Positions 1 through 64,000 of a DNA stretch of 64,000 nucleotides are shown one piece after another. The notes under the pieces were generated by a model. It searched no databases, was not told where the DNA came from, and saw nothing but the letters and a program-made list of their open reading frames with translations. The position numbers and the translations under genes are program-made. Each line of letters opens with the position of its first letter. Position 1 is the first letter of the stretch. The DNA is from Ehretia macrophylla (lineage: Eukaryota > Streptophyta > Magnoliopsida > Boraginales > Ehretiaceae), in contig CM075771.1 in assembly GCA_037974665.1 (NCBI GenBank), positions 20,309,425 through 20,373,424 on the forward strand. Reading direction: 5' to 3'.

Positions 1-1754
1 AAATTAATAAATAGTTTATTAATTATTAAATATAATTTGATTATGTTTATATTTTGTAAATATGAGATATTTATGGATTAAATTTAAAAAAGAGTTTATT
101 AAATTGAAAATTCTAATATAAAGAGATTATATTAGAAAATTAATTGTGCTATAGTTGTAGTTAATTAATAAATTATTTATTTATTAATTACTATAAATAT
201 AATAAGATTATATTTATTTAAAATATGATATATTTAAGGATCCAAATTAATAAAGGTGTTTATTAATTGGATAAACCTAATATAATGAGCTTATATTAGG
301 AGACTAAATGTGCTATATTCGTGGATTACTTTTCTTTATTATTTGCTATGTATGTGGGTGATCATCGACTAGTCTTAGATGTATGAATGGATGAATGAAT
401 AAATGGATGAATGTCATTATTTTATTTATTTACCAATTTTGGGTTTTATGTAATATTTTAAAATGGAGCTTGCATGCCTCTTATTCCCGTTTTAAAGATG
501 TAAAACCTCTATTTCCAATTATGTATATCCACTAGACTAGGAATCTATGTACATAAATATAATGAAAGATCAAGATGAAGACATCAAGAGTTGGTGGACC
601 CAGTTCGTGAAAGGAGTTTTGTGAAGCCGAGGAGGAACAACCTATGAATCTATCTTGTGGGCCCTTTATTTGATTTAGGAATTCAACCCAGTGGCTCGGA
701 TTGATAGTGCTCCTAGTCCATGATCATCCCATTTTATTTTATGCATTTATTTATTTATTTTTGTGATAAATATATGATGAATGCATGTATGTTTCTATTT
801 TATTTATGCGATAAATTGAAATTAGAAGCATGTGAAAAGTGAGACCTAAACTAAAGACCAGCAAACCTTCCCAAATTAAATATTAAGTTAATAATGGTGT
901 AGTCTTGAGAAGATTATATCATTGTCTTCCGTTATCGTAGATTAGTTTATGTGTTGGGCAAGTAAGTAGCTGGCTATGGACACATAGGGGTTATTTATTT
1001 GTATCAACTTATGAACTAAGTGTCTATAAGCATAAGATGTGGAAAATTTAGATTCTTACTGGCAATCAAAAATCTATCATGTGAGGTGTCGGTATTGCAT
1101 TGATCCAAATTTCCAAGATAATAGGTTTAACTTAAACAATCTTGGAGACCAAAAAACTATAATGTGAGGTTGAAAAGATTGGAGGCAAGAATAATTGGAA
1201 TTTGTATGAGATACATTGAATAAGAGGTTATTCACTTGTTTGTTTTAACTTCACCAAAAATTTAAAATGTAAGGTGGGTTAAAGTAAATGGGCCCCCAAT
1301 TCTACTAAGAAAAACACCTTATTGCTTTCCCGTTTTCCACTAGGGAAGTGTGGGATTCGAAAATTTTAGTAGGGGTTGCTGTTTGATTTAAAGACCCAAA
1401 TCAAATGGTTAATAATATAATTAACTAATATCCTTAGATTTTACTGCATGCATATTATATCGGATAGGAACCCAACCTTCTATTTTGACTAAGACCAAAC
1501 TTCGATGACTAGCTCAATGTTTTGAGAATTGTTCTCAAATATGAGAAAGTCGTACACGTTTTAGATGCCTAAATAAGTTGTCAAAAGATACAAGAAGCAT
1601 GGATAATGTATCCATCATTAATTACTTACAAGAGTAGTGAAGTAAGAAAGATAGGACAACTAGGTATGAGATATCTAGTGGTAGTATATTAAAAATTGCA
1701 TAAGATCTCTTCAGAAAGAATTAAAGATGAAAATGAGCAATTATATTAGAAACA
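1..1754. other. AT-rich intergenic stretch with two diverged tandem units
   Basis: No gene is supported here and no long reading frame is open. At about 21-184 and 185-345 two diverged copies of a ~160-bp AT-rich unit follow each other; both end in a similar phrase around 'tgtgctata'. The rest is unassigned intergenic sequence and may include old transposon debris. The stretch ends where similarity to 36122 onwards begins. Confidence 0.5.
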
Positions 1755-2120
1755 AACTCATAAATTTGAGAAAGTTAAGCATTATATTACATCATGAAAT
1801 ATGTACAAAAATATGCTGACTCAATTAGGACCCTTGCAACTTAGATACATGACTTTCCTACGATTTAAGCACTTGTCATAAAAGTGGTCATTTAATATAT
1901 TTTTTGAGAATCATATAGCTTCCATATTTATTTTGCTAAATATGTTAGTTTAGGTTTTGATATTTAACATTTTTTAATAATTATTAGAAGGCTAATTTAG
2001 TAAGATTAATGTAGTCTGTAGAAGATATTTAATAACACGTATCATTAATCTGGATGAATATTGAGTGAAATTGTAGAGAACGGAATTGAAGGAGCCAAAT
2101 CTAATTTAATTAGTTATACT
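1755..2120. repeat. Gene-flank duplication, copy 1, first segment
   Basis: This matches 36122-36475 closely, for example around 'gagcattatatta' and 'cctacgatttaagcac'. It is the first piece of a block present twice in the window, each time downstream of a WAK-like gene. In copy 1 the block is cut at 2120 by a gypsy-type element; in copy 2 the sequence runs on uninterrupted and shows the empty site. Confidence 0.8.
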
Positions 2121-2771
2121 TGTAGTGGCAAAAATTGGGCTTGGTCCTATGGTCCTACCACGACTAGTCGTTTGGTCTCACCCAACTCATGATACTGGGG
2201 TTGCGTCACATGTAAAGTCCAATTACACTTTAACTACCTCTACGGTAGGCTTCGCTCGAGCCCTAGACTTTTGAGAGAGCCTAACGTTTGATACTACCAC
2301 GTATGGATAGTTGACGAAGATCCGGCCTTACCGAGACTTAAGGGACAAGCAACTGCGAGATAGCTCTGCTATCCAACCCCTCGTGAGTGGATGACGACGA
2401 CAAGCTGAAGTAGGTTTTGGCCTTATCAGACCTTGAGCGATAGAGACAAGAGTCCTCCAGGGATGCGAGTCCTTAGGGCTCATGGATTCTAGTCAACCAG
2501 CAGTTATAAATAGGTCGCACCTATTCAAGGGGAAGGCATCGAATATCAGACACCTTCAACCATACTCGCCCTTCCCCTCTCTATCGACCAATCTCCGCAT
2601 CTCCAGCCGCTCCTACTACAGTAGTCTCCCCTAATTACCTTATCATTTCTGTCCTATTCATACATCCTCCTACAGACACTTACTTGAGCGTCGGAGTGTC
2701 TTCGGCCGGCACCACACTAGTATCCCAAGATTCACGCCGTTCTTTTGCCTTTTGACCTTGCAGGTTGCTGG
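2121..2771 (+). repeat. 5' LTR of the gypsy-type element
   Basis: This is a direct repeat of 7640-8290 and starts 'tgtagtggcaaaaattggg'. A TATA-like motif 'ttataaatagg' lies near 2505, where U3 should drive transcription. The LTR also carries two copies of the CTAC...GTAG inverted motif that is multiplied in the interior (near 2235 and 2612). Confidence 0.85.
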
Positions 2772-2841
2772 TGCCCACCGTGGGGCCTTAGCAACTTAGT
2801 TACCCGTTTAGAAGGCTTTTATTCTTCGATTACTCCGGCTC

Positions 2842-4066
2842 ATGACAAAGGCCAAGGCTATGGCTGAAACAAGCACTCAAAATGATCCCCAAGCACAAAT
2901 GGAGGCCTTGATGGTTGAGGTGGAAGCATGCAAGGACAAACTGAAGGAACTCGAGGAAGAAAACATCGAGCTTGAGGAGAGGGTCAAGACCCTCACAGCA
3001 ACCCCTACCCCGTCGAGTCACGGGAAATCAATCGCCCACGGTCAGATAGTGGCACTTATGCAATCCCTTGGGTCCACACCCAACAGACTCCCAGCAGTAG
3101 AGTCTACCTCCAAACCATTGCCATCACTAAGCAGCTACTAGTGCAACAGTTACAAGAATGAGCACCAAACCTAGATTTCTTTCAACGGTTTCGAGAGATG
3201 GAGTCTCTCATTCAAAGGATTCCCGGGGTGCCTGCCCTTATCAAGAGGAGTGTAGCGAATAGCTTCGCCGATTCTCCATTCGTTGATGTCATCACTATGG
3301 TAGAATGCGTTCTAAGTTCAACTTTCCCAACATGAAGCCCTATGATGGGACTACCGACCCAGATGATCACATAATGCAATACAAGCAGATAATGTTCATG
3401 GTAATTGTCCCATGTGATTCAAGGGAAGCATGCATGTGCAAAGGCTTCGGCTCTAGCCTGGTAGGACCTTCTCTGTAGTGGTACACGAACCTACCAAATA
3501 ATTTTATCGCCTTTTTCACCCAATTGATAAACATGTTCATGGAGCAATTCGCGAGCAGCAGAAAGTTAGAGAAGCAGTCCGGTGATCTCTACTTGATTGT
3601 ACAAAGAAGAGGCGAGCTTCTGCGTGACTATGTGGGGAGGTTCAATAAGGAAAAGATTTTTATCCCACACTGCAACATGGACACAACTATATCCGCCTTC
3701 CGCAAGGGGTTACTACCTGAGTCCAACCTTTACAAGGAATTAACAAAATATTTGTGTAAAACCATGGAAGATGTCCTAGCGAAGGCTTGGGCCCAAATCA
3801 AGTGGGAGGAAGACGTGACCAACCACCACCCTACTGCTCCACGCTATAGTCGAAGTGACGGTCGGAGGGATAGCCGTAGAGTCAGTTCATCTGATCGATG
3901 CTCTATGAGGCACGAGCCCTACCCCACTAAAGACCAAAGAAGCAACCGCCTACACGATGACAAACGACCACTCAACCCAGAGCAAATTGATAAGGAGAGA
4001 CAAGTGATGGCCCAAGGAGAAAGAAAGAAGAGGGCTCAAGACATCGTCCTACCAGAAACATCATGA
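2842..4066 (+). pseudogene. gag-like remains of the gypsy-type element
   Basis: The first part (2842-3141) encodes a Lys/Glu-rich coiled-coil-like segment. The second part (3524-4066) resembles the plant Retrotrans_gag domain, with a pattern like 'LRDYVGRFNKEK' followed by a basic, Arg/Ser-rich tail. Such proteins form the particle of gypsy elements. The region is broken and treated as a fossil; assignment rests on domain recognition by eye. Confidence 0.7.
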
Positions 4067-4233
4067 TACAAGCACGTTGTTAATACTATCACTAGTAGAG
4101 CAGATGTTAGTGGGATCACTCACTCAATAGTAAGGAAGCGCACCTGCTCTGAATTCGGCCTTGACTCTAGGCCACAACGGCCAAGGGAGTTCAAACATGA
4201 TCATACCATCACATTCTCTAGCCATGAAGCAAC

Positions 4234-4870
4234 CTACCCAGGCGGCCCGCACCATGATGCCTTAGTCATCACGCCAATGGTGGCCAATCGATTGGTTAGA
4301 CGAATACTCGTCGACAATGGCAGCTCTGCCAATGTTATTACACTAGCTACCCTATGAAAAATGGGAATTGATGAAGCTTGTATCATGCACCATTCGACCA
4401 TATTAGTAGGCTTTAACGGCGAGGAAAAGAGCACCATAAGGGAGGTCATCCTCCCTACCTATGCAAGGAGGTATAAACCTCTATACTCGGTTCTTAGTGG
4501 TGGATTGTCAATCCCCCTACAACATCATTCTAGGGAGACCGTGGATCCATGAAATGAAGGCCATTCTATCCACCTACCACTAGGTAATCAAGTTTTCTAC
4601 CAAGTGGGGGATTGGAGAGATAAGAGGGCAGCAAGGAGATTCTTGTGACTACTACTGCAGTATTCGAGTTCCCCACTATGACGTCTTGTACTAGTTGGAG
4701 CAAGTTACACAATAATCTCATCCCAAGGTACCTTGGATACCACTCTGCCCAAATAGCTAGAATGCAACTTATCTTAGAAAGTACTAGTCTTAGGAAATAC
4801 ATGTCTGAATTAGCTTCATTTCATGTGTTCAATAAAATTCCATTTGCTTTAGCGATAGGCCCATAGAAAA
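4234..4870 (+). pseudogene. Aspartic-protease-like remains of the gypsy-type element
   Basis: A plus-strand reading around 4300-4340 contains 'LVDNGSSANVI', the active-site signature typical of plant gypsy protease domains (D-[NT]-G-[SA]-[SA]). It lies directly downstream of gag, as expected for gag-pro order. No reverse transcriptase, RNase H or integrase follows. Broken fossil. Confidence 0.65.
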
Positions 4871-5057
4871 ATTGATGTAGTAGGCTTACAAGCACGCCAA
4901 TGTAGTACGCCCACATACATGGCGGTATAGTTACCTTTCAGGATCAATAAAGATCAACTCAGGGTTTGATTCAAATTTTTGACTTATGTCGCACTCAATG
5001 AGACAACATAATTCGAACTAATACCCATGTATTCAAGCAATACCCGGCACATTCACA

Positions 5058-5735
5058 TAAAGAAGGGTCATGGACCTTCTAAGCTCTCCATGCTCGCAAA
5101 TGAGGCGTCCTAAACCCTCTGAGCTTACTACGCATATTAAAGAGGAGTCCTTGACCCTCCGCGCCTAGTGTGATTGAAAAGGATGAGTCCTTGACCCTCC
5201 GCGCCTACCATGATTACAAAAGAGGAGTCCTTGACCCTCCGCGCCTATTGTGATTGCAAATTATGAGTCCTTGACCCTCGGCGCCTACCATGATTGCAAC
5301 CGAGGAGTCCTTGACCCTCCGCGCCTACCGTGATTGCAAAGAAGGCGTCCTTGACCCTCCGCGCCTACCGTAATTGCAAATGAGGAGTTATTGACCCTAC
5401 GCGCCTACCGTGATTGCAAATGAGAAGTCCTTGACTCTCCGCGCCTACCGTGATTGCGAACGAGGAGTCCTTGACCCTTCGCGCCTATCGTGATTGCAAA
5501 GGAGGAGTCTTTGACCCTCCGCGCCTACCGTAATTGCAAATGAGGAGTCCTTGACCCTCTGCGCCTACCATGATTGCAAAGGAGGAGTCCTTGACCCTCT
5601 GCGCCTACCGTGATTACAAAGAGGAGTCCTTGACCCTCCGCGCCTACCGTGATCATAAGAGAGGAGTCCAAGACCTTCTGCTGCTACCGTAATCATAAGA
5701 GAGGGGTCTAAGACCCTCCGTGCCTACCATTCCAA
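5058..5735 (+). repeat. ~40-bp tandem repeat array inside the gypsy-type element
   Basis: About 16 head-to-tail units of close to 40 bp share the core 'gtccttgaccctccgcgcc' followed by 'taccgtgattgcaaa'. Unit length is nearly constant, and the last units drift in sequence. The array is much more GC-rich than its surroundings and lies where pol would normally be. No coding role is seen. Confidence 0.95.
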
Positions 5736-5849
5736 GAATTGGTGTCTACCGTACTAAAGGTACCTACATGTTTGACCAAGCGTATATGGCCCCAAGGATT
5801 GGTGCCTACCATCCCAAGGGTTAGTGCCTAACAGAACCTACATGCGAAT

Positions 5850-7400
5850 TTCAAGCCTACCAATATGGTAGACTCCATGGACTCAAGTTTCACAATCTTC
5901 AATGACGCTAGAAGATCATTTTTCAAGCCTACCAACATGGTAGGCTCCGTGATACCACTCCAAAATTTTTAGTGTATCAACGAGGGCGCACACATCGTTC
6001 CGAGTCTACTAACATGGTAGGTTCCACGATAACTAATACATGTTTGACGCGATATGCACACAAAGACTACCAACACGGTAGGCTCCGTGACAACAGATCT
6101 ACTTTTGTAATGATATGAGCGCATAACCTACCAACTCAGTAGGTTCCATGACACACGCTTTGTAATCTTTAATAAGGTTAGAAGATGTATTCTTCCGAGC
6201 CTACCAACACAGTAGGCTCCATGACACAAGTTCTACCAAATGGGTTATCTTACCGTACACTACGGTGAACTCTGTCAGAAGGGACACATGTCACACGTTG
6301 GAATCATCTCCTATGGTAAGCATCATCAAGAGCAGCCACTCTTACTTGGCACGTAACTTCTAAACAAGGCTTACGTATACCATGCGGCGAATTCACTCTT
6401 TTTTACAACAACTTTGAAAATGTTCCATAGCCATCGGCCACATATGTGCATTCGTGGTAGTAGGCAGCGAGATACTCTCTGCAAGGTTTTACAAGTTGAA
6501 GCCTACCACATGGTAGGCACCGATGACTTCGCAAGCCTAAGAAGTAAGCAACACAAAAGGCAAGACGCATAGTAGGCTCCATCACCAACTCTACAGTATA
6601 TGATATATTAAGAGGATGGGTGCATCTGTACTTCAAAGCCTGCCAACATAGTAGGCTCCGACGCCACCTCCACCTTTTTGGATAGGAAGAGGAAACGTTT
6701 TCAAGCCCACCAGCATGGTAGTATCCAAGACAAAGGCTACGCATTCATTAGTACATCAAGAAGGCGCGTGAATTTGTTCAACACTAACACCATGGTAGGC
6801 AACAAGTTGTCCTCAACAATGTTTTAACAAATTGGAAGAACGACAAGGTAGGCTTCGCATTGAAAAGAGAATAAAATAGTCTCCAAGCTATTGCTTATCA
6901 TGAAGGCTCAAATGTTTTTGAAGACTACCAATACAGTAGGCTTTGCGCACTTGCTTACCAAAAGGACGTAACATTTTCAGGATTACCGTCACGGTAGGTC
7001 CCATGATTTTAGCTACATCTTTGCACGTGAGCGTCGATGCCTACCAATATAATAGGCTTTGCAATAGTAAACCCGTTCTTGCTGTATTATAAGTGCAATG
7101 ACTACCAACATGGTGGGTTCCAAGGCGAAAGCTACATCATCAATAAAGTACGTGAGCTCATCCGAGACTACGATCATGGTAGCCTCCGACTCAATTCCAC
7201 AGTTCTTAATGAGTTAGCAATGTGTATGCAATTTATGAAGCCTACCGATGCGGTGGGATCCGTGTTGTTAACTCTAGCCTTATAATGGTGTGAGAACGGT
7301 GCCTACCGGAGTAGTAGGCCCTGTAACAATGACTCGACGTCTGCAAAGGTGTGAAGCGAGAAGTCTACCAGTGCAGTAGGCTCCGCTTATGACAAACTAC
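5850..7400 (+). repeat. Dispersed array of CCTACC...GGTAGG inverted motifs
   Basis: About 18 copies of an imperfect palindrome, typically 'cctaccaacatggtagg' followed by 'ctccgtga', recur mostly every 60-90 bp. Examples are near 5856, 5928, 6005, 6065, 6127, 6199, 6640, 6926, 7040, 7100, 7240, 7301 and 7363. The arms can pair as a 5-6-bp stem with a 5-base loop. The spacer sequences are unrelated to one another, so this is not a simple tandem repeat. The motif also occurs in the element's LTRs. Confidence 0.85.
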
Positions 7401-7639
7401 TGTTCTAATTTTAAGGGAACTTCATAGTAGGCGACGAGGAGTTAACAAACACCTTAGTCATTGCGATATGTCACCTGTTGATACGAGGACAAGAGTCTTG
7501 GACATATTGGGCTACTATTTTATCTGGATGAGGTAGTCTATTGCAATATCCCATGACCTGACTCGCATGAAGTATGTCGCGCTGCACGCAACTCCTCCCT
7601 AACTCAAAGACTCTTTGACTCAGGGAGTGGGGGACAAAC

Positions 7640-8290
7640 TGTAGTGGCAAAAATTGGGCTTGGTCCTATAGTCCTACCGCACTAATCGTTTGGTCTCACC
7701 CAACTCATGATACTGGGGCTGCGTCCCATGTAAGGTCCAATTATACTTTAACTACCTCTACGGTAGGTTCAGCTTGAGCCCTAGACTTTTGAGAGAGCCC
7801 AACGTTTGATACTACCACGTATGGATAGTTGACGAAGATCCGGCCTTACCGAGACTTAAGGGACAATCAACTGCGAGATAGCTCCGCTATCCAACCCCTC
7901 GTGAATGGATGATGATGACAAGCTGGAGTAGGCTTCGGCCTTATTAGATCTTGAGGGATAGACACAAGAGTCCTCCAGGGATGCGAGCCCTTAGGGCTCA
8001 TGAATTTTAGTCAACCAGCAGTTATAAATAGGCCGCACCTACTCAAGGGAAAGGCATCGAATATCAGACACCTTCAGCCATACTCGCAATTCCCCTCTCT
8101 ATCGACCAATCTCCGCATCTCCAATCGCTCCTACTATGGTAGTCTCCCCTAATTATCTTATTATTTATGTCTTATTCATACATCCTCCTACAGACACTGA
8201 CTTGAGCGTCAGAGTGTCTTCGGTCGACACCACACCGATGTCCCAAGACTTACGCCGTTCTTTTGCCTTTTGACCTTGCAGATTGCTAGT
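7640..8290 (+). repeat. 3' LTR of the gypsy-type element
   Basis: This matches the 5' LTR with scattered mismatches and has the same TATA-like motif near 8022. It is preceded by a purine-rich tract. Similarity to the 5' copy continues to about 8299, slightly into what is primer-site-like sequence at the 5' end. About 30 further bases lie between there and the ATACT target duplication. Confidence 0.85.
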
Positions 8291-8334
8291 ACCCATCGAA
8301 ATTCGTGATTGTAGATTTCGGGGTTTATAATACT

Positions 8335-9058
8335 CATATGTTTACTATGTATAAAATTATCACTTGAATTTGTGAACTAGGCATTTTATTCCAACGATAT
8401 TCTAAATTTGAAGGATTTAATCAATTTTTGGCAATAATATCCTTAACCTATTATGGAATAACTATCTCAATACTTAAGAGTTGGGTATAATGATCAAGTA
8501 ATGACCTATAGTAATTAGAGGTTTTAGGTTAAAACTACGGCTTAGGCCTCTATTATACAAAAAAAAAAAAGACAATTCTTTAATATAACGTATAGTCTAT
8601 TAGCCCGACTGACTCACGTTTAAAACAAAATTGGTGGTTTTAAACGATGCCTATATTATTATAACCAGTGTCTTGACTAAGCAAGGGCAAAATATTGCCT
8701 GCTTAAATCAAATAATCCCAGTGCCAAAGTACTTAAGAATCCAGAATCTTTCTTTGATTTGGAAATCTCTACTTTCTTAACACATCTGCGAACTAGCTCC
8801 ACATTCGTCATGGCTGAACATACTAACATGTTAATTAGTTTAGTAACAACTCGATGAACTATGTCATTAAACGACCAATTTTGTTCAAGGCAAGTGTGCC
8901 AAAACAATAATGATGAGAAGTGTACCCACCAATTACCACAGATCACACCTTTTTTCTTAATTTAATCATATGTTCGGCTATCAATGCAGAATTTAATCGA
9001 TTATTGACCAGATAGTTCAATTTTTGATTAACTAAAATTTCTAATTAATAAAAAATTT
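8335..9058. repeat. Gene-flank duplication, copy 1, second segment
   Basis: This continues the block interrupted by the gypsy element. It matches 36476-37047 and then 48863-48997, for example 'ttgactaagca.gggcaaaatattgcc' and 'gatcacacc'. It contains no gene. At 9058 it is interrupted again, by a CACTA element, whereas copy 2 runs on into 'ataacttgcattatag'. Confidence 0.8.
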
Positions 9059-9094
9059 CATTACAAAAAAAACTGGATTCTGCAATAGACGATT

Positions 9095-9545
9095 CCCCTC
9101 ACCGTACCGTCGCCAATTTAAATTTTACGACGCCACGGTAAAAGAAAACGTCTGTCAGACATGAGATTATCGCCAAAATCATTTCCCTCACCAAACCATC
9201 ATTAATTTGACGACGACTACTAAACTATCTCCATCCCATATCCAAAGTCTTCCGTCACCACACCTTTGTCATATTTTCTCGTCTCCAGGCCGTCATCACA
9301 GTTTGTCATCACTAAGCCCTCGTCAACTGGAGCCGTCTCAAAACTATCACCAAATTCCCTATCGCCAAGCCCTCACCGACCTTTCCCCTCACCCGCCCCT
9401 CGCCAATGATTGCTGTCACCGAGCACTCGCCAACTTAACCTCTCACCAAACCGTCACAAAAAGTGTCATCACCGAGCCCTTGCCAACCTTTCCTCTCGCC
9501 AATCCACCATTAACCCTTCCCTTCACCAAGCCCTCACTAACTTAA
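9095..9545. repeat. CACTA left subterminal repeat region
   Basis: This is dense with short, degenerate motifs such as 'ctcaccaa', 'ccctcgccaa' and 'ccgtcacc' in both orders. It is the position and style of CACTA subterminal binding sites. The reading frames open across it encode low-complexity Ser/Pro/His protein and are by-products of the repeats. Confidence 0.7.
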
Positions 9546-9639
9546 CCATTCCATATAATTGCACTTGTAATAATTCTATCATAAATTTTAAAATATCATC
9601 CCAAACTTAATTTGCTATAAAAATTAAAAAATTTAAAAA

Positions 9640-12000
9640 ACATTATACTAATTATATATATATATATACACAATATATTTACATATATGAAAAGACAAAA
9701 AATCCAAAACATCTATTCATAATCACAACATTAGATAAAACATTTTTTTAACAATCATATAAAATAGAAAGTTTCAAAATCCAAAAGATACTAGTTATTT
9801 GATAGCTAACAATACAAAAAGTCATCTTAAAATTACTCTATAACCACCTAAACTTCTAGCAGTATCGTCACCCTTGCAAGTCCTAGTGTCTCCAAGACAA
9901 TTGACATGTAACATTTGATGGAAAGACAACATCCACGAGATAAGCGTCAATGGCAGCTACAGAATATCATCAATTGCTTCTTAGCCATAATACCCAGAAC
10001 TTAGGTGCAGACAACCTTACATCCTTGAATTATATTTGTAACATATTAGCCGGGACTGAATGACACAAGTTTTTATTAAAGCATTAATCACTAGACTAAA
10101 TCTAATTTAAAGTAGGACACAAAAACCATCTCAATCAGAAGGGAACAATATAAACGCCACACATGAAAACACATTAGTCATACAGAGCTGGCCACAACTT
10201 AAACAATCACGAGACACACTGAAAATTGAAAACTAAAGACATAAATTTCAAGACAGTCACAACAGATGACTTGGAACTAACAACCACCTGACCGAACTAC
10301 CCATATCACATATTTGGACCCACTAAATATGTATTCAATCTATCTCATCTCTACACACACACATACATACATACAGATAAACAAAGAATTACAAATACAA
10401 TAGCTTATATGGAATGAATAAATGAAACTAGAAATCAAAAGTTAGTTTCGAGTCGTTTATCAACTAACTGTCTTTAGCATCTAAGATAGTTACTAGCCTC
10501 AAGAGAACAATTATCAACTCCGATAGCTTGAGCAAAGGCACTTAAGGAAAGAAGGCATAAATAACCTTTTAGTAACAATATTAGTTATGAATTACTTGAA
10601 AATTGAATATCTTTAAGAATATCAATCATATCATGTAAACATGCTTATGTTGACAAGATGTTAATCTAGGACTAGCATCAGTTATCTTTATCAACTGTAA
10701 AATAAAGATTGCCATGGCTGCAAAGTCACCGGTTGCATGTGGAACAGAAAAAGATATGAATTTCTCCCACATACCATCTTGGTTGCCTGGCCAATATATG
10801 TTTCACTTAAGCGGTAAGCCTCGATGTCAAAGTGTCACTTGCTCAGAGATAACATCATTATGTTTTCTTTTTCTTATTTGGTGGCTAGTTGCGATGTCAA
10901 GCGGCCACAAAAGAGCAGCATCAATAATAAACAAATGCCAAATCCTAAGTAGCACACCCATGAGGCTAAGAGCAATTCAACAAGTGCCAAATCCTGAATA
11001 TTAAAAAGCTAAAACTGAAAGGTCGCAGGTTCGATTCCCAGAAAAACAAGGGCTGTTGGTTTTCTTGCGCAAGTCTAGAGAAATCATAGGACTAGCATAG
11101 AGGGGCAACCACCCTTTAAAGAAAATCCCAACTCAATGCTGCCTCATTCTTCTCTGAGCTATATAGACCCATATCCATATTCCATATTGCATATCAAACA
11201 CATAAATAAAATAGAAGATTAGGCTCAAATCAATATTTCCATCAGGCATGAATCTTACATGCCATGGCCGGAAACGCCTGTTGCAAATCACAATTGCACC
11301 GCAAAGATACAGATCAGATCTAACTACCTGATCCCATTTGCATGCAGAAACATATTAATTGGCTTTTATGTTTTTATTTTTCTCTGTTTCCTCTCAAGTA
11401 TTGCAGCAGCAGCATTATCAAAACCAATAACAAGAACAACAACAGCAGCAGCAGATACATACATTAGAGAATTCAGGTTTAAGGTTTGGCTCATGTATAC
11501 ACACTCACACCGTCTCTGCATGTATGAGAGAGAAGGGCCATCGTTAACACAGAATGTGATGAAATCATAGGCAATGCGGAGACAGGATACCACCCTTTCT
11601 CAAATCTCCCATCTCTGCAACCTCATTCTCGAATCAAAATTATATTAAAACATTTTTCATATCAAACTTCAGTTAGCTACATAGGAACTAACCCACCCAA
11701 ATACTCAAAGGGCTTTAGCGTCTGTAACCCAAATGTAAATATAGAAGGTTGACATAAAACAAAACAATTATTCAGCTAAAGTCCATGAGCAGCCATGGAC
11801 GCAAAATACCAATCAAGAGATACGCGTTAGATCTCATTTCCCAATTCAATTTACCTTGAAAAAATAATTTAATGAACTCAGAAAATCAAACAATGAAATA
11901 GTAAAAAGTGAGATGAGATAAACCTGGCCCAAGTATCAAGAGGTGAAAAAGAATTGGAACCGTACAGAGGATACAATTGATGAAGGCTCAGATAAGTTAA

Positions 12001-12034
<34 letters not shown>

Positions 12035-12300
12035 GTACATAAAATAAATACTAGAAATATATGAATCTCTCACTTGATTAAGCTTTCACCACTGATTTGA
12101 CTTCGAACCCTCCCGTTGAGCTTGCCAACGGTAGAAGGCTTTCAATAGACAATATAATTTTTTTTTCTCCTCTTCCTGTCAGCTGTACCTGATCTCTTCT
12201 GCTTTTTTTTTTTTATGTTCCTTGTTCTCTTTGCCCGACGATGGGGAGGTAATGGTAAGGTGAGATTGGTTTTATTTATTTTGTGAAGTGTGTGTGTGCG
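9640..12300. other. CACTA interior, possibly including captured host sequence on the minus strand
   Basis: No transposase is seen. Part of the interior reads like host gene sequence on the minus strand. A stretch at about 11925-12000 is open and ends in 'gggccag' followed by 'gtttatctc', a good 5' splice site. Farther upstream on that strand (12100-12240) is a pyrimidine-rich, 5'-UTR-like stretch. The encoded peptide is not one I recognise. CACTA elements are known to capture gene fragments; here that is only an inference. A (CA)n(TA)n microsatellite sits at 12001-12034. Confidence 0.3.
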
Positions 12301-12335
12301 TGAGAATCGTATGAGTGGTGATAGATATTTTGAGG

Positions 12336-13523
12336 TAGGGGTGGCATTTGGGCTAGCACGGTACCGCCTGGCCCAATCCGGTTGAATTGTGTGTTAAGAA
12401 AATTGAGCCCGACTTAGTATATATGTTTAGTGGGCCGAACTGAGTTGGGTTAGCCCATATACATATATACATATATATTAAAATTTAAACTTTTTTTCTA
12501 AATGAAAGTTAATTTAACTATTAACGAAATAATACATAAGTTGATTGATAATATTAATAATTAACTTAAACAATAAAATACAACACAACATAACAAACTA
12601 CAAGTTAATGAGATACAAGTATATTAGTGATATAAATATAAAAATAAAATATTATATAAATGCTTGAGGAAAGCTACTGTAAATTGATAATATCAAATTT
12701 ACGTAGAAATATATATTGATGTTAATAATAGTTACAAATTACATACCCATGTTTTTTAAAATACTTAAGATGATTTCAAACTTCTAACGAATGTAATCGT
12801 CGTGAAAGATTTTATTCTTCTATAGACATAGTTATATATAATGTTGTAGACTTATAGTAAAATAAAGTTGAATATACTAAGTGCGTAAACACTGTTATTA
12901 AGTATTTATAGGAAAAATTATAAAAAGAATTGTATCTAAGATCTTTAAAAAAAAATTGTATGAAGGGATTTAAAGTTGCAAGTTGCAAACTTGCAATATT
13001 ATAAAAAAGGTTTGATAACAAGTCATTTAATATTAACTTAAGAAATGCATTTGCTACTTTTTATTATTAGTTTGTTAAAAAATATAATTACTACGACTTG
13101 CTAGTTTGTTTTTAAAAAAAAATAGTTACTACGATTTCCATTGCATACATCAAGTATAATATTTTAATTTCTTTTAATAAGTGAGCTCAAATTGTGCTTA
13201 ATTTGTGTTGAAATCGAGTTGAGCTCGAGATGGGCCTTATCTGGGCTCAAAATGGGCTTTATCTGGCCTCAAAATGAGCCTTATCTGGGCTCGAGCTGGG
13301 TCTGTGTTAGGCTCGAGCTTGGCTGGGCTCTGAGCTAGGCTGGGTTGAGCTGGGCATGAACTCAAATGGGCTGGATTAAAAATTATAAGATCCAGCTCGG
13401 CCCACACATATGTGGTGGGTTGGACCGAGTCGAGCCCACTGCCAACTGAGCTGGGCTGAGCCCGAATTTTAGTGTGCTGAGTTGTGCTAGGCCTGTGTCG
13501 GCCCAGCCCAAATGCCACCTCTA
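12336..13523. mobile_element. hAT-type non-autonomous element, copy 1
   Basis: The ends are 'taggggtggcatttggg' and its inverted partner '...cccaaatgccacctcta'. A perfect 8-bp duplication TTTTGAGG flanks it (12328-12335 and 13524-13531). 8-bp duplications and T/CAGGGGTGGC ends are hAT hallmarks. The right end carries a cluster of 'gggct(c)gagctggg'-type subterminal motifs (13185-13510). There is no transposase frame. The same family occurs inverted at 28504-29816. Confidence 0.92.
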
Positions 13524-13589
13524 TTTTGAGGGTTTAGTTAGTTTGTGTGACTAAGCTTATTCCCTTTTCTTTTTATTATCTATTATTTT

Positions 13590-13596
<7 letters not shown>

Positions 13597-13649
<53 letters not shown>

Positions 13650-13650
13650 A
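13597..13650. repeat. (AC)n(AT)n microsatellite
   Basis: A run of AC dinucleotides passes directly into a run of AT dinucleotides inside the CACTA element. It is a compound simple repeat with no gene attached. Confidence 0.95.
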
Positions 13651-14054
13651 TATAATATAAGGTATGGTCCTAAATTACAATTTTAATTTAATAATTAATT
13701 ATTTATATTAACTTAAATTTTAGATTAAAATAAATTAATTATTAAATAAAAATATATTATTTTGGAAAATTATAAAAAATAATTGAAAATAAAAAAAAAT
13801 AATCCTAAAATAAATAAAAAAATAACCAATTTGGAGACGGGCACGTTTGCCGTCTCCAACTCCCCGTCTCCATTAGAAACGGTGAAGTATGCCGTCACTA
13901 ACAGTGACGGCTTGGTGACAGTTTTTTCTGTCTCACATTATGTCGTCACTGTCATGTTACAAAATTGGCGTCTACCTTTCCCTTCACCAAGTTGTCGTCG
14001 TATTGGTGACGGAATGGAGACGGCCCGACGTAAAATTCAGTTTTTTTTGTAGTG

Positions 14055-14318
14055 TTTACAACTTGCATTATAGTCTAAAATCTAAACAAATATATTACTA
14101 TATGGAACTTATATATGTTTTTATGACATTAAAAATCGCACATAATGCATGACTCTATTACTACTTTGTATTCTTGGTATTTTTTTACCCTATTAATACC
14201 ACAAATTGGAGTTAATATTAACAGGAATGAGATTCGAATATACATCCAGCTAGAGAATGCAGTCCCCAAAGGAAAAAAATATAAATAGAAAGTGGGGTAA
14301 GGTATACTATTTAAAATT
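14055..14318. repeat. Gene-flank duplication, copy 1, third segment
   Basis: After the CACTA element the flank block resumes ('acaacttgcattatagt', 'aaaaatcgcacataatgc') and matches 48993-49246. It is interrupted again at 14318 by a MITE. No gene is present. Confidence 0.8.
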
Positions 14319-14695
14319 GGATTAATACCACTTTTGGTCATTTATCTTTGACCGCATTGACCTTTTAGTCCCTTATCTTCAAAATGAGACATTTCAGTTC
14401 CTTATTTTTTAAAGTTGTGTCACCGGTAGTTCTTGTTGCTGATTCCGTTAAGAAAAGAAAGAAAAAACATGTAATTGACCAAAATACCCCTACCACCAAC
14501 ATCGCTACCACCACCAAATTGTAGGGATATTTTGGTCAACCACAAGCTTTTTTTATTTTTTTTAATGGAACCAGCGACAAGGACTAACGGTGTTCCAATT
14601 TTAAAAGATAAGAGACTAAAATGTCTCACTTTTGAAGATAAATGACCAAAGTGTCAATGATGTCAAAGATAAGTGACTAAAAGTGGTATTAACCC
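14319..14695. mobile_element. Mutator-like MITE (9-bp target duplication)
   Basis: Inverted ends of at least 30 bp start 'ggattaataccacttttgg' on the left and, on the complement of the right end, 'gggttaataccactttta'. A 9-bp TTTAAAATT flanks it (14310-14318 and 14696-14704). Copy 2 of the flank at about 49240-49252 has one uninterrupted copy of this target. Length is 377 bp with no coding capacity. A 9-bp duplication points to the Mutator superfamily. Confidence 0.88.
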
Positions 14696-14704
14696 TTTAA
14701 AATT

Positions 14705-16126
14705 TAACTTCGTGTAGCACACTTCAAAAATAGACAAGTTGTAGAAAAATAAGTCCTATTTTGCAACACAGATTCATAATTTATTTATTTGTTTTTAATT
14801 TAGAAGGAACTATAGTAAACAATTTAACACTCGTATATAATATTATTTTCTTTCAGTAGGGATTAAAAGTTCCTTATATTTCAAAAAAAAAAAAAAAAAT
14901 TGGGGTCAAAAAGGTTGCAACGTTCACTATCCTCTATATACATCAAACGTGCTATATGGCCTTGATGTGTGCTAGAATTGTTTTCTTATTTTTCTATTTG
15001 TATAGTCAATTATATTTACTGCAAGCAATGCAGAAATAATAATCAGTTAAAGTATTACCTCTCTTGGGTAAATTTCCAGCAAACAACTAACTAATGGTAG
15101 ACGGTTTTTCAATACCGCTGGTAAGAGGCCACTTTCAGCGGCGGTTTACGGTTAATTTCATATCTTTTACGGACAATTTTTGAAGCACAGAAGGAGAAGT
15201 GAAAAGGTAATGTTTCGGTTGGAGGTTTGGGATTCTGCTTCTCCTTCTTCTTTGCGTTGCTCTCAAAGAAAACGAATACAGTTTTTATTCAGCAAATACT
15301 GCTAAGAAATCTTTTATTTTCTTATGAGATGGCTTAAGTGCTAGATTATTTTTTCAAACTGATTACCAGGGTGGTTTAAGTACTAAATTACAATATCAGA
15401 ATATGGACTCATTTATCCCCACTTAATTAATTCGATATATCTGCAGGCTATTTTTACCATATATTCATTTGAGGGCCATATTATAATAAAGCGTTTCTAG
15501 TGGACAAAGAATGTGAATGGAAGATCCCATGCTAAATTGAAGTAGGTTATTCAATCTAAGAAATAGTTATATATTTAATTCATAACTCCAGTGAATTGAT
15601 GTCCTTTTATTAGTTTTTATCATAAAAATTTCATTTCAATTGGAATTTGATTATTTACTATGTACGAGTATTTTCACTGAGCATCTATAACTGAATGATT
15701 AGAGCACCCAATTTTGTATGCTCCTAGTATTTTGTAATTTCTAAAGTTTCAAATTTTTATTAATATCTTTTTATTTTCACAAACAAAAAGAAGAAGAAAA
15801 CTGACCTATATATATTGTATTTTTAAATAATATTATAGTGGTATTTAACGTGATTTTAATTTGATGTGACGTAAAAAAATTCCAACATAATGGTGTCGTT
15901 TATAGTAAAAGGAAACAAAGCTATACTGCAATAAAAAAGACAAGGAGAAGAAAATTGATACAACAGTGGGCTACGAAATTTGCCTCTAATTAATTATAAT
16001 GTTAATTCTAAAATTTCTAAAAAGAAGTAAGACACTAGCAAGTATTAATCTAATAACCACACTACGCCTTAGATAGACTGACATCCCCTTTGCGTTATTG
16101 TTCATCTTAGTCCACATAAGTCCGTC
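14705..16126. repeat. Gene-flank duplication, copy 1, last segment (3' flank of gene A)
   Basis: This matches 49254-50668 and, for its second half, 24970-25700 and 29840-31710. Markers are 'aaatttccagcaaacaac', 'gattagagcaccca' and 'gaggcc.atattata'. It is the conserved downstream region of the WAK-like genes and may hold their 3' UTR and polyadenylation signals, but no exact site can be fixed. No reading frame is supported. Confidence 0.75.
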
Positions 16127-17372
16127 TCAACGTGCAGTATTTGTTGGATACAACATTGGAGCAGTATCTAATTCCAAATTATATTGTCCAGAGACATTGG
16201 AAGCATTGATAGGGCTTAAATGAACTGTGTAAAGATCACTTGCTTCAGCTCCACCATAGAGGTCCATTGTTTAATTTTAGCTCTTAGACCTGCAGCCTCC
16301 TTGTCGCTTTGGGGTTCTGTCCAATGATGCTTGTTGAATTTCCTTATACCTTCAAGTTCTATTACCACATCTTTCATTGTAGATCTATCTTCACCGTTCA
16401 AATGAACACATCTCTTCACAAGTTGAACAACTGTTTGGATTTGTTCTAGTGACCCTTCCCTTACAACTCGAGGATCAAGACTTTGAAACAAACGATTTTC
16501 CTTCATAGACATGACAAGATAGGTGGTCAAGTGCCTTTCTTCTAGGCTTCTTTCCATGCAAATATGTTTCTTCCCTGTCAAAAGTTCTGCAAGAACCACT
16601 TCAAAACTATATACATCGCTTTTCTCTGTCAATTGACTAGTATGAAGATATTCGGGATCCAAATAGCCTAATGTCCCTTGAACTAATGTGGTCACTTGAG
16701 TTTGATCCAAGGATACTAATCTCGATGCTCCAAAATCTGATATTTTTGCTGTGTAATCATCATCTAATAATATGTTTGCGGACTTAACATCTCTGTGGAT
16801 AATAGGCTTGGAAGCTGCCGAATGAAGATAAGCTAGTGTACCCGCAGCTTCAGCAGCTATCCTTAAACGGTTCTCCCTTCAGAGCCAAGATGATCTATTA
16901 TTATGGATGTGGTGGAATAGAGTTCCATTAGAGACATATTCATAAACTAATAAAAGAACTTTAGCAGGTTCTAAACAACATCCCAAAAGTTTTACTACAC
17001 TTCGATTGTTAACTTGTGTAAGAATAACCACCTCATTGATGAACTGTTCTATTTGACTCTTATTCATTATTCTAGATTTTTTAATTACAACTACGTGTTT
17101 ATGCAAAAGAACTCCCTTGTAAACTATACCATATCCACCTTGGCCGAGGATCCTATCTTCTGCATAATTATTGGTGGCTTTCTCTAGCTCTTCAGCAGTA
17201 AATATTTTTGTTGATTCTAAACCACCCTCATTTGAATTGATTTGTTGTTTCAATAAAAGACCTCCATTTTGCAAAAAAAATTTCTCTCTCAGTTTACTAA
17301 GCTTCCTCTTTTGGATGCCAAAGCATAGCCAACTTACACCAATAAGTAAGGACAAAAGGCCAATTGCGACAC
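16127..17372 (-). CDS. Gene A exon 3: membrane segment and kinase domain (broken)
   Basis: The acceptor is 'TATGCAG|GTGTCGC'. The exon gives a membrane helix ('[19 protein letters not shown]'), a juxtamembrane stretch, the kinase P-loop '[11 protein letters not shown]', the ion-pair Lys in 'VVIKK', '[13 protein letters not shown]', 'DFGAS', '[10 protein letters not shown]' and '[11 protein letters not shown]'. A TGA falls after 'SSWL' where gene C has 'SWLSWEN'. The invariant Gly of subdomain IX is Glu. Near 16270 a base missing relative to gene B shifts the frame, so the tail matching '[12 protein letters not shown]' of gene B is lost. Confidence 0.85.
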
Positions 17373-17555
17373 CTGCATATGTCATTTCAATTAGGAATAA
17401 GAATATTGTTACAAGTTCCCTTTTCCTTTTGTCCTTAAAAAGAAATATCATAAACGCAGACAAAAAAGAAACACTGTACAAAAGAAAAGGGGCCATCTTA
17501 TGCCGCTATGTTGCTTCATTATCAAGAGTAGATATGCAATTGAACTGGGGTATTG

Positions 17556-17816
17556 TGTAACGAGCAGTAAACCAACAACCCAATATGATAAGTCAGCCCA
17601 AGCTCCATCAGCGGATCCAACCGCAAGGCATAGTCTTATTACGCGGCCAAGTAGTGTGATAGCTGAGTTAGTTAAATAGCAACATGAGTAGCGTGAAGGG
17701 CAAAGAAGAATCTGCTTTTGTTATTTTCTATTACTTTTCTTGCTTTTGCTTCAAGTTCTATCAATGAACAAATAATTTTATTTTTAAATTTTGTAATTTC
17801 TTATTCAATCGTTACA
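17556..17816 (+). repeat. 5' LTR of the gene-carrying element
   Basis: It starts 'tgtaacgagcagtaaacc' and ends 'cgttaca'. TATTG precedes it at 17551-17555. The same 5 bp occur right after the neighbouring TRIM element at 21445-21449, not right after this element's own 3' LTR. Confidence 0.88.
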
Positions 17817-17836
17817 TTGGTGCTTTCATTGAGAGC

Positions 17837-18358
17837 ATGACCGAAGGTACCGGACTACACGCCATGGATGCTACAGTGATGCAATATTATCTACAAATTC
17901 GACAATATCTACAACATTCTCAGCAATATCAACACTGTGATCACCAACACTATTATCACCAATATCCTCAAAGTTATCAGCCATATTCTCCGCATGCTGC
18001 TCCGCCGTCCAACCAAGTGCACAATCACTATTATTATCCAGAAGCGATGTCATCTTATTAGCAATATTTTCAAGTTTCTTTCACCGACACCAACCACGAT
18101 GAGGCGACGCAAATTTCTACAACAAAGCCCGAAGTGCTATCATTCGGCGTAGACTACAAGGATCGTTCGTCAACACCAAATTACAGTCGCGAAGATCTAA
18201 AGCTCGCTGACTCCGAAGCAGAGCCCGAATTCGAAACCCAAAACCACGACTACGATGACGTTTTGAATCGCTCGCAATTACAATCGCAGGAGCTCTCGCA
18301 ATTCGAGCAAGAGCTAAACACTTGTAAAATTTCACAATCCGAACTCAAACATATTTAA
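17837..18358 (+). pseudogene. Leader reading frame of the gene-carrying element (unrecognised)
   Basis: The frame opens directly after the primer-site-like stretch. It encodes a His/Tyr/Gln-rich segment and then an acidic, Ser/Gln/Glu-rich segment. I do not recognise either; it could be a remnant of the element's own gag or another captured piece. Broken fossil. Confidence 0.4.
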
Positions 18359-18361
18359 ATA

Positions 18362-19342
18362 GAGTCTGTGAGGAAGGTGTTTGATGAAATGACTACGAGA
18401 AGTTTGGTGTATTTGAAAGGTAATATGGTAGAGGCAAAAGCGGAGGCGTATGGAAAGGATGCACTTTCGTCGAAACAAGAGAATGAGGTAAAATAGTCTG
18501 TTGATGACTATGAGAGAGGTGAAAGATTAGATTTGGATGATAATGATCCTGAATATGAACATGAAGAATATGGTGGTCTTGATTATGATGAGAAGGAAAA
18601 TGAACAAGAATATATCCAGGAGGGCGATGTAGTAGGGGAAGAAGCTGAGGAGGAGGATGTTGGTGAGGAGGAAGAGGGTAACATGATTGATGTACAGGAA
18701 GAGATTGAGGGAGATGATGAGGACGTGCATGCTAATGAGGAGCATGCAGAGATTACTGATGGTGATACTGTTGCGGAGGAAGACAATCACCATGAACTTG
18801 TCAAAGAACGGCGCAAGCAGAAAGAATTTAAGATTTTTGTTGGGGGCTTGGACAAGGATGCTATAAAGGATGATCTTAGGAAAGTCTTCCATCGAGTGGG
18901 TGAGAATCCGGTGGTCAATGGGAAACAATGTGGTGTTACTCCTACCCAAGACAATGATACCCTGTTTCTGGGAAATATATGCAAGACATGGACAAAGGAG
19001 GCTTTGAAAGAAAAATTGAAGCATTATGGAGTGGAGAACATCGACGATTTGATATTGTTTGAAGACAGCAATAACCCAGGAATGAATCGTGGCTTTGCTT
19101 TCCTGGACTTCTCTTCATGTTTAGATGCCATGGATGCTTTTAAGTGTCTACAGAAGAGAGATGTTGTGTTTGGAGTTGGTAGACCTGTTAAGGTTTCTTT
19201 TGCAGATTTATTCATTGACCCAGGTGAGGAAATCATGGCTTAGGTTAAGACGGTGTTTGTGGATGGGCTTCCTGCTTCTTGTGATGAGGATCGTGTCCGT
19301 GAAATTCTTAAACAATATGGGAAGAGTGAAATAGTTGTGCTA
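18362..19342 (+). pseudogene. Captured piece: RRM RNA-binding protein (hnRNP-Q/At2g44710-like)
   Basis: A long acidic run (Glu/Asp-rich, about 18530-18790) leads into RNA-recognition motifs: RNP2-type 'FKIFVGGLDKDA' and 'DTLFLGNICKTW', RNP1-type 'NRGFAFLDF', and a further RRM start '[11 protein letters not shown]'. This order matches plant hnRNP Q-like nuclear RNA-binding proteins as I remember them. The absence of introns suggests capture from spliced RNA. Only part of the parent is present. Broken fossil within the retroelement. Confidence 0.8.
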
Positions 19343-19417
19343 CTCGTTTTCGGCATGGCTAGGATTTTTGGAGGAGACCAGACAGAAGCAAACACAAAGA
19401 GAGTAGTTGGCACATAT
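19343..19417 (+). pseudogene. Captured piece: receptor-kinase activation loop (S-domain/CRK type)
   Basis: A stretch of about 25 codons reads '[18 protein letters not shown]' and then 'VVGTY'. This is the DFG-to-activation-loop segment characteristic of S-locus-type and cysteine-rich receptor kinases. It is fused in the open frame directly after the RRM piece. The following ~37 codons (to about 19528) are not assigned. Identification rests on one short but distinctive motif. Confidence 0.7.
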
Positions 19418-19528
19418 GAAGGGCCACCATCTGGTGCTTATGTAGTGGATATTGGTGAAACTTCTTATAGCATGGTGTTGGCTGATAATGTTGATGGTGG
19501 TTTTGACTCGATTCAACACATATCCAGG

Positions 19529-20302
19529 CTGATGCATGAGATTACTTTTTCAACAATTGACAAGCCAAAGTTGCTAAGTCAGTTAACATCCATACTTTCT
19601 GAGCTTGGACTAAACATTGAAGAGGCCCATGCTTTTTCCACCACCGATGGTTTCTTCTTGGACGTCTTTGTTGTGGTTGGATGGCCTTATGAGAAAACTG
19701 AGTTGCTGAAGAATGAGCTGCAAATTGAAATTTCAAATATTAAGGAATGACCTGTTTTTAGACAACATTCCCAGGCTGCTGTTAGTGTACATAGCCAAAA
19801 GGATTCCAAATCCATCTCTGAGAGTTTAAAGATACCTACTGATGAGATTGATGTCTAGGAAATTGATTCCTCCCTATTGAAATTTGAAAATATAGTCGTA
19901 TCTGGCTCATATGCTGATCTAGATAAAGGCACATATTGCAGTCAGGACGTAGCTATAAAAGTCCTCAAGCCCGAGCGCGTAAATGTAGAAATGTTGAGAG
20001 AGTTTTCTCAGGAGATATTTATAATGAGGAAAATTCGGCATAAGAATGTAGTTCAGTTCTTAGGTGAATGCACAAGACCTAATTTGTGCATTATAACTGA
20101 GTTCATGTCCAGGGGAAGTGTCTACGACTCCCTTCACAAACAGAAAGGAGCCTTCAAACTTTCTACCTTTCTCAATGTTGCAATTGATGTTTCCAAGGGA
20201 ATGAACTACTTGCATCAAAATAATATAATCCACCGGGACCTGAAGACAGCGAATCTTCTAATAGATGAACACGAAGTTGTTAAAGTTGCTGATTTTGGGG
20301 TT
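19529..20302 (+). pseudogene. Captured piece: ACT-domain STY-type kinase (STY8/17/46-like)
   Basis: The ACT domain ('[17 protein letters not shown]', '[17 protein letters not shown]') is followed by a linker ('IPTDEIDV') and the first half of a kinase domain: 'GSYADL', '[11 protein letters not shown]', '[11 protein letters not shown]' and 'VADFGV'. This is the order in plant STY8/STY17/STY46 kinases, cytosolic Ser/Thr/Tyr kinases that phosphorylate chloroplast transit peptides. The parent family has many introns; none is seen here, so the source was probably spliced RNA. The copy stops at DFG. Broken fossil. Confidence 0.85.
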
Positions 20303-20664
20303 GATGTGCCATTTGATGAGCTGGTTGGCATGCACGGGCCAGTTTTCCACTTGGTTGAAAATGCATTCACAGTTCTTGTAAGCAATATGATATTCCTTGG
20401 AGTCGTCATCTTCGTGCCCTTCTCGTTAAGACGTATTATTCTCTATATATGTCATGGTTGTTGTTCTCGGCGACCAACCCAGTTTTATCTACTATTGTAC
20501 TACTCACAGAATCAACTCTCTCCTTCGCGAATATTACACTGAAGAATGCATTGACTGCTGTTGCAAATTTGATATTTGACAAACAAGAAAATGGTTTGCT
20601 TGGCCAAGTTGCTGATACATTGAAAGTAAATGCCACAGACCAAAATGATTTAAAGATTGATTAT
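20303..20664 (+). pseudogene. Captured piece: SUD1/DOA10-type ubiquitin ligase, membrane region
   Basis: Right after the kinase piece the text becomes '[20 protein letters not shown]', a hydrophobic stretch '[16 protein letters not shown]', and then 'ENGLLGQVADTLKVN'. This recalls plant SUD1 (the DOA10/MARCH6-like ER ubiquitin ligase involved in sterol-pathway control). It is intron-free and partial. The final ~45 codons before the 3' LTR may be the element's own 3' end. Broken fossil. Confidence 0.75.
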
Positions 20665-20711
20665 CCAACTTGGAACCTTGAGAACAAGGTTCATTTCGTA
20701 GCAGGGGGTAA

Positions 20712-20973
20712 TGTAACGAGCAGTAAACCAACAGCCCAATATGATAAGTCAGCCCAAGCTCCATCAGCGGATCCAACCACAAGGCGTAGTCTTATTACGT
20801 GGCCAAGTAGTGTGATAGCTGAGTTAGTTAAATAGCAACATGAGTAGCGTGAAGAGCAAAGAAGAATCTGCTTTTGTTATTTTCTATTACTTTTCTTGCT
20901 TTTGCTTCAAGTTCTATCAATGAACAAACAATTTTACTTTTAAATTATGCAATTTCTTATTTCAATCGTTACA
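20712..20973 (+). repeat. 3' LTR of the gene-carrying element
   Basis: This matches 17556-17816 with about ten differences. It ends 'cgttaca' and is separated by only four bases (TTAG) from the LTR of a TRIM element. Confidence 0.88.
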
Positions 20974-20977
20974 TTAG

Positions 20978-21444
20978 TGGAATGTAATGATCTTACATCG
21001 AAATCTAACTCTTACAAGGGGTGCTTCTTAAGTACAAAGGGTTCTCCCACCTAACAGACTAGCCTTTTGGGATGGGTTATTCCTTTAGACTTAAGTTGTT
21101 ACATTTTTTGGCTTAATTTGTTACATTGGTGCTTTCGTTGAGAGTGGCCTCCATGACGGGTAGACTATATAGGCTAGATTAAGGTGTAGTAAGTGTCACA
21201 CTGAATACTGATAGGTGGGTGCAGCCGCCAAAAAAAAAAGAAAAAACGTGAACGTTGACTCTTAATGTAAGGGGGGTGGAATGTAATGATCCCACATCGG
21301 AATCTCACTCTCACAAAGAGTGCTTCTTAAGTACAAGGGGTGCTTCTTAAGTACAAGGGGTTCTCTCACCTAACAAACTAGTCTTTTGGGATGGGTTCTT
21401 CCTTTGGACTTAAGTTGTTACATTTTTGGGCTTATTTTGTTACA
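20978..21444 (+). mobile_element. TRIM (miniature LTR retrotransposon)
   Basis: Two LTRs of about 148 bp (20978-21125) and 168 bp (21277-21444), starting 'tggaatgtaatgat' and ending 'ttgttaca', enclose only ~150 bp. After the first LTR comes 'ttggtgctttcgttgagag', almost identical to the primer site of the adjacent gene-carrying element. Before the second is the purine tract 'aaggggggtgg'. The second LTR has an internal 20-bp tandem duplication. There is no coding capacity. TATTG follows at 21445-21449. Confidence 0.85.
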
Positions 21445-21918
21445 TATTGCTAGTATTTATATATTTTTATAAATATTTTGCCACCCCTTCTTCTTTAAGT
21501 TGTCCCTTCTACAATCCCATTTAAATGCTCCATCTATTTGAGAAGACCTATATGATATGATCAGTTTGATAGAGCAAAAAAGAAGGCAAAAAATGAACTT
21601 CTTGTAACATGGAAAATTTATTTGTTTTTTGTTTCTGTAAATTGACTATGGTATGGAATTAATCTCCAGAATTATTGAATTAAATACTAATTACTTATAG
21701 TTTCTGAGACAATTATGGATGAAACTTTTCTCTACATGTCTTTAAAGGTATACTAAATACCCTGGCAGTGTTATCCTATAGAAACTTAGCAGGAATTAAA
21801 GAAAGAGGTCGAAATTTAACGTTTGATTACTATACTCATATGAAAAGCTTCGAGAATGAAGAATCCAAACAAAATGCGGCGTTCCTGCCGTGATGACATA
21901 AGAGATGCATAAAATTAC

Positions 21919-22086
21919 CTACGGAGAACTTGATCACGGGAAACTCTGATTTATCACGAATGCAGCCTCGACCATCCTTTCCGTCACCAGAGTATCCATG
22001 TCGGCAAGAACAATTAAAGCTTCCAGGGAGGTTAATGCAAATCATCTCACATGGATTGTTTTTAGGATCTTCACATTCATTAATAT
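21919..22086 (-). CDS. Gene A exon 2: calcium-binding EGF repeat
   Basis: The exon encodes 'DINECEDP...NPC' through '[11 protein letters not shown]' and 'FPVIKFSV', a calcium-binding EGF repeat (D-I-N-E-C start) placed just outside the membrane segment in WAK proteins. The acceptor is 'TTTTGTCAG|AT' and the donor 'CGTAG|GTAATT'. The joined phase gives Gln-Asp-Ile at the 5' side and Val-Gly-Val at the 3' side, both as in the family. Confidence 0.88.
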
Positions 22087-22186
22087 CTGACAAAAGAAGG
22101 AAAAGTAACATAGAAATTAGTTCAAATCTGTTATGAGCTAAATTTGAGAAAACCATCCAAGTAGTTTAAATGTTGATAAAACAACC

Positions 22187-23121
22187 TTGGCAGCCCGGAC
22201 CAAGATAAGGATTGCCCTCATAGCCTTTGTTGCAGCTGCAACGGTACCCTCCTAAACCGCTTGTTGAATTAACGCAAACACTATTTGCTTTACACGCATA
22301 CTCTTTTGACTTTTCGGCTTCTCCGCAACTCGAGCTCCCAATCGCCCAGTCTAACACTATGGGAACACTAGCCAAGATCCTGCGCTCAAACTCAGGATCC
22401 TGGAGATCTGTCACCCCACCGAATGTAAAACGGTCTTGTTCACCAAGAAAGCCATAGCTGCAATTACTGAATGAGTTGACCTCGATTCCATTTTTCGCAC
22501 TGCTGATGGTAGAGTTATAGAACCTTCGAATCTTTGGTATAGATACTTGACAACACCCAATGCCAGAGCAAGACCCATTAATCACATCATCTAATTTGGA
22601 ACAGGACGATACGCATCCAGTGTAGCTCCTCCAATTTCTATCACCTACATAACCAATGGCATCGCAGCTGATGAGGGTGAACTTGTTTGCGTCTGAGAAG
22701 GAGTATGGAGTTTCTTTTCCTAGATCTACAGAAGTCCATCGATTGTCATAATATGTTATTGCACCTGATGAATCGTAGTAGCACCGCTTGGCGATGATAG
22801 TATCAACACGCAGTTGGGTATTTGAAATATCATATACCTCAATGTTACCTACGAAGGGCTTCGGAGGGTCGGAAGAATTGTTGCATATGATTTCGAACCC
22901 GGGGTCTAATGCGCAAGCTGTTCCTATGCCAAATGGGTATGGAATCGTCAGGTTTCCGCATTTAGTTGCGCAATGTTCATGCTTGGCTCTAACGGGAGCT
23001 TTTAGTATAGAGTGCGTATTGTCGGTTGTATTGGTTGAGGTGGTGGTATTAGTCTCGGTTGTGGCTAGCATCAACACTACAGGCCAACAGTGGAGAAACC
23101 GGGCAACTCGCGCGGAAGCAT
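22187..23121 (-). CDS. Gene A exon 1: signal peptide region, GUB_WAK domain, EGF-like repeat
   Basis: From the Met at 23077 the exon reads an Asn/Thr-rich stretch, then the cysteine-rich GUB_WAK domain ('[13 protein letters not shown]'), many N-glycosylation sites, the '[13 protein letters not shown]' segment typical of WAK proteins, and an EGF-like repeat ending '[13 protein letters not shown]'. The exon ends 'CAAG|GTTGTT'. It is part of a damaged gene: the hydrophobic leader '[12 protein letters not shown]' exists, but no in-frame Met precedes it, unlike gene C. Identity to gene C is high throughout. Confidence 0.85.
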
Positions 23122-24969
23122 TTTGTTTGAAGTTATGATTGAAAGATCAAAGATTAATGGGGAAGACTTCATTAGAAAAAGACGAGTAAGAGTTATATTG
23201 CAATAATATGCAAGGGCTATGATCAAAGTTACACTCAACTCTCACCACATTTATAGACTTGTTGGATAAAACTGCACGGCAACATATCGTTTTCTTCGTG
23301 GAATTATTTTCAGTAATCGTATTATAATCGCAAAGCACGTCATATATAGAGTCCTCATGAATATTAGAATAGATCCGAGAGATAAGAATGTCAATGAACT
23401 TTCGGGTCTATCTTAATTACACGGGAGTCTTCATATTTGTTATTGAGGACAAAAGACAGCGAAAGATGACAGTGACGAAAAATACTACCTAGAGTTTTAG
23501 TGAACTTGATTTAGCAGATCCAGTTATATTACGTCCGATGTTAATGTCGACATACATACGATGTCTATTTCCTTCCTCTTTAATTTCATAATTCCAAATT
23601 ATTGTTTCTTTCTCCAATTAACACTCCCAGGAAATTAAACACCCAATACCTCGAAGCATCATCCATAACTTCTTACATTTGCCTTCACATCTCACAAATA
23701 AATAAAATAGTAGGAATAAATAAATTTCTCAGACATTCCATTCCGCTTCCTCGGGTAAAGAAAATTTCTAAAATATTCATTTTCTTTTCCTCGGCTATTT
23801 GTTAATCAAATGCAAATCAAAAGGAAGATTGGGAGAAACGGGGAATAAGGGAATTAGGAGGGGAGGAAATTCAATAATTTGTTTTGTGGGAATGTTAGTA
23901 GTGATATGGGTAGAGATCCGACCCGGCGTAGACTCGACCCGCTAATTTGGCCTGAATCGATTCGATAACCTAGTGGACAATTCCATGGCTCATAAGTGGG
24001 ACCCGCAACATGACTTCTTGGTGACAGAGTCAAATCATGTAGGGACTACCAAGACATACTTAAGGTACACTTAAGGCAAGAATGTTATTATTATAAATAG
24101 TCTATTCAATACACCAATTAAGGTAATTCATTTATTGTCCACTTTCTCTATACTTATTCATGAATATTTCAGCTCAAATCATTTAATTGAGGAAGTCCCC
24201 TAGTCATAACCCCGTGATTCCTTTCCTTTGTTTTACTAGGAAGAGAGGAAGGAAATTAGAAAGTGAATTGCAATCTCTTCACTCTCCTAATTTCCATTCC
24301 ACGTCTCATCCTTGTCTACCCTTTTCCCCGTCCTTTCCCTCCTTTGAACCACACGGCAACATGTCCTTCTCTGCGCACTGCAACAATTTTGACCTAATCA
24401 TAAAACAACACAGACCTTGACCAAAAAAAAAAAGGTAAAACAGCACATCAAAGTCCCCCAGAGACAACAAGAGGTTAATTAGTCATTTTCATTTACACAA
24501 TGAACTTGCGGGTCAATCTCAATATGGAAATATACAGAGGTTCACAAATTTAGTTATTGATGGACAAAAGACAGAGACGATAGACCAGTGATTTATCAGT
24601 GAAGTTCATATCCTTGTCAAGTGTAATTCCAGGCCTACCAAGAGTTAAGATGTAGACTTACAATTGACGAGAGATACTATCGGGAATTTACATTGTGGAC
24701 ATAATTTAGAAGATTGATATTCACGTGATTATGAAAGTTGACAGACCGTTACCTTTTTTTCTTTTTTTTTTGAAAAAAAAAAGTCCTAATGATTAACTTC
24801 CTGAGGGTTGTTTATAGATCTAAATATTTTATAAGTAAATAATTATTACATACACTTATCTCATGATCTGCAACACAATTAATATTTTTTCTTTACCGAT
24901 TTGAGATATTCACTTTTTAAATTTTAGACAAACTACCCTTGACTATTTATAATCATCATATTTTTTCAA
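23122..24969. other. Upstream region of gene A; no gene seen
   Basis: This is the presumed promoter and 5' region of gene A plus intergenic DNA. A motif 'tattataaatagtc' near 24092 is TATA-like but lies on the plus strand, so it does not serve gene A. Sequence at about 23385-23530 ('caatgaacttt.cgggtc', 'ggacaaaagacag') recurs in diverged form at 24500-24650, so part of the region is a local duplication. No reading frame is convincing. Confidence 0.45.
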
Positions 24970-25700
24970 AAGTCATATTACCTGCCTTGGTAAATTTCCA
25001 GCAAACAACCAACTAATGGTAGACGGTTTTCGCAATACCGCTTGTAAAGGATTACTTTTACCAGCGGATTAGGGTCATCTTCATATCTAATTTAGCTTCC
25101 CCAACTGAGGCCCCAATGAGCAGTCCACGGAACTGCATCTCAAGGGAGTAGTTCATCACTACTTTTTCAGTCAATTTGTGAAGAAAAGAAGGAGAAGTGA
25201 TAACATAACTTTTCGGTTAGAGGTTCTGGATTCTGCTTCTACATCCTCTTTGCGTTGCTTTCGAAGAAGACGCATAGCGTTTTTAGTTACAGCTGCTAAG
25301 AAATAATTTACTTTTTTAAGGATGCTTATATATTAAATGCTAAATTATTGTTTCATACAGATTACTTAGGGAGGTTTAGATATTAATTAAATTAGTATGG
25401 CAGAATATGGACCCAGTTATTCCCACTTCGATCTGGCTGTTTTGACCAAATATTCATTTGAGGCCTATATTATACGTACACAGCTCGATCATTTTCAACT
25501 TTACTGAATTGCTTTTGCGTAAAATTAAGATGCCCCACATTCGAGAGTCACAGGGTTTTATAAAGCGTTTGTAGTGGACAAGAATATAATCATTGAATGA
25601 ATATTGGGTTCTTGAATCTAAGCATCAATAAGTGAATGATTAGAGCACCCAACTCCATATATATATATATATGCTCCTATTATTTTATAATTTCTACAAG
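24970..25700. repeat. Orphan copy of the WAK-gene 3' flank
   Basis: This matches the downstream flanks of the cluster genes (15040-15740, 29840-31310, 49600-50280): 'aaatttccagcaaacaac', 'atggtagacggtttt', 'gattagagcacccaact'. No WAK coding sequence follows at 25700 and beyond, where one would be expected on the minus strand. A short (AT)n run lies near 25655. Confidence 0.7.
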
Positions 25701-26717
25701 AATGTTTTTGTAATTTAATTGAAAGGGAATGAGCATCGGAGTAAGTGTTCCAAAACATAAGTAGTAGGATACAATATGACAATATGCATGGATTTCAACT
25801 TTTATATAGCAGCCATGCATTGAAATTCGTACATTATGGTAGAAAGATGGATCTTGTAATACGCTTCGGCTTCCACCTGTGATATCCAATAGCAGGCCAG
25901 GGAAGTCGCTGCAGCCGTGTAATTGTAACACGAGAGAGAAGAATGGCAATGATTTATGTGGGTCAATCTCACACCGCGTTCCAGAATCTTAACTTTTGGT
26001 AGACGAAAGAACACGGCAGTGATTTATGTGGGTCAAGCTCATGTCGTCGTAGGGCCTAGCAAGAGTTATGATCTTGACTTGCTGTTGACGACAAAGCTCC
26101 CTAGACTTTTCAAAAAAATGGTTTAGAATAGAGATATTATACCGATATCATTGTCAACAGACGACTTCTAATTCTTTTTTTTTTTTTCTTTTTCTTTTTT
26201 TCTAATGACAACAATAAATTTACCCCCATAAACATGGACGGATTTATTTTGGAGTAGCCCCACAAAGTTATATTATATATGTATTTTGTGTTTAAAAAAT
26301 AATTACCCCTAAAAGTCCAATTAATTTTGATATCAAAATTACATAATTTCATAGGCTTAATTTTGTTAAACTTTATAATTTAATTTTGAATTGAAACAAA
26401 TTAGAATTCTCAACTATTTACAACATTTAGATGAGAAAATGTTTTTAAAAACAACAAATTAAAATACTTTTTGTATCAATTATTACAAAAAAAATTGTCA
26501 AATGCGTGTTTCAGAATCTTAATTCTTGGTAGACAAAAGAACACGGCAGTGATTTATGTGGGTCAAGCTCATATCGCCGTAGGGCCTAGCAAGAGTTATC
26601 GTCTTGTCTTATCGTTGACGACAGAAGCTACCTAGACTTTTCGTAAACATTTAGAATATAGATATTACTATCGATATCAATGTCAACAAACAACTGCTAA
26701 TTCAATTTTTTTTTCTA

Positions 26718-27098
26718 GGCTTTGTTTGTTTGTAGTAAAATATTTTTTGAATTTTTTGATGTTTGATAATACAAAAAATTTGGTTAATCAGAAATATTTT
26801 CGGTCAAATAAAAATTTTAGTTTAAAAGAGTAAAAAATATTTTCTTATCTTTTTGGAGATAAAAATATTTTTCAGAACTCACCCACTTAATCCCTACCCC
26901 ACCGCACCCTCCAACCCCACCCTCTATCATCACAATTAATATATATATTATATGTGTATTTTATTTTATTTTATAAAATCTCATGTCAAAATTATTTTTT
27001 ACAGTACATTCATTTACCATAAAATGTTTTACAAAATTCTATTTTTTAGAAAAATATTTTCCTAAAAAAAAATTATTTTAAGGCAAACAAACGAAACC
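26718..27098. mobile_element. Harbinger/Tourist-like MITE
   Basis: Inverted ends 'ggctttgtttgtttg' and '...caaacaaacgaaacc' are flanked by a 3-bp CTA (26715-26717, 27099-27101). Tandem unit 1 of the same repeat has one uninterrupted 'ttctaatgacaac' at the equivalent place. It is 381 bp and non-coding. 3-bp duplications and GG(C/G)...TTTGTTTG ends suit PIF/Harbinger. Confidence 0.82.
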
Positions 27099-27288
27099 CT
27101 AATGACAACAATAAATTCACCCCAGAGACATGGGCGGATTTATATTGGAGTAGCCTCACAAAGTTATATTATATTTGTATTTTGCGTCCAATTAATAATT
27201 ACCCCTAACAGCCCAATTAGTTTTGATATATATCAAAGTTACATTATTTCATAGGCTTAATTTTGTTAAAATTTAGAGTTTAATAAAT

Positions 27289-27720
27289 GGAAAATCTCAC
27301 AATTAGTCCCTATTGTTTACTTGTTTGAGACAATTAGTTTATATTATTTTAGAAGTCATATGGTTAGTCTTTATTATTTGTAAAAGTCTCACCATTAGTC
27401 CCTATTGTTTCAGAAGTTATGAGGTTAGTCCTCATTATTTGTGAAAGTCTCATTATTAGTCCCTATTGTTTGTAAATATTTTACTATTAGTTCCTATTAT
27501 TTATAAAAGTCTCACAACTATTAGTGAGATATTTACAAATATTGTGGACTAATAGAGAGACTTTTGCAAACAATATGAATTAAATGGATAACTTTTGAAA
27601 CAATAGGGATTACTGGTGGAACTTTTACAAACAATATAGACTAATCGCATGACTTCTAAAATAATGAAGACTATTTATCCAAAATTTGTAAATAATAGAG
27701 ACTATTTGTCCAATTTATCC
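27289..27720. mobile_element. Foldback Mutator-like MITE with internal repeats
   Basis: It is flanked by TTTAATAAAT on both sides (27279-27288, 27721-27730; 9-10 bp), and the outer ends begin GGA on both strands. The left half repeats 'agtccctattgttt...aaaagtctca' several times; the right half carries the same phrase inverted ('acaatagggatta', 'gagacttttgcaaacaat'). The transcript would fold into a long hairpin. Confidence 0.82.
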
Positions 27721-28503
27721 TTTAATAAATTCTTTTGAATTGAAACAAATTAAAATTCTCAACTCTTCACGACGTTTAGATGAGAAAATGTTTTTAAAAT
27801 CAACAAATTAAAATGATTTAGAAGAGTGATATTACTTGTGATATCAGTGTCAACAAACGGCTTCCATTTCCTTTCTTTTTAATTTTATTTTTATTTTTAT
27901 TTTTAATGACAACAATGAGTTCACCCTAGATACCTAGGTGGATTTATATTGGAGTACCTCCGGTATTTAAATTATATATGTATTTTTTATCGAAATAAAT
28001 AGTTAGTCCCAACCGCCCAATTAATTGTGATATTTGAAATTACAAAATTTCATTAGGCTTAATTTTGTTAAGCTATAGATTTCAACATTTTTTTTTTTGA
28101 ATTGAGAAGAAATTAGAATTCTTGACTTTTTACAACGTCAAGATAAGGAACTGTTTTTAGGAACATCAAATTAAAATGCTTTTTGTATCAATTTTCACGT
28201 AATCATTTATATCCTGAAATGAATTCATCAAAATCAGTGTTATAAACATATCCGTATATGCATATCATTTTGTGCTTACTTTTATGAACCTATAGCCTCC
28301 ATTGGCCCCACAAAGTTAATTAAATTATATGTGTATTTTTATCTAAAAGGTAATTAATCCTCACAACTCAATTAATTTTACTATTCAAAGTTACATAGTT
28401 TGGATAGATTTAATTTTGTTAAATTCTAAGTTTAATAGTTAATTAGTTTGGATAGACTTAATTTTGTTAAATTCTAAAGTTCAATAAGTTACATAGTTTG
28501 GAT

Positions 28504-29816
28504 TAGAGGTGGCATTTGGGTTGGGCCGACACAGACCCAGCACAGCCCAGCACAGCCCAGCACACGAAAATTCGGGTCCAGCCCAGCTCAGTTGGTAGTG
28601 GACTCGACTCGGCCCAACCCACCACATATGTGTGGGCCGAGCTGGGTCCTATAATTTCTGACCCAGCCCATTTGAGTCTAGGCCCATTTGAGTTCAGGCC
28701 CAGCTCAGCCCAGCCCATGAACCCAGCCCAACCCAGCTCGAGCCCAGCACAGGCCCAGCTCGTGCCCAGATAAGGCCCATTTTGAGCCCAGATAAGGCCC
28801 ATCTTGAGCTCAACTCGATTTCAACACAAATTAAGCACATTTGAGCTCACTCATTAAAATAAATTAAAATATTATACTTTATGTATGCAATGCAAATTGT
28901 AGTAACTATTTTTTTAAAAAACAAACTAGCAAGTTGTAGTAATTATATTTTTTAACAAACTAATAATAAAAAGTAGCAAATGTATTTCTTAAGTTAATAT
29001 TAAATGACTTGTTATCAAACCTTTTTTATAATATTGCAAGTTTGCAACTTGCAACTTTAAATCCCTTCATACAATTTTTTTTAAAAGATCTTAGGTACAA
29101 TTTTTTTATAATTTTTATAATTGTACATATAATTTTTCCTATAAATACTTAGTAACAGTGTTTACTCACTTAGTATATTCAACTTTATTTTACTACAAGT
29201 CTACAACATTATATATAACTATGTCATGGAAGAATAAAATCTTTCACGATGATTACATTCGTTAGAAGTTTGGAATCATCTTACGTACTTTAAAGAACAT
29301 GGGTATGTAATTTGTAACTATTATCAACATCAATATATATTTCTACGTAGATTTGATATTATCAATTTACAGTAGCTTTCCTCAAGCATTTATGAAATAT
29401 TTTATTTTCATATTTATATCACTAATGTACTTGTGTCTCATTAACTTGTAATTTGTTATATTGTGTTGTATTTTATTATTTAAGTTAATTATTAATATCA
29501 TCAATCAACTTGTGTATTGTTTCGTTAATAGTTAAATTAACTTTCTTTTAAAAAAAAATTTTAAATTTTAATATATATATATATGTATATATGTATATAT
29601 GTATATATGTATATGGGCTAGCCCAACCCAGCCCATCTCAGCTCGTGACTCGTGATAGCGGGTTCGTGGGTCGAGCTAGGTTCTATATTCTAAAAATTGA
29701 GCCCAGCTCAGCTCGACTCACCAAACATATGTGCCGAAGCCGGGCTCAATTTTATTGACACACAATTCGGCCGGATCGTGTCGTGCTGGGCCAGGCTGGC
29801 CCAAATGCCACCCCTA
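28504..29816. mobile_element. hAT-type non-autonomous element, copy 2 (inverted relative to copy 1)
   Basis: The ends are 'tagaggtggcatttggg' and '...cccaaatgccacccta'-type inverted sequence ending at 29816, flanked by a perfect 8-bp GTTTGGAT (28496-28503 and 29817-29824). The interior is the reverse complement of copy 1 (12336-13523), for example 'ttgcaagtttgcaacttgc'. The left subterminal region is full of 'gcccagc(c/t)c' motifs. There is no transposase. Confidence 0.93.
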
Positions 29817-29824
29817 GTTTGGAT

Positions 29825-30019
29825 AGACTTAATTTTGTTAAATTCTAAAGTTCAATATGCTTTTGGAGATGTTCTTCTTTTCTTTGTCTTTTTTTTTTTC
29901 GATTGGCTTTTGGAAAAGACGAACAACGTTTTTATACAAAAAGTATTTAACCAAAGGGGAAATAAACTAATTATGGCTGTTAAGTAGTATTTTATTAATT
30001 AAGGATGACTTAAGTGCTA
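29825..30019. repeat. Remainder of gene C 3' flank, outer part
   Basis: This short stretch continues the tandem unit ('ggatagacttaattttg') and then the WAK-gene 3' flank (reads like 15240-15350). It is interrupted by the inverted-repeat element at 30020. No gene. Confidence 0.55.
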
Positions 30020-30569
30020 ATGTACCGATTGGTATACTGGAATGAGGTTTGGAATGGAATAACATTCCCAATTATTTTTTATTCCCATGCTTGGTATAAA
30101 GGAATAAACTTGGGAATCTTATTCCCAAGGTAATCACATTCCCACGTATATGAGAATAGCCATACCAGAGCAAACTCATCGGAATGGGCCATTCCCATGT
30201 ATTTGGGAATATATTTGACTATCATACCCTCATATTCAATAATAATAATAATAATAACAAAAAAAATAACAATAATAATAATAATTATTATTATAAAATA
30301 CTAATAATTATTATAAAAATATAAATAAATATAATATAAATAATTATAAAAAAGTAATGTTTATTATTAAATTAAAAAAATTATTATTATTATTTTTATT
30401 TTTAATAATAATATTATTATTATTATAGAAAAATATTTTAATAATAATAATTATTATTATTATTAAAAAATAAAAATAAAATCAAAAAATAAAAATAAAA
30501 TAAAAATAAAATTAATAATAATAATAATAGTCAATAAAATTAAAATAACAAAATAATAATAGTGATTGA

Positions 30570-30646
<77 letters not shown>

Positions 30647-31168
30647 TAATAATAATAACAAAAAAAATAATAATAATAACAATAATAATAATTAAAAAAT
30701 ATAATAATTATTATTACTATAAAGTACTAATTATTATTATAAAAATATAAAAAAATATAATATAAATTATTATTAAAAAATAATAATTATTATTAAATAA
30801 AAAATATTATTTTTATTTTTATTTTTAATAATAATAATAATTATTATTATTATTAAAAATTAAATATAAAATCAAAAACTAAAAATAAAATAAAAATAAA
30901 AGTAATAATAATAATAATAATCAATAAAATTAAAATAAAAAAATAATAATAGTGATTGAAATAATAATAATAATAATAAAAAGTAATATTGTCATATTTT
31001 TAATACTATAATAATAAAAGGGCAATCTTGTCATATTATATAAGGTATTACTATTACTATTCTTCATTCCTAGAACATACCAAAAATGTTATTTGCATTC
31101 CCAGGTTCATTCAATTCCTTAGCCCATTCTATTCATGTCCAAATTCATTTCAGTATACCAATCGCTAC
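30020..31168. mobile_element. Inverted-repeat element with an AAT/ATT microsatellite core
   Basis: Inverted ends 'cgattggtatactggaatg' and '...tttcagtataccaatcg' bound 1.15 kb that is absent from the equivalent place at 15350, 25350 and 49900. Between the ends lie 'gggaat/attccc' motifs and about 750 bp of AAT/ATT triplets (30230-31015), including an uninterrupted (AAT)n near 30570-30640. The target duplication is unclear, possibly CTA, so the superfamily is not fixed. The long poly-Ile reading frame here is a repeat artefact. Confidence 0.7.
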
Positions 31169-31710
31169 CTAAATTATTGTTTCCTACTCATAACTAGGGT
31201 GGTTTCAAGATTAAACTATTATGTGAGAGAATGGGCTTACTTATTCCAACTTCGATATGGTTCTTTTGACCAAATATTCAGTTGAGGCCCATTTTGTTTA
31301 GAACTTTCCAAATTTTTTTACCCTTTTGTTGTTCTAATATACAAGGATTCAATTTCACAAAAAGGAAAAAGGGGTCTGATTTTGATTAACATCATAGTGG
31401 TTTTTAACCTGATTTTAGTGGGATACAAAGTATTTTTTTCCACATAATTGAGCCATCCATACTAAAAAGAAACACTGATTATATAGTAGTAAAAAGCAAC
31501 GAGAAGGAAATCAATACACCAGTGCATGCGCTAGCAAACATGCCTCTAAATATTGTTCTAAACTTTCTGAAAATAAGTAAAAAAAAATAGAAAACGATAT
31601 TTTTCTACACTACTTCCTAGATAGATTGGCTTTCCCTTTTGAGTACTTCCTGTCTTGTACTTTATTTCATGTAAGACTTTATTGATTGTTTTAGTCCATC
31701 GAACATCCTC
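31169..31710. other. 3' flank of gene C
   Basis: This is the conserved WAK-gene downstream region ('aagggtggtt', 'ttttgaccaaatattca', 'gaggccca'). It likely includes the 3' UTR of gene C; no polyadenylation signal can be fixed. No gene. Confidence 0.6.
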
Positions 31711-32959
31711 TCAACGAGCACTATTTGTAGAAAACATCATCGGAGTAGTATCTAATTCCAAGCTGTATTGTCCAGAGATATTAGAAGTATTGGTATGATA
31801 AGGACTTAATTGAACAGTGTAAAGATCTCTTACTTCAGTTTCATCATAAATGTTTGTTACTTCATTCTCAACCATTAAGCCTGCAACCTCGTTATTAGCT
31901 TGTGGTTGTGCCCAAGGATGCCTGTTGAACTTTCTTAAACTTTCAAGTTCCATTGTCACTTCTTTCATTGTAGGCCTATTTTCACTATTCAAATAAAGAC
32001 ATCTCTTTATCAGCTCAGCAAATGCTTGGAATTGTTCTAGCGACCCTTCCTTTACAATTCGAGAATCAAGAATTTGGAACAAGCGATTCTCCTTCAAGGA
32101 TGTGACAACATAGGTGGCCAAGTTTCTTTCTTCTTGGCTTCTTTCTATAGAAAGAGGCTTTTTCCCAGTCAACAATTCCGCAAGAACTACTCCAAAGCTA
32201 TATACATCGCTTTTCTCTGTCAATTGGTTAGTATGAAAATATTCAGGATCCAAATAGCCTAATGTTCCTTGAACTAATGTGGTCACTTGCGTTTGATCCA
32301 AGGGGACCAATCTTGAGGCTCCAAAATCTGATATTTTGCTGTGTGATAATCATCTAATAATATGTTTGTTGACTTAATATCTCTATGGATAATAGGCTTG
32401 GAAATTGTAGAATGAAGATAAGCTAGTGCACCCGCAGCTTCAGCGGCTACTCGCAAACTATTCTCCCATGAGAGCCAAGATGTTCCACTTTTAAAAATGT
32501 GGTTGAACAAAGTTCCATTCGATACATATTCATACACTAACAAAGGAACTTCAGCTTCTAAACAACACCCCAAAAGCTTCACAATGTTTCGATGGTTCAC
32601 TTGTGTAAGAATAATCACCTCATTAATGAACTGTTCTATTTGACTCTTATCCATTATTCTAGATTTTTTAATTGCAATTATTCGTTTGTCCAACATAATT
32701 CCCTTGTAGACTGTACCATATCCACCTCGACCAAGAATCCTATCTTCAGCATAATTGTTACTCGCTTTCTCTAGCTCTTCAAAGGTGAAAATTCTTGTTG
32801 ATTCTCTACCACCCTCGTTTGAATTGATTTGTTGTTTCAATAAAAAGCCTCCATTTTGCAAAAAGAATTTCTCTCTCATTTGAATAAGATTCCTCTTCTT
32901 GATAATCAAGTATATCCAACTTACCCCAATAAGTATGGACATAAAGCCAAATCCCATAC
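31711..32959 (-). CDS. Gene C exon 3: membrane helix and kinase domain
   Basis: After acceptor 'CATGCAG' come the membrane helix ('[18 protein letters not shown]'), juxtamembrane region, P-loop '[11 protein letters not shown]', catalytic Lys in 'IAIKK', '[12 protein letters not shown]', '[15 protein letters not shown]' (an RD-type kinase), '[11 protein letters not shown]' and '[10 protein letters not shown]', with a Ser/Thr-rich tail '...YSLELDTTP'. All catalytic motifs are present, but they lie in two frames split by the one-base loss before DFG. The parts read as 32283-32959 and 31711-32310. Confidence 0.88.
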
Positions 32960-35005
32960 CTGCATGTCAGTTCAGTAAGGAATAAGGATTTTTGTTATTA
33001 ATTTATCTTTTTTGACGGAAAAATGAAATAAATTTAAATAGACAAACTGAAAACAGAATCATAAGAAAAAAGGGTATCCTATGTCACTCCGTTGCTTATA
33101 TATCAAGAGTAGATACTATAAATGAAGTCGGGAATTGCTAAATTTTTCGAGATCTAGGAAGAGATCTGCCTTTTAAAGAATTTGTAACAATTCAATTAGC
33201 AGGCTGGTTTGCTCCCCTCTTATCTCTCTGAAATGCGGTAGCCACCTAAGAGAGTACGTATCTCCAACAATTAATGCTCTCTACTTTGGCCAGTATATGT
33301 TTATTACAGCATGGAAAAAAAAAATATTTTATGTAACTCCATTATATAGTAGGAGTATATATATATTGAATGTCGAATCTCTTATATATATCGTAAATAT
33401 TTTATTATACAAGGACAAGTGAATGGTGATATCATAATAATATTGTTCTAGAAAAGGACATAAATCAACTTCTTGTAATGTGGACAATTACTTAAAATTT
33501 ATTTTTTGTTTCTCTAAATTTAAATCGTCCACTTCCACTATATATATATTTTTCAAAGTGAGAATCATGAATTCAACTTTTTCTTGATCATTTCTTTTTG
33601 CTAGCATACTAAATGCCTTAATTACCTTTGGATTAATTCCTATACAGACTAATCAGGAATCAAACGCAAAAAGTTCGAAATCTCACGTTTGATTATTATT
33701 TTCAGATTATAATTAAGCTTTGTGAAAGAAGAAACTGAAACACATGAGTTCCTTCCTGCCTTGATGAGAACAAGAAATGCACAAAAATTACCTAGAGAGA
33801 ACTTGATCACTGGAAACTCTGATGATGAGTATACGTAGTTATCAGGAATGCAGCCTTGACCATCCTTTTTCCCGTCACCAGAATGTCCATGGGGGCAAGA
33901 ACAAGTAAAATTTCCATCGTAATAATTAGTGCAATCAAATGTACATGGAGAGTCGGCACATTCATCAATATCTGTCGAAAGAATTAAGCAAAAACATTAG
34001 TTGATCAAGTCTGTTATGCGCTTTGAGAAAATAAACTAAGTCGTCGTTCAAATGTTGATTATAAATTAACCAACCTTGGCAGCCCGGATCAAGATAAGGG
34101 TTGCCCTCATAGCCTTTATTGCAGCTGCAACGATACCCTCCCAAGCCGGTATCTGAATCAACGCAAGAACTATTCGCTTTACACGCATAGTCCTTTGACT
34201 TTTCGGCTTGTGCGCAACTCAAATTCCCAATCGCCCAGTCTAGCACTCTGGGAACACTATCCTTGATTCTATTCCGAAACCCAGGATCTTTTAAATCTTT
34301 TACCCCGCCGAATGTAAAACGGTCTTGTTCACCAATAAAGGCATAACTGCAAGGATTGAATGAGTTGAACTCGGCCGTCTGTTTATTCGAACTGCGTATG
34401 GTTGTGGTGTAGTACCTTTGACGCTTTGGTATAGATACTTGACAACACCCAATGCCAGAACAAGACCCATTAATCACATCATCTACTTTGGAACAGGACG
34501 ATACGCATCCAGTGTAGCTGGTCCAATTTTCATCACCTATATAACCAACGTCGTAGCAACTGATGAGGAAGAATTTGTTTGCGTCTGAGTAGGTGAATGG
34601 ACTTTTTCGTAGACGAGTTTTGATTGTTGTAGAACGTGTTACTTTCCCTGATGAATTGTAGCACCTCATGGCAATGACATTTGAAATGCGCAGTTGGGTG
34701 TCTGATATGTCATATATCTGGAAGCTACCTACGAAGGGCTTGGGAGGGTTGAAAGTATCGTTGCATTTGATATTGAATCCAATATCTAAAGCACAATCTG
34801 TTCCTATGCCAAATGGGTATGGAATCGTCAGATTGCCGCATTTAGTTGCGCAATGTTCATGCTTAGCTCTTACGGGAGCTTTCAGTATAGAGTGCGTATT
34901 AATGTCGGTTGTATTAATTGAGGTGGTGGTATTAGTCTCGGTTGTGGCTAGCATCAACACTACAGGCCAACAGAGGAAAAACCAGGCTACGCACCGAATG
35001 AACAT
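31711..35005 (-). CDS. Gene C: WAK-like receptor kinase, three exons, one frame break in the kinase
   Basis: Best-preserved cluster member. Exons are 34075-35005, 33792-33971 and 31711-32959, joined by GT-AG introns in the phases used by WAK genes. The protein would have a signal peptide (residues 1-23), GUB_WAK domain, EGF-like repeat, calcium-binding EGF, one membrane helix and a full Ser/Thr kinase, near 725 residues, normal for WAK/WAKL receptors. Members sense cell-wall pectin fragments at the plasma membrane. One base is missing from an A-run near 32335, just before the DFG motif, relative to genes A and B, so the frame shifts between 'LLDDYHTAK' and 'SDFGAS'. This is either a recent inactivating change or a sequencing error. 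The start was chosen for its signal peptide. Upstream control signals are not identifiable. Confidence 0.85.
33792..33971 (-). CDS. Gene C exon 2: calcium-binding EGF repeat
   Basis: The exon starts after 'TTCGACAG' and encodes '[14 protein letters not shown]' through '[11 protein letters not shown]' to 'EFPVIKFSL', with donor 'TCTAG|GTAATT'. The D-I-D-E-C start and cysteine spacing are those of a calcium-binding EGF domain, the usual second exon of WAK genes. It is 60 codons, four more than in gene A because of an insertion near 'YVYSSSE'. Confidence 0.9.
34075..35005 (-). CDS. Gene C exon 1: signal peptide, GUB_WAK domain, EGF-like repeat
   Basis: Residues 1-23 ('[20 protein letters not shown]') are a clear signal peptide. 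An Asn/Thr-rich spacer and the GUB_WAK pectin-binding-type domain follow ('[17 protein letters not shown]', 'PPKPFVG'), then the WAK-associated part with '[13 protein letters not shown]', and an EGF-like repeat with six cysteines ending '[10 protein letters not shown]'. Many Asn-X-Ser/Thr sites fit a wall-facing glycoprotein. The donor is 'CAAG|GTTGG'. Confidence 0.9.
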
Positions 35006-36121
35006 CTTGCTTTAATTTGCTTGGACTTATGGTTGGCGGCGGTATTATGCATTCATTGAGGCATTATATAGACTAGAAAACAAGTGTTTGTAATAGACTT
35101 TTGATATGGTCAAGTTCCTATAAGCACGCATCTTTCCCCAATTGAAAGGCTGCATCCTATATAGTTATTAAACTAAGCTTGTCCTATCATCTTACTTACA
35201 AAGGCCAAGTAGAATTAATATACACGCTCGAGACTCGAGAGTTTTTCTTTCTTCTTTGACACATTCTTTTTAGACACGCACAAGTGGGAGAAGATTGAAC
35301 CAAGCTGAAACCGTCAAGGATGTGATGCTGTTTCTTTGATTTGTACGACTAATTAATTCTTCAAGTCTTTAATTTTCACTTTTGAGAAACAAAACCAAAA
35401 TTACAACTAATAAGAAGAAAGTTTAATTTGCACTCGGCGCTTATTCAAATTCTCGAGCAAAAGCTCATGCAATTTCAGTGAGTTGACCATAGCTCCGACT
35501 AACGAGCTCATGTTCCTCAATTGTAATGCTTGAACATTTCCATCGAATCCGGTATTGTGTTTTATATTTCTCTCTTCCTAGTTTTGAAATCTATAAATCG
35601 CTAAGTTGTTTATTTATTTATTTATGATGAGATCATACTGATTTTGATTACAAATATTTTGGTGCACGACACGCCCAAACACATTCTAAATCAGTTAATA
35701 CTCAAATTTTTAATCTCAATAAGTTATTACGAGAATATTCAATCCAATTAGCTTGTGGGGAATAAATCATTAAGAATCTTTTTATGTTAATTGACTCGCG
35801 GGACATAATATATAGTGTGTCGGCGGCTGACATTCGAGAACATATCTTCTCACATGTTATTTTTGTATGTAAGGAGGGAAGTTGTCAACAACATAAGGGA
35901 TTGGCGGAGGTTGACGCGACTCTTTCAACCTCTCAATGGGATTGGTAGGGAGGTTGAGGCGACTCTTCAAACAACTTAACTCGCAGGCAAGGATTTTAAA
36001 AAGGAAAATGTCAACATATAAAGAAGCTAAAATAAACAACTTATCAAGTTGACAGGAGAAAAGAAAACGACTTATCAACGCGATTTTGTTTTTTACTTGC
36101 CACGGTGTCGTGGAGTCGATA
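35006..36121. other. Upstream region of gene C; no gene seen
   Basis: This is the presumed promoter of gene C on the minus strand and intergenic DNA. A minus-strand TATA-like motif may lie near 35065-35075 ('gcattatatagac' on the plus strand), about 65 bases upstream of the start. The short frames here are not convincing. At 36122 the second copy of the gene-flank block begins. Confidence 0.4.
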
Positions 36122-37047
36122 AGTTATAAATTTCAGAAAGTTGAGCATTATATTACGTCATGAAATATGTACAAAAATATGGTGACTCAATTAGAACCCC
36201 ACATGACTTTCCTACGATTTAAGCACTTGTCATAAAAGTGGTCATTTAATATACTTTTTGAGAATCATATAGTTTCCATATTTATTTTGCTAAATATATT
36301 AGTTTAGATTTTGATATTTAATACTTTCTAACCATGGTTAGAAGGTTAATTTAATAAAATTAATATAGTTTATAGATGATATTTGATAACAAATATCATT
36401 AATCTGGATATATCGTAGAGAACGAAATTGTAGAGGAGCCAAATCCAATTTAATTAGTTATACTTGTATCTTTACTATGTATAAAATTATCACTTGAATT
36501 TGTGAACTTGGCATTTTTATTCCAACGATATTATAAATTTGAAGGATTTACACAGTTTTTGGCAATAATATCCTTAACCAATTATGGAATAACTACGACA
36601 ATACTTAAGAGTTGGATATAATGGTCAAGTAATGACCTATAGTAATTAGAGGTTTTAGGTTCGAACTACGACTTAGCCTTCTATACAACAAAAAAAAAGA
36701 AAAAACAACTCATTAATATAACGTACATCCTATTAGCCTGACTCACCTTTAAACAAAATTGGTGATTATAAATGATGCCTATATTATTATAACCAGTGTC
36801 TTGACTAAGCACGGGCAAAATATTGCCTACTTAAATCAAATAATCCCAGTGCTAAAGTACTTAAGAATCCAGAATCTTTCTTTGATTTGGAAATCTCTAC
36901 TTTCTTAACACATTCTGCGAACTAGCTCCACATATTCGTCATGGCTGAACATAATAACATGTTCATTAGTTTAGTAACAACTCGATGACCTTGTTCAAGG
37001 CAAGTGTGCAAAAACAATAAAGATGAGAAGTGCATGTACCCACCAAT
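36122..37047. repeat. Gene-flank duplication, copy 2, first segment
   Basis: The uninterrupted counterpart of 1755-2120 plus 8335-8930. It reads straight through the place where copy 1 carries the gypsy element ('ttagttatacttgtatct'). It ends at 37047, where a copia element is inserted. Confidence 0.82.
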
Positions 37048-37615
37048 TGTTAAGGGGAGCTCCAACAGCTCCCCCAAATGTCAAAAACCATCAAATTTGA
37101 GGGAGCTGTTGGTCCTATATAACTCTAATAGCTCCCTTAAATGATCCCCCATATTTTAGGGGATAAATGATTTGAAGTTTGGATCCCTTATTACTTGAGG
37201 ATCAAATTCTTCCCCTATCTCATCCCCTATAGTTTTTAATGTTATAGAAGTATGAATTTTCTATATAGGGGAGCTGTTGGAGTAAAATTAAAATAGGGAT
37301 TGTATAAAATAAGAGATTGGTTAAAAATAGGGGAGCTGTTAGAGTGAAACTAAAATAGGAGATCTGTAAAAATAAGAAAAATACTTCAAATCCCCTAAAT
37401 GTAAGAAAAAAATAAGAGAACTGTTGGAGTTGGCCTAAGAACTCCTCAATCTCATAATTATCTGGACTCTTGAAGACTCCTACAAGAACCAAAACTTCTT
37501 TTAAATTTTGTATTGTACTTCAATGTATATCTTTGTAACTAAATCATCTTGTACAATGGTTATATAAAGATCAATAGAACATCCTGCAATCTTAACGGCA
37601 AATATTTCTCTTTCA
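37048..37615 (+). repeat. 5' LTR of the outer copia element (interrupted by a MITE)
   Basis: It starts 'tgttaagg' and resumes after the MITE with 'actcctcaatctcataatt', ending 'atatttctctttca', as in the 3' LTR. Confidence 0.9.
37054..37435. mobile_element. Harbinger/Tourist-like MITE inside the copia LTR
   Basis: The ends are 'ggggagctccaacagctcc' and '...aactgttggagttggcc', inverted. TAA lies on both sides (37051-37053, 37436-37438), while the intact 3' LTR has TAA once at this place. Several internal copies of 'ggggagctgttggagt' occur. 382 bp, non-coding. The TAA duplication is the Tourist/Harbinger signature. Confidence 0.9.
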
Positions 37616-37663
37616 TGGTGTAAGAGCCTAGGTTTTTTTTTTTCATGTCCAAGCTTAGCATCC

Positions 37664-40145
37664 ATGGCCTCACCCTCTTCCTCTTTAAACACTGCTCCTG
37701 CAACCCAAACTACTGATCCTCCGACTCAAATCACCCTTCCCACGGTTGATCATATACATCAAGAACTATCTCTCAAACTGGCCACTGATAATTTTCTCTT
37801 ATGGAAGACCCAAATCTACCCGGTTCTCCGTTGTCATGGGCTGCTTGGTTTTCTCGATGGAACCATTCCTAAGCCAATCTCTTCTCCGGATGCCATAGCC
37901 GAATGGATACGACTTGATCAAATGGTCCTCGGTTGGATATTGGTCTCTCTCTCAGACATTTTTTTCTCTCAAGTGGTGGATGAACACACTGCTCGTGACG
38001 TCTGGTTGACCTTGGAGGTGCTATATGGCTCACACTCTCATGCACGGATTCAACAATTAAAGACAGAACTTCAGTCTCTGGTTAAGGGATCCATGTCCAT
38101 TCATAGCTACATACAACAGGCGAAATCTCTTTCCCTTGCTCTCGCGAGTGCAGGCAAGCCTGTTGATGATGAAGATCTTACCTTGTGGACTTTACGCGGC
38201 TTAGGGTCCAAATTTGACTCCATTGTTGCTGCGATAAATTCTCGTGCGACCTGCCCCACCTTTGCGGAAGTTTGCGGACTTCTTTTGGACTATGAATTGC
38301 GGATCTCTTCGACTTCTTTATTGGCCAAGTCTACTGCCTTCACAGCAACTCAGGCACATTCCGTTGTTTTTGACAAGTTCTCACCACATCAGGTTTCTTC
38401 TAATTATTGCAAACAGCAATCTTCCTCTTTGTCCACTCAGTCATCTCGTGCTCCTCAAGCAGGCAGAGGTAATATTAATGGTAAACGAGGCCGTGGTGGT
38501 CGCGAGTCTAATCGTGGCCGTGGACGTTCTGTGTCATCTTCATCTCCTGTTGTTTGCTATCGATGTGGTCATCCAACTAAAGCTTTCAATGCTGTCACCA
38601 TAAATGATCCTACAGACCCGAATTGGTATTTAGACACCGGTGCGACACACAACATGACTCCAGATGGCAATCAAGTTTCGGGTAAGTCTCCATATTCTGG
38701 CACTGATACTGTTATGGTTGGAAACGGCGCTGGCCTACCGATTTCTAACACAGGTCAAGCTTCTCTTCAGTTATCGGAAGGTTCTAATTTAAAGTCTCCA
38801 GTCTTACATGTTCCATCTCTTGCTAAGCGGCTAATCTCTGTTGCACAATTTACACGTGATCATAATTGTTTTTTTATTTTCACATCTTCTGGTTATTTGA
38901 TCAAGGACATGAAGACAGGGCATTTGCTACATCAGGGAACGATCAATAATGGACTTTATTCACTTCAACAGCCTTCCAAGCATTTATTCCTTGCAAATAA
39001 AGTCAGCTATGATGTTTGGCACGCACGTCTGGGCCATCCATCTGCCCGAGTTCTTCAATAAAGTTCTTCAGTTTCCTACTTCGACGGTTGATAAAAGCTT
39101 ATGCGGTAGTTGCCAGTTGGGTAAAAGTCACCGTCTTCCGTTTGACAATAAATTGCAGCGGTCTGACTCATTATTGAATATAGTGCATTGTGATGTTTGG
39201 GGTCCAGCTCCAACATCCTCTTCTGATGGTTTTAGATTTTATCTTGTATGAGTTGATTACTATAGTCGCTTTGCTTGGTTTTATCCGCTTTTATGGACAT
39301 CAGATGTTATAACTATTTTTCCTGATTTTATCAATATGGTTCAGAACTTGTGCAATTCGAAAATTAAATGTGTACAATCAGATGGTGGTGGTGAGTTTAT
39401 TAATCATTCTCTACAAACGGTTTTCCATGCTTATGGTATTCTGCATCGTATCTCATGTCCGGGGACACCAGAACAGAATAGTGTTGCACAGAGAAAACAC
39501 CGTCATATAGTTGAGACTGGACTCACATTATTGGCACATAGCTCCTTGCCTGCTACATTTTGGGTGCATGCCTTTTCTACTGCTGTGTATTTGATCAACC
39601 GTTTGCCCATACCATTACTTGGTCATAAATCCCCCTATGAGCTGTTGCATGGTTCTCCGCCTGACTACTTGACTCTTAAGGTATTTGGGTCGCTTTGTTA
39701 TCCGTGTCTTACTCCGTTTGGTCGTCACAAATTAGCCTTCAAAAGTTGCTAGTGCGTCTTTCTTGGCTACAGTACTTCTCATAAGGGTTATAAATGTTTC
39801 AGCCCTACTACTGGAAAAATCTTCGTATCGCGCCATGTCGTGTTTGATGAACTTAATTTTTGGCGTGATTGGAAATCTTCTAGTACTTCAGAATCATCGC
39901 TGCCATTTAATTTTCGCAAGTTTCCATCTCAGTTGCTTACAAGTCTGCCACCAAGTGATTCAATTTTATCTGCACAAGATCCTCTCATAAGCCAACCAAG
40001 TCAAACGTCTCAAGACTTCATTTCTCAAGACATTTCTTCAACTCATACACCAGAGATTGCTATTCAACATAATATGGACCAATTGCCACCAAATCACATT
40101 GATATGTTGCATGTTGATGGTGCTCACTCAATCGTGCCTACTAAA
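37664..40145 (+). pseudogene. Outer copia gag-to-integrase remains
   Basis: A copia gag opens at 37664 ('LKLATDNFLLWKTQIYPVL', 'GLLGFLDG'), with a basic Gly/Arg-rich stretch and part of a zinc-knuckle. The protease signature region ('WYLDTGATHNM') and a GAG-pre-integrase and integrase core ('SDGGGEFINHSL', 'GTPEQNSVAQRKHRHI') follow. It is interrupted at 40145 by the nested copia element. Broken fossil. Confidence 0.88.
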
Positions 40146-40736
40146 TGTAAGAATATTTTAGTGCTTTGTGAATGGAAATTATTAATTAAAGATTAGTGGA
40201 ACAACTTTGTGTAACATGCTTGCTAAGTTTTGTGTGCAAAGATTCCTTGCTGCTATAAAATCCGTGTCACTTTGCATGCTTGCTAGAATAATTGTGCATT
40301 TATTTATATATATTTTGGTGGGTAATGATGACTCCCACTATAAAGTTTGCCTATATATTTGTGTGTGTTTTGCTGGTATTGAGGATGAAAAAGAACAGAG
40401 AGAACAAGAACGAAAATTAATTTCATTTTATCATTGTGTCCAATAGAGAGAGTTTGTCATATTCAGTTCAATAGTTTCGTAGTTTGGTGTGCTCCTACTA
40501 CGAAGAAAATATCGTTGTATCCTGGGAGACTTACGTTAATCAACCGAAAGCACCGTAGCGGGACGTTAAAGTATTAAGGACATCGAGTCTAACTCGAGCC
40601 TCGATATCATCTATATTTGGTTTATTTCTACATCCTTAAATTTTAATATTGTTAATTTTATATTCTGTTATTTTAATCTTTATTGCACATCTTGTATTTA
40701 TATTTACAACACTTCTCTCATTTTAATTGTCCAACA
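40146..40736 (+). repeat. 5' LTR of the nested copia element
   Basis: It starts 'tgtaagaatattttagtg' and ends 'attgtccaaca'. A TATA-like 'gctataaaatcc' lies near 40253. The short reading frame 40207-40446 lies wholly in the LTR and recurs in the 3' copy; it is not a gene. Confidence 0.95.
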
Positions 40737-41143
40737 ATCTTAAGACTTTAATTAATAATTTCTTTAATATGATTCTGTGAAGTATAACAAACTGGAAAAT
40801 AAATTACATTTCCATATACCTCTTAATTTTCTGATGTTAATGGTGAAATTTTCATCAAATTTGGACTTAAAATGAGAAAGATATGAATTTTTTAAGGACC
40901 TAATCTTGAACTGTTCAATACCAATTGCACGTTTCTTTGTTATCGTTTTCTTGCTATTACTGCATTCGCATACGCTTTGCTGAAAGAAGAATCTTGCATT
41001 ATAATATATATATATATATATTATATTAACATGCAGTGACTTTATATATTATAATATATATTATTTGTATATTAACTAATATATATTATTATATTAATTG
41101 TATATTATATTAAGTTATTGCTGAAAGGAAACTTTGCATTATA

Positions 41144-41210
<67 letters not shown>

Positions 41211-41452
41211 TAGTTGTAGTAGCTTTATATTATTTTAGTGATATATTATATTAGTCATTGTAGCTTTTGATGCAGTAGCATTATAATAAATTGTCCATTT
41301 GAGAAGCAAAATTTTAATTGTTTTTGCTGTTACATAGGCTTGATCCTAGGACCTCAAGGTTACTAATGAGAAGAGTCTACCACCGAACCAAATGTTACTT
41401 CTTGGTTCTTAAGTGACAAAATAATTATTAGTAGACTGTTCTCTAACTGAAT

Positions 41453-41485
<33 letters not shown>

Positions 41486-41704
41486 TTGAGTAATTGTTTT
41501 ACTTAATTAGTTTTAACTACTTACTTGACTGTCTAATATAAATATATATACATATAGTAGACTATGTGATTTTAATATTTCTTTCAAAAGTATTATTTCC
41601 TTAGTCGTTACTTTAATTTTGGTGTTAAATTATTTTGCGACTAACTTTATTTTTGTGCAACGTGTATAAATAGGTATTTGGACTTAATATAAATAATATT
41701 AATC
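40737..41704 (+). other. Leader of the nested copia element with microsatellites
   Basis: This long untranslated leader has an (AT)n tract (about 41142-41205) and an A-run (about 41453-41482). Directly after the LTR the sequence reads 'atcttaagactttaattaa', which is not the usual 'tggtatcagagc' primer site. No gene. Confidence 0.7.
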
Positions 41705-44700
41705 ATGAATACCGAGACTGGAAATTTGAATTATGGACAATCATTTGTACCTAATAACCCAAACGTGCCCTTGACTGGAAGTGGATCAACCAGTGAATCT
41801 ACGGGACATGAGAATGTACCTTTGGCTAGGCCATCGGTGACTGTTGCTTCGGCTGTGCCATTTGTGGCGTCAACTCCTGTTGGACATGGCGAGAGGCCAG
41901 AAAAGTTCAACGGGAGGGATTTTAAGAGGTGGCAACAGAAAATGTTGTTCTACTTGACCACCTTGAATCTTGCTCGATTTTTGAAAGAGGATGCACCACA
42001 GTTGGGTGACGATCCTGATATGCAGACTGTTGCTGCTGTTGATGCTTGGAAGCATGCAGACTTCCTTTGCAAAAACTATATCCTCAACGGGTTGGACAAT
42101 GCGTTGTATAACGTCTATAGCCCAATGACAACTGCTAAGGCACTGTGGGAATCTTTAGAGAAGAAGTATAAAACGGAGGATGCGGGCACAAAGAAATTCG
42201 TTGTGGCCAGATTCCTTGACTTCAAAATGGTAGATTCCAAGCCTCTGATGCCGCAAGTAGATGAGTATCAGGTACTCATTCATGAGTGTCATGCAGAAGG
42301 TATAAATATGGGAGAACGTTTTGAATCTGGTGCACTTATTGAGAAGTTGCCTCCTAACTGGAAAGACTTCAAGAGTTATTTAAGGCATAAGCGAAAAGAG
42401 ATGACTCTTGAAGATCTAGTTCTGAGATTGAGGATTGAAGCAGACAACCGCAAATCTGAAAAAAGAGTTGATTTTTCGCCTTTGGAATCAAAGGTTAATG
42501 TGGTGGAGCATGGTCCAAGCAACAAAAAGAGAAAATTCTCCAACCAAAGTCAAAAAGGGGGAGAACATAAGAAGCAGCAGTTCGGTGGGAATTGCTTTGT
42601 CTGTGATAAGCCGGGTCACAAGGCAAGAGACTGTAGGCACCGCAAGAACCAGGGCAATCTGAAGAAGAGGAAAGCTCAGGCAAATGCTGTGGAAGACCTG
42701 GGCAATGATCTCTCTGACATTAATCTGTCAGCTGTCGTGTCAGAAGTCAATCTGGTGGGGAATCCAAAGCAATGGTGGGTGGACACTGGGGCCACTAAGC
42801 ATGTTTGCTCTGATAGGAGAATGTTCACTACCTATCAAAATGTTTCTGAAACCCTTTACATGGGTAACTCCGCCACTTCGAAGGTGGAAGGAACTGGAAA
42901 GGTAATCTTGAAGTTTACCTCTGGAAAGGAGCTGACACTCAACAATGTGCTGCATGTCCCAGACATCCGAAAGAATTTGGTTTCTGGATCCTTGTTGAGT
43001 AAGAACGGATTCAAATTGGTGTTTGAGTCTGGTCAATTTGTGTTAACCAAATTTGGAATGTTTGTAGGCAAAGGCTATGAGTGTGATGGCTTATTTAAGC
43101 TCAATGTAATGACTATTGCCCCAACTGTTGTAAAGGCTAATGAGCCTACTAAATTTGGTATGAATAAGAATAAGTCTGTTGCTTATGTCTTGGATTCTCC
43201 TAATTTATGGCATGATAGATTAGGACATGTGAATTTTGATTCTGTGCGAAAATTAATCAATTTGGGTCTAATACCTAAAGCTGATTGGAACATAAATAAA
43301 AAATGTGAAGTATGCGTAGAATCAAAATTAACGAGAACTTCCTTTAAATCAGTAGAAAGGAGTTCAGAACCTCTGGATTTAATTCACAGTGATATTTGTG
43401 ATTTAAAATTTGTACAAACTAGAGGTGGAAAAAAGTATTTTATTACTTTTATTGATGATTGCACAAGATATTGTTATGTTTATCTACTCAGAGGCAAAGA
43501 TGAGGCTCTGGAAGTATTTAAACTATACAAAAATGAGGTAGAAAATCAACTCGGCAAAAAGATTAAGATGTTGAGAAGCGATAGAGGAGGAGAATATGTA
43601 TATCCCTTTGAGGAATACTGTGCTGAACATGGAATTGTTCATCAAACGACGGCTCCTTACTCTCCTTAACAGAATGGTATTGCTGAACGCAAAAATCGAA
43701 CTCTTAAAGAGATGATGAATGCTTTGTTGATTAATTCGGGTTTACCTCAAACTTGTGGGGGGAGGCAGTGTTAACTGCAAACCATATTCTTAATAAGGTA
43801 CCCCACAAGAAATTAAGCAAGACACCTTATGAGTTGTGGAAAGTTCGACCACCTTCCTACAATTACTTAAGAGTGTGGGGGTGTCTAGCTAAGGTAGGAG
43901 TTCCAGCTCCTAAAATGGTCAAAATAGGACCAAAGACTGTGGATTGTATCTTCATTGGATATGCACACAACAGTGCTGCATACAGGTTTCTTGTGTATAA
44001 GTCAGAAATAACTGATATACATGTGAATACAGTTATTGAATCAAGGAATGCAGAATTTTTCGAAGAAAAATTTCCTTGTAAAAATACGCAAGAATTAAGT
44101 TCTACAAAAAGAACATATGATGAGAGTCAAAAATTAGATATAGATGATGAGGCTATATCTAAAGATATTGAAGATAAACCAAGACGTAGCAAGAGGGCTA
44201 GAACATCTAAGTCTTTCGGTCCAGATTTTCTAACATATTTGTTAGAAAATGAGCCTCACACTTTTAATGAGGCAATGTCTACTCCTGAAGCTCCTTTATG
44301 GAGAGAGGCAGTAAACAGTGAAATTGAATCCATAATGCAAAATCATACATGGGAACTGGTGGATCTTCCTCCTGGAAATAAACCTTTAGGGTGTAAATGG
44401 ATTTTTAAGAGGAAGTTGAAGGCTGATGGATCAATAGAAAAATACAAGGCCAGGCTTGTCATTAAGGGATATAGACAAAAAGAAGGTCTTGATTATTTTG
44501 ATACATATTCACCAGTCACGAGAATTACATCCATACGGATGTTGATAGCTATCGCAGCTATCAATAATCTTGAGATACATCAAATGGATGTAAAAACAGC
44601 ATTCTTAAATGGAGATCTAGACGAAGAGATCTACATGGAACAACCTGAAGGGTTTGTAGTTCCTGAGAAAGGGAAAAAGGTTTGTAAGCTTGTAAAATCC

Positions 44701-45804
44701 CTTTACGGACTAAAACAGGCGCCTAAACAATGGCATGAGAAATTTGATAAAGTCATGTTGTCAAATGGCTTTAGGATTAATGAATGTGACAAGTGTGTCT
44801 ATGAAAAAGGCACGGGTCAAGAATATGTCATTGTTTGTCTCTATGTACACGATATGCTTATTATCGGGAACAATGATAGTGTCATTAAGTCTACCAAGAA
44901 GATGTTATCCAGTAACTTTGATATGAAGGATATGGGTATGGCAGATGTGATTCTGGGTATTAAAATTACTAGAACATCTGACGGACTAATCTTGTCTCAG
45001 TCCCATTATATAGAGAAAGTACTGGACAAGTTTAATAAAAATGATACTAGTCTCGCGAAGACACCTATAGATGCAAATGTACATCTTACCAAAAATACTG
45101 GTGAAGGAATATCTCAATTAGAGTATTCAAGGATTATTGGTAGTTTGATGTACATTATGAATTGCACGAGGCCCGATATAGCATTAACTGTGAGCAAATT
45201 GAGCAGGTATACGAGCAATCCAGGAAAAGACCAATGGGTAGCTATAATAAGAGTTCTAAGGTATCTGAGATATACATTGAACTTTGGGCTGTACTATACC
45301 CGATATCCAGCTGTACTAGAGGGATACAGTGATGCCAACTGGATATCGGATACTAATGACTCCAAATCCACGAGTGGATACATTTTTACTTTAGGAGGAG
45401 CAGCCGTCTCTTGGAAATCCACTAAGCAAACATGTATAGCCAGATCCACGATGGAATCTGAGTTTATAGCTTTGGATAAAGCTGCAGAGGAAGCCGAATG
45501 GCTTCGACAATTCTTAGAGGATATTCCAAACTGGCCCAAACCTGTGTCAGCTATCTGCATACACTGCGATAGTCAATCTGCTATTGGAAGGGCACAGAGT
45601 AGCATGTACAACGGTAAGTCTAGACATATACGTCGTAGACATAATACCATCAAACAATTGCTCTCTAATGGGGTTATCTCAATTGACTACATAAAGTCAA
45701 AAGATAACATTGCGGATCCGCTTACTAAAGGTTTGAACAGAGAGCAAGTTTACAAATTGTCGAGGGGAATGGGTCTAAAGCCTATGACTAAAGAGTCATC
45801 ATAG
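41705..45804 (+). pseudogene. Nested copia gag-pol region, nearly whole
   Basis: In order: gag ('KFNGRDFKRWQQKMLFYL'), zinc knuckle 'CFVCDKPGHKARDC', protease 'WWVDTGATKHVC', GAG-pre-integrase 'LWHDRLGHVNFDSV', integrase core ('FITFIDDCTRY', 'RSDRGGEY'), reverse transcriptase ('[13 protein letters not shown]', '[19 protein letters not shown]', '[12 protein letters not shown]') and RNase H ('[10 protein letters not shown]', '[10 protein letters not shown]'). This is the Ty1/copia order (integrase before reverse transcriptase). About one or two breaks; a fossil, though very recent. Confidence 0.93.
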
Positions 45805-46362
45805 TGGAAAACCCTACCTACGTGACAGGAGATCCCTGGAAGTAGGTTCAAAGGGAAAAACTGAGCTATGAATGATTCATCGAGAGCACTGTGGGGGTAA
45901 TACTCCCACCTATTCCTATGATGAGCAGACAGTGCTGCCTGCATGTGGTTTAGGATAAGCTATGCTTTTAATGATACTTATATCTTGGAAAATCCAAGTG
46001 GGCTATTACAGGATTATTCTTAATAAGTGATCACCTATGTGAGTAGGGAGTGGGCCGCTCCTACGAGAATCTCTAAGGCTGAATTCTCTAGAGTACTCAT
46101 GAAACTGGGAGTTGTTCAGGGCCAAAATGAACACAACCGTGAGAACTGAAGTATGGTTAAGAGGATGTTGTGTGAGTTCTATTGTCTTGGTTTACACAAA
46201 AGCTGAACAGTTCAAGACATCGCGTTCACTGGTTAGCAAGTAAATCCGATAGTTCTCACTACGGAAGGTTCAAGGCCAAAAGTTACCTATCCGGAAGCAG
46301 TATCCATCTTTCAACCTCTCTCTAGTGTCTATGTATTGTTAATTTCCATTCATGTGGGGGAT

Positions 46363-46953
46363 TGTAAGAATATTTTAGTGCTTTGTGAATGGAAATTATT
46401 AATTAAAGATTAGTGGAACAACTTTGTGTAACATGCTTGCTAAGTTTTGTGTGCAAAGATTCCTTGCTGCTATAAAATCCGTGTCACTTTGCATGCTTGC
46501 TAGAATAATTGTGCATTTATTTATATATATTTTGGTGGGTAATGATGACTCTCACTATAAAGTTTGCCTATATATTTGTGTGTGTTTTGCTAGTATTGAG
46601 GATGAAAAAGAACAGAGAGAACAAGAACGAAAATTAATTTCATTTTATCATTGTGTCCAATAGAGAGAGTTTGTCATATTCAGTTCAATAGTTTCGTAGT
46701 TTGGTGTGCTCCTACTACGAAGAAAATATCGTTGTATCCTGGGAGACTTACGTTAATCAACCGAAAGCACCGTAGCGGGACGTTAAAGTCTTAAGGACAT
46801 CGAGTCTAACTCGAGCCTCGATATCATCTATATTTGGTTTATTTCTACATCCTTAAATTTTAATATTGTTAATTTTATATTCTGTTATTTTAATCTTTAT
46901 TGCACATCTTGTATTTATATTTACAACACTTCTCTCATTTTAATTGTCCAACA
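46363..46953 (+). repeat. 3' LTR of the nested copia element
   Basis: Nearly identical to 40146-40736. It is preceded by the purine tract 'tgtgggggat'. Confidence 0.95.
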
Positions 46954-46958
46954 CTAAA

Positions 46959-48714
46959 AGCTCAAATACTATTGTACCAGCTCATGTTTATCCGTCTCCA
47001 TCGTGCAGTCACGCCTCTGATACTTTGGCCTCGCACCGCACACATCCAATGATCACTAGAACCATGGATGGAACAAGGAAGCCCAAAGTCCTTCTTTCCA
47101 CAAAATACTCGCTTTCGCACTTTTTGTTATCCTCCATTCAAAGCTTGCCTGTCGAACCAACTTGCTTTACTCAGGCACAGAAGGACCCAAATTGGCCCTA
47201 GCTATGTCAGACGAGTTCAATTCACTTATCAAAAATAATACATGGTCCTTGGTTCCTTCCTCTCCTCACATGAATATTATAGGATGCAAGTGGGTCTACC
47301 GGGTCAAGCAGAAATCTGATGGTACACTTGAGCGTTATAAAGCGAGACTGGTTGCTAAGGGTTATAATCAACAACTGGCCGTGACTATGGGGATACTTTT
47401 AGTCCAGTGGTCAGGCCTGGCACAATTCGTATTATCCTTGTTTTGGCACTTTCTAATAATTGGCCTCTGCGACAATTAGATGTCAAGAATGCATTTTTGC
47501 ATGGGGATTTGTCTGAAACTGTTTATATGCACCAACCGCAAGGATTCATGGACTCTTCTTATCCTGATTACGTTTGCAAATTAAATAAACAAGCCCCCCG
47601 TGCGTGGTATCAAAAATTCAGCAATTTTCTACTATCCTGTGATTTTATCAACTCTCATCATGATGCTTCTCTCTTTGTTCGACACACTTCTGGGCATACC
47701 ATTATTCTTCTCATTTACGTCGATGATATTATTCTCACGGGTAATTCTCTGGCTCATCTTACCAGCTTTGTTGCCCTTTTGTCTAAGCAATTTGATATGA
47801 AGGACTTGGGGCCTCTCCACTTTTTCCTTGGTATGGAGGGCCAATTCCATGACCGTGCTCTTACACTTACACAAACAAAGTATTCCATACAACTTCTCCA
47901 ACAATTTGGTCTTGAGGGGGCAAAGCCAGTCTCTACGCCGATGTCAGGGGAATGCTTAACTCATGATGATGGCGAGCTTTTGTCTGATCCTACTGATTTT
48001 AGAAAATTAGTAGGTGCCTTACAATATCTCACAATGACGCGCCCAGACATTTCATTTGCTGTTAACTCTATATGTCAATTTATGCACTCCCCTCGACAAC
48101 CTCATCTTATTGCTGCTAAGCGCATTCTGAGATACATCAAATCAACTCTCTCGCATGGTCTACTTTTTGAGCCTAGCTCAAATATGCGTCTACTTGGTTA
48201 TAGTGATGCTGACTGGGCCAGGTGTCCTTCCACACGCCGCTCGACTTCTGGTTTTGCTATTTGCCTTGGCTCTAATTTAATTGCATGGAGTTCCAAAAAG
48301 CAGGCTACAGTTTCCAAATCAAGCTCTGAGGCTGAATATAGAGCTCTTGCGTCATTAACATCAGAGTATTTATGGGTTCTTCACATATTAGAGTTTCTTC
48401 GCATAACTCTCTCCATCACACCCATTATTTACTGTGATAATATCAGCACTATTTACATGGCTACGAATCCTATTATTCACAATCGTAGCAAGCACATTGA
48501 GATCGATATCCACTTTGTTCGGGAAAGGATCGCTGACGGCACTTTTCAGTTAAAATACATTGCCTCTAATGATCAACTAGTGGATATTTTTACAAAGCCA
48601 CTCTTTCGTCCTCGCTTTATTATGTTACGTGACAAGCTTCAGGTGGTTACCCCTCCTTCTGCTTGCGAGGGGGTGTTAAGGACTCCTCAATCTCATAATT
48701 ATCTGGACTCTTGA
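46959..48714 (+). pseudogene. Outer copia reverse transcriptase and RNase H remains
   Basis: The outer element's coding text resumes after the nested insertion: '[20 protein letters not shown]', '[19 protein letters not shown]', 'LLIYVDDIILTGNS', then RNase H 'GYSDADWARCPSTRRSTSG' and 'NRSKHIEIDIHFVRE', ending just before the 3' LTR. Broken fossil. Confidence 0.9.
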
Positions 48715-48857
48715 AGACTCCTACAAGAACCAATAACTTCTTTTAAATTTTGTATTGTACTTCAATGTATATCTTTGTAACTAAATCATCTTGTACAATG
48801 GTTATATAAAGATCAATAGAACAGCCTGCAATCTTAACGGCAAATATTTCTCTTTCA
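48674..48857 (+). repeat. 3' LTR of the outer copia element
   Basis: 184 bp, 'tgttaaggactcctc...ctctttca'. This uninterrupted copy shows the original state of the 5' LTR before the MITE inserted. Confidence 0.92.
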
Positions 48858-50668
48858 CCAATTACCACAGATCACACCCTTTTTCTTTAATCATTTGTTC
48901 GACTATCCATGCATAACTTAATATCGATTATTGACCAGATAGCAAGTAGGTACCCTTAATCAATTTTTGGCTAACTAAAATTTCTAATAAAAAATTTATA
49001 ACTTGCATTATAGTACTCTAACTTCTGAAGAAAGATATTACTATATGGAACTTAAAAATATGTTTTTATGACATTAAAAATCGCACATAATGCTTGACTC
49101 GACTAATACTTTGTATTCTTGGTTTTTTTTACCCTGTTAGTACCACAAATTGGAGTTAACATTAACATGAATGAGATGAGAACATAATGCAGTTCCTAAA
49201 GGACAAAATATAAATAGAAAGTGGGGTATGGTATATCATTTAAAATTTAACTTCACATGTAGAACACTTCAAAAATAGACAAGTTGCAGAAAAATAGGTC
49301 CTATTTTGCAAGGCAGATTCATAATTTATTTATTTATTTTTAATTCAATTGAAACTATAGCACACAATTTAACACTTGTATGTAATTATAATTTTCTTTC
49401 AATGAGGACTAACTAATTTTTAGACTTAAAAGATCCTTATATTTCAAAAAACAAATTGGGGTCAAGGAGGTTGCAACCTTCACTACCCTCTATATACATC
49501 AACGTGCTATATGGCTTTCATGTATGCTAGAATTGTTTTCTTATTTTTCTATTTGTATAGTCAATTATATTTACTGCAAGCCATGCAGAAATAATCACCA
49601 GTTAAAGTATTACCGCTCTTGGGTAAATTTCCAGCAAACAACTAACTAATGATAGACGGTTTTTCAATAGTATCGCTCGTAAGTGGCTACTTCCTCCGGC
49701 GGTTTACGGTTAATTTCATATCTTTTACGGCCAATTTTTGAAGCAACGAAGTAGAAGTGAAAAGGTAACGTTTCGGTTGGAGGTTTTGGATTCTGCTTCT
49801 CCTTCCTCCTTGCGTTGCTCTCAAAGAAAATGAGTACAGTTTTTATTCAACAACTACTGCTAAGAAATCTTTTATTTTCTCAAATGGCTTAAGTGCTTCA
49901 TTATTGTTTCAAACTGATTACCAGGGTGGTTTAAGTACTAAATTATTATGTCAGAATATGGGCTCATTTATTCCCACTTCGATCTGGCCATTTTGACCAA
50001 ATATTCATTTGAGGCCCATATTATAACAAAGCGTTTTTACTGGACAAGAATGTGAATGAAACATCCCATGGTAAATTGAATTAGGTTCTAGAATCAAAGA
50101 AATAGTGATATATTTAATTCATAACTCCAGTGAATTGATGTTCTTTTATTAGTTCCTATCACACAGATTTCCTTTCAATTGGAATAATTGATTATTTACT
50201 ATATACGAGTATTTCTATTAAGCATCCATAACTAAATGATTAGAGCACCCAACTCCGTATGCTCCTAGTATTTTGTAATTTTTGAAGTTTCAAGTTTTTA
50301 TTACTATCTTTTTATTTTCACGAACAAAAAGAAGAAAATTGACCGATATATATTGTATTTTTAAATAACGTGGTAGTGATATTTAACGTGATTTTAATTT
50401 GATGTGACGTAAAAAATTTTCCACATAATGATGTTGTTTATATTGGAAGGAAACAAAACTATACTGCAATAGAAAAGACAACAAGAAGAAAATTGATACA
50501 ACAGTGGGCTGCGAGCTAGATATGCCTCTAACTAATTATAATGTTTCTTCTAAAATTTCTAAAAAGAAGTAAGACACTAGCAAGTATTATTCTAATAACC
50601 ACACTACGCCTTAGATAGACTGACATTCCCTTTGCGTTATTGTTCATCTTAGTCCACATAAATCCGTC
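48858..50668. repeat. Gene-flank duplication, copy 2, remaining segments
   Basis: This continues the block after the copia element and matches, without interruption, the pieces 8935-9058, 14055-14318 and 14705-16126 of copy 1. It therefore shows empty sites for the CACTA element and the Mutator-like MITE. It is the 3' flank of gene B. No gene. Confidence 0.82.
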
Positions 50669-50931
50669 TCAACGTGCAGTTTTTGTTGGATACAACATTG
50701 GAGCAGTATCCAATTCTAAACTGTATTGTCCAGAGACATTGGAAGCATTCATAGGGCTTAAATGAATTGTGTAAATATCACCTGCTTCTGCTCCACCATC
50801 GAGGTCCATTGCTTCATTTTTAGCTCTTAGACCTGTAGCCTCCTTGTCACTTTGGGGTTTTGTCCAATGATGCTTGTTGAATTTCCTTACACCTTCAAGT
50901 TCCATTGCCACTTCTTTCATTGTAAGTCTAT

Positions 50932-53147
50932 TGTCACGCTCCCAAAAATTCGTTAAAAAAAAAACTTTAGAAAGCGTGACTGCCGGGCACCTGAGAAGGC
51001 ATGCCCTTCTTAGATCCGCAAGGCGCTAAACATATTTAAACTAAATTCTACAAGCGATGTGGTAATTCCAGAGCATCTAAAACCATAGACGCAATTTAAA
51101 TGGTCCACGTCTCCAAATCAATATTTTTTCTTTGAATTCCAAAGTTTACATAACTCCAAAAAGGAAAAGTCCATAAGCATAAAAAAATTTGAAAATCTGA
51201 ATAATCTAATGCCAATAAGACGTCTATTTATTCCTAGGCTCTATAAGACCCAGCAGCATATGAGGTCGTTTATCCCTTAGTCTCCAAGCAAAATCACCTA
51301 ATTCTCACAATCTGCAAACATATAGATTCAAGAAAATAAATACAGAATGAGAACACGATCTCAGTAAGTTGTAGACCCCCTATAGATAAAACATGACATT
51401 ACTGTCCAAATTTAAATTAGGTAGAACAAATGGTTACTGTAAAACTCTTGGCGAAAAGAAAATAAACCAGATTCCGTAAGTTTTTCTAAAGCTTAGTAAA
51501 GTATAAGTTTAAACCATAACCAATATACGAGACCAAGGTTCAAATAACAAGATGAAACAAATATACCAATAGTGTCACAACAGACTAAACCCAAAAGTGC
51601 CAATAGAGGATCCAACAATGCTATGGCCGAAACTACGTTCCTGGTAGCACAGTCCAAAAAGTGATTTGTTGTCACACATACCACCAAAAGCATTCAAGAA
51701 TTCCTTACGAAATGATTGTGCACCACCCCACAATATGTTGGTGTACGATCCTCACTAACAAGGGCACAAAAGTATGGCCTCAGATTACGTGGCATTCGGG
51801 TTCACATCCATTATGCTACAAAATTAGAGGAAATAACCTCCTTTCATGAATGCACATGACGCAATCACATTAAAAATTTTCGTCCCAAAGTAGATTTTTA
51901 ATTTTCTAAACAGTTAAAAAGTATAGTTATTTGAAAACCATGTGAAAATACTTGAAACTCAAACTAAAATAAGAATACATTAAAGATTTAAACAAGTGAT
52001 TATGAGTAAATCAATGCTAAGGAAATATATATTTTTTTAGAGTAAATATATGTTCATTAACGCACAGACTCAATCATTATTTTCGTAAGCCAAATAATAT
52101 ATGAATATTTTTGCGAATGACCAAATTAGTAACTCTATCATAATGTAAACAAAAAAAATACCTTAAAAGAACATAAGAAAGAATTGACTTACTGTAAAAT
52201 AATAAAAATAAAACTTTTTTTAAACAAAAAAAAAAAGAAAATAAAACCAAAAAAGGAAAAAAAAATAAAAAAAAAATAACAAGTGACCTTTGGTCACTAA
52301 ATGGCAGTGACGAGTTGACCAAAGGTCACTGATAGACAGTGACGAGTTGGTTACCGTGAAACGGTGACGAGTAAATTTTGTTTTTTTTTTTTCTTTCATA
52401 ATCCTTACTAATATATTATACATGTATATACATAGACACACGCAAATTAAGTAAAGAAAGTAGAAATAGGGATTTTAAAATTACGTATTAATCATATTTT
52501 GTAACTCTAAACCTGATTTGGTCATAAATCAAGAAGGTTTGAATATCACAAAAAAGACAAGGAACGATGAATTCATAGACAAAATCGAAGTGGTAGCACA
52601 AGACAACAAAAATAATCATAATATATGTTTTGCTCGCAGAAAGAAATAAAATAAAATAAAAGCAAAAAGAACATCAAAAGAAAACTATATGGGGTCTTTC
52701 TAATTACCTTTAATTCACAAAATAACAAAACTAACTTGAAAACTTGCGAATTGTAGACTCAAGGATTACAATCCTAAAGGCGGAACAACACAAGGCGTGC
52801 GCAAAAATCCCTATTGGCTGCCTTTTTATGAATTTTGCCTATCTTTCCAACTTCACCTTCATGCTTTTCTCTCAGGGCTACATGAATAAAAGAGTCGTTT
52901 ACGAGAACCATGGCTTAAATATTATGTATGAAAAATTTTAGGAGATGAAGCCTCTCCAAAATTTCTGAGAAGCTACTTTGGTAAGTTTCAGATTCTTACA
53001 ATGTAGTAACTCAAGGTGGCAGATTTTTGTTATTTTTTTAATAAAAATTCTAGACTTGGCCAAAATATCTAATGCTAAACCCAATTAAACAGAGACAAGA
53101 ATCCCATAATTTTAGTTATTAAGCCCTTAAAACATGGGGCCGTTACA
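50932..53147 (-). repeat. LTR of the gypsy-type element (low-coordinate copy, 3' in element sense)
   Basis: A direct repeat of 57700-59917. A palindromic cluster built on 'gtgacctttggtcac' and 'cagtgacgagttg' lies at 52283-52373. No host gene; the reading frames here are spurious. Confidence 0.9.
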
Positions 53148-56131
53148 TCCTTCTCCCCTTAATAAAAGTTTTGTCCTTGAAACTTATTTTTAGACCTTTA
53201 AGGTTGACAACCATTATATGAGAACTTTATATCTTACAAATACAACCTTACATAGTGTCTATGTACGTGTCACATTTTCAATTTTGTCGCTCAAAAGTTG
53301 TCAAGGATCAACAACAAAATTTCTTTAGAAATATTGTTATCACCAAACGAGTGATTTAGTTGGTTGAATGCCTAAGCTACCAGTAAGATGATACATTATT
53401 ACCTTTTCCTGAATAATTAATAAATTCGTCATCTTTAGGTTACTGATAAAGAAATTCCCAACTAAAGATCATATACAAGTATGTACCCAATGTTCTCAGT
53501 GTTATGCTTATTGTTTTCTTCTCTAGAAATGGATTCAAGGCTTAAAACAAACACTTTTAGGATAACCATCAACAAAATAGTTAGAGAAGGTTTCAAACTT
53601 ACTCACCCTCATATATATGACCAACACTAGGCCTCATACGCTTTAATAGGAATCATTAACAACATTTACTAAGGTCAGCCAAGAGCGACAATCACCAAAG
53701 TCGCATGAGGATCTTGCTTAAATTCATTCAGTCTTGTCACTAGCTCTCATTGAAATTTCTACCCACAAGGACATCTTATATTAGAATAATTACGAATAAC
53801 AGGAGAGCCTTAAACCAATTGCACAATATGAATTAAAAGTACTACAATAATATTAAAAACTCCCAAAATTTAAGGGTATTACATCATTCCCCCCTTAAAA
53901 AAAAGTTTCGTCCACGAAACTTCATTCTCCTTCATTTCGTAAGATTTGAAAATTATTCTTGATGTCCTTGTAGATTCTACCATTGTACTTACACAAATTA
54001 GAAAATCTTACTCCCAAAATACTGTCATTGAAACTGGAGAAGAGAACAATAATATAATTGATTGTATCCTCTTAAATATGATAAGCTTTCATTCCAATTT
54101 TTACGGGTGGACAAAAACTTTATTTTCACAAAGAAAAAATTTATTTTCTTAAGATAAATGCCACCAAAAAACAAGGAGTCAATTTTGACTGCAAGATATC
54201 AAATAAGAACCACGCCTTTTATCCCCAAAATCTCAATAGTTTCGATATTCAGTGATTTTAACTTCCCATAATTATCCAAGCTTACTACTACTTTAATCGG
54301 TATCACCCTAGCAACATTGAAACTTATATAAGCCTTGCACGAACCATCATTTTTGCACTTGCTTGAGTCTCATCTACATTCATGCTTGGATCCACAAATA
54401 CAAAGGAATTCATATAAATCCATAATTTCAACAATCCAATTTACTTTCGCTGACACATCTGATGATCCCTTCCATCTTTAACATATCCACGAATTATAGT
54501 TAGAGTATGATAATTATTCTTATTGAATCACTGTACTTCATTTCTAAAGTTGTCCACATTTAACAAATTTGAACGCAACCTAGAGGGCCATACTAAACTT
54601 TCATGGAACATGCATGGATGGACACCAATTCACAATATTCCAAAGAAGAAAATAACTCTTGAAATAACTAGACCACAAAATTGCCTTCAAGTGCACGCTA
54701 TTAACAATTCTACTCGCAACCACACCAAGTAATATGCCCAGAGGAAAATATCGTTGTAGGCATATGCGTCTATATATCACCTGAAGAAATTTTATGATCT
54801 CAATTTTCTCCTGGATCCAGTGCTCATGCTTAGAGGCATTCACTTGGAGAAAATTAAAAATTAACAATGGAATATATTACTGCATCATACTTCTACCTCC
54901 TTACTCTATTATCCTATGAAATAACTTGAATAACAAGAGGATGAAATCACTAGGTGGATCATAACAATAAATAAACTTTACATTGTCTAAAAATAAAACT
55001 AAGTTACATCATTGTTGCAAATCTTCCATAGCATGCTTCTCAACTAATTTTTTTTTCCTTCTAAATAAGGATGGTTTTATCCATCGTTAGAAATCAAAAA
55101 CTCCTTAACCATCAAATCGCCCAACATGATCTATCCCAAATCAAAATAATTTCATAACATAAACAAATATATAACCTGAGCAAATCATGCTTCTACTATT
55201 AGCATTTTTTTTTTTCCTAAATCCTTTTGTTAAACGTCTATAAACAATCTTAACACAGGTTCAACAAACCATCCCTAACAAGGAACTATAAGAAAGATTT
55301 TCTGAGTGACAAATTCTTTGTGTCTTGAACTACTAGCCTACGGATCTTGACTTTCTGAAAATAAGATAACACTTCCCAAGAGTATACCATTACCACTAAA
55401 ACTGTGTTTTGCAAATCTTGAATCACGTCTCATCCTACTTTTCCTATCCTTTCGTTGCAAGCGTAGTCTATGCTTCCATAGAAATTTCCTAAACAAAGGC
55501 TTCCAAATTTTTTTATTTTTATGCAAAAGGACTTACCAACATTATACCTCAAATTTGCTCCATGTTGAAACCTTTCATGCATTTCACTTACCAAAACACA
55601 CTAAATCCTCCCATCCTTAATATATCCATCAGCCAATTTTAACAAATACATATCATTTCCAAGTTCAAAGTTCACATACCTAAAGGATTTGAACTCAACT
55701 ACTAAAATCTGCCCAAGTTAAGTGATGGCATCCAAACCTAGAAATTGGCCAGCACCTTATTTAACTAACAATTTCTTCCAATACGAATCGAACTAAAAGA
55801 AGATTTTACAATGTAAGCCAAAAGTCATTTCTAAGCTATTCATGCTTTTAACTATTAGAACCTACAATTCGAGTTATTCACCATATACTAGAGTAGAACA
55901 ATGATCCTTTATTGACTTCGGAACTAAGCTTCAATATATATACCCAAAACATCAAAAGGAATACTATTCGACATTTCCTATTGATGTATTTATCTTAGAG
56001 TATTATCATAAATTAGTTTAGGACAATACGAAACTGCTATAATCTAAAGCTCTATTGGCAGCTTAAACACAACTCTTCAACAAGCTTAAAATATGAAACA
56101 TAGACCATGTAACTGAGACATCACTAGTAAT
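53148..56131 (-). other. Decayed interior of the gypsy-type element
   Basis: This should encode gag-pol on the minus strand, but no domain could be recognised by eye. Near 53880-53915 the minus strand reads a tail-like 'cgtggacgaaac', a G-run and then 'tgtaatacccttaaa', which resembles the end of one gypsy coding region followed by the start of another LTR. An older gypsy fragment may therefore lie at 53148-53890. No host gene is seen. Confidence 0.5.
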
Positions 56132-57585
56132 TGTTGGGAAATATACATGACAATTAAAAATAATTGCGCAGCGGAAAAATTAAATCATGTATCCGTTCAT
56201 GTTTAATTACACAAATTTAAATCAGATAATAATTTAATCTAATTAAATTAAATCTGCTAATAGTCTAGGAGTACCTCTTGAAGCGTAGTTCAATATAGAA
56301 TCTGAATCAAGCTTTCCACGTGTGAAACCTCCAAGATTGATCCACACAGAATCCGCGCTTGCTAATTGGATTTCTACCCCCACTAGGTTTTTAGAGAAAT
56401 CTTATATATATTTTTTTGACTGATAAAATTGTGCTAGCTTTTTTCTCTGTCAGAACGCTACTATATATAGGGAACACATATGACCTAGGGTCATATGTGG
56501 ACTGGTCTTAAACTAACCAATCTTGGGCTATACAATAACCAGATCACCATCTAATTATTACGAGCCCAATTAAATTAATATTTAGGACGATCCTAAATTT
56601 AATTTAATCTTTTCTTTAATCCAATTAAACTGCAAATTCCATTTGTGTGTGACCTCTCAGGTTCATAATTAATCGGCAGCGAATAATTAATTTAACTAAT
56701 TAATTAAATTAAAACACCTTCTAATTAATTCACAAATCTCGAGTGACACCTAGCAGTATATCGCGATTACCCAATTAAAGATGAAGTACAAGCATGCGAA
56801 CCCAAATAGTAGTTTATATATAATCAAATCCTACTGTCTCAATTATCCCGATTGAGCCAGAGTCATGGGTTGGGTCATCAAACTCTCTTACTCGACCATA
56901 TGCCGAAAACTCAATTAATTAGTGACTAATAAATGATCTATGGAACGACTTCCACTATCCTACCTTGGCCAAGGATTTCAAGTCACTCAATTAATCAGAT
57001 TGCATAGGACACCCAATTGACAGTTTCTGTGTCTACACATACATTTCTCCATGACGGAATAAATCACAACCACTGAATACATTGTCTAATCCATGATTAG
57101 GACTAGCTTATTTGCACCAGCAAATCATGACATTCCTAATCATGAGATAACCGTAGTGTCTCAGGTCTGAGGATTAATTACATAATTACATGATACAACG
57201 AATTATTGACATTTCATGTAATTCGTTGTATCGGTGGTCAAGTCCAGTTACAATAAGTACTTACACATCTACTACAATGATATGAGACAAATCGCCCAAA
57301 CTAATATCTCATATAATTTGGTTAGTAGATTGTAATCCGATCTATTTGGATAAACTAACGCCCAATTAGTTTATCCTATGATCGGGGATAACTTTTAGAA
57401 TATATTTATTATTATAGATTCTGTTACTAATATCCTTACTCCTAAAGATAGAATCTATAAATAGTATTCTAAGGACTTTATTTATTTAATCAAAATATTT
57501 ATAATAAATAAATAAACTGCCCATATTAAATAAATAATATAATTATTATGTCCTAAAATTGGCATTTAGGGCATATAATCCAACA
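56132..57585 (-). mobile_element. Solo LTR of a Ty1/copia-type element
   Basis: A single 1.45-kb unit starts 'tgttgggaaatatacat' and ends 'gcatataatccaaca', flanked by a perfect GTAAT (56127-56131, 57586-57590). No second LTR or interior is present. The TGTTGG...CCAACA ends, with 'tgttggattatatgccc' on the minus strand, fit long copia LTRs. It arose by recombination between the two LTRs of a full element inserted in the gypsy interior. Confidence 0.88.
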
Positions 57586-57699
57586 GTAATACCATTTAGT
57601 CATTAACCTCTAACTCTGCCCAAGCAATTTATATTCTACATCTTTATAAGTGAAATAGTCAAAATCCCGGAGATCATAACCTAGCCTCTGATACCACTC

Positions 57700-59917
57700 T
57701 GTCACGTCCTCAAAAATTTGTTAAAAGAAGACCTTAGAAAGCGTGACTATCGCGCACCTGAGAAGGCATGCCCTTCTTAGATCCGCAAGGCGCTAAACAT
57801 ATTTAAACTAATTCTACAAGCGAAGAGGTAATTCCAGAGCATCTAAAACCATAGACGCAATTTAAATGGTCCACGTCTCCAAATCAAGATTTTTTTTTTT
57901 TGAACTCCAAAGTTTAGATAACTCCAAAAAACAAAAATCCATAATCATAAAAAAAATTGAAAATCTGAATAGTCTAATGCCAATAACACGTCTATTTATT
58001 TCTAGGCTCTATAAGACCCAGCAGCATATGAGCTCGTTTAACCCTTAGTCTCCAAGCAAAATCACCTAATTCTCACAATCTGCAAAAATATAGATTCAAG
58101 AAAATAAATATAGAATGAGAACACGAGCTCAGTAAGTAGTAAACCCCCTATAAATAAAACATGACATTATTGTCCAAATTTAAATTAGGTAGAACAAATA
58201 GTTAGTGCAAAACTCTTGGCGAAAAGAAAATAAACCAGATTCCGTAAGTTTTTCTAAAGTTTAGTAAAGTATAAGTTTAAACCATAACCAATATACGAGA
58301 CCAAGGTTCGAATAACAAGATTAAACAAATATACCAATAGTGCCACAACAGACTAAACCCAAAAGTGTAGATAGAGGATCCAACAATACTTTGGCCGAAG
58401 CTACATTCCTGGTAGCATAGTCCAAAAAGTAGTTTGTTGTCGCACATACCACCAAAAGCATTCGGGAATCCCTTACGAAATGATGGTACACCATCCCACG
58501 ATATGTTGGTGTACGATCCCTACCAACAAGGGCACAAAAGTACGGCCTCAAAATACGTGGCATTCGGGTTCACATCCATTATGCTACAAAATTAGAGGAA
58601 ATAACCTCCTCTCATGAATGTACGTGATGCAATCACATTAAAATCTTTTGTCCCAAAGTAGATTTTTAATTTTCTAATCAGTTAAAAAGAATAGTTATTT
58701 GAAAACCATGTGAAAACACTTAAGACTCAAACTAAAATAAGAATGTATTAAAGATTTAAACAAGTGATCAGGAGTAAATCAATGCTTAGGAAATATATAT
58801 ATTTTTTAGAGTAAATATATGTTCATTAACGCACGGACTCAATCATTATTTTCGTAAGCCAAATAATATATGGATATTTTTACGAATGACCAAATTAGTA
58901 ACTCTATCATAATGTAAACAAAAAAATACCTTAAAAGAACATAAGAAAGAATTGACTTACTGTAAAATAATAAAAATACAACTTTTTTTAGACAATAATA
59001 AAAAGTAAATAAAACCAAAAAGGACAAAATAAAATATAAAAAAATAACAAGTGACCTTTGGTCACTAAATGGCAGTGACGAGTTGACCAAAGGTCACGGA
59101 TAGACACTGACGAGTTGGTCACTGTGAAACGGAGACGAGTAAATTTTTTTTTTTTTCTTTCATAATCCTTACTAATATATTATACATGTATATACATAGA
59201 CACACGCAAATTAAGTAAAGACAGTAGAAATAGGGATTTTAAAATTACGTACTAACCAAATTTTGTAACTCTAAACCTGATTTGGTCATAAATCAAGAAG
59301 GTTTGAATATCATAAAAAGGACAATGAACGATGAATTTATAGACAAAATCGAAGTAGTAGCACAAGATAACAAAAATAATCATAATATATATTTTGCTCG
59401 CAGAAAGAAATAAAATAAAATAAATGCAAAAAGAACATCAAAAGAAAATTATATGGGGTTTTCTTACTTACCTTTAATTCACGAAATAACAAAACTAACT
59501 TGAAAGCTTGCGAATCATAAACCCAAGAATTACAATCCTAAAGGTGGAACAACACAAGACGTGTGCAAAAATCCCTATTGGCTGCCTTTTTTTATGAATT
59601 TCACATATCTTTCCAACTTTACCTTCATGCTTTTCTCTCAAGGCTATATAAATAAAAGAGTCGTTTATGAGAACCATGGCTTAAACATCATGTAGGAAAA
59701 ATTTTAGGAGATCAAACCTTTCCAAAATTTCTAAGAAGCTACTTTGGTAAGTTTCAGATTCTTACCATGTAGTAACTCAAGGTGGCAGATTTTTGTTATT
59801 TTTTTTATAAAAAAAAATTCTAGACTTGGCCAAAATATCTAATGTTAAACCCAATTAAACAGGGACAAGAATCCCATAATTTTAGTTATTAAGCCCTTAA
59901 AACGTGGGGCTGTTACA
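57700..59917 (-). repeat. LTR of the gypsy-type element (high-coordinate copy, 5' in element sense)
   Basis: Matches 50932-53147. The palindromic cluster recurs at 59051-59140. It ends 'gtggggctgttaca', followed by the TCTAT duplication and gene B. Confidence 0.9.
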
Positions 59918-60484
59918 TCTATCTTCACCGTTCAAATGAACACATCTCTTTACAAGTTGAGCAACTGTTTGGATTTGTTCTAGTGACCCTTACCTTACAA
60001 TTCAAGGATCAAGATTTTGAAACAAGCGATTTTCCTTCATAGACATGACAAGATAGGTGGTCAAGTGTCTTTCTTCTAGGCTTCTTTCCATGCAAAGATG
60101 CTTCTTCCCTATCAACAGTTCTATAAGAACCACTCCAAAACTATAAACATCGCTTTTTTTTGTCAATTGACTAGTATGAAAATATTCGAGATCCAAATAG
60201 CCTAATGTCCCTTAAACTAATGTGGTCACTTGAGTTTGATCCAAGGATACTAATCTTGATGCTCCTAAATCTGATATTTTTGTTGTGTAATTATTATCTA
60301 ATAATATGTTTGTGGACTTAACATCTCTATAGATAATAGGCTTGGAAGCTGCCGAATGAAGATAAGCTAATGCACCCGTAGCTTCAGCAGCTATTCTTAA
60401 ACGGTTCTCCCATGAGAGTCAAGATGATCTACTATTATGGATCTGGTGGAATAGAGTTCCATTGGAGACATATTCATAAACTAA

Positions 60485-61511
60485 CACTACCAAAAAAAGT
60501 GGGTTTTAACGGCGGTTTATGCAGTCTTTTACGGCGGTTTGAACTGTCGTTTTTGGCTAAAACAGTGGTTTACAAACCCCTGTAAAAGACTTCAAAAACC
60601 GTCTTAACTGCAGCCGTCGAGAAAGGTTTTAGAGGCTTTTGAGGCGATTTGGTTAACTGACGGCATTGAAGGCATGAGCGGCAGTTTTCCTAACCGTCGT
60701 AATTGATTGACTTTATTTCGTTTGTCAAATTAGTTTTATTTTGCGGCAGCTTCACCCGCCGCAATTGCTTGCTTCAATTTTTTCTTTTTCTTTTTCTTTT
60801 TTCGTTTTGTTTCTTGTGCAACTTTATCATCATTTTTTCCCTGCTTCCACTTTTTTTTTTTTTGCTCTGTTTCTTGTGCTATTTTATCATCATTTTTTCT
60901 GTCAGCTTCCATTTTTTTGGGGTTTGTTTCTTGTGGTGAAGATTTGAATCCATTTCAACAAAAAAAAAAAAAAAAAAAATCCATCAATTTGTTACTGCCG
61001 AACCACTTTAAACTTCCTTGTTGAATATATGAATCCATCAACTAGATAGTTAATAAAGACGGAGAAGATAAGATAACAACCACTGAAAAAGAAAGTGAGT
61101 ATGTGAGGATTTCAATTAAACACTTTTTAGTCAAAAGACATCCATACAATCAATTCTTAATTGGATAGATAAAAGACATCCACACCAAAACAATTTTCAA
61201 CTCCAAATTTATGCACTACGAAAATCTTGTCTTGAACTATCTTGGGGATTCTCACTTCCTACATGGCAAACCTGTAAGAAAGAAAAAAACAGTATTTTAT
61301 TGAGCCAAAATCATATAATATAATGCACTAGAGACCTAAAGCATAAATAGCTAAAGAACGAACATGTAGGAGCTAGCCAAGAGTGATTAATGCAGCTAAC
61401 CAAACTGACCATGCATGTCTCATATATCAAAAATAAATCACCTCATAGGGTGGTATACCTGAGAAGATAAAATGAATTGCCTCGAGAGATCTATCTCTTC
61501 CTCAATCATAT
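60485..61511. mobile_element. CACTA-type element, left end
   Basis: 'cactaccaaaaaaagtggg' begins exactly where gene B sequence stops. The next 300 bases are packed with 'acggcgg', 'ccgtc' and 'gcggca' motifs in both orientations, the subterminal repeats of CACTA elements. No transposase is visible. From about 60950 there is an A-run and featureless AT-rich DNA, probably the element's interior, up to a copia LTR at 61512. The other end is outside the window or lost. Confidence 0.8.
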
Positions 61512-62748
61512 TGTTGAATAAGAGGGTGTAAGGAGAAAACATAATAGAATGACTTGTTCTATTAGTAAGAATAAGTCATTTATTTATAGGGCAATGATAC
61601 AAGTAAAGCAACAATAAAGAAACTAATACACACATATAATATTCTCACACATACATATAATACTCTCAACACTCACCCTCAAGTTGGAGCATATATATCA
61701 TATGTGTCTAACTTGTTACAAATATATTCAACCCGAGGACCCTTTAAAGATTTAGTAAATAGATCAGCTAATTGATCATTTGAACTGACATATGAAGTAA
61801 CAATCTCTTTAACTAACACTTTACTTCTTACAAAATGACAATCAATCTCAATGCGTTTAATTCGCTCGTGAAACACTGGGTTTGATGCAATGTGCATTAC
61901 TGCCTGATTATCACAAACTAATGTCATCGGTTGAGAGCAGTCAATCCCAATTTCTTTAACCAAGTACTTGACCCATATTAGTTCACATGCGACTACACCC
62001 ATAGCTCGGTATTCAAACTCTGCGCTGGAACGAGTAACAACAGTTTGTTTATTGCTTTTCCATGATATAAGATTTCTTCCAATAAAAACACTATATCTAG
62101 AAGTGGATCTTCTATCGTCAGGACATCCAACCCACTCTGCATCGGAATAACCAATAATTTTAGTGTGTCCTCTGTTCTTATATAATATTCCTTTTCCTGA
62201 GGCATTCTTGAGATACCGAAGAATACGAATAATAGCATTCCAATGACTTTCTCGAGATGAATTTAGAAACTGACTGACAACACTGACAGCAAATGAAATG
62301 TCAGGACGGGTCACAGTGATGTAATTGAATTTGCCAACTAATCTTCTATATCTTGTTGGGTCTGATAATGACTCCCCTTCATTATGTACACGTTTGATAT
62401 TTGGGTCCATTGGTGAATCACATGGTCTTGACCCAAGCATTCCAGCCTCTTCTAGCATGTCAATGGCATACTTGCGTTGAGAGATAAAAATTCCTTGATC
62501 GGATCGTGCAACCTCAATGCCAAGAAAGTAATGTAGTGCTCCCAAATCCTTAGTCTGTAATTGTTTGTGCAGGAAGATTTTTAGTTCTTGTATACCTATT
62601 GTGAAGAGTGTCGATAAAACACTGAGTGGTCAACTCCACATCTTGTCAATCCAAATTCAATCACAGCCTCACTGAAACGACCAAACCATGCCCGAGGTGA
62701 CTGTTTTAAACCATACAATGATTTCTTTAAACGACATATGTAACACCC
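61512..62748 (-). mobile_element. Ty1/copia fragment, minus orientation, truncated by another LTR
   Basis: A 160-bp LTR (61512-61671, 'tgttgaataagaggg...actctcaaca') adjoins a purine tract and then the 3' end of pol on the minus strand: RNase H and the reverse-transcriptase tail in 61679-62545, more reverse transcriptase at 62596-62745. The text stops within the reverse transcriptase at 62748, where a new LTR begins. Incomplete and broken. Confidence 0.88.
61679..62745 (-). pseudogene. Copia reverse transcriptase and RNase H remains
   Basis: Motifs on the minus strand include '[19 protein letters not shown]', 'LHYFLGIEVARS', 'GYSDAEWVGCPDDRRSTS' and 'KRIEIDCHFVRSKV', the usual end of copia pol. 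This part stops just before the 160-bp LTR. Broken fossil. Confidence 0.88.
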
Positions 62749-64000
62749 GATCCCTCTCGGGACCGGAAGTTCTATCAATCAATCTATTCACAACCCAATT
62801 CCAAACCCGGTCAAAATTTTAGGGAAAGACGGACAAAGTCTCCCCTGTTTCTAGGCAAAACGTAAAATCTGTAACAGCATATAAGTGGACCAATACCATG
62901 TCCAAACATACAAAACTTCCTCAAGGCCATCCGAGCCTTGGTTCTCAACAATTAAACACAAGTATACAATTCCAAGTACCCAGACTATTCTAACTTTTCT
63001 TTAAGTAATACAAACATGCATTAAAGTTAAGCTATACTAACTAGATACATAAACTAGCTTTTCATTCTACCTCAATTACCTAGTTGAATTTAAATTACAT
63101 TTCTTTTAACAATAAATACATACAACACATGAACATACATCTTTGCATCTTTGACAACTCAAGCCACATAGCACGCAAGATAACCCTTCAAGCACGAACT
63201 TTCACGTAATCACGAACTTTCCAGCTAACATGGCATTTCCTGAAATGTGGTGGTGAAGAGTGAGTATACACAACACGTATACTCAGTGAAGGCGAGACAG
63301 TTATCGAGGTGGAGAGAAAGAAAGTTGTGCAATGCAAATAAAGCAGTTAAGCAATAGAACTAACAAGTAAGCATTCAATATAAACAATCAATACAATAAA
63401 CAATTAATAAAAGCATTAACACAACCATTCAAAGCTATACCACACTCTGAAGGCTATGGTTCACTCATACGAGCAATGTACCATTTCACGAGCAATACAT
63501 CAATCTTGAGCTTGATATTGACAACGATGACAATAAGTACGCAACCACCTTATAACTTCAGTTTGGAATACCCCGGAAGTATCCATCAATTCTACGACCC
63601 AAATCTCCTTGGGAGGCAACCCAAGCGAGAAAAGGAATAGGACACGGAGTTAGAGCAACCAACACTGGCAGCCCGAGGCTACCCAGAAAGGCCCATCACT
63701 CACGTGCCTAACACTATGCAATGCAAGACACGATACAAGGCGATAAACGAGATATCAAGCATTTACATTCAATAGAGTATCAAGAACAACACTAACAAGC
63801 ATTGTCAACAATTGATATACAATTCATTCATAACCAACTTTAACAAACATAACAAGCAATATTAAGCATTCTATAGGCATTACACTATGAAAACAAACAA
63901 AACCACAAAATGCTACTACTTTCAAACGAGCCTCGAGTTCTGCAAACCGACTTCACCAATCCTCCTAGGTCACCATAAGGCACATCTAAAGACCCCGAAA
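62749..64000. mobile_element. LTR of a gypsy-type element, continues past the window
   Basis: It starts 'tgtaacacccgatccctct' precisely inside the copia reverse transcriptase, and this TGTAACACCC start is common in plant gypsy LTRs. More than 1.25 kb follows without any coding frame, including 'gtgagtatacacaacacgtatactcag', an inverted stretch often found in such LTRs. The far end, orientation and target duplication cannot be seen. Confidence 0.65.

Follow-up and report, generated by a model that had tools for sequence, protein, structure and literature searches.

A non-autonomous LTR retrotransposon of Ehretia macrophylla carrying intron-free pieces of five host genes, probably joined by serial template switching

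A 64,000-nucleotide stretch of the Ehretia macrophylla genome (the window) holds at 17556-20973 an LTR retrotransposon whose interior consists largely of pieces of five host genes. The arrangement of these pieces, read against their donors and relatives, points to a Ty3/gypsy-derived non-autonomous element whose interior was very probably rebuilt by serial template switching onto spliced mRNAs and the RNAs of sister elements. The original prediction, made from the letters of the window, had proposed capture by template switching, and this part is supported; its assumption that the window element itself collected all the pieces is not. Comparison with relatives indicates that the element is a layered mosaic, part inherited and part freshly captured, and such a mosaic with empty-site relatives fits template switching.

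Element structure and ancestry

LTRs of about 261 bp had been predicted, and the two are direct repeats with TG..CA ends, identical at 252 of 261 aligned bases (96.6%; K2P 0.036). They are true element ends, because other copies, found in a genome-wide LTR search (40 scored matches, the window's own included), carry 5-bp target duplications. In 14 relatives with two LTRs the duplication is exact over 5 bp in eight and agrees at four of five bases in six, and the sisters L032 and L046 likewise have exact 5-bp duplications (by reading); the target duplications of the sisters are independent. The expected primer-site-like stretch and purine tract are both present, with GCAGGGGGTAA lying 5' of the 3' LTR. 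The parts outside the host-gene pieces are:

17556-17816, + strand: 5' LTR (TGTAACG...CGTTACA)
17817-17835, + strand: primer-binding-site-like stretch TTGGTGCTTTCATTGAGAG, directly 3' of the 5' LTR
17837-18058, + strand: leader from an ATG, its first residues gag-N-terminus-like, then Y/Q/H-rich low complexity
18070-18434, + strand: core common to many other elements; at its start a remnant whose counterpart in L043 is HSP70-like
20641-20711, + strand: tail resembling a pol C-terminus (..YPTWNLENKVHFVAGGN..), with the purine tract
20712-20973, + strand: 3' LTR, paired with the 5' LTR

Scanning the interior ORFs with Pfam gave no match to protease, reverse transcriptase or integrase, and the element is therefore only a non-autonomous derivative. 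Ty3/gypsy ancestry is suggested by a cousin, L092 (RVT_1 5.9e-38; chromo match below cut-off), in which a stretch resembling TTGGTGCTTTCATTGAGAG also follows the LTR. The cousin's gag N-terminus matches the leader of sister L013 (BLASTP 2e-11), and the pol end of sister L010 also matches (3e-5), both comparisons having covered sisters. Inspection of the long LTR pairs L023-L026 found no autonomous partner with these LTRs. As side observations, L024 contains a nested Copia-like gag-pol (judged by eye) and L023 further host-gene pieces. The core-start remnant has an HSP70 match in sister L043 (1.6e-6), and a search for a donor gene of the core beyond this remnant found none.

Donor genes and absent introns

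All five host pieces have the same orientation as the element's sense strand:

18425-19344, + strand: RRM-gene piece; donor C13:80.78 Mb; five exons joined, four introns absent
19348-19416, + strand: activation-loop piece of a receptor-like kinase; donor C18:36.34 Mb; 69 bp, matching an exon of the gene at 100%
19418-19506, + strand: DEX1 piece; donor C8:21.525 Mb; lacks one donor intron
19507-20303, + strand: STY/ACT kinase piece; donor C7:86.38-86.39 Mb; nine exons joined, eight introns absent
20304-20640, + strand: SUD1/DOA10-like piece; donor C13:21.015 Mb; lacks one donor intron, frameshift within

The C8 and C13:21.015 Mb donor genes are those we take to be DEX1 and SUD1, respectively. 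Where at least four unrelated donors had been predicted, five were located, the DEX1 piece having been overlooked, and ACT and STY kinase, both found by Pfam (ACT 1.3e-7, kinase 3.1e-37), proved to belong to one donor. The RRM piece was recovered too (RRM_1 1.2e-9), its start moved to about 18425, and near 18904 it has a 111-bp in-frame internal deletion; the activation-loop piece was as predicted. The SUD1 stretch had no Pfam match, though the C13 gene matches it at 91-93%. The donors are nearer than the paralogues compared (RRM 94.4 vs 87.4%, SUD1 94.3 vs 81.8%). Since the donors are five separate loci spread over four chromosomes of the same genome, the pieces do not derive from one host gene, and a single multi-domain source is ruled out.

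The pieces had been described as intron-free, and the search for intron-bearing donor loci that this called for bears it out: 14 donor introns (RRM four, STY eight, DEX1 one, SUD1 one) are absent from the element. Pack-MULEs and Helitrons capture genomic DNA together with introns. The absence of donor introns speaks against either as the agent here. Spliced pieces are also what would be found had element RNA been joined to host exons by trans-splicing or read-through splicing and then reverse transcribed, and the receptor-kinase piece does stop at its donor exon end or two bases past it. With both STY ends, the right end of DEX1, both SUD1 ends and the 3' end of RRM inside exons, however, such a route is very unlikely.

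Inherited and fresh captures among relatives

Two relatives, L016 and L022, preserve an empty site, reading DEX1..GATGGTGGTTTT|GATGTGCCATTT..SUD1 without STY (L016 differs from the L022 reading by one base at the join), and the STY piece of the window sits exactly within this join. The same DEX1/SUD1 join is present in L076, L077 and L078, the last of which has a Ribophorin II piece inserted about 30 bases beyond it, and the DEX1-SUD1 block is found on several chromosomes. Because unlinked relatives share it, the join was inherited by the window element. The receptor-kinase piece may likewise be inherited, its 3' boundary being common to two other loci.

Comparison of derived sites does not support the view that the window copy and L010-type elements go back to a single RRM capture: of 459 sites, three are shared derived and three changed differently in both, while 20 are changed in the window copy only and 17 are common to only L010, L011 and L024.

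Similarity at the joins

Comparison of the joins for microhomology, which had been suggested as a check, revealed similarity at four of them. At the core/RRM join, where the first bases of the RRM piece overlap the core (start 18425, core end 18434), 11 exact bases are shared; among some 20,000 random point pairs, none reached this length. Counted in register over the 27 bases that lead up to the left STY join, the parent and the STY gene are alike at 22 (random pairs 0/294,430), with the exact overlap short at the switch point itself, and the DEX1 and SUD1 genes are alike at 14 of 16 bases at theirs (0/197,762), where the fused copies read TTTT and neither donor gene does. The STY/SUD1 join has three exact bases, expected by chance in 6%. 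At two joins the switch points fall a few bases beyond the 8-base TGATGGTG. The RRM/receptor-kinase join has no clear shared bases and a few unexplained ones. Taken together, several switches would seem to have fallen at spots where the templates are similar.

These joins also bear on assembly at the DNA level, in which separate processed pseudogenes, adjacent or nested in the element, would have been brought together through deletions and ectopic recombination. According to the available text of one report (PMC1950507), LTR elements commonly recombine with one another after insertion, and the 111-bp deletion shows that the window copy has lost internal sequence. Against this, the five pieces share orientation and frame, no poly-A stretch or target duplication was seen at the joins (reading by eye only), and the STY join falls where donor and target are alike; we consider such an assembly improbable.

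Reading frame and constraint

Single open frames had been predicted across the joins, and they were found at 19244-19750 and 19859-20542. All six joins of the window element (6/6) keep frame, and the common frame has 13 stops, the two remaining sense frames 58 and 94, indicating that the interior was once one continuous reading frame; the window copy has since decayed, with six in-frame stops followed by a frameshift. Sister L032, with other cargo, stays open for 1,085 codons from one LTR to the other (0 stops vs 54 and 90), and the figure for sister L046 is 733, both having been picked because of their long frames. Among core matches, 63 of 113 have listed open frames of at least 300 codons, nine of these with a stop inside the match. 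The frame test was designed post hoc, once the pattern was visible. A mostly open single frame occurred in only three of nine relatives (L010, L011 and L017) and in none of L013, L014, L015, L016, L019 and L022. LTR identity separates open from broken relatives poorly (L017 89.0%, L014 98.5%). Under the model proposed below, there would have been selection for an open frame.

Constraint on the protein is mixed, with dN/dS against donor genes of 0.18-1.27. A domesticated chimeric gene, whose fusion protein is useful to the host, could account for six joins in a common frame, for the little divergence between two duplicated interiors (K2P 0.0073) and for some low ratios (STY 0.30 for window copy vs gene; SUD1 0.39 over about 42 codons). 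It is nevertheless extremely unlikely, given the stops that precede the frameshift and an RRM ratio of 0.69 vs 0.15 between gene and paralogue.

Proposed mechanism and relation to known systems

Serial template switching is favoured because introns are missing, joins lie inside exons and the STY piece has empty-site relatives. Under such a model, the element would have kept only the ends that serve its mobilisation (LTRs, primer site, gag start, pol end and purine tract), with a helper presumably acting in trans. Reverse transcriptase within particles would switch serially onto spliced host mRNAs and onto co-packaged RNAs from sister elements. An ancestor would have gained SUD1 beside the pol tail, with DEX1 adjoining, this being the likely order of the older captures; STY would later have been inserted into the DEX1/SUD1 join and RRM captured separately at the core, and products in which the gag-pol frame stayed intact would have multiplied.

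The kind of element is already known from maize Bs1, for which the available text describes an LTR element whose pieces of several host genes gave a new chimeric gene (PMC13317346). The window element also joins intron-free pieces of several host genes, at least five donors vs the three described for Bs1, and unlike what that text describes, sister families here hold modules in common, swap them and capture them anew, and a pre-insertion state survives. Rice and sorghum have 672 and 1,343 LTR-captured genes, respectively (cited in PMC7264820; source PMC3726574), likewise host genes within LTR elements; the accessible portions of these two sources describe no series of at least five donors sharing a frame. 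What appears new is a population of interchangeable, in-frame, multi-donor elements, of which we found no published description in the open-licence literature.

TRIM and LARD elements are non-autonomous and lack enzymes of their own. The window element resembles them in this respect, whereas its interior is host coding sequence.

Tentatively, the genome may host a population of frame-keeping collage retroelements with a fixed shell and exchangeable coding content, in which selection acts on frame continuity more than on protein, a reading we regard as possible but rather doubtful. If true, it would be a standing exon-shuffling machine, repeatedly sampling some host mRNAs, apparently two times for RRM and perhaps three for STY, with modules moving between element lineages; a need for frame continuity would suggest a step tied to translation or RNA quality when non-autonomous LTR elements are mobilised. 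The case for exon shuffling by retrotransposons usually rests on individual elements, Bs1 for example. Here, the element's relatives within one genome illustrate how patchworks can be assembled stepwise. Since donors, a pre-insertion state, an entry spot used by several genes and long-frame sisters occur in one genome, capture order, the role of similarity and the demand for frame become measurable.

Genomic context and the TRIM-like neighbour

The window copy sits inside a wall-associated-kinase-like gene and was duplicated together with it. The second copy lies 171 kb away and includes the flanks (9 kb at 98.0%); because flanking DNA matches as well, it is not a second transposition. An assembly artefact is unlikely, as the structure recurs with its flanks 171 kb off and its modules recur in unlinked copies. 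LTR dating is unreliable here, because a single insertion yields two values, 0.036 and 0.073, in its two duplicate copies. The immediate surroundings are:

17551-17555, no strand: TATTG, target-duplication-like 5-mer, preceding the 5' LTR
20974-20977, no strand: TTAG, separating the 3' LTR from the TRIM-like element
20978-21444, + strand: TRIM-like element with a similar primer site; LTRs 20978-21125 and 21277-21444
21445-21449, no strand: TATTG, second copy of the 5-mer, beyond the TRIM-like element

TATTG is absent directly after the 3' LTR and brackets LTR element and TRIM only at their outer ends. The LTRs of the TRIM-like element are identical at 136 of 148 aligned bases. The available text on Triticeae template-switch complexes describes two elements within one outer target duplication (PMC1950507), as with the TATTG pair here; there, the internal LTR is common to two related elements, whereas here the LTR families are unlike and TTAG lies between. 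The pair could be accounted for equally well by two insertions and by a single composite, and the LTR/TRIM junction occurs in the window and its duplicate only, among the 42 matches listed (211 candidates, 40 scored).

Donor Genes of the Captured Pieces

The LTR element had been predicted to carry pieces of several unrelated host genes, and searches of the source genome (1.58 Gb in 20 contigs) for donor loci with introns located five, on C7, C13 (twice), C18 and C8. The window itself spans C8:20309425-20373424.

Element LTRs and donor loci
17556-17816, 5' LTR
20712-20973, 3' LTR
C13:80784542-80787810, RRM donor gene; paralogue on C3
C18:36337247-36337315, receptor kinase donor; 69/69 bases identical
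C8:21525267-21525662, DEX1 donor
C7:86382297-86394334, plus a last short exon in L040, STY/ACT kinase donor; nine exons
C13:21015361-21016939, SUD1 donor

The element's sequence also shows a purine tract and a stretch resembling a primer site. Fourteen introns of the RRM, STY, DEX1 and SUD1 loci (4 + 8 + 1 + 1) are absent from the element, which is 94.4% (RRM), 95.6% (STY) and 94.3% (SUD1) identical to its donors. An in-frame TAG common to the element and the C7 STY locus points to exactly that locus as donor. This TAG sits in an exon (C7:86393068-86393251, L039), and the locus may be a pseudogene or in need of re-annotation. ACT and kinase domains were found for STY; the names SUD1, DEX1 and STY are those we presume from the protein sequences.

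Bs1, with three donors, is cited among the first examples in a 2026 review (PMC13317346), where abnormal template switching is also described, and captured genes have been surveyed (PMC3726574). Within the open-licence literature searched, in the portions available, no description of such a population of collage elements was found.

Other Copies and Genomic Setting

Matches to these LTRs occur elsewhere in the genome: an LTR query gave 129 candidates and 40 scored matches, the window's own two included. Among 14 relatives with both LTRs available, the 5-bp target duplication is exact in eight and matches at 4/5 bases in six; because flanks are common to the five C20 loci, and likewise to L011 and L012, the number of independent insertions is smaller. 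A second copy of the element lies 171 kb away and was rejected as a new insertion, since both flanks match as well (98.0% over 9 kb); it is a segmental duplicate. The duplicated pair, window 14609-23636 and C8:20495500-20504500 (L009), is patchy, differing by 0 to 7% per 300 bases with a peak in the adjoining TRIM-like element (TRIM), and the element interiors differ by a K2P of 0.0073.

The element is flanked on one side by kinase-domain ORFs (16216-17505) and on the other by an ORF for an extracellular domain (22166-23146); both belong to a minus-strand gene that we take to be wall-associated-kinase-like, and the element probably lies inside an intron of it. Alignment with a paralogue at 31711-35011 reaches the last base before the 5' LTR and is poor right of the insertion site; no TRIM match was found at the corresponding site. 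TATTG precedes the 5' LTR and follows the TRIM, and is absent behind the 3' LTR (window 17551-21449); the LTR/TRIM junction occurs, among the matches listed, only here and in the duplicate. The simplest reading is a possible composite of LTR element and TRIM integrated in a single step, although they could be two insertions at the same spot. Downstream of the kinase cluster, the frames at 37568-48714 and 61679-62629 have gag-pol motifs that we presume to be Copia-like.

Probable Order of Captures

In relatives L016 and L022, on other chromosomes with target duplications of their own (each 4/5 bases), DEX1 is joined directly to SUD1 at GATGGTGGTTTT|GATGTGCC, with one base different in L016; the join recurs in L076, L077 and L078. 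In the window STY stands between the halves GATGGTGGTTTT and GATGTGCC, so the DEX1/SUD1 fusion is older than the STY capture. L078 (C17:54817400-54820500) has a piece of Ribophorin II (Pfam 2.1e-41) inserted in SUD1, about 30 bases downstream of the join; two different genes have thus each entered this neighbourhood. The window, L013, L016 and L022 have the SUD1/tail junction in common. The receptor-kinase end GGCACATATGAAG, where the spliced gene would read GGCACATATGGTTACATG, is common to the window, L016 and L074, which suggests that this piece was inherited, but the window piece matches the gene at every base, against only 96% for that of L074. L074 adjoins a core match and so also seems part of an element of this kind.

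RRM pieces of the window and of L010, L011, L012 and L024 differ in extent and, among 459 sites, share three derived sites, with 20 and 17 private; on this evidence the two captures look independent. STY pieces in L032-L038 and in L031 have boundaries unlike the window's, suggesting up to three captures. Partly shared history of the L032 and window pieces is a possible alternative to separate captures, the L032 piece being 90.7% identical to the window (301 sites) and slightly less so, 88.9% (287 sites), to the gene.

At four joins, sequence similarity was set against random point pairs. At core/RRM, 11 exact bases are common to the RRM gene and L044 or L048 (reached by none of about 20,000 pairs). 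At the left STY join the gene and element parents (L022, L016) agree at 22/27 bases up to the join (0/294,430 pairs), although few bases overlap exactly where the switch occurred. The DEX1 and SUD1 genes agree at 14/16 bases in register (0/197,762 pairs), but the fused copies have a TTTT absent from both genes there. STY/SUD1 shares three exact bases, as do 6% of random pairs, and shared bases sought at RRM/RLK gave no clear overlap. Both ends of STY and SUD1, the right end of DEX1 and the 3' end of RRM fall inside exons; the right end of RLK falls at an exon edge.

Reading Frame and Constraint

Core, RRM, RLK, DEX1, STY and SUD1 all follow the leader-ATG frame, each in its native frame (that of the core taken from the HSP70 match in L043), and the SUD1-to-tail join is in frame as well, downstream of a frameshift inside SUD1. 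Such agreement at 6/6 joins has a chance of about 1/729 if frames are random, in a test devised after the pattern was noticed; the periodicity of codons may make similarity in phase likelier. A 111-bp deletion keeps the frame. The window frame now has six stops ahead of the frameshift and 13 across the whole interior; the two remaining sense frames have 58 and 94.

One mostly open frame occurs in three of nine relatives, namely L011 (2 stops; other sense frames 66, 92), L010 (5; 66, 93) and L017 (7; 60, 50), and is absent in L013, L014, L015, L016, L019 and L022. LTR identities are 96.5, 99.2 and 89.0% for the first three (89.0% being that of L017), versus 96.2, 98.5, 96.1, 92.3, 94.0 and 90.0% for the broken six, in the order named, so age alone fails to sort the groups. 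Comparison with L013, read by eye, suggests that the L014 frame was broken by a later shift inside a piece. L015 exceeds L013 and L014 by about 570 bases in its interior, which may hold a retained intron or a further insert. Two loci picked for their long frames are L032 (0 stops across 1,085 codons versus 54, 90) and L046 (11 stops, 733 codons open, versus 72, 46). The core search (189 candidates, 150 scored) gave 113 matches, some of them duplicates or split loci; as raw counts, frames of at least 300 codons accompany 63 (nine also listed with a stop inside the match), at least 500 accompany 34 and at least 700 accompany 14.

Constraint on the encoded protein is mixed across pieces. Against the genes, dN/dS is 0.69 (window), 0.93 (L011), 0.70 (L010) and 0.67 (L024) for RRM; 0.30 (window), 1.27 (L032), 0.80 (L038) and 0.29 (L031) for STY; and 0.18-0.39 for SUD1, on 32-42 codons. 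Between elements, RRM gives 0.34 (L010 versus L011) and 0.14 (L011 versus L024), the RRM gene versus its paralogue 0.15, and core comparisons 0.4 to 1.5.

Apparent Ty3/gypsy Shell and Sister Cargo

On C18, a Ty3/gypsy element that appears to be autonomous (three stretches, treated as one on the basis of positions) has an open frame of 1,638 codons; reverse transcriptase and protease were found in it. Its primer-site stretch is similar to that of the collage elements, its gag start matches sister L013 (2e-11) and its pol end sister L010 (3e-5). From these similarities the collages look like gag-pol frames with the middle swapped out, the C18 element being a candidate cousin and not an established helper.

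In a Pfam scan of 40 ORFs from 16 loci, ten ORFs hold at least two unrelated families in one frame (E <= 0.01), with both above the curated cut-off in five.

Cargo of sister elements
L022, kinase/lectin + DAG kinase (both above cut-off)
L010, PARP + RRM (both above cut-off)
L032, proteasome + TOM1 (both above cut-off)
L043, HSP70 + PPR (both above cut-off)
L046, PPR + aldehyde dehydrogenase + SHMT (among the five above cut-off)
L016, EF-G
L013, Rab-GAP/TBC
L045, pectin acetylesterase
L078, Ribophorin II

L024 (C2:64012600-64021800), an RRM/PARP collage of the L010 type, is split by an element assigned by eye as Copia-like, whose open frame runs to 1,352 codons.
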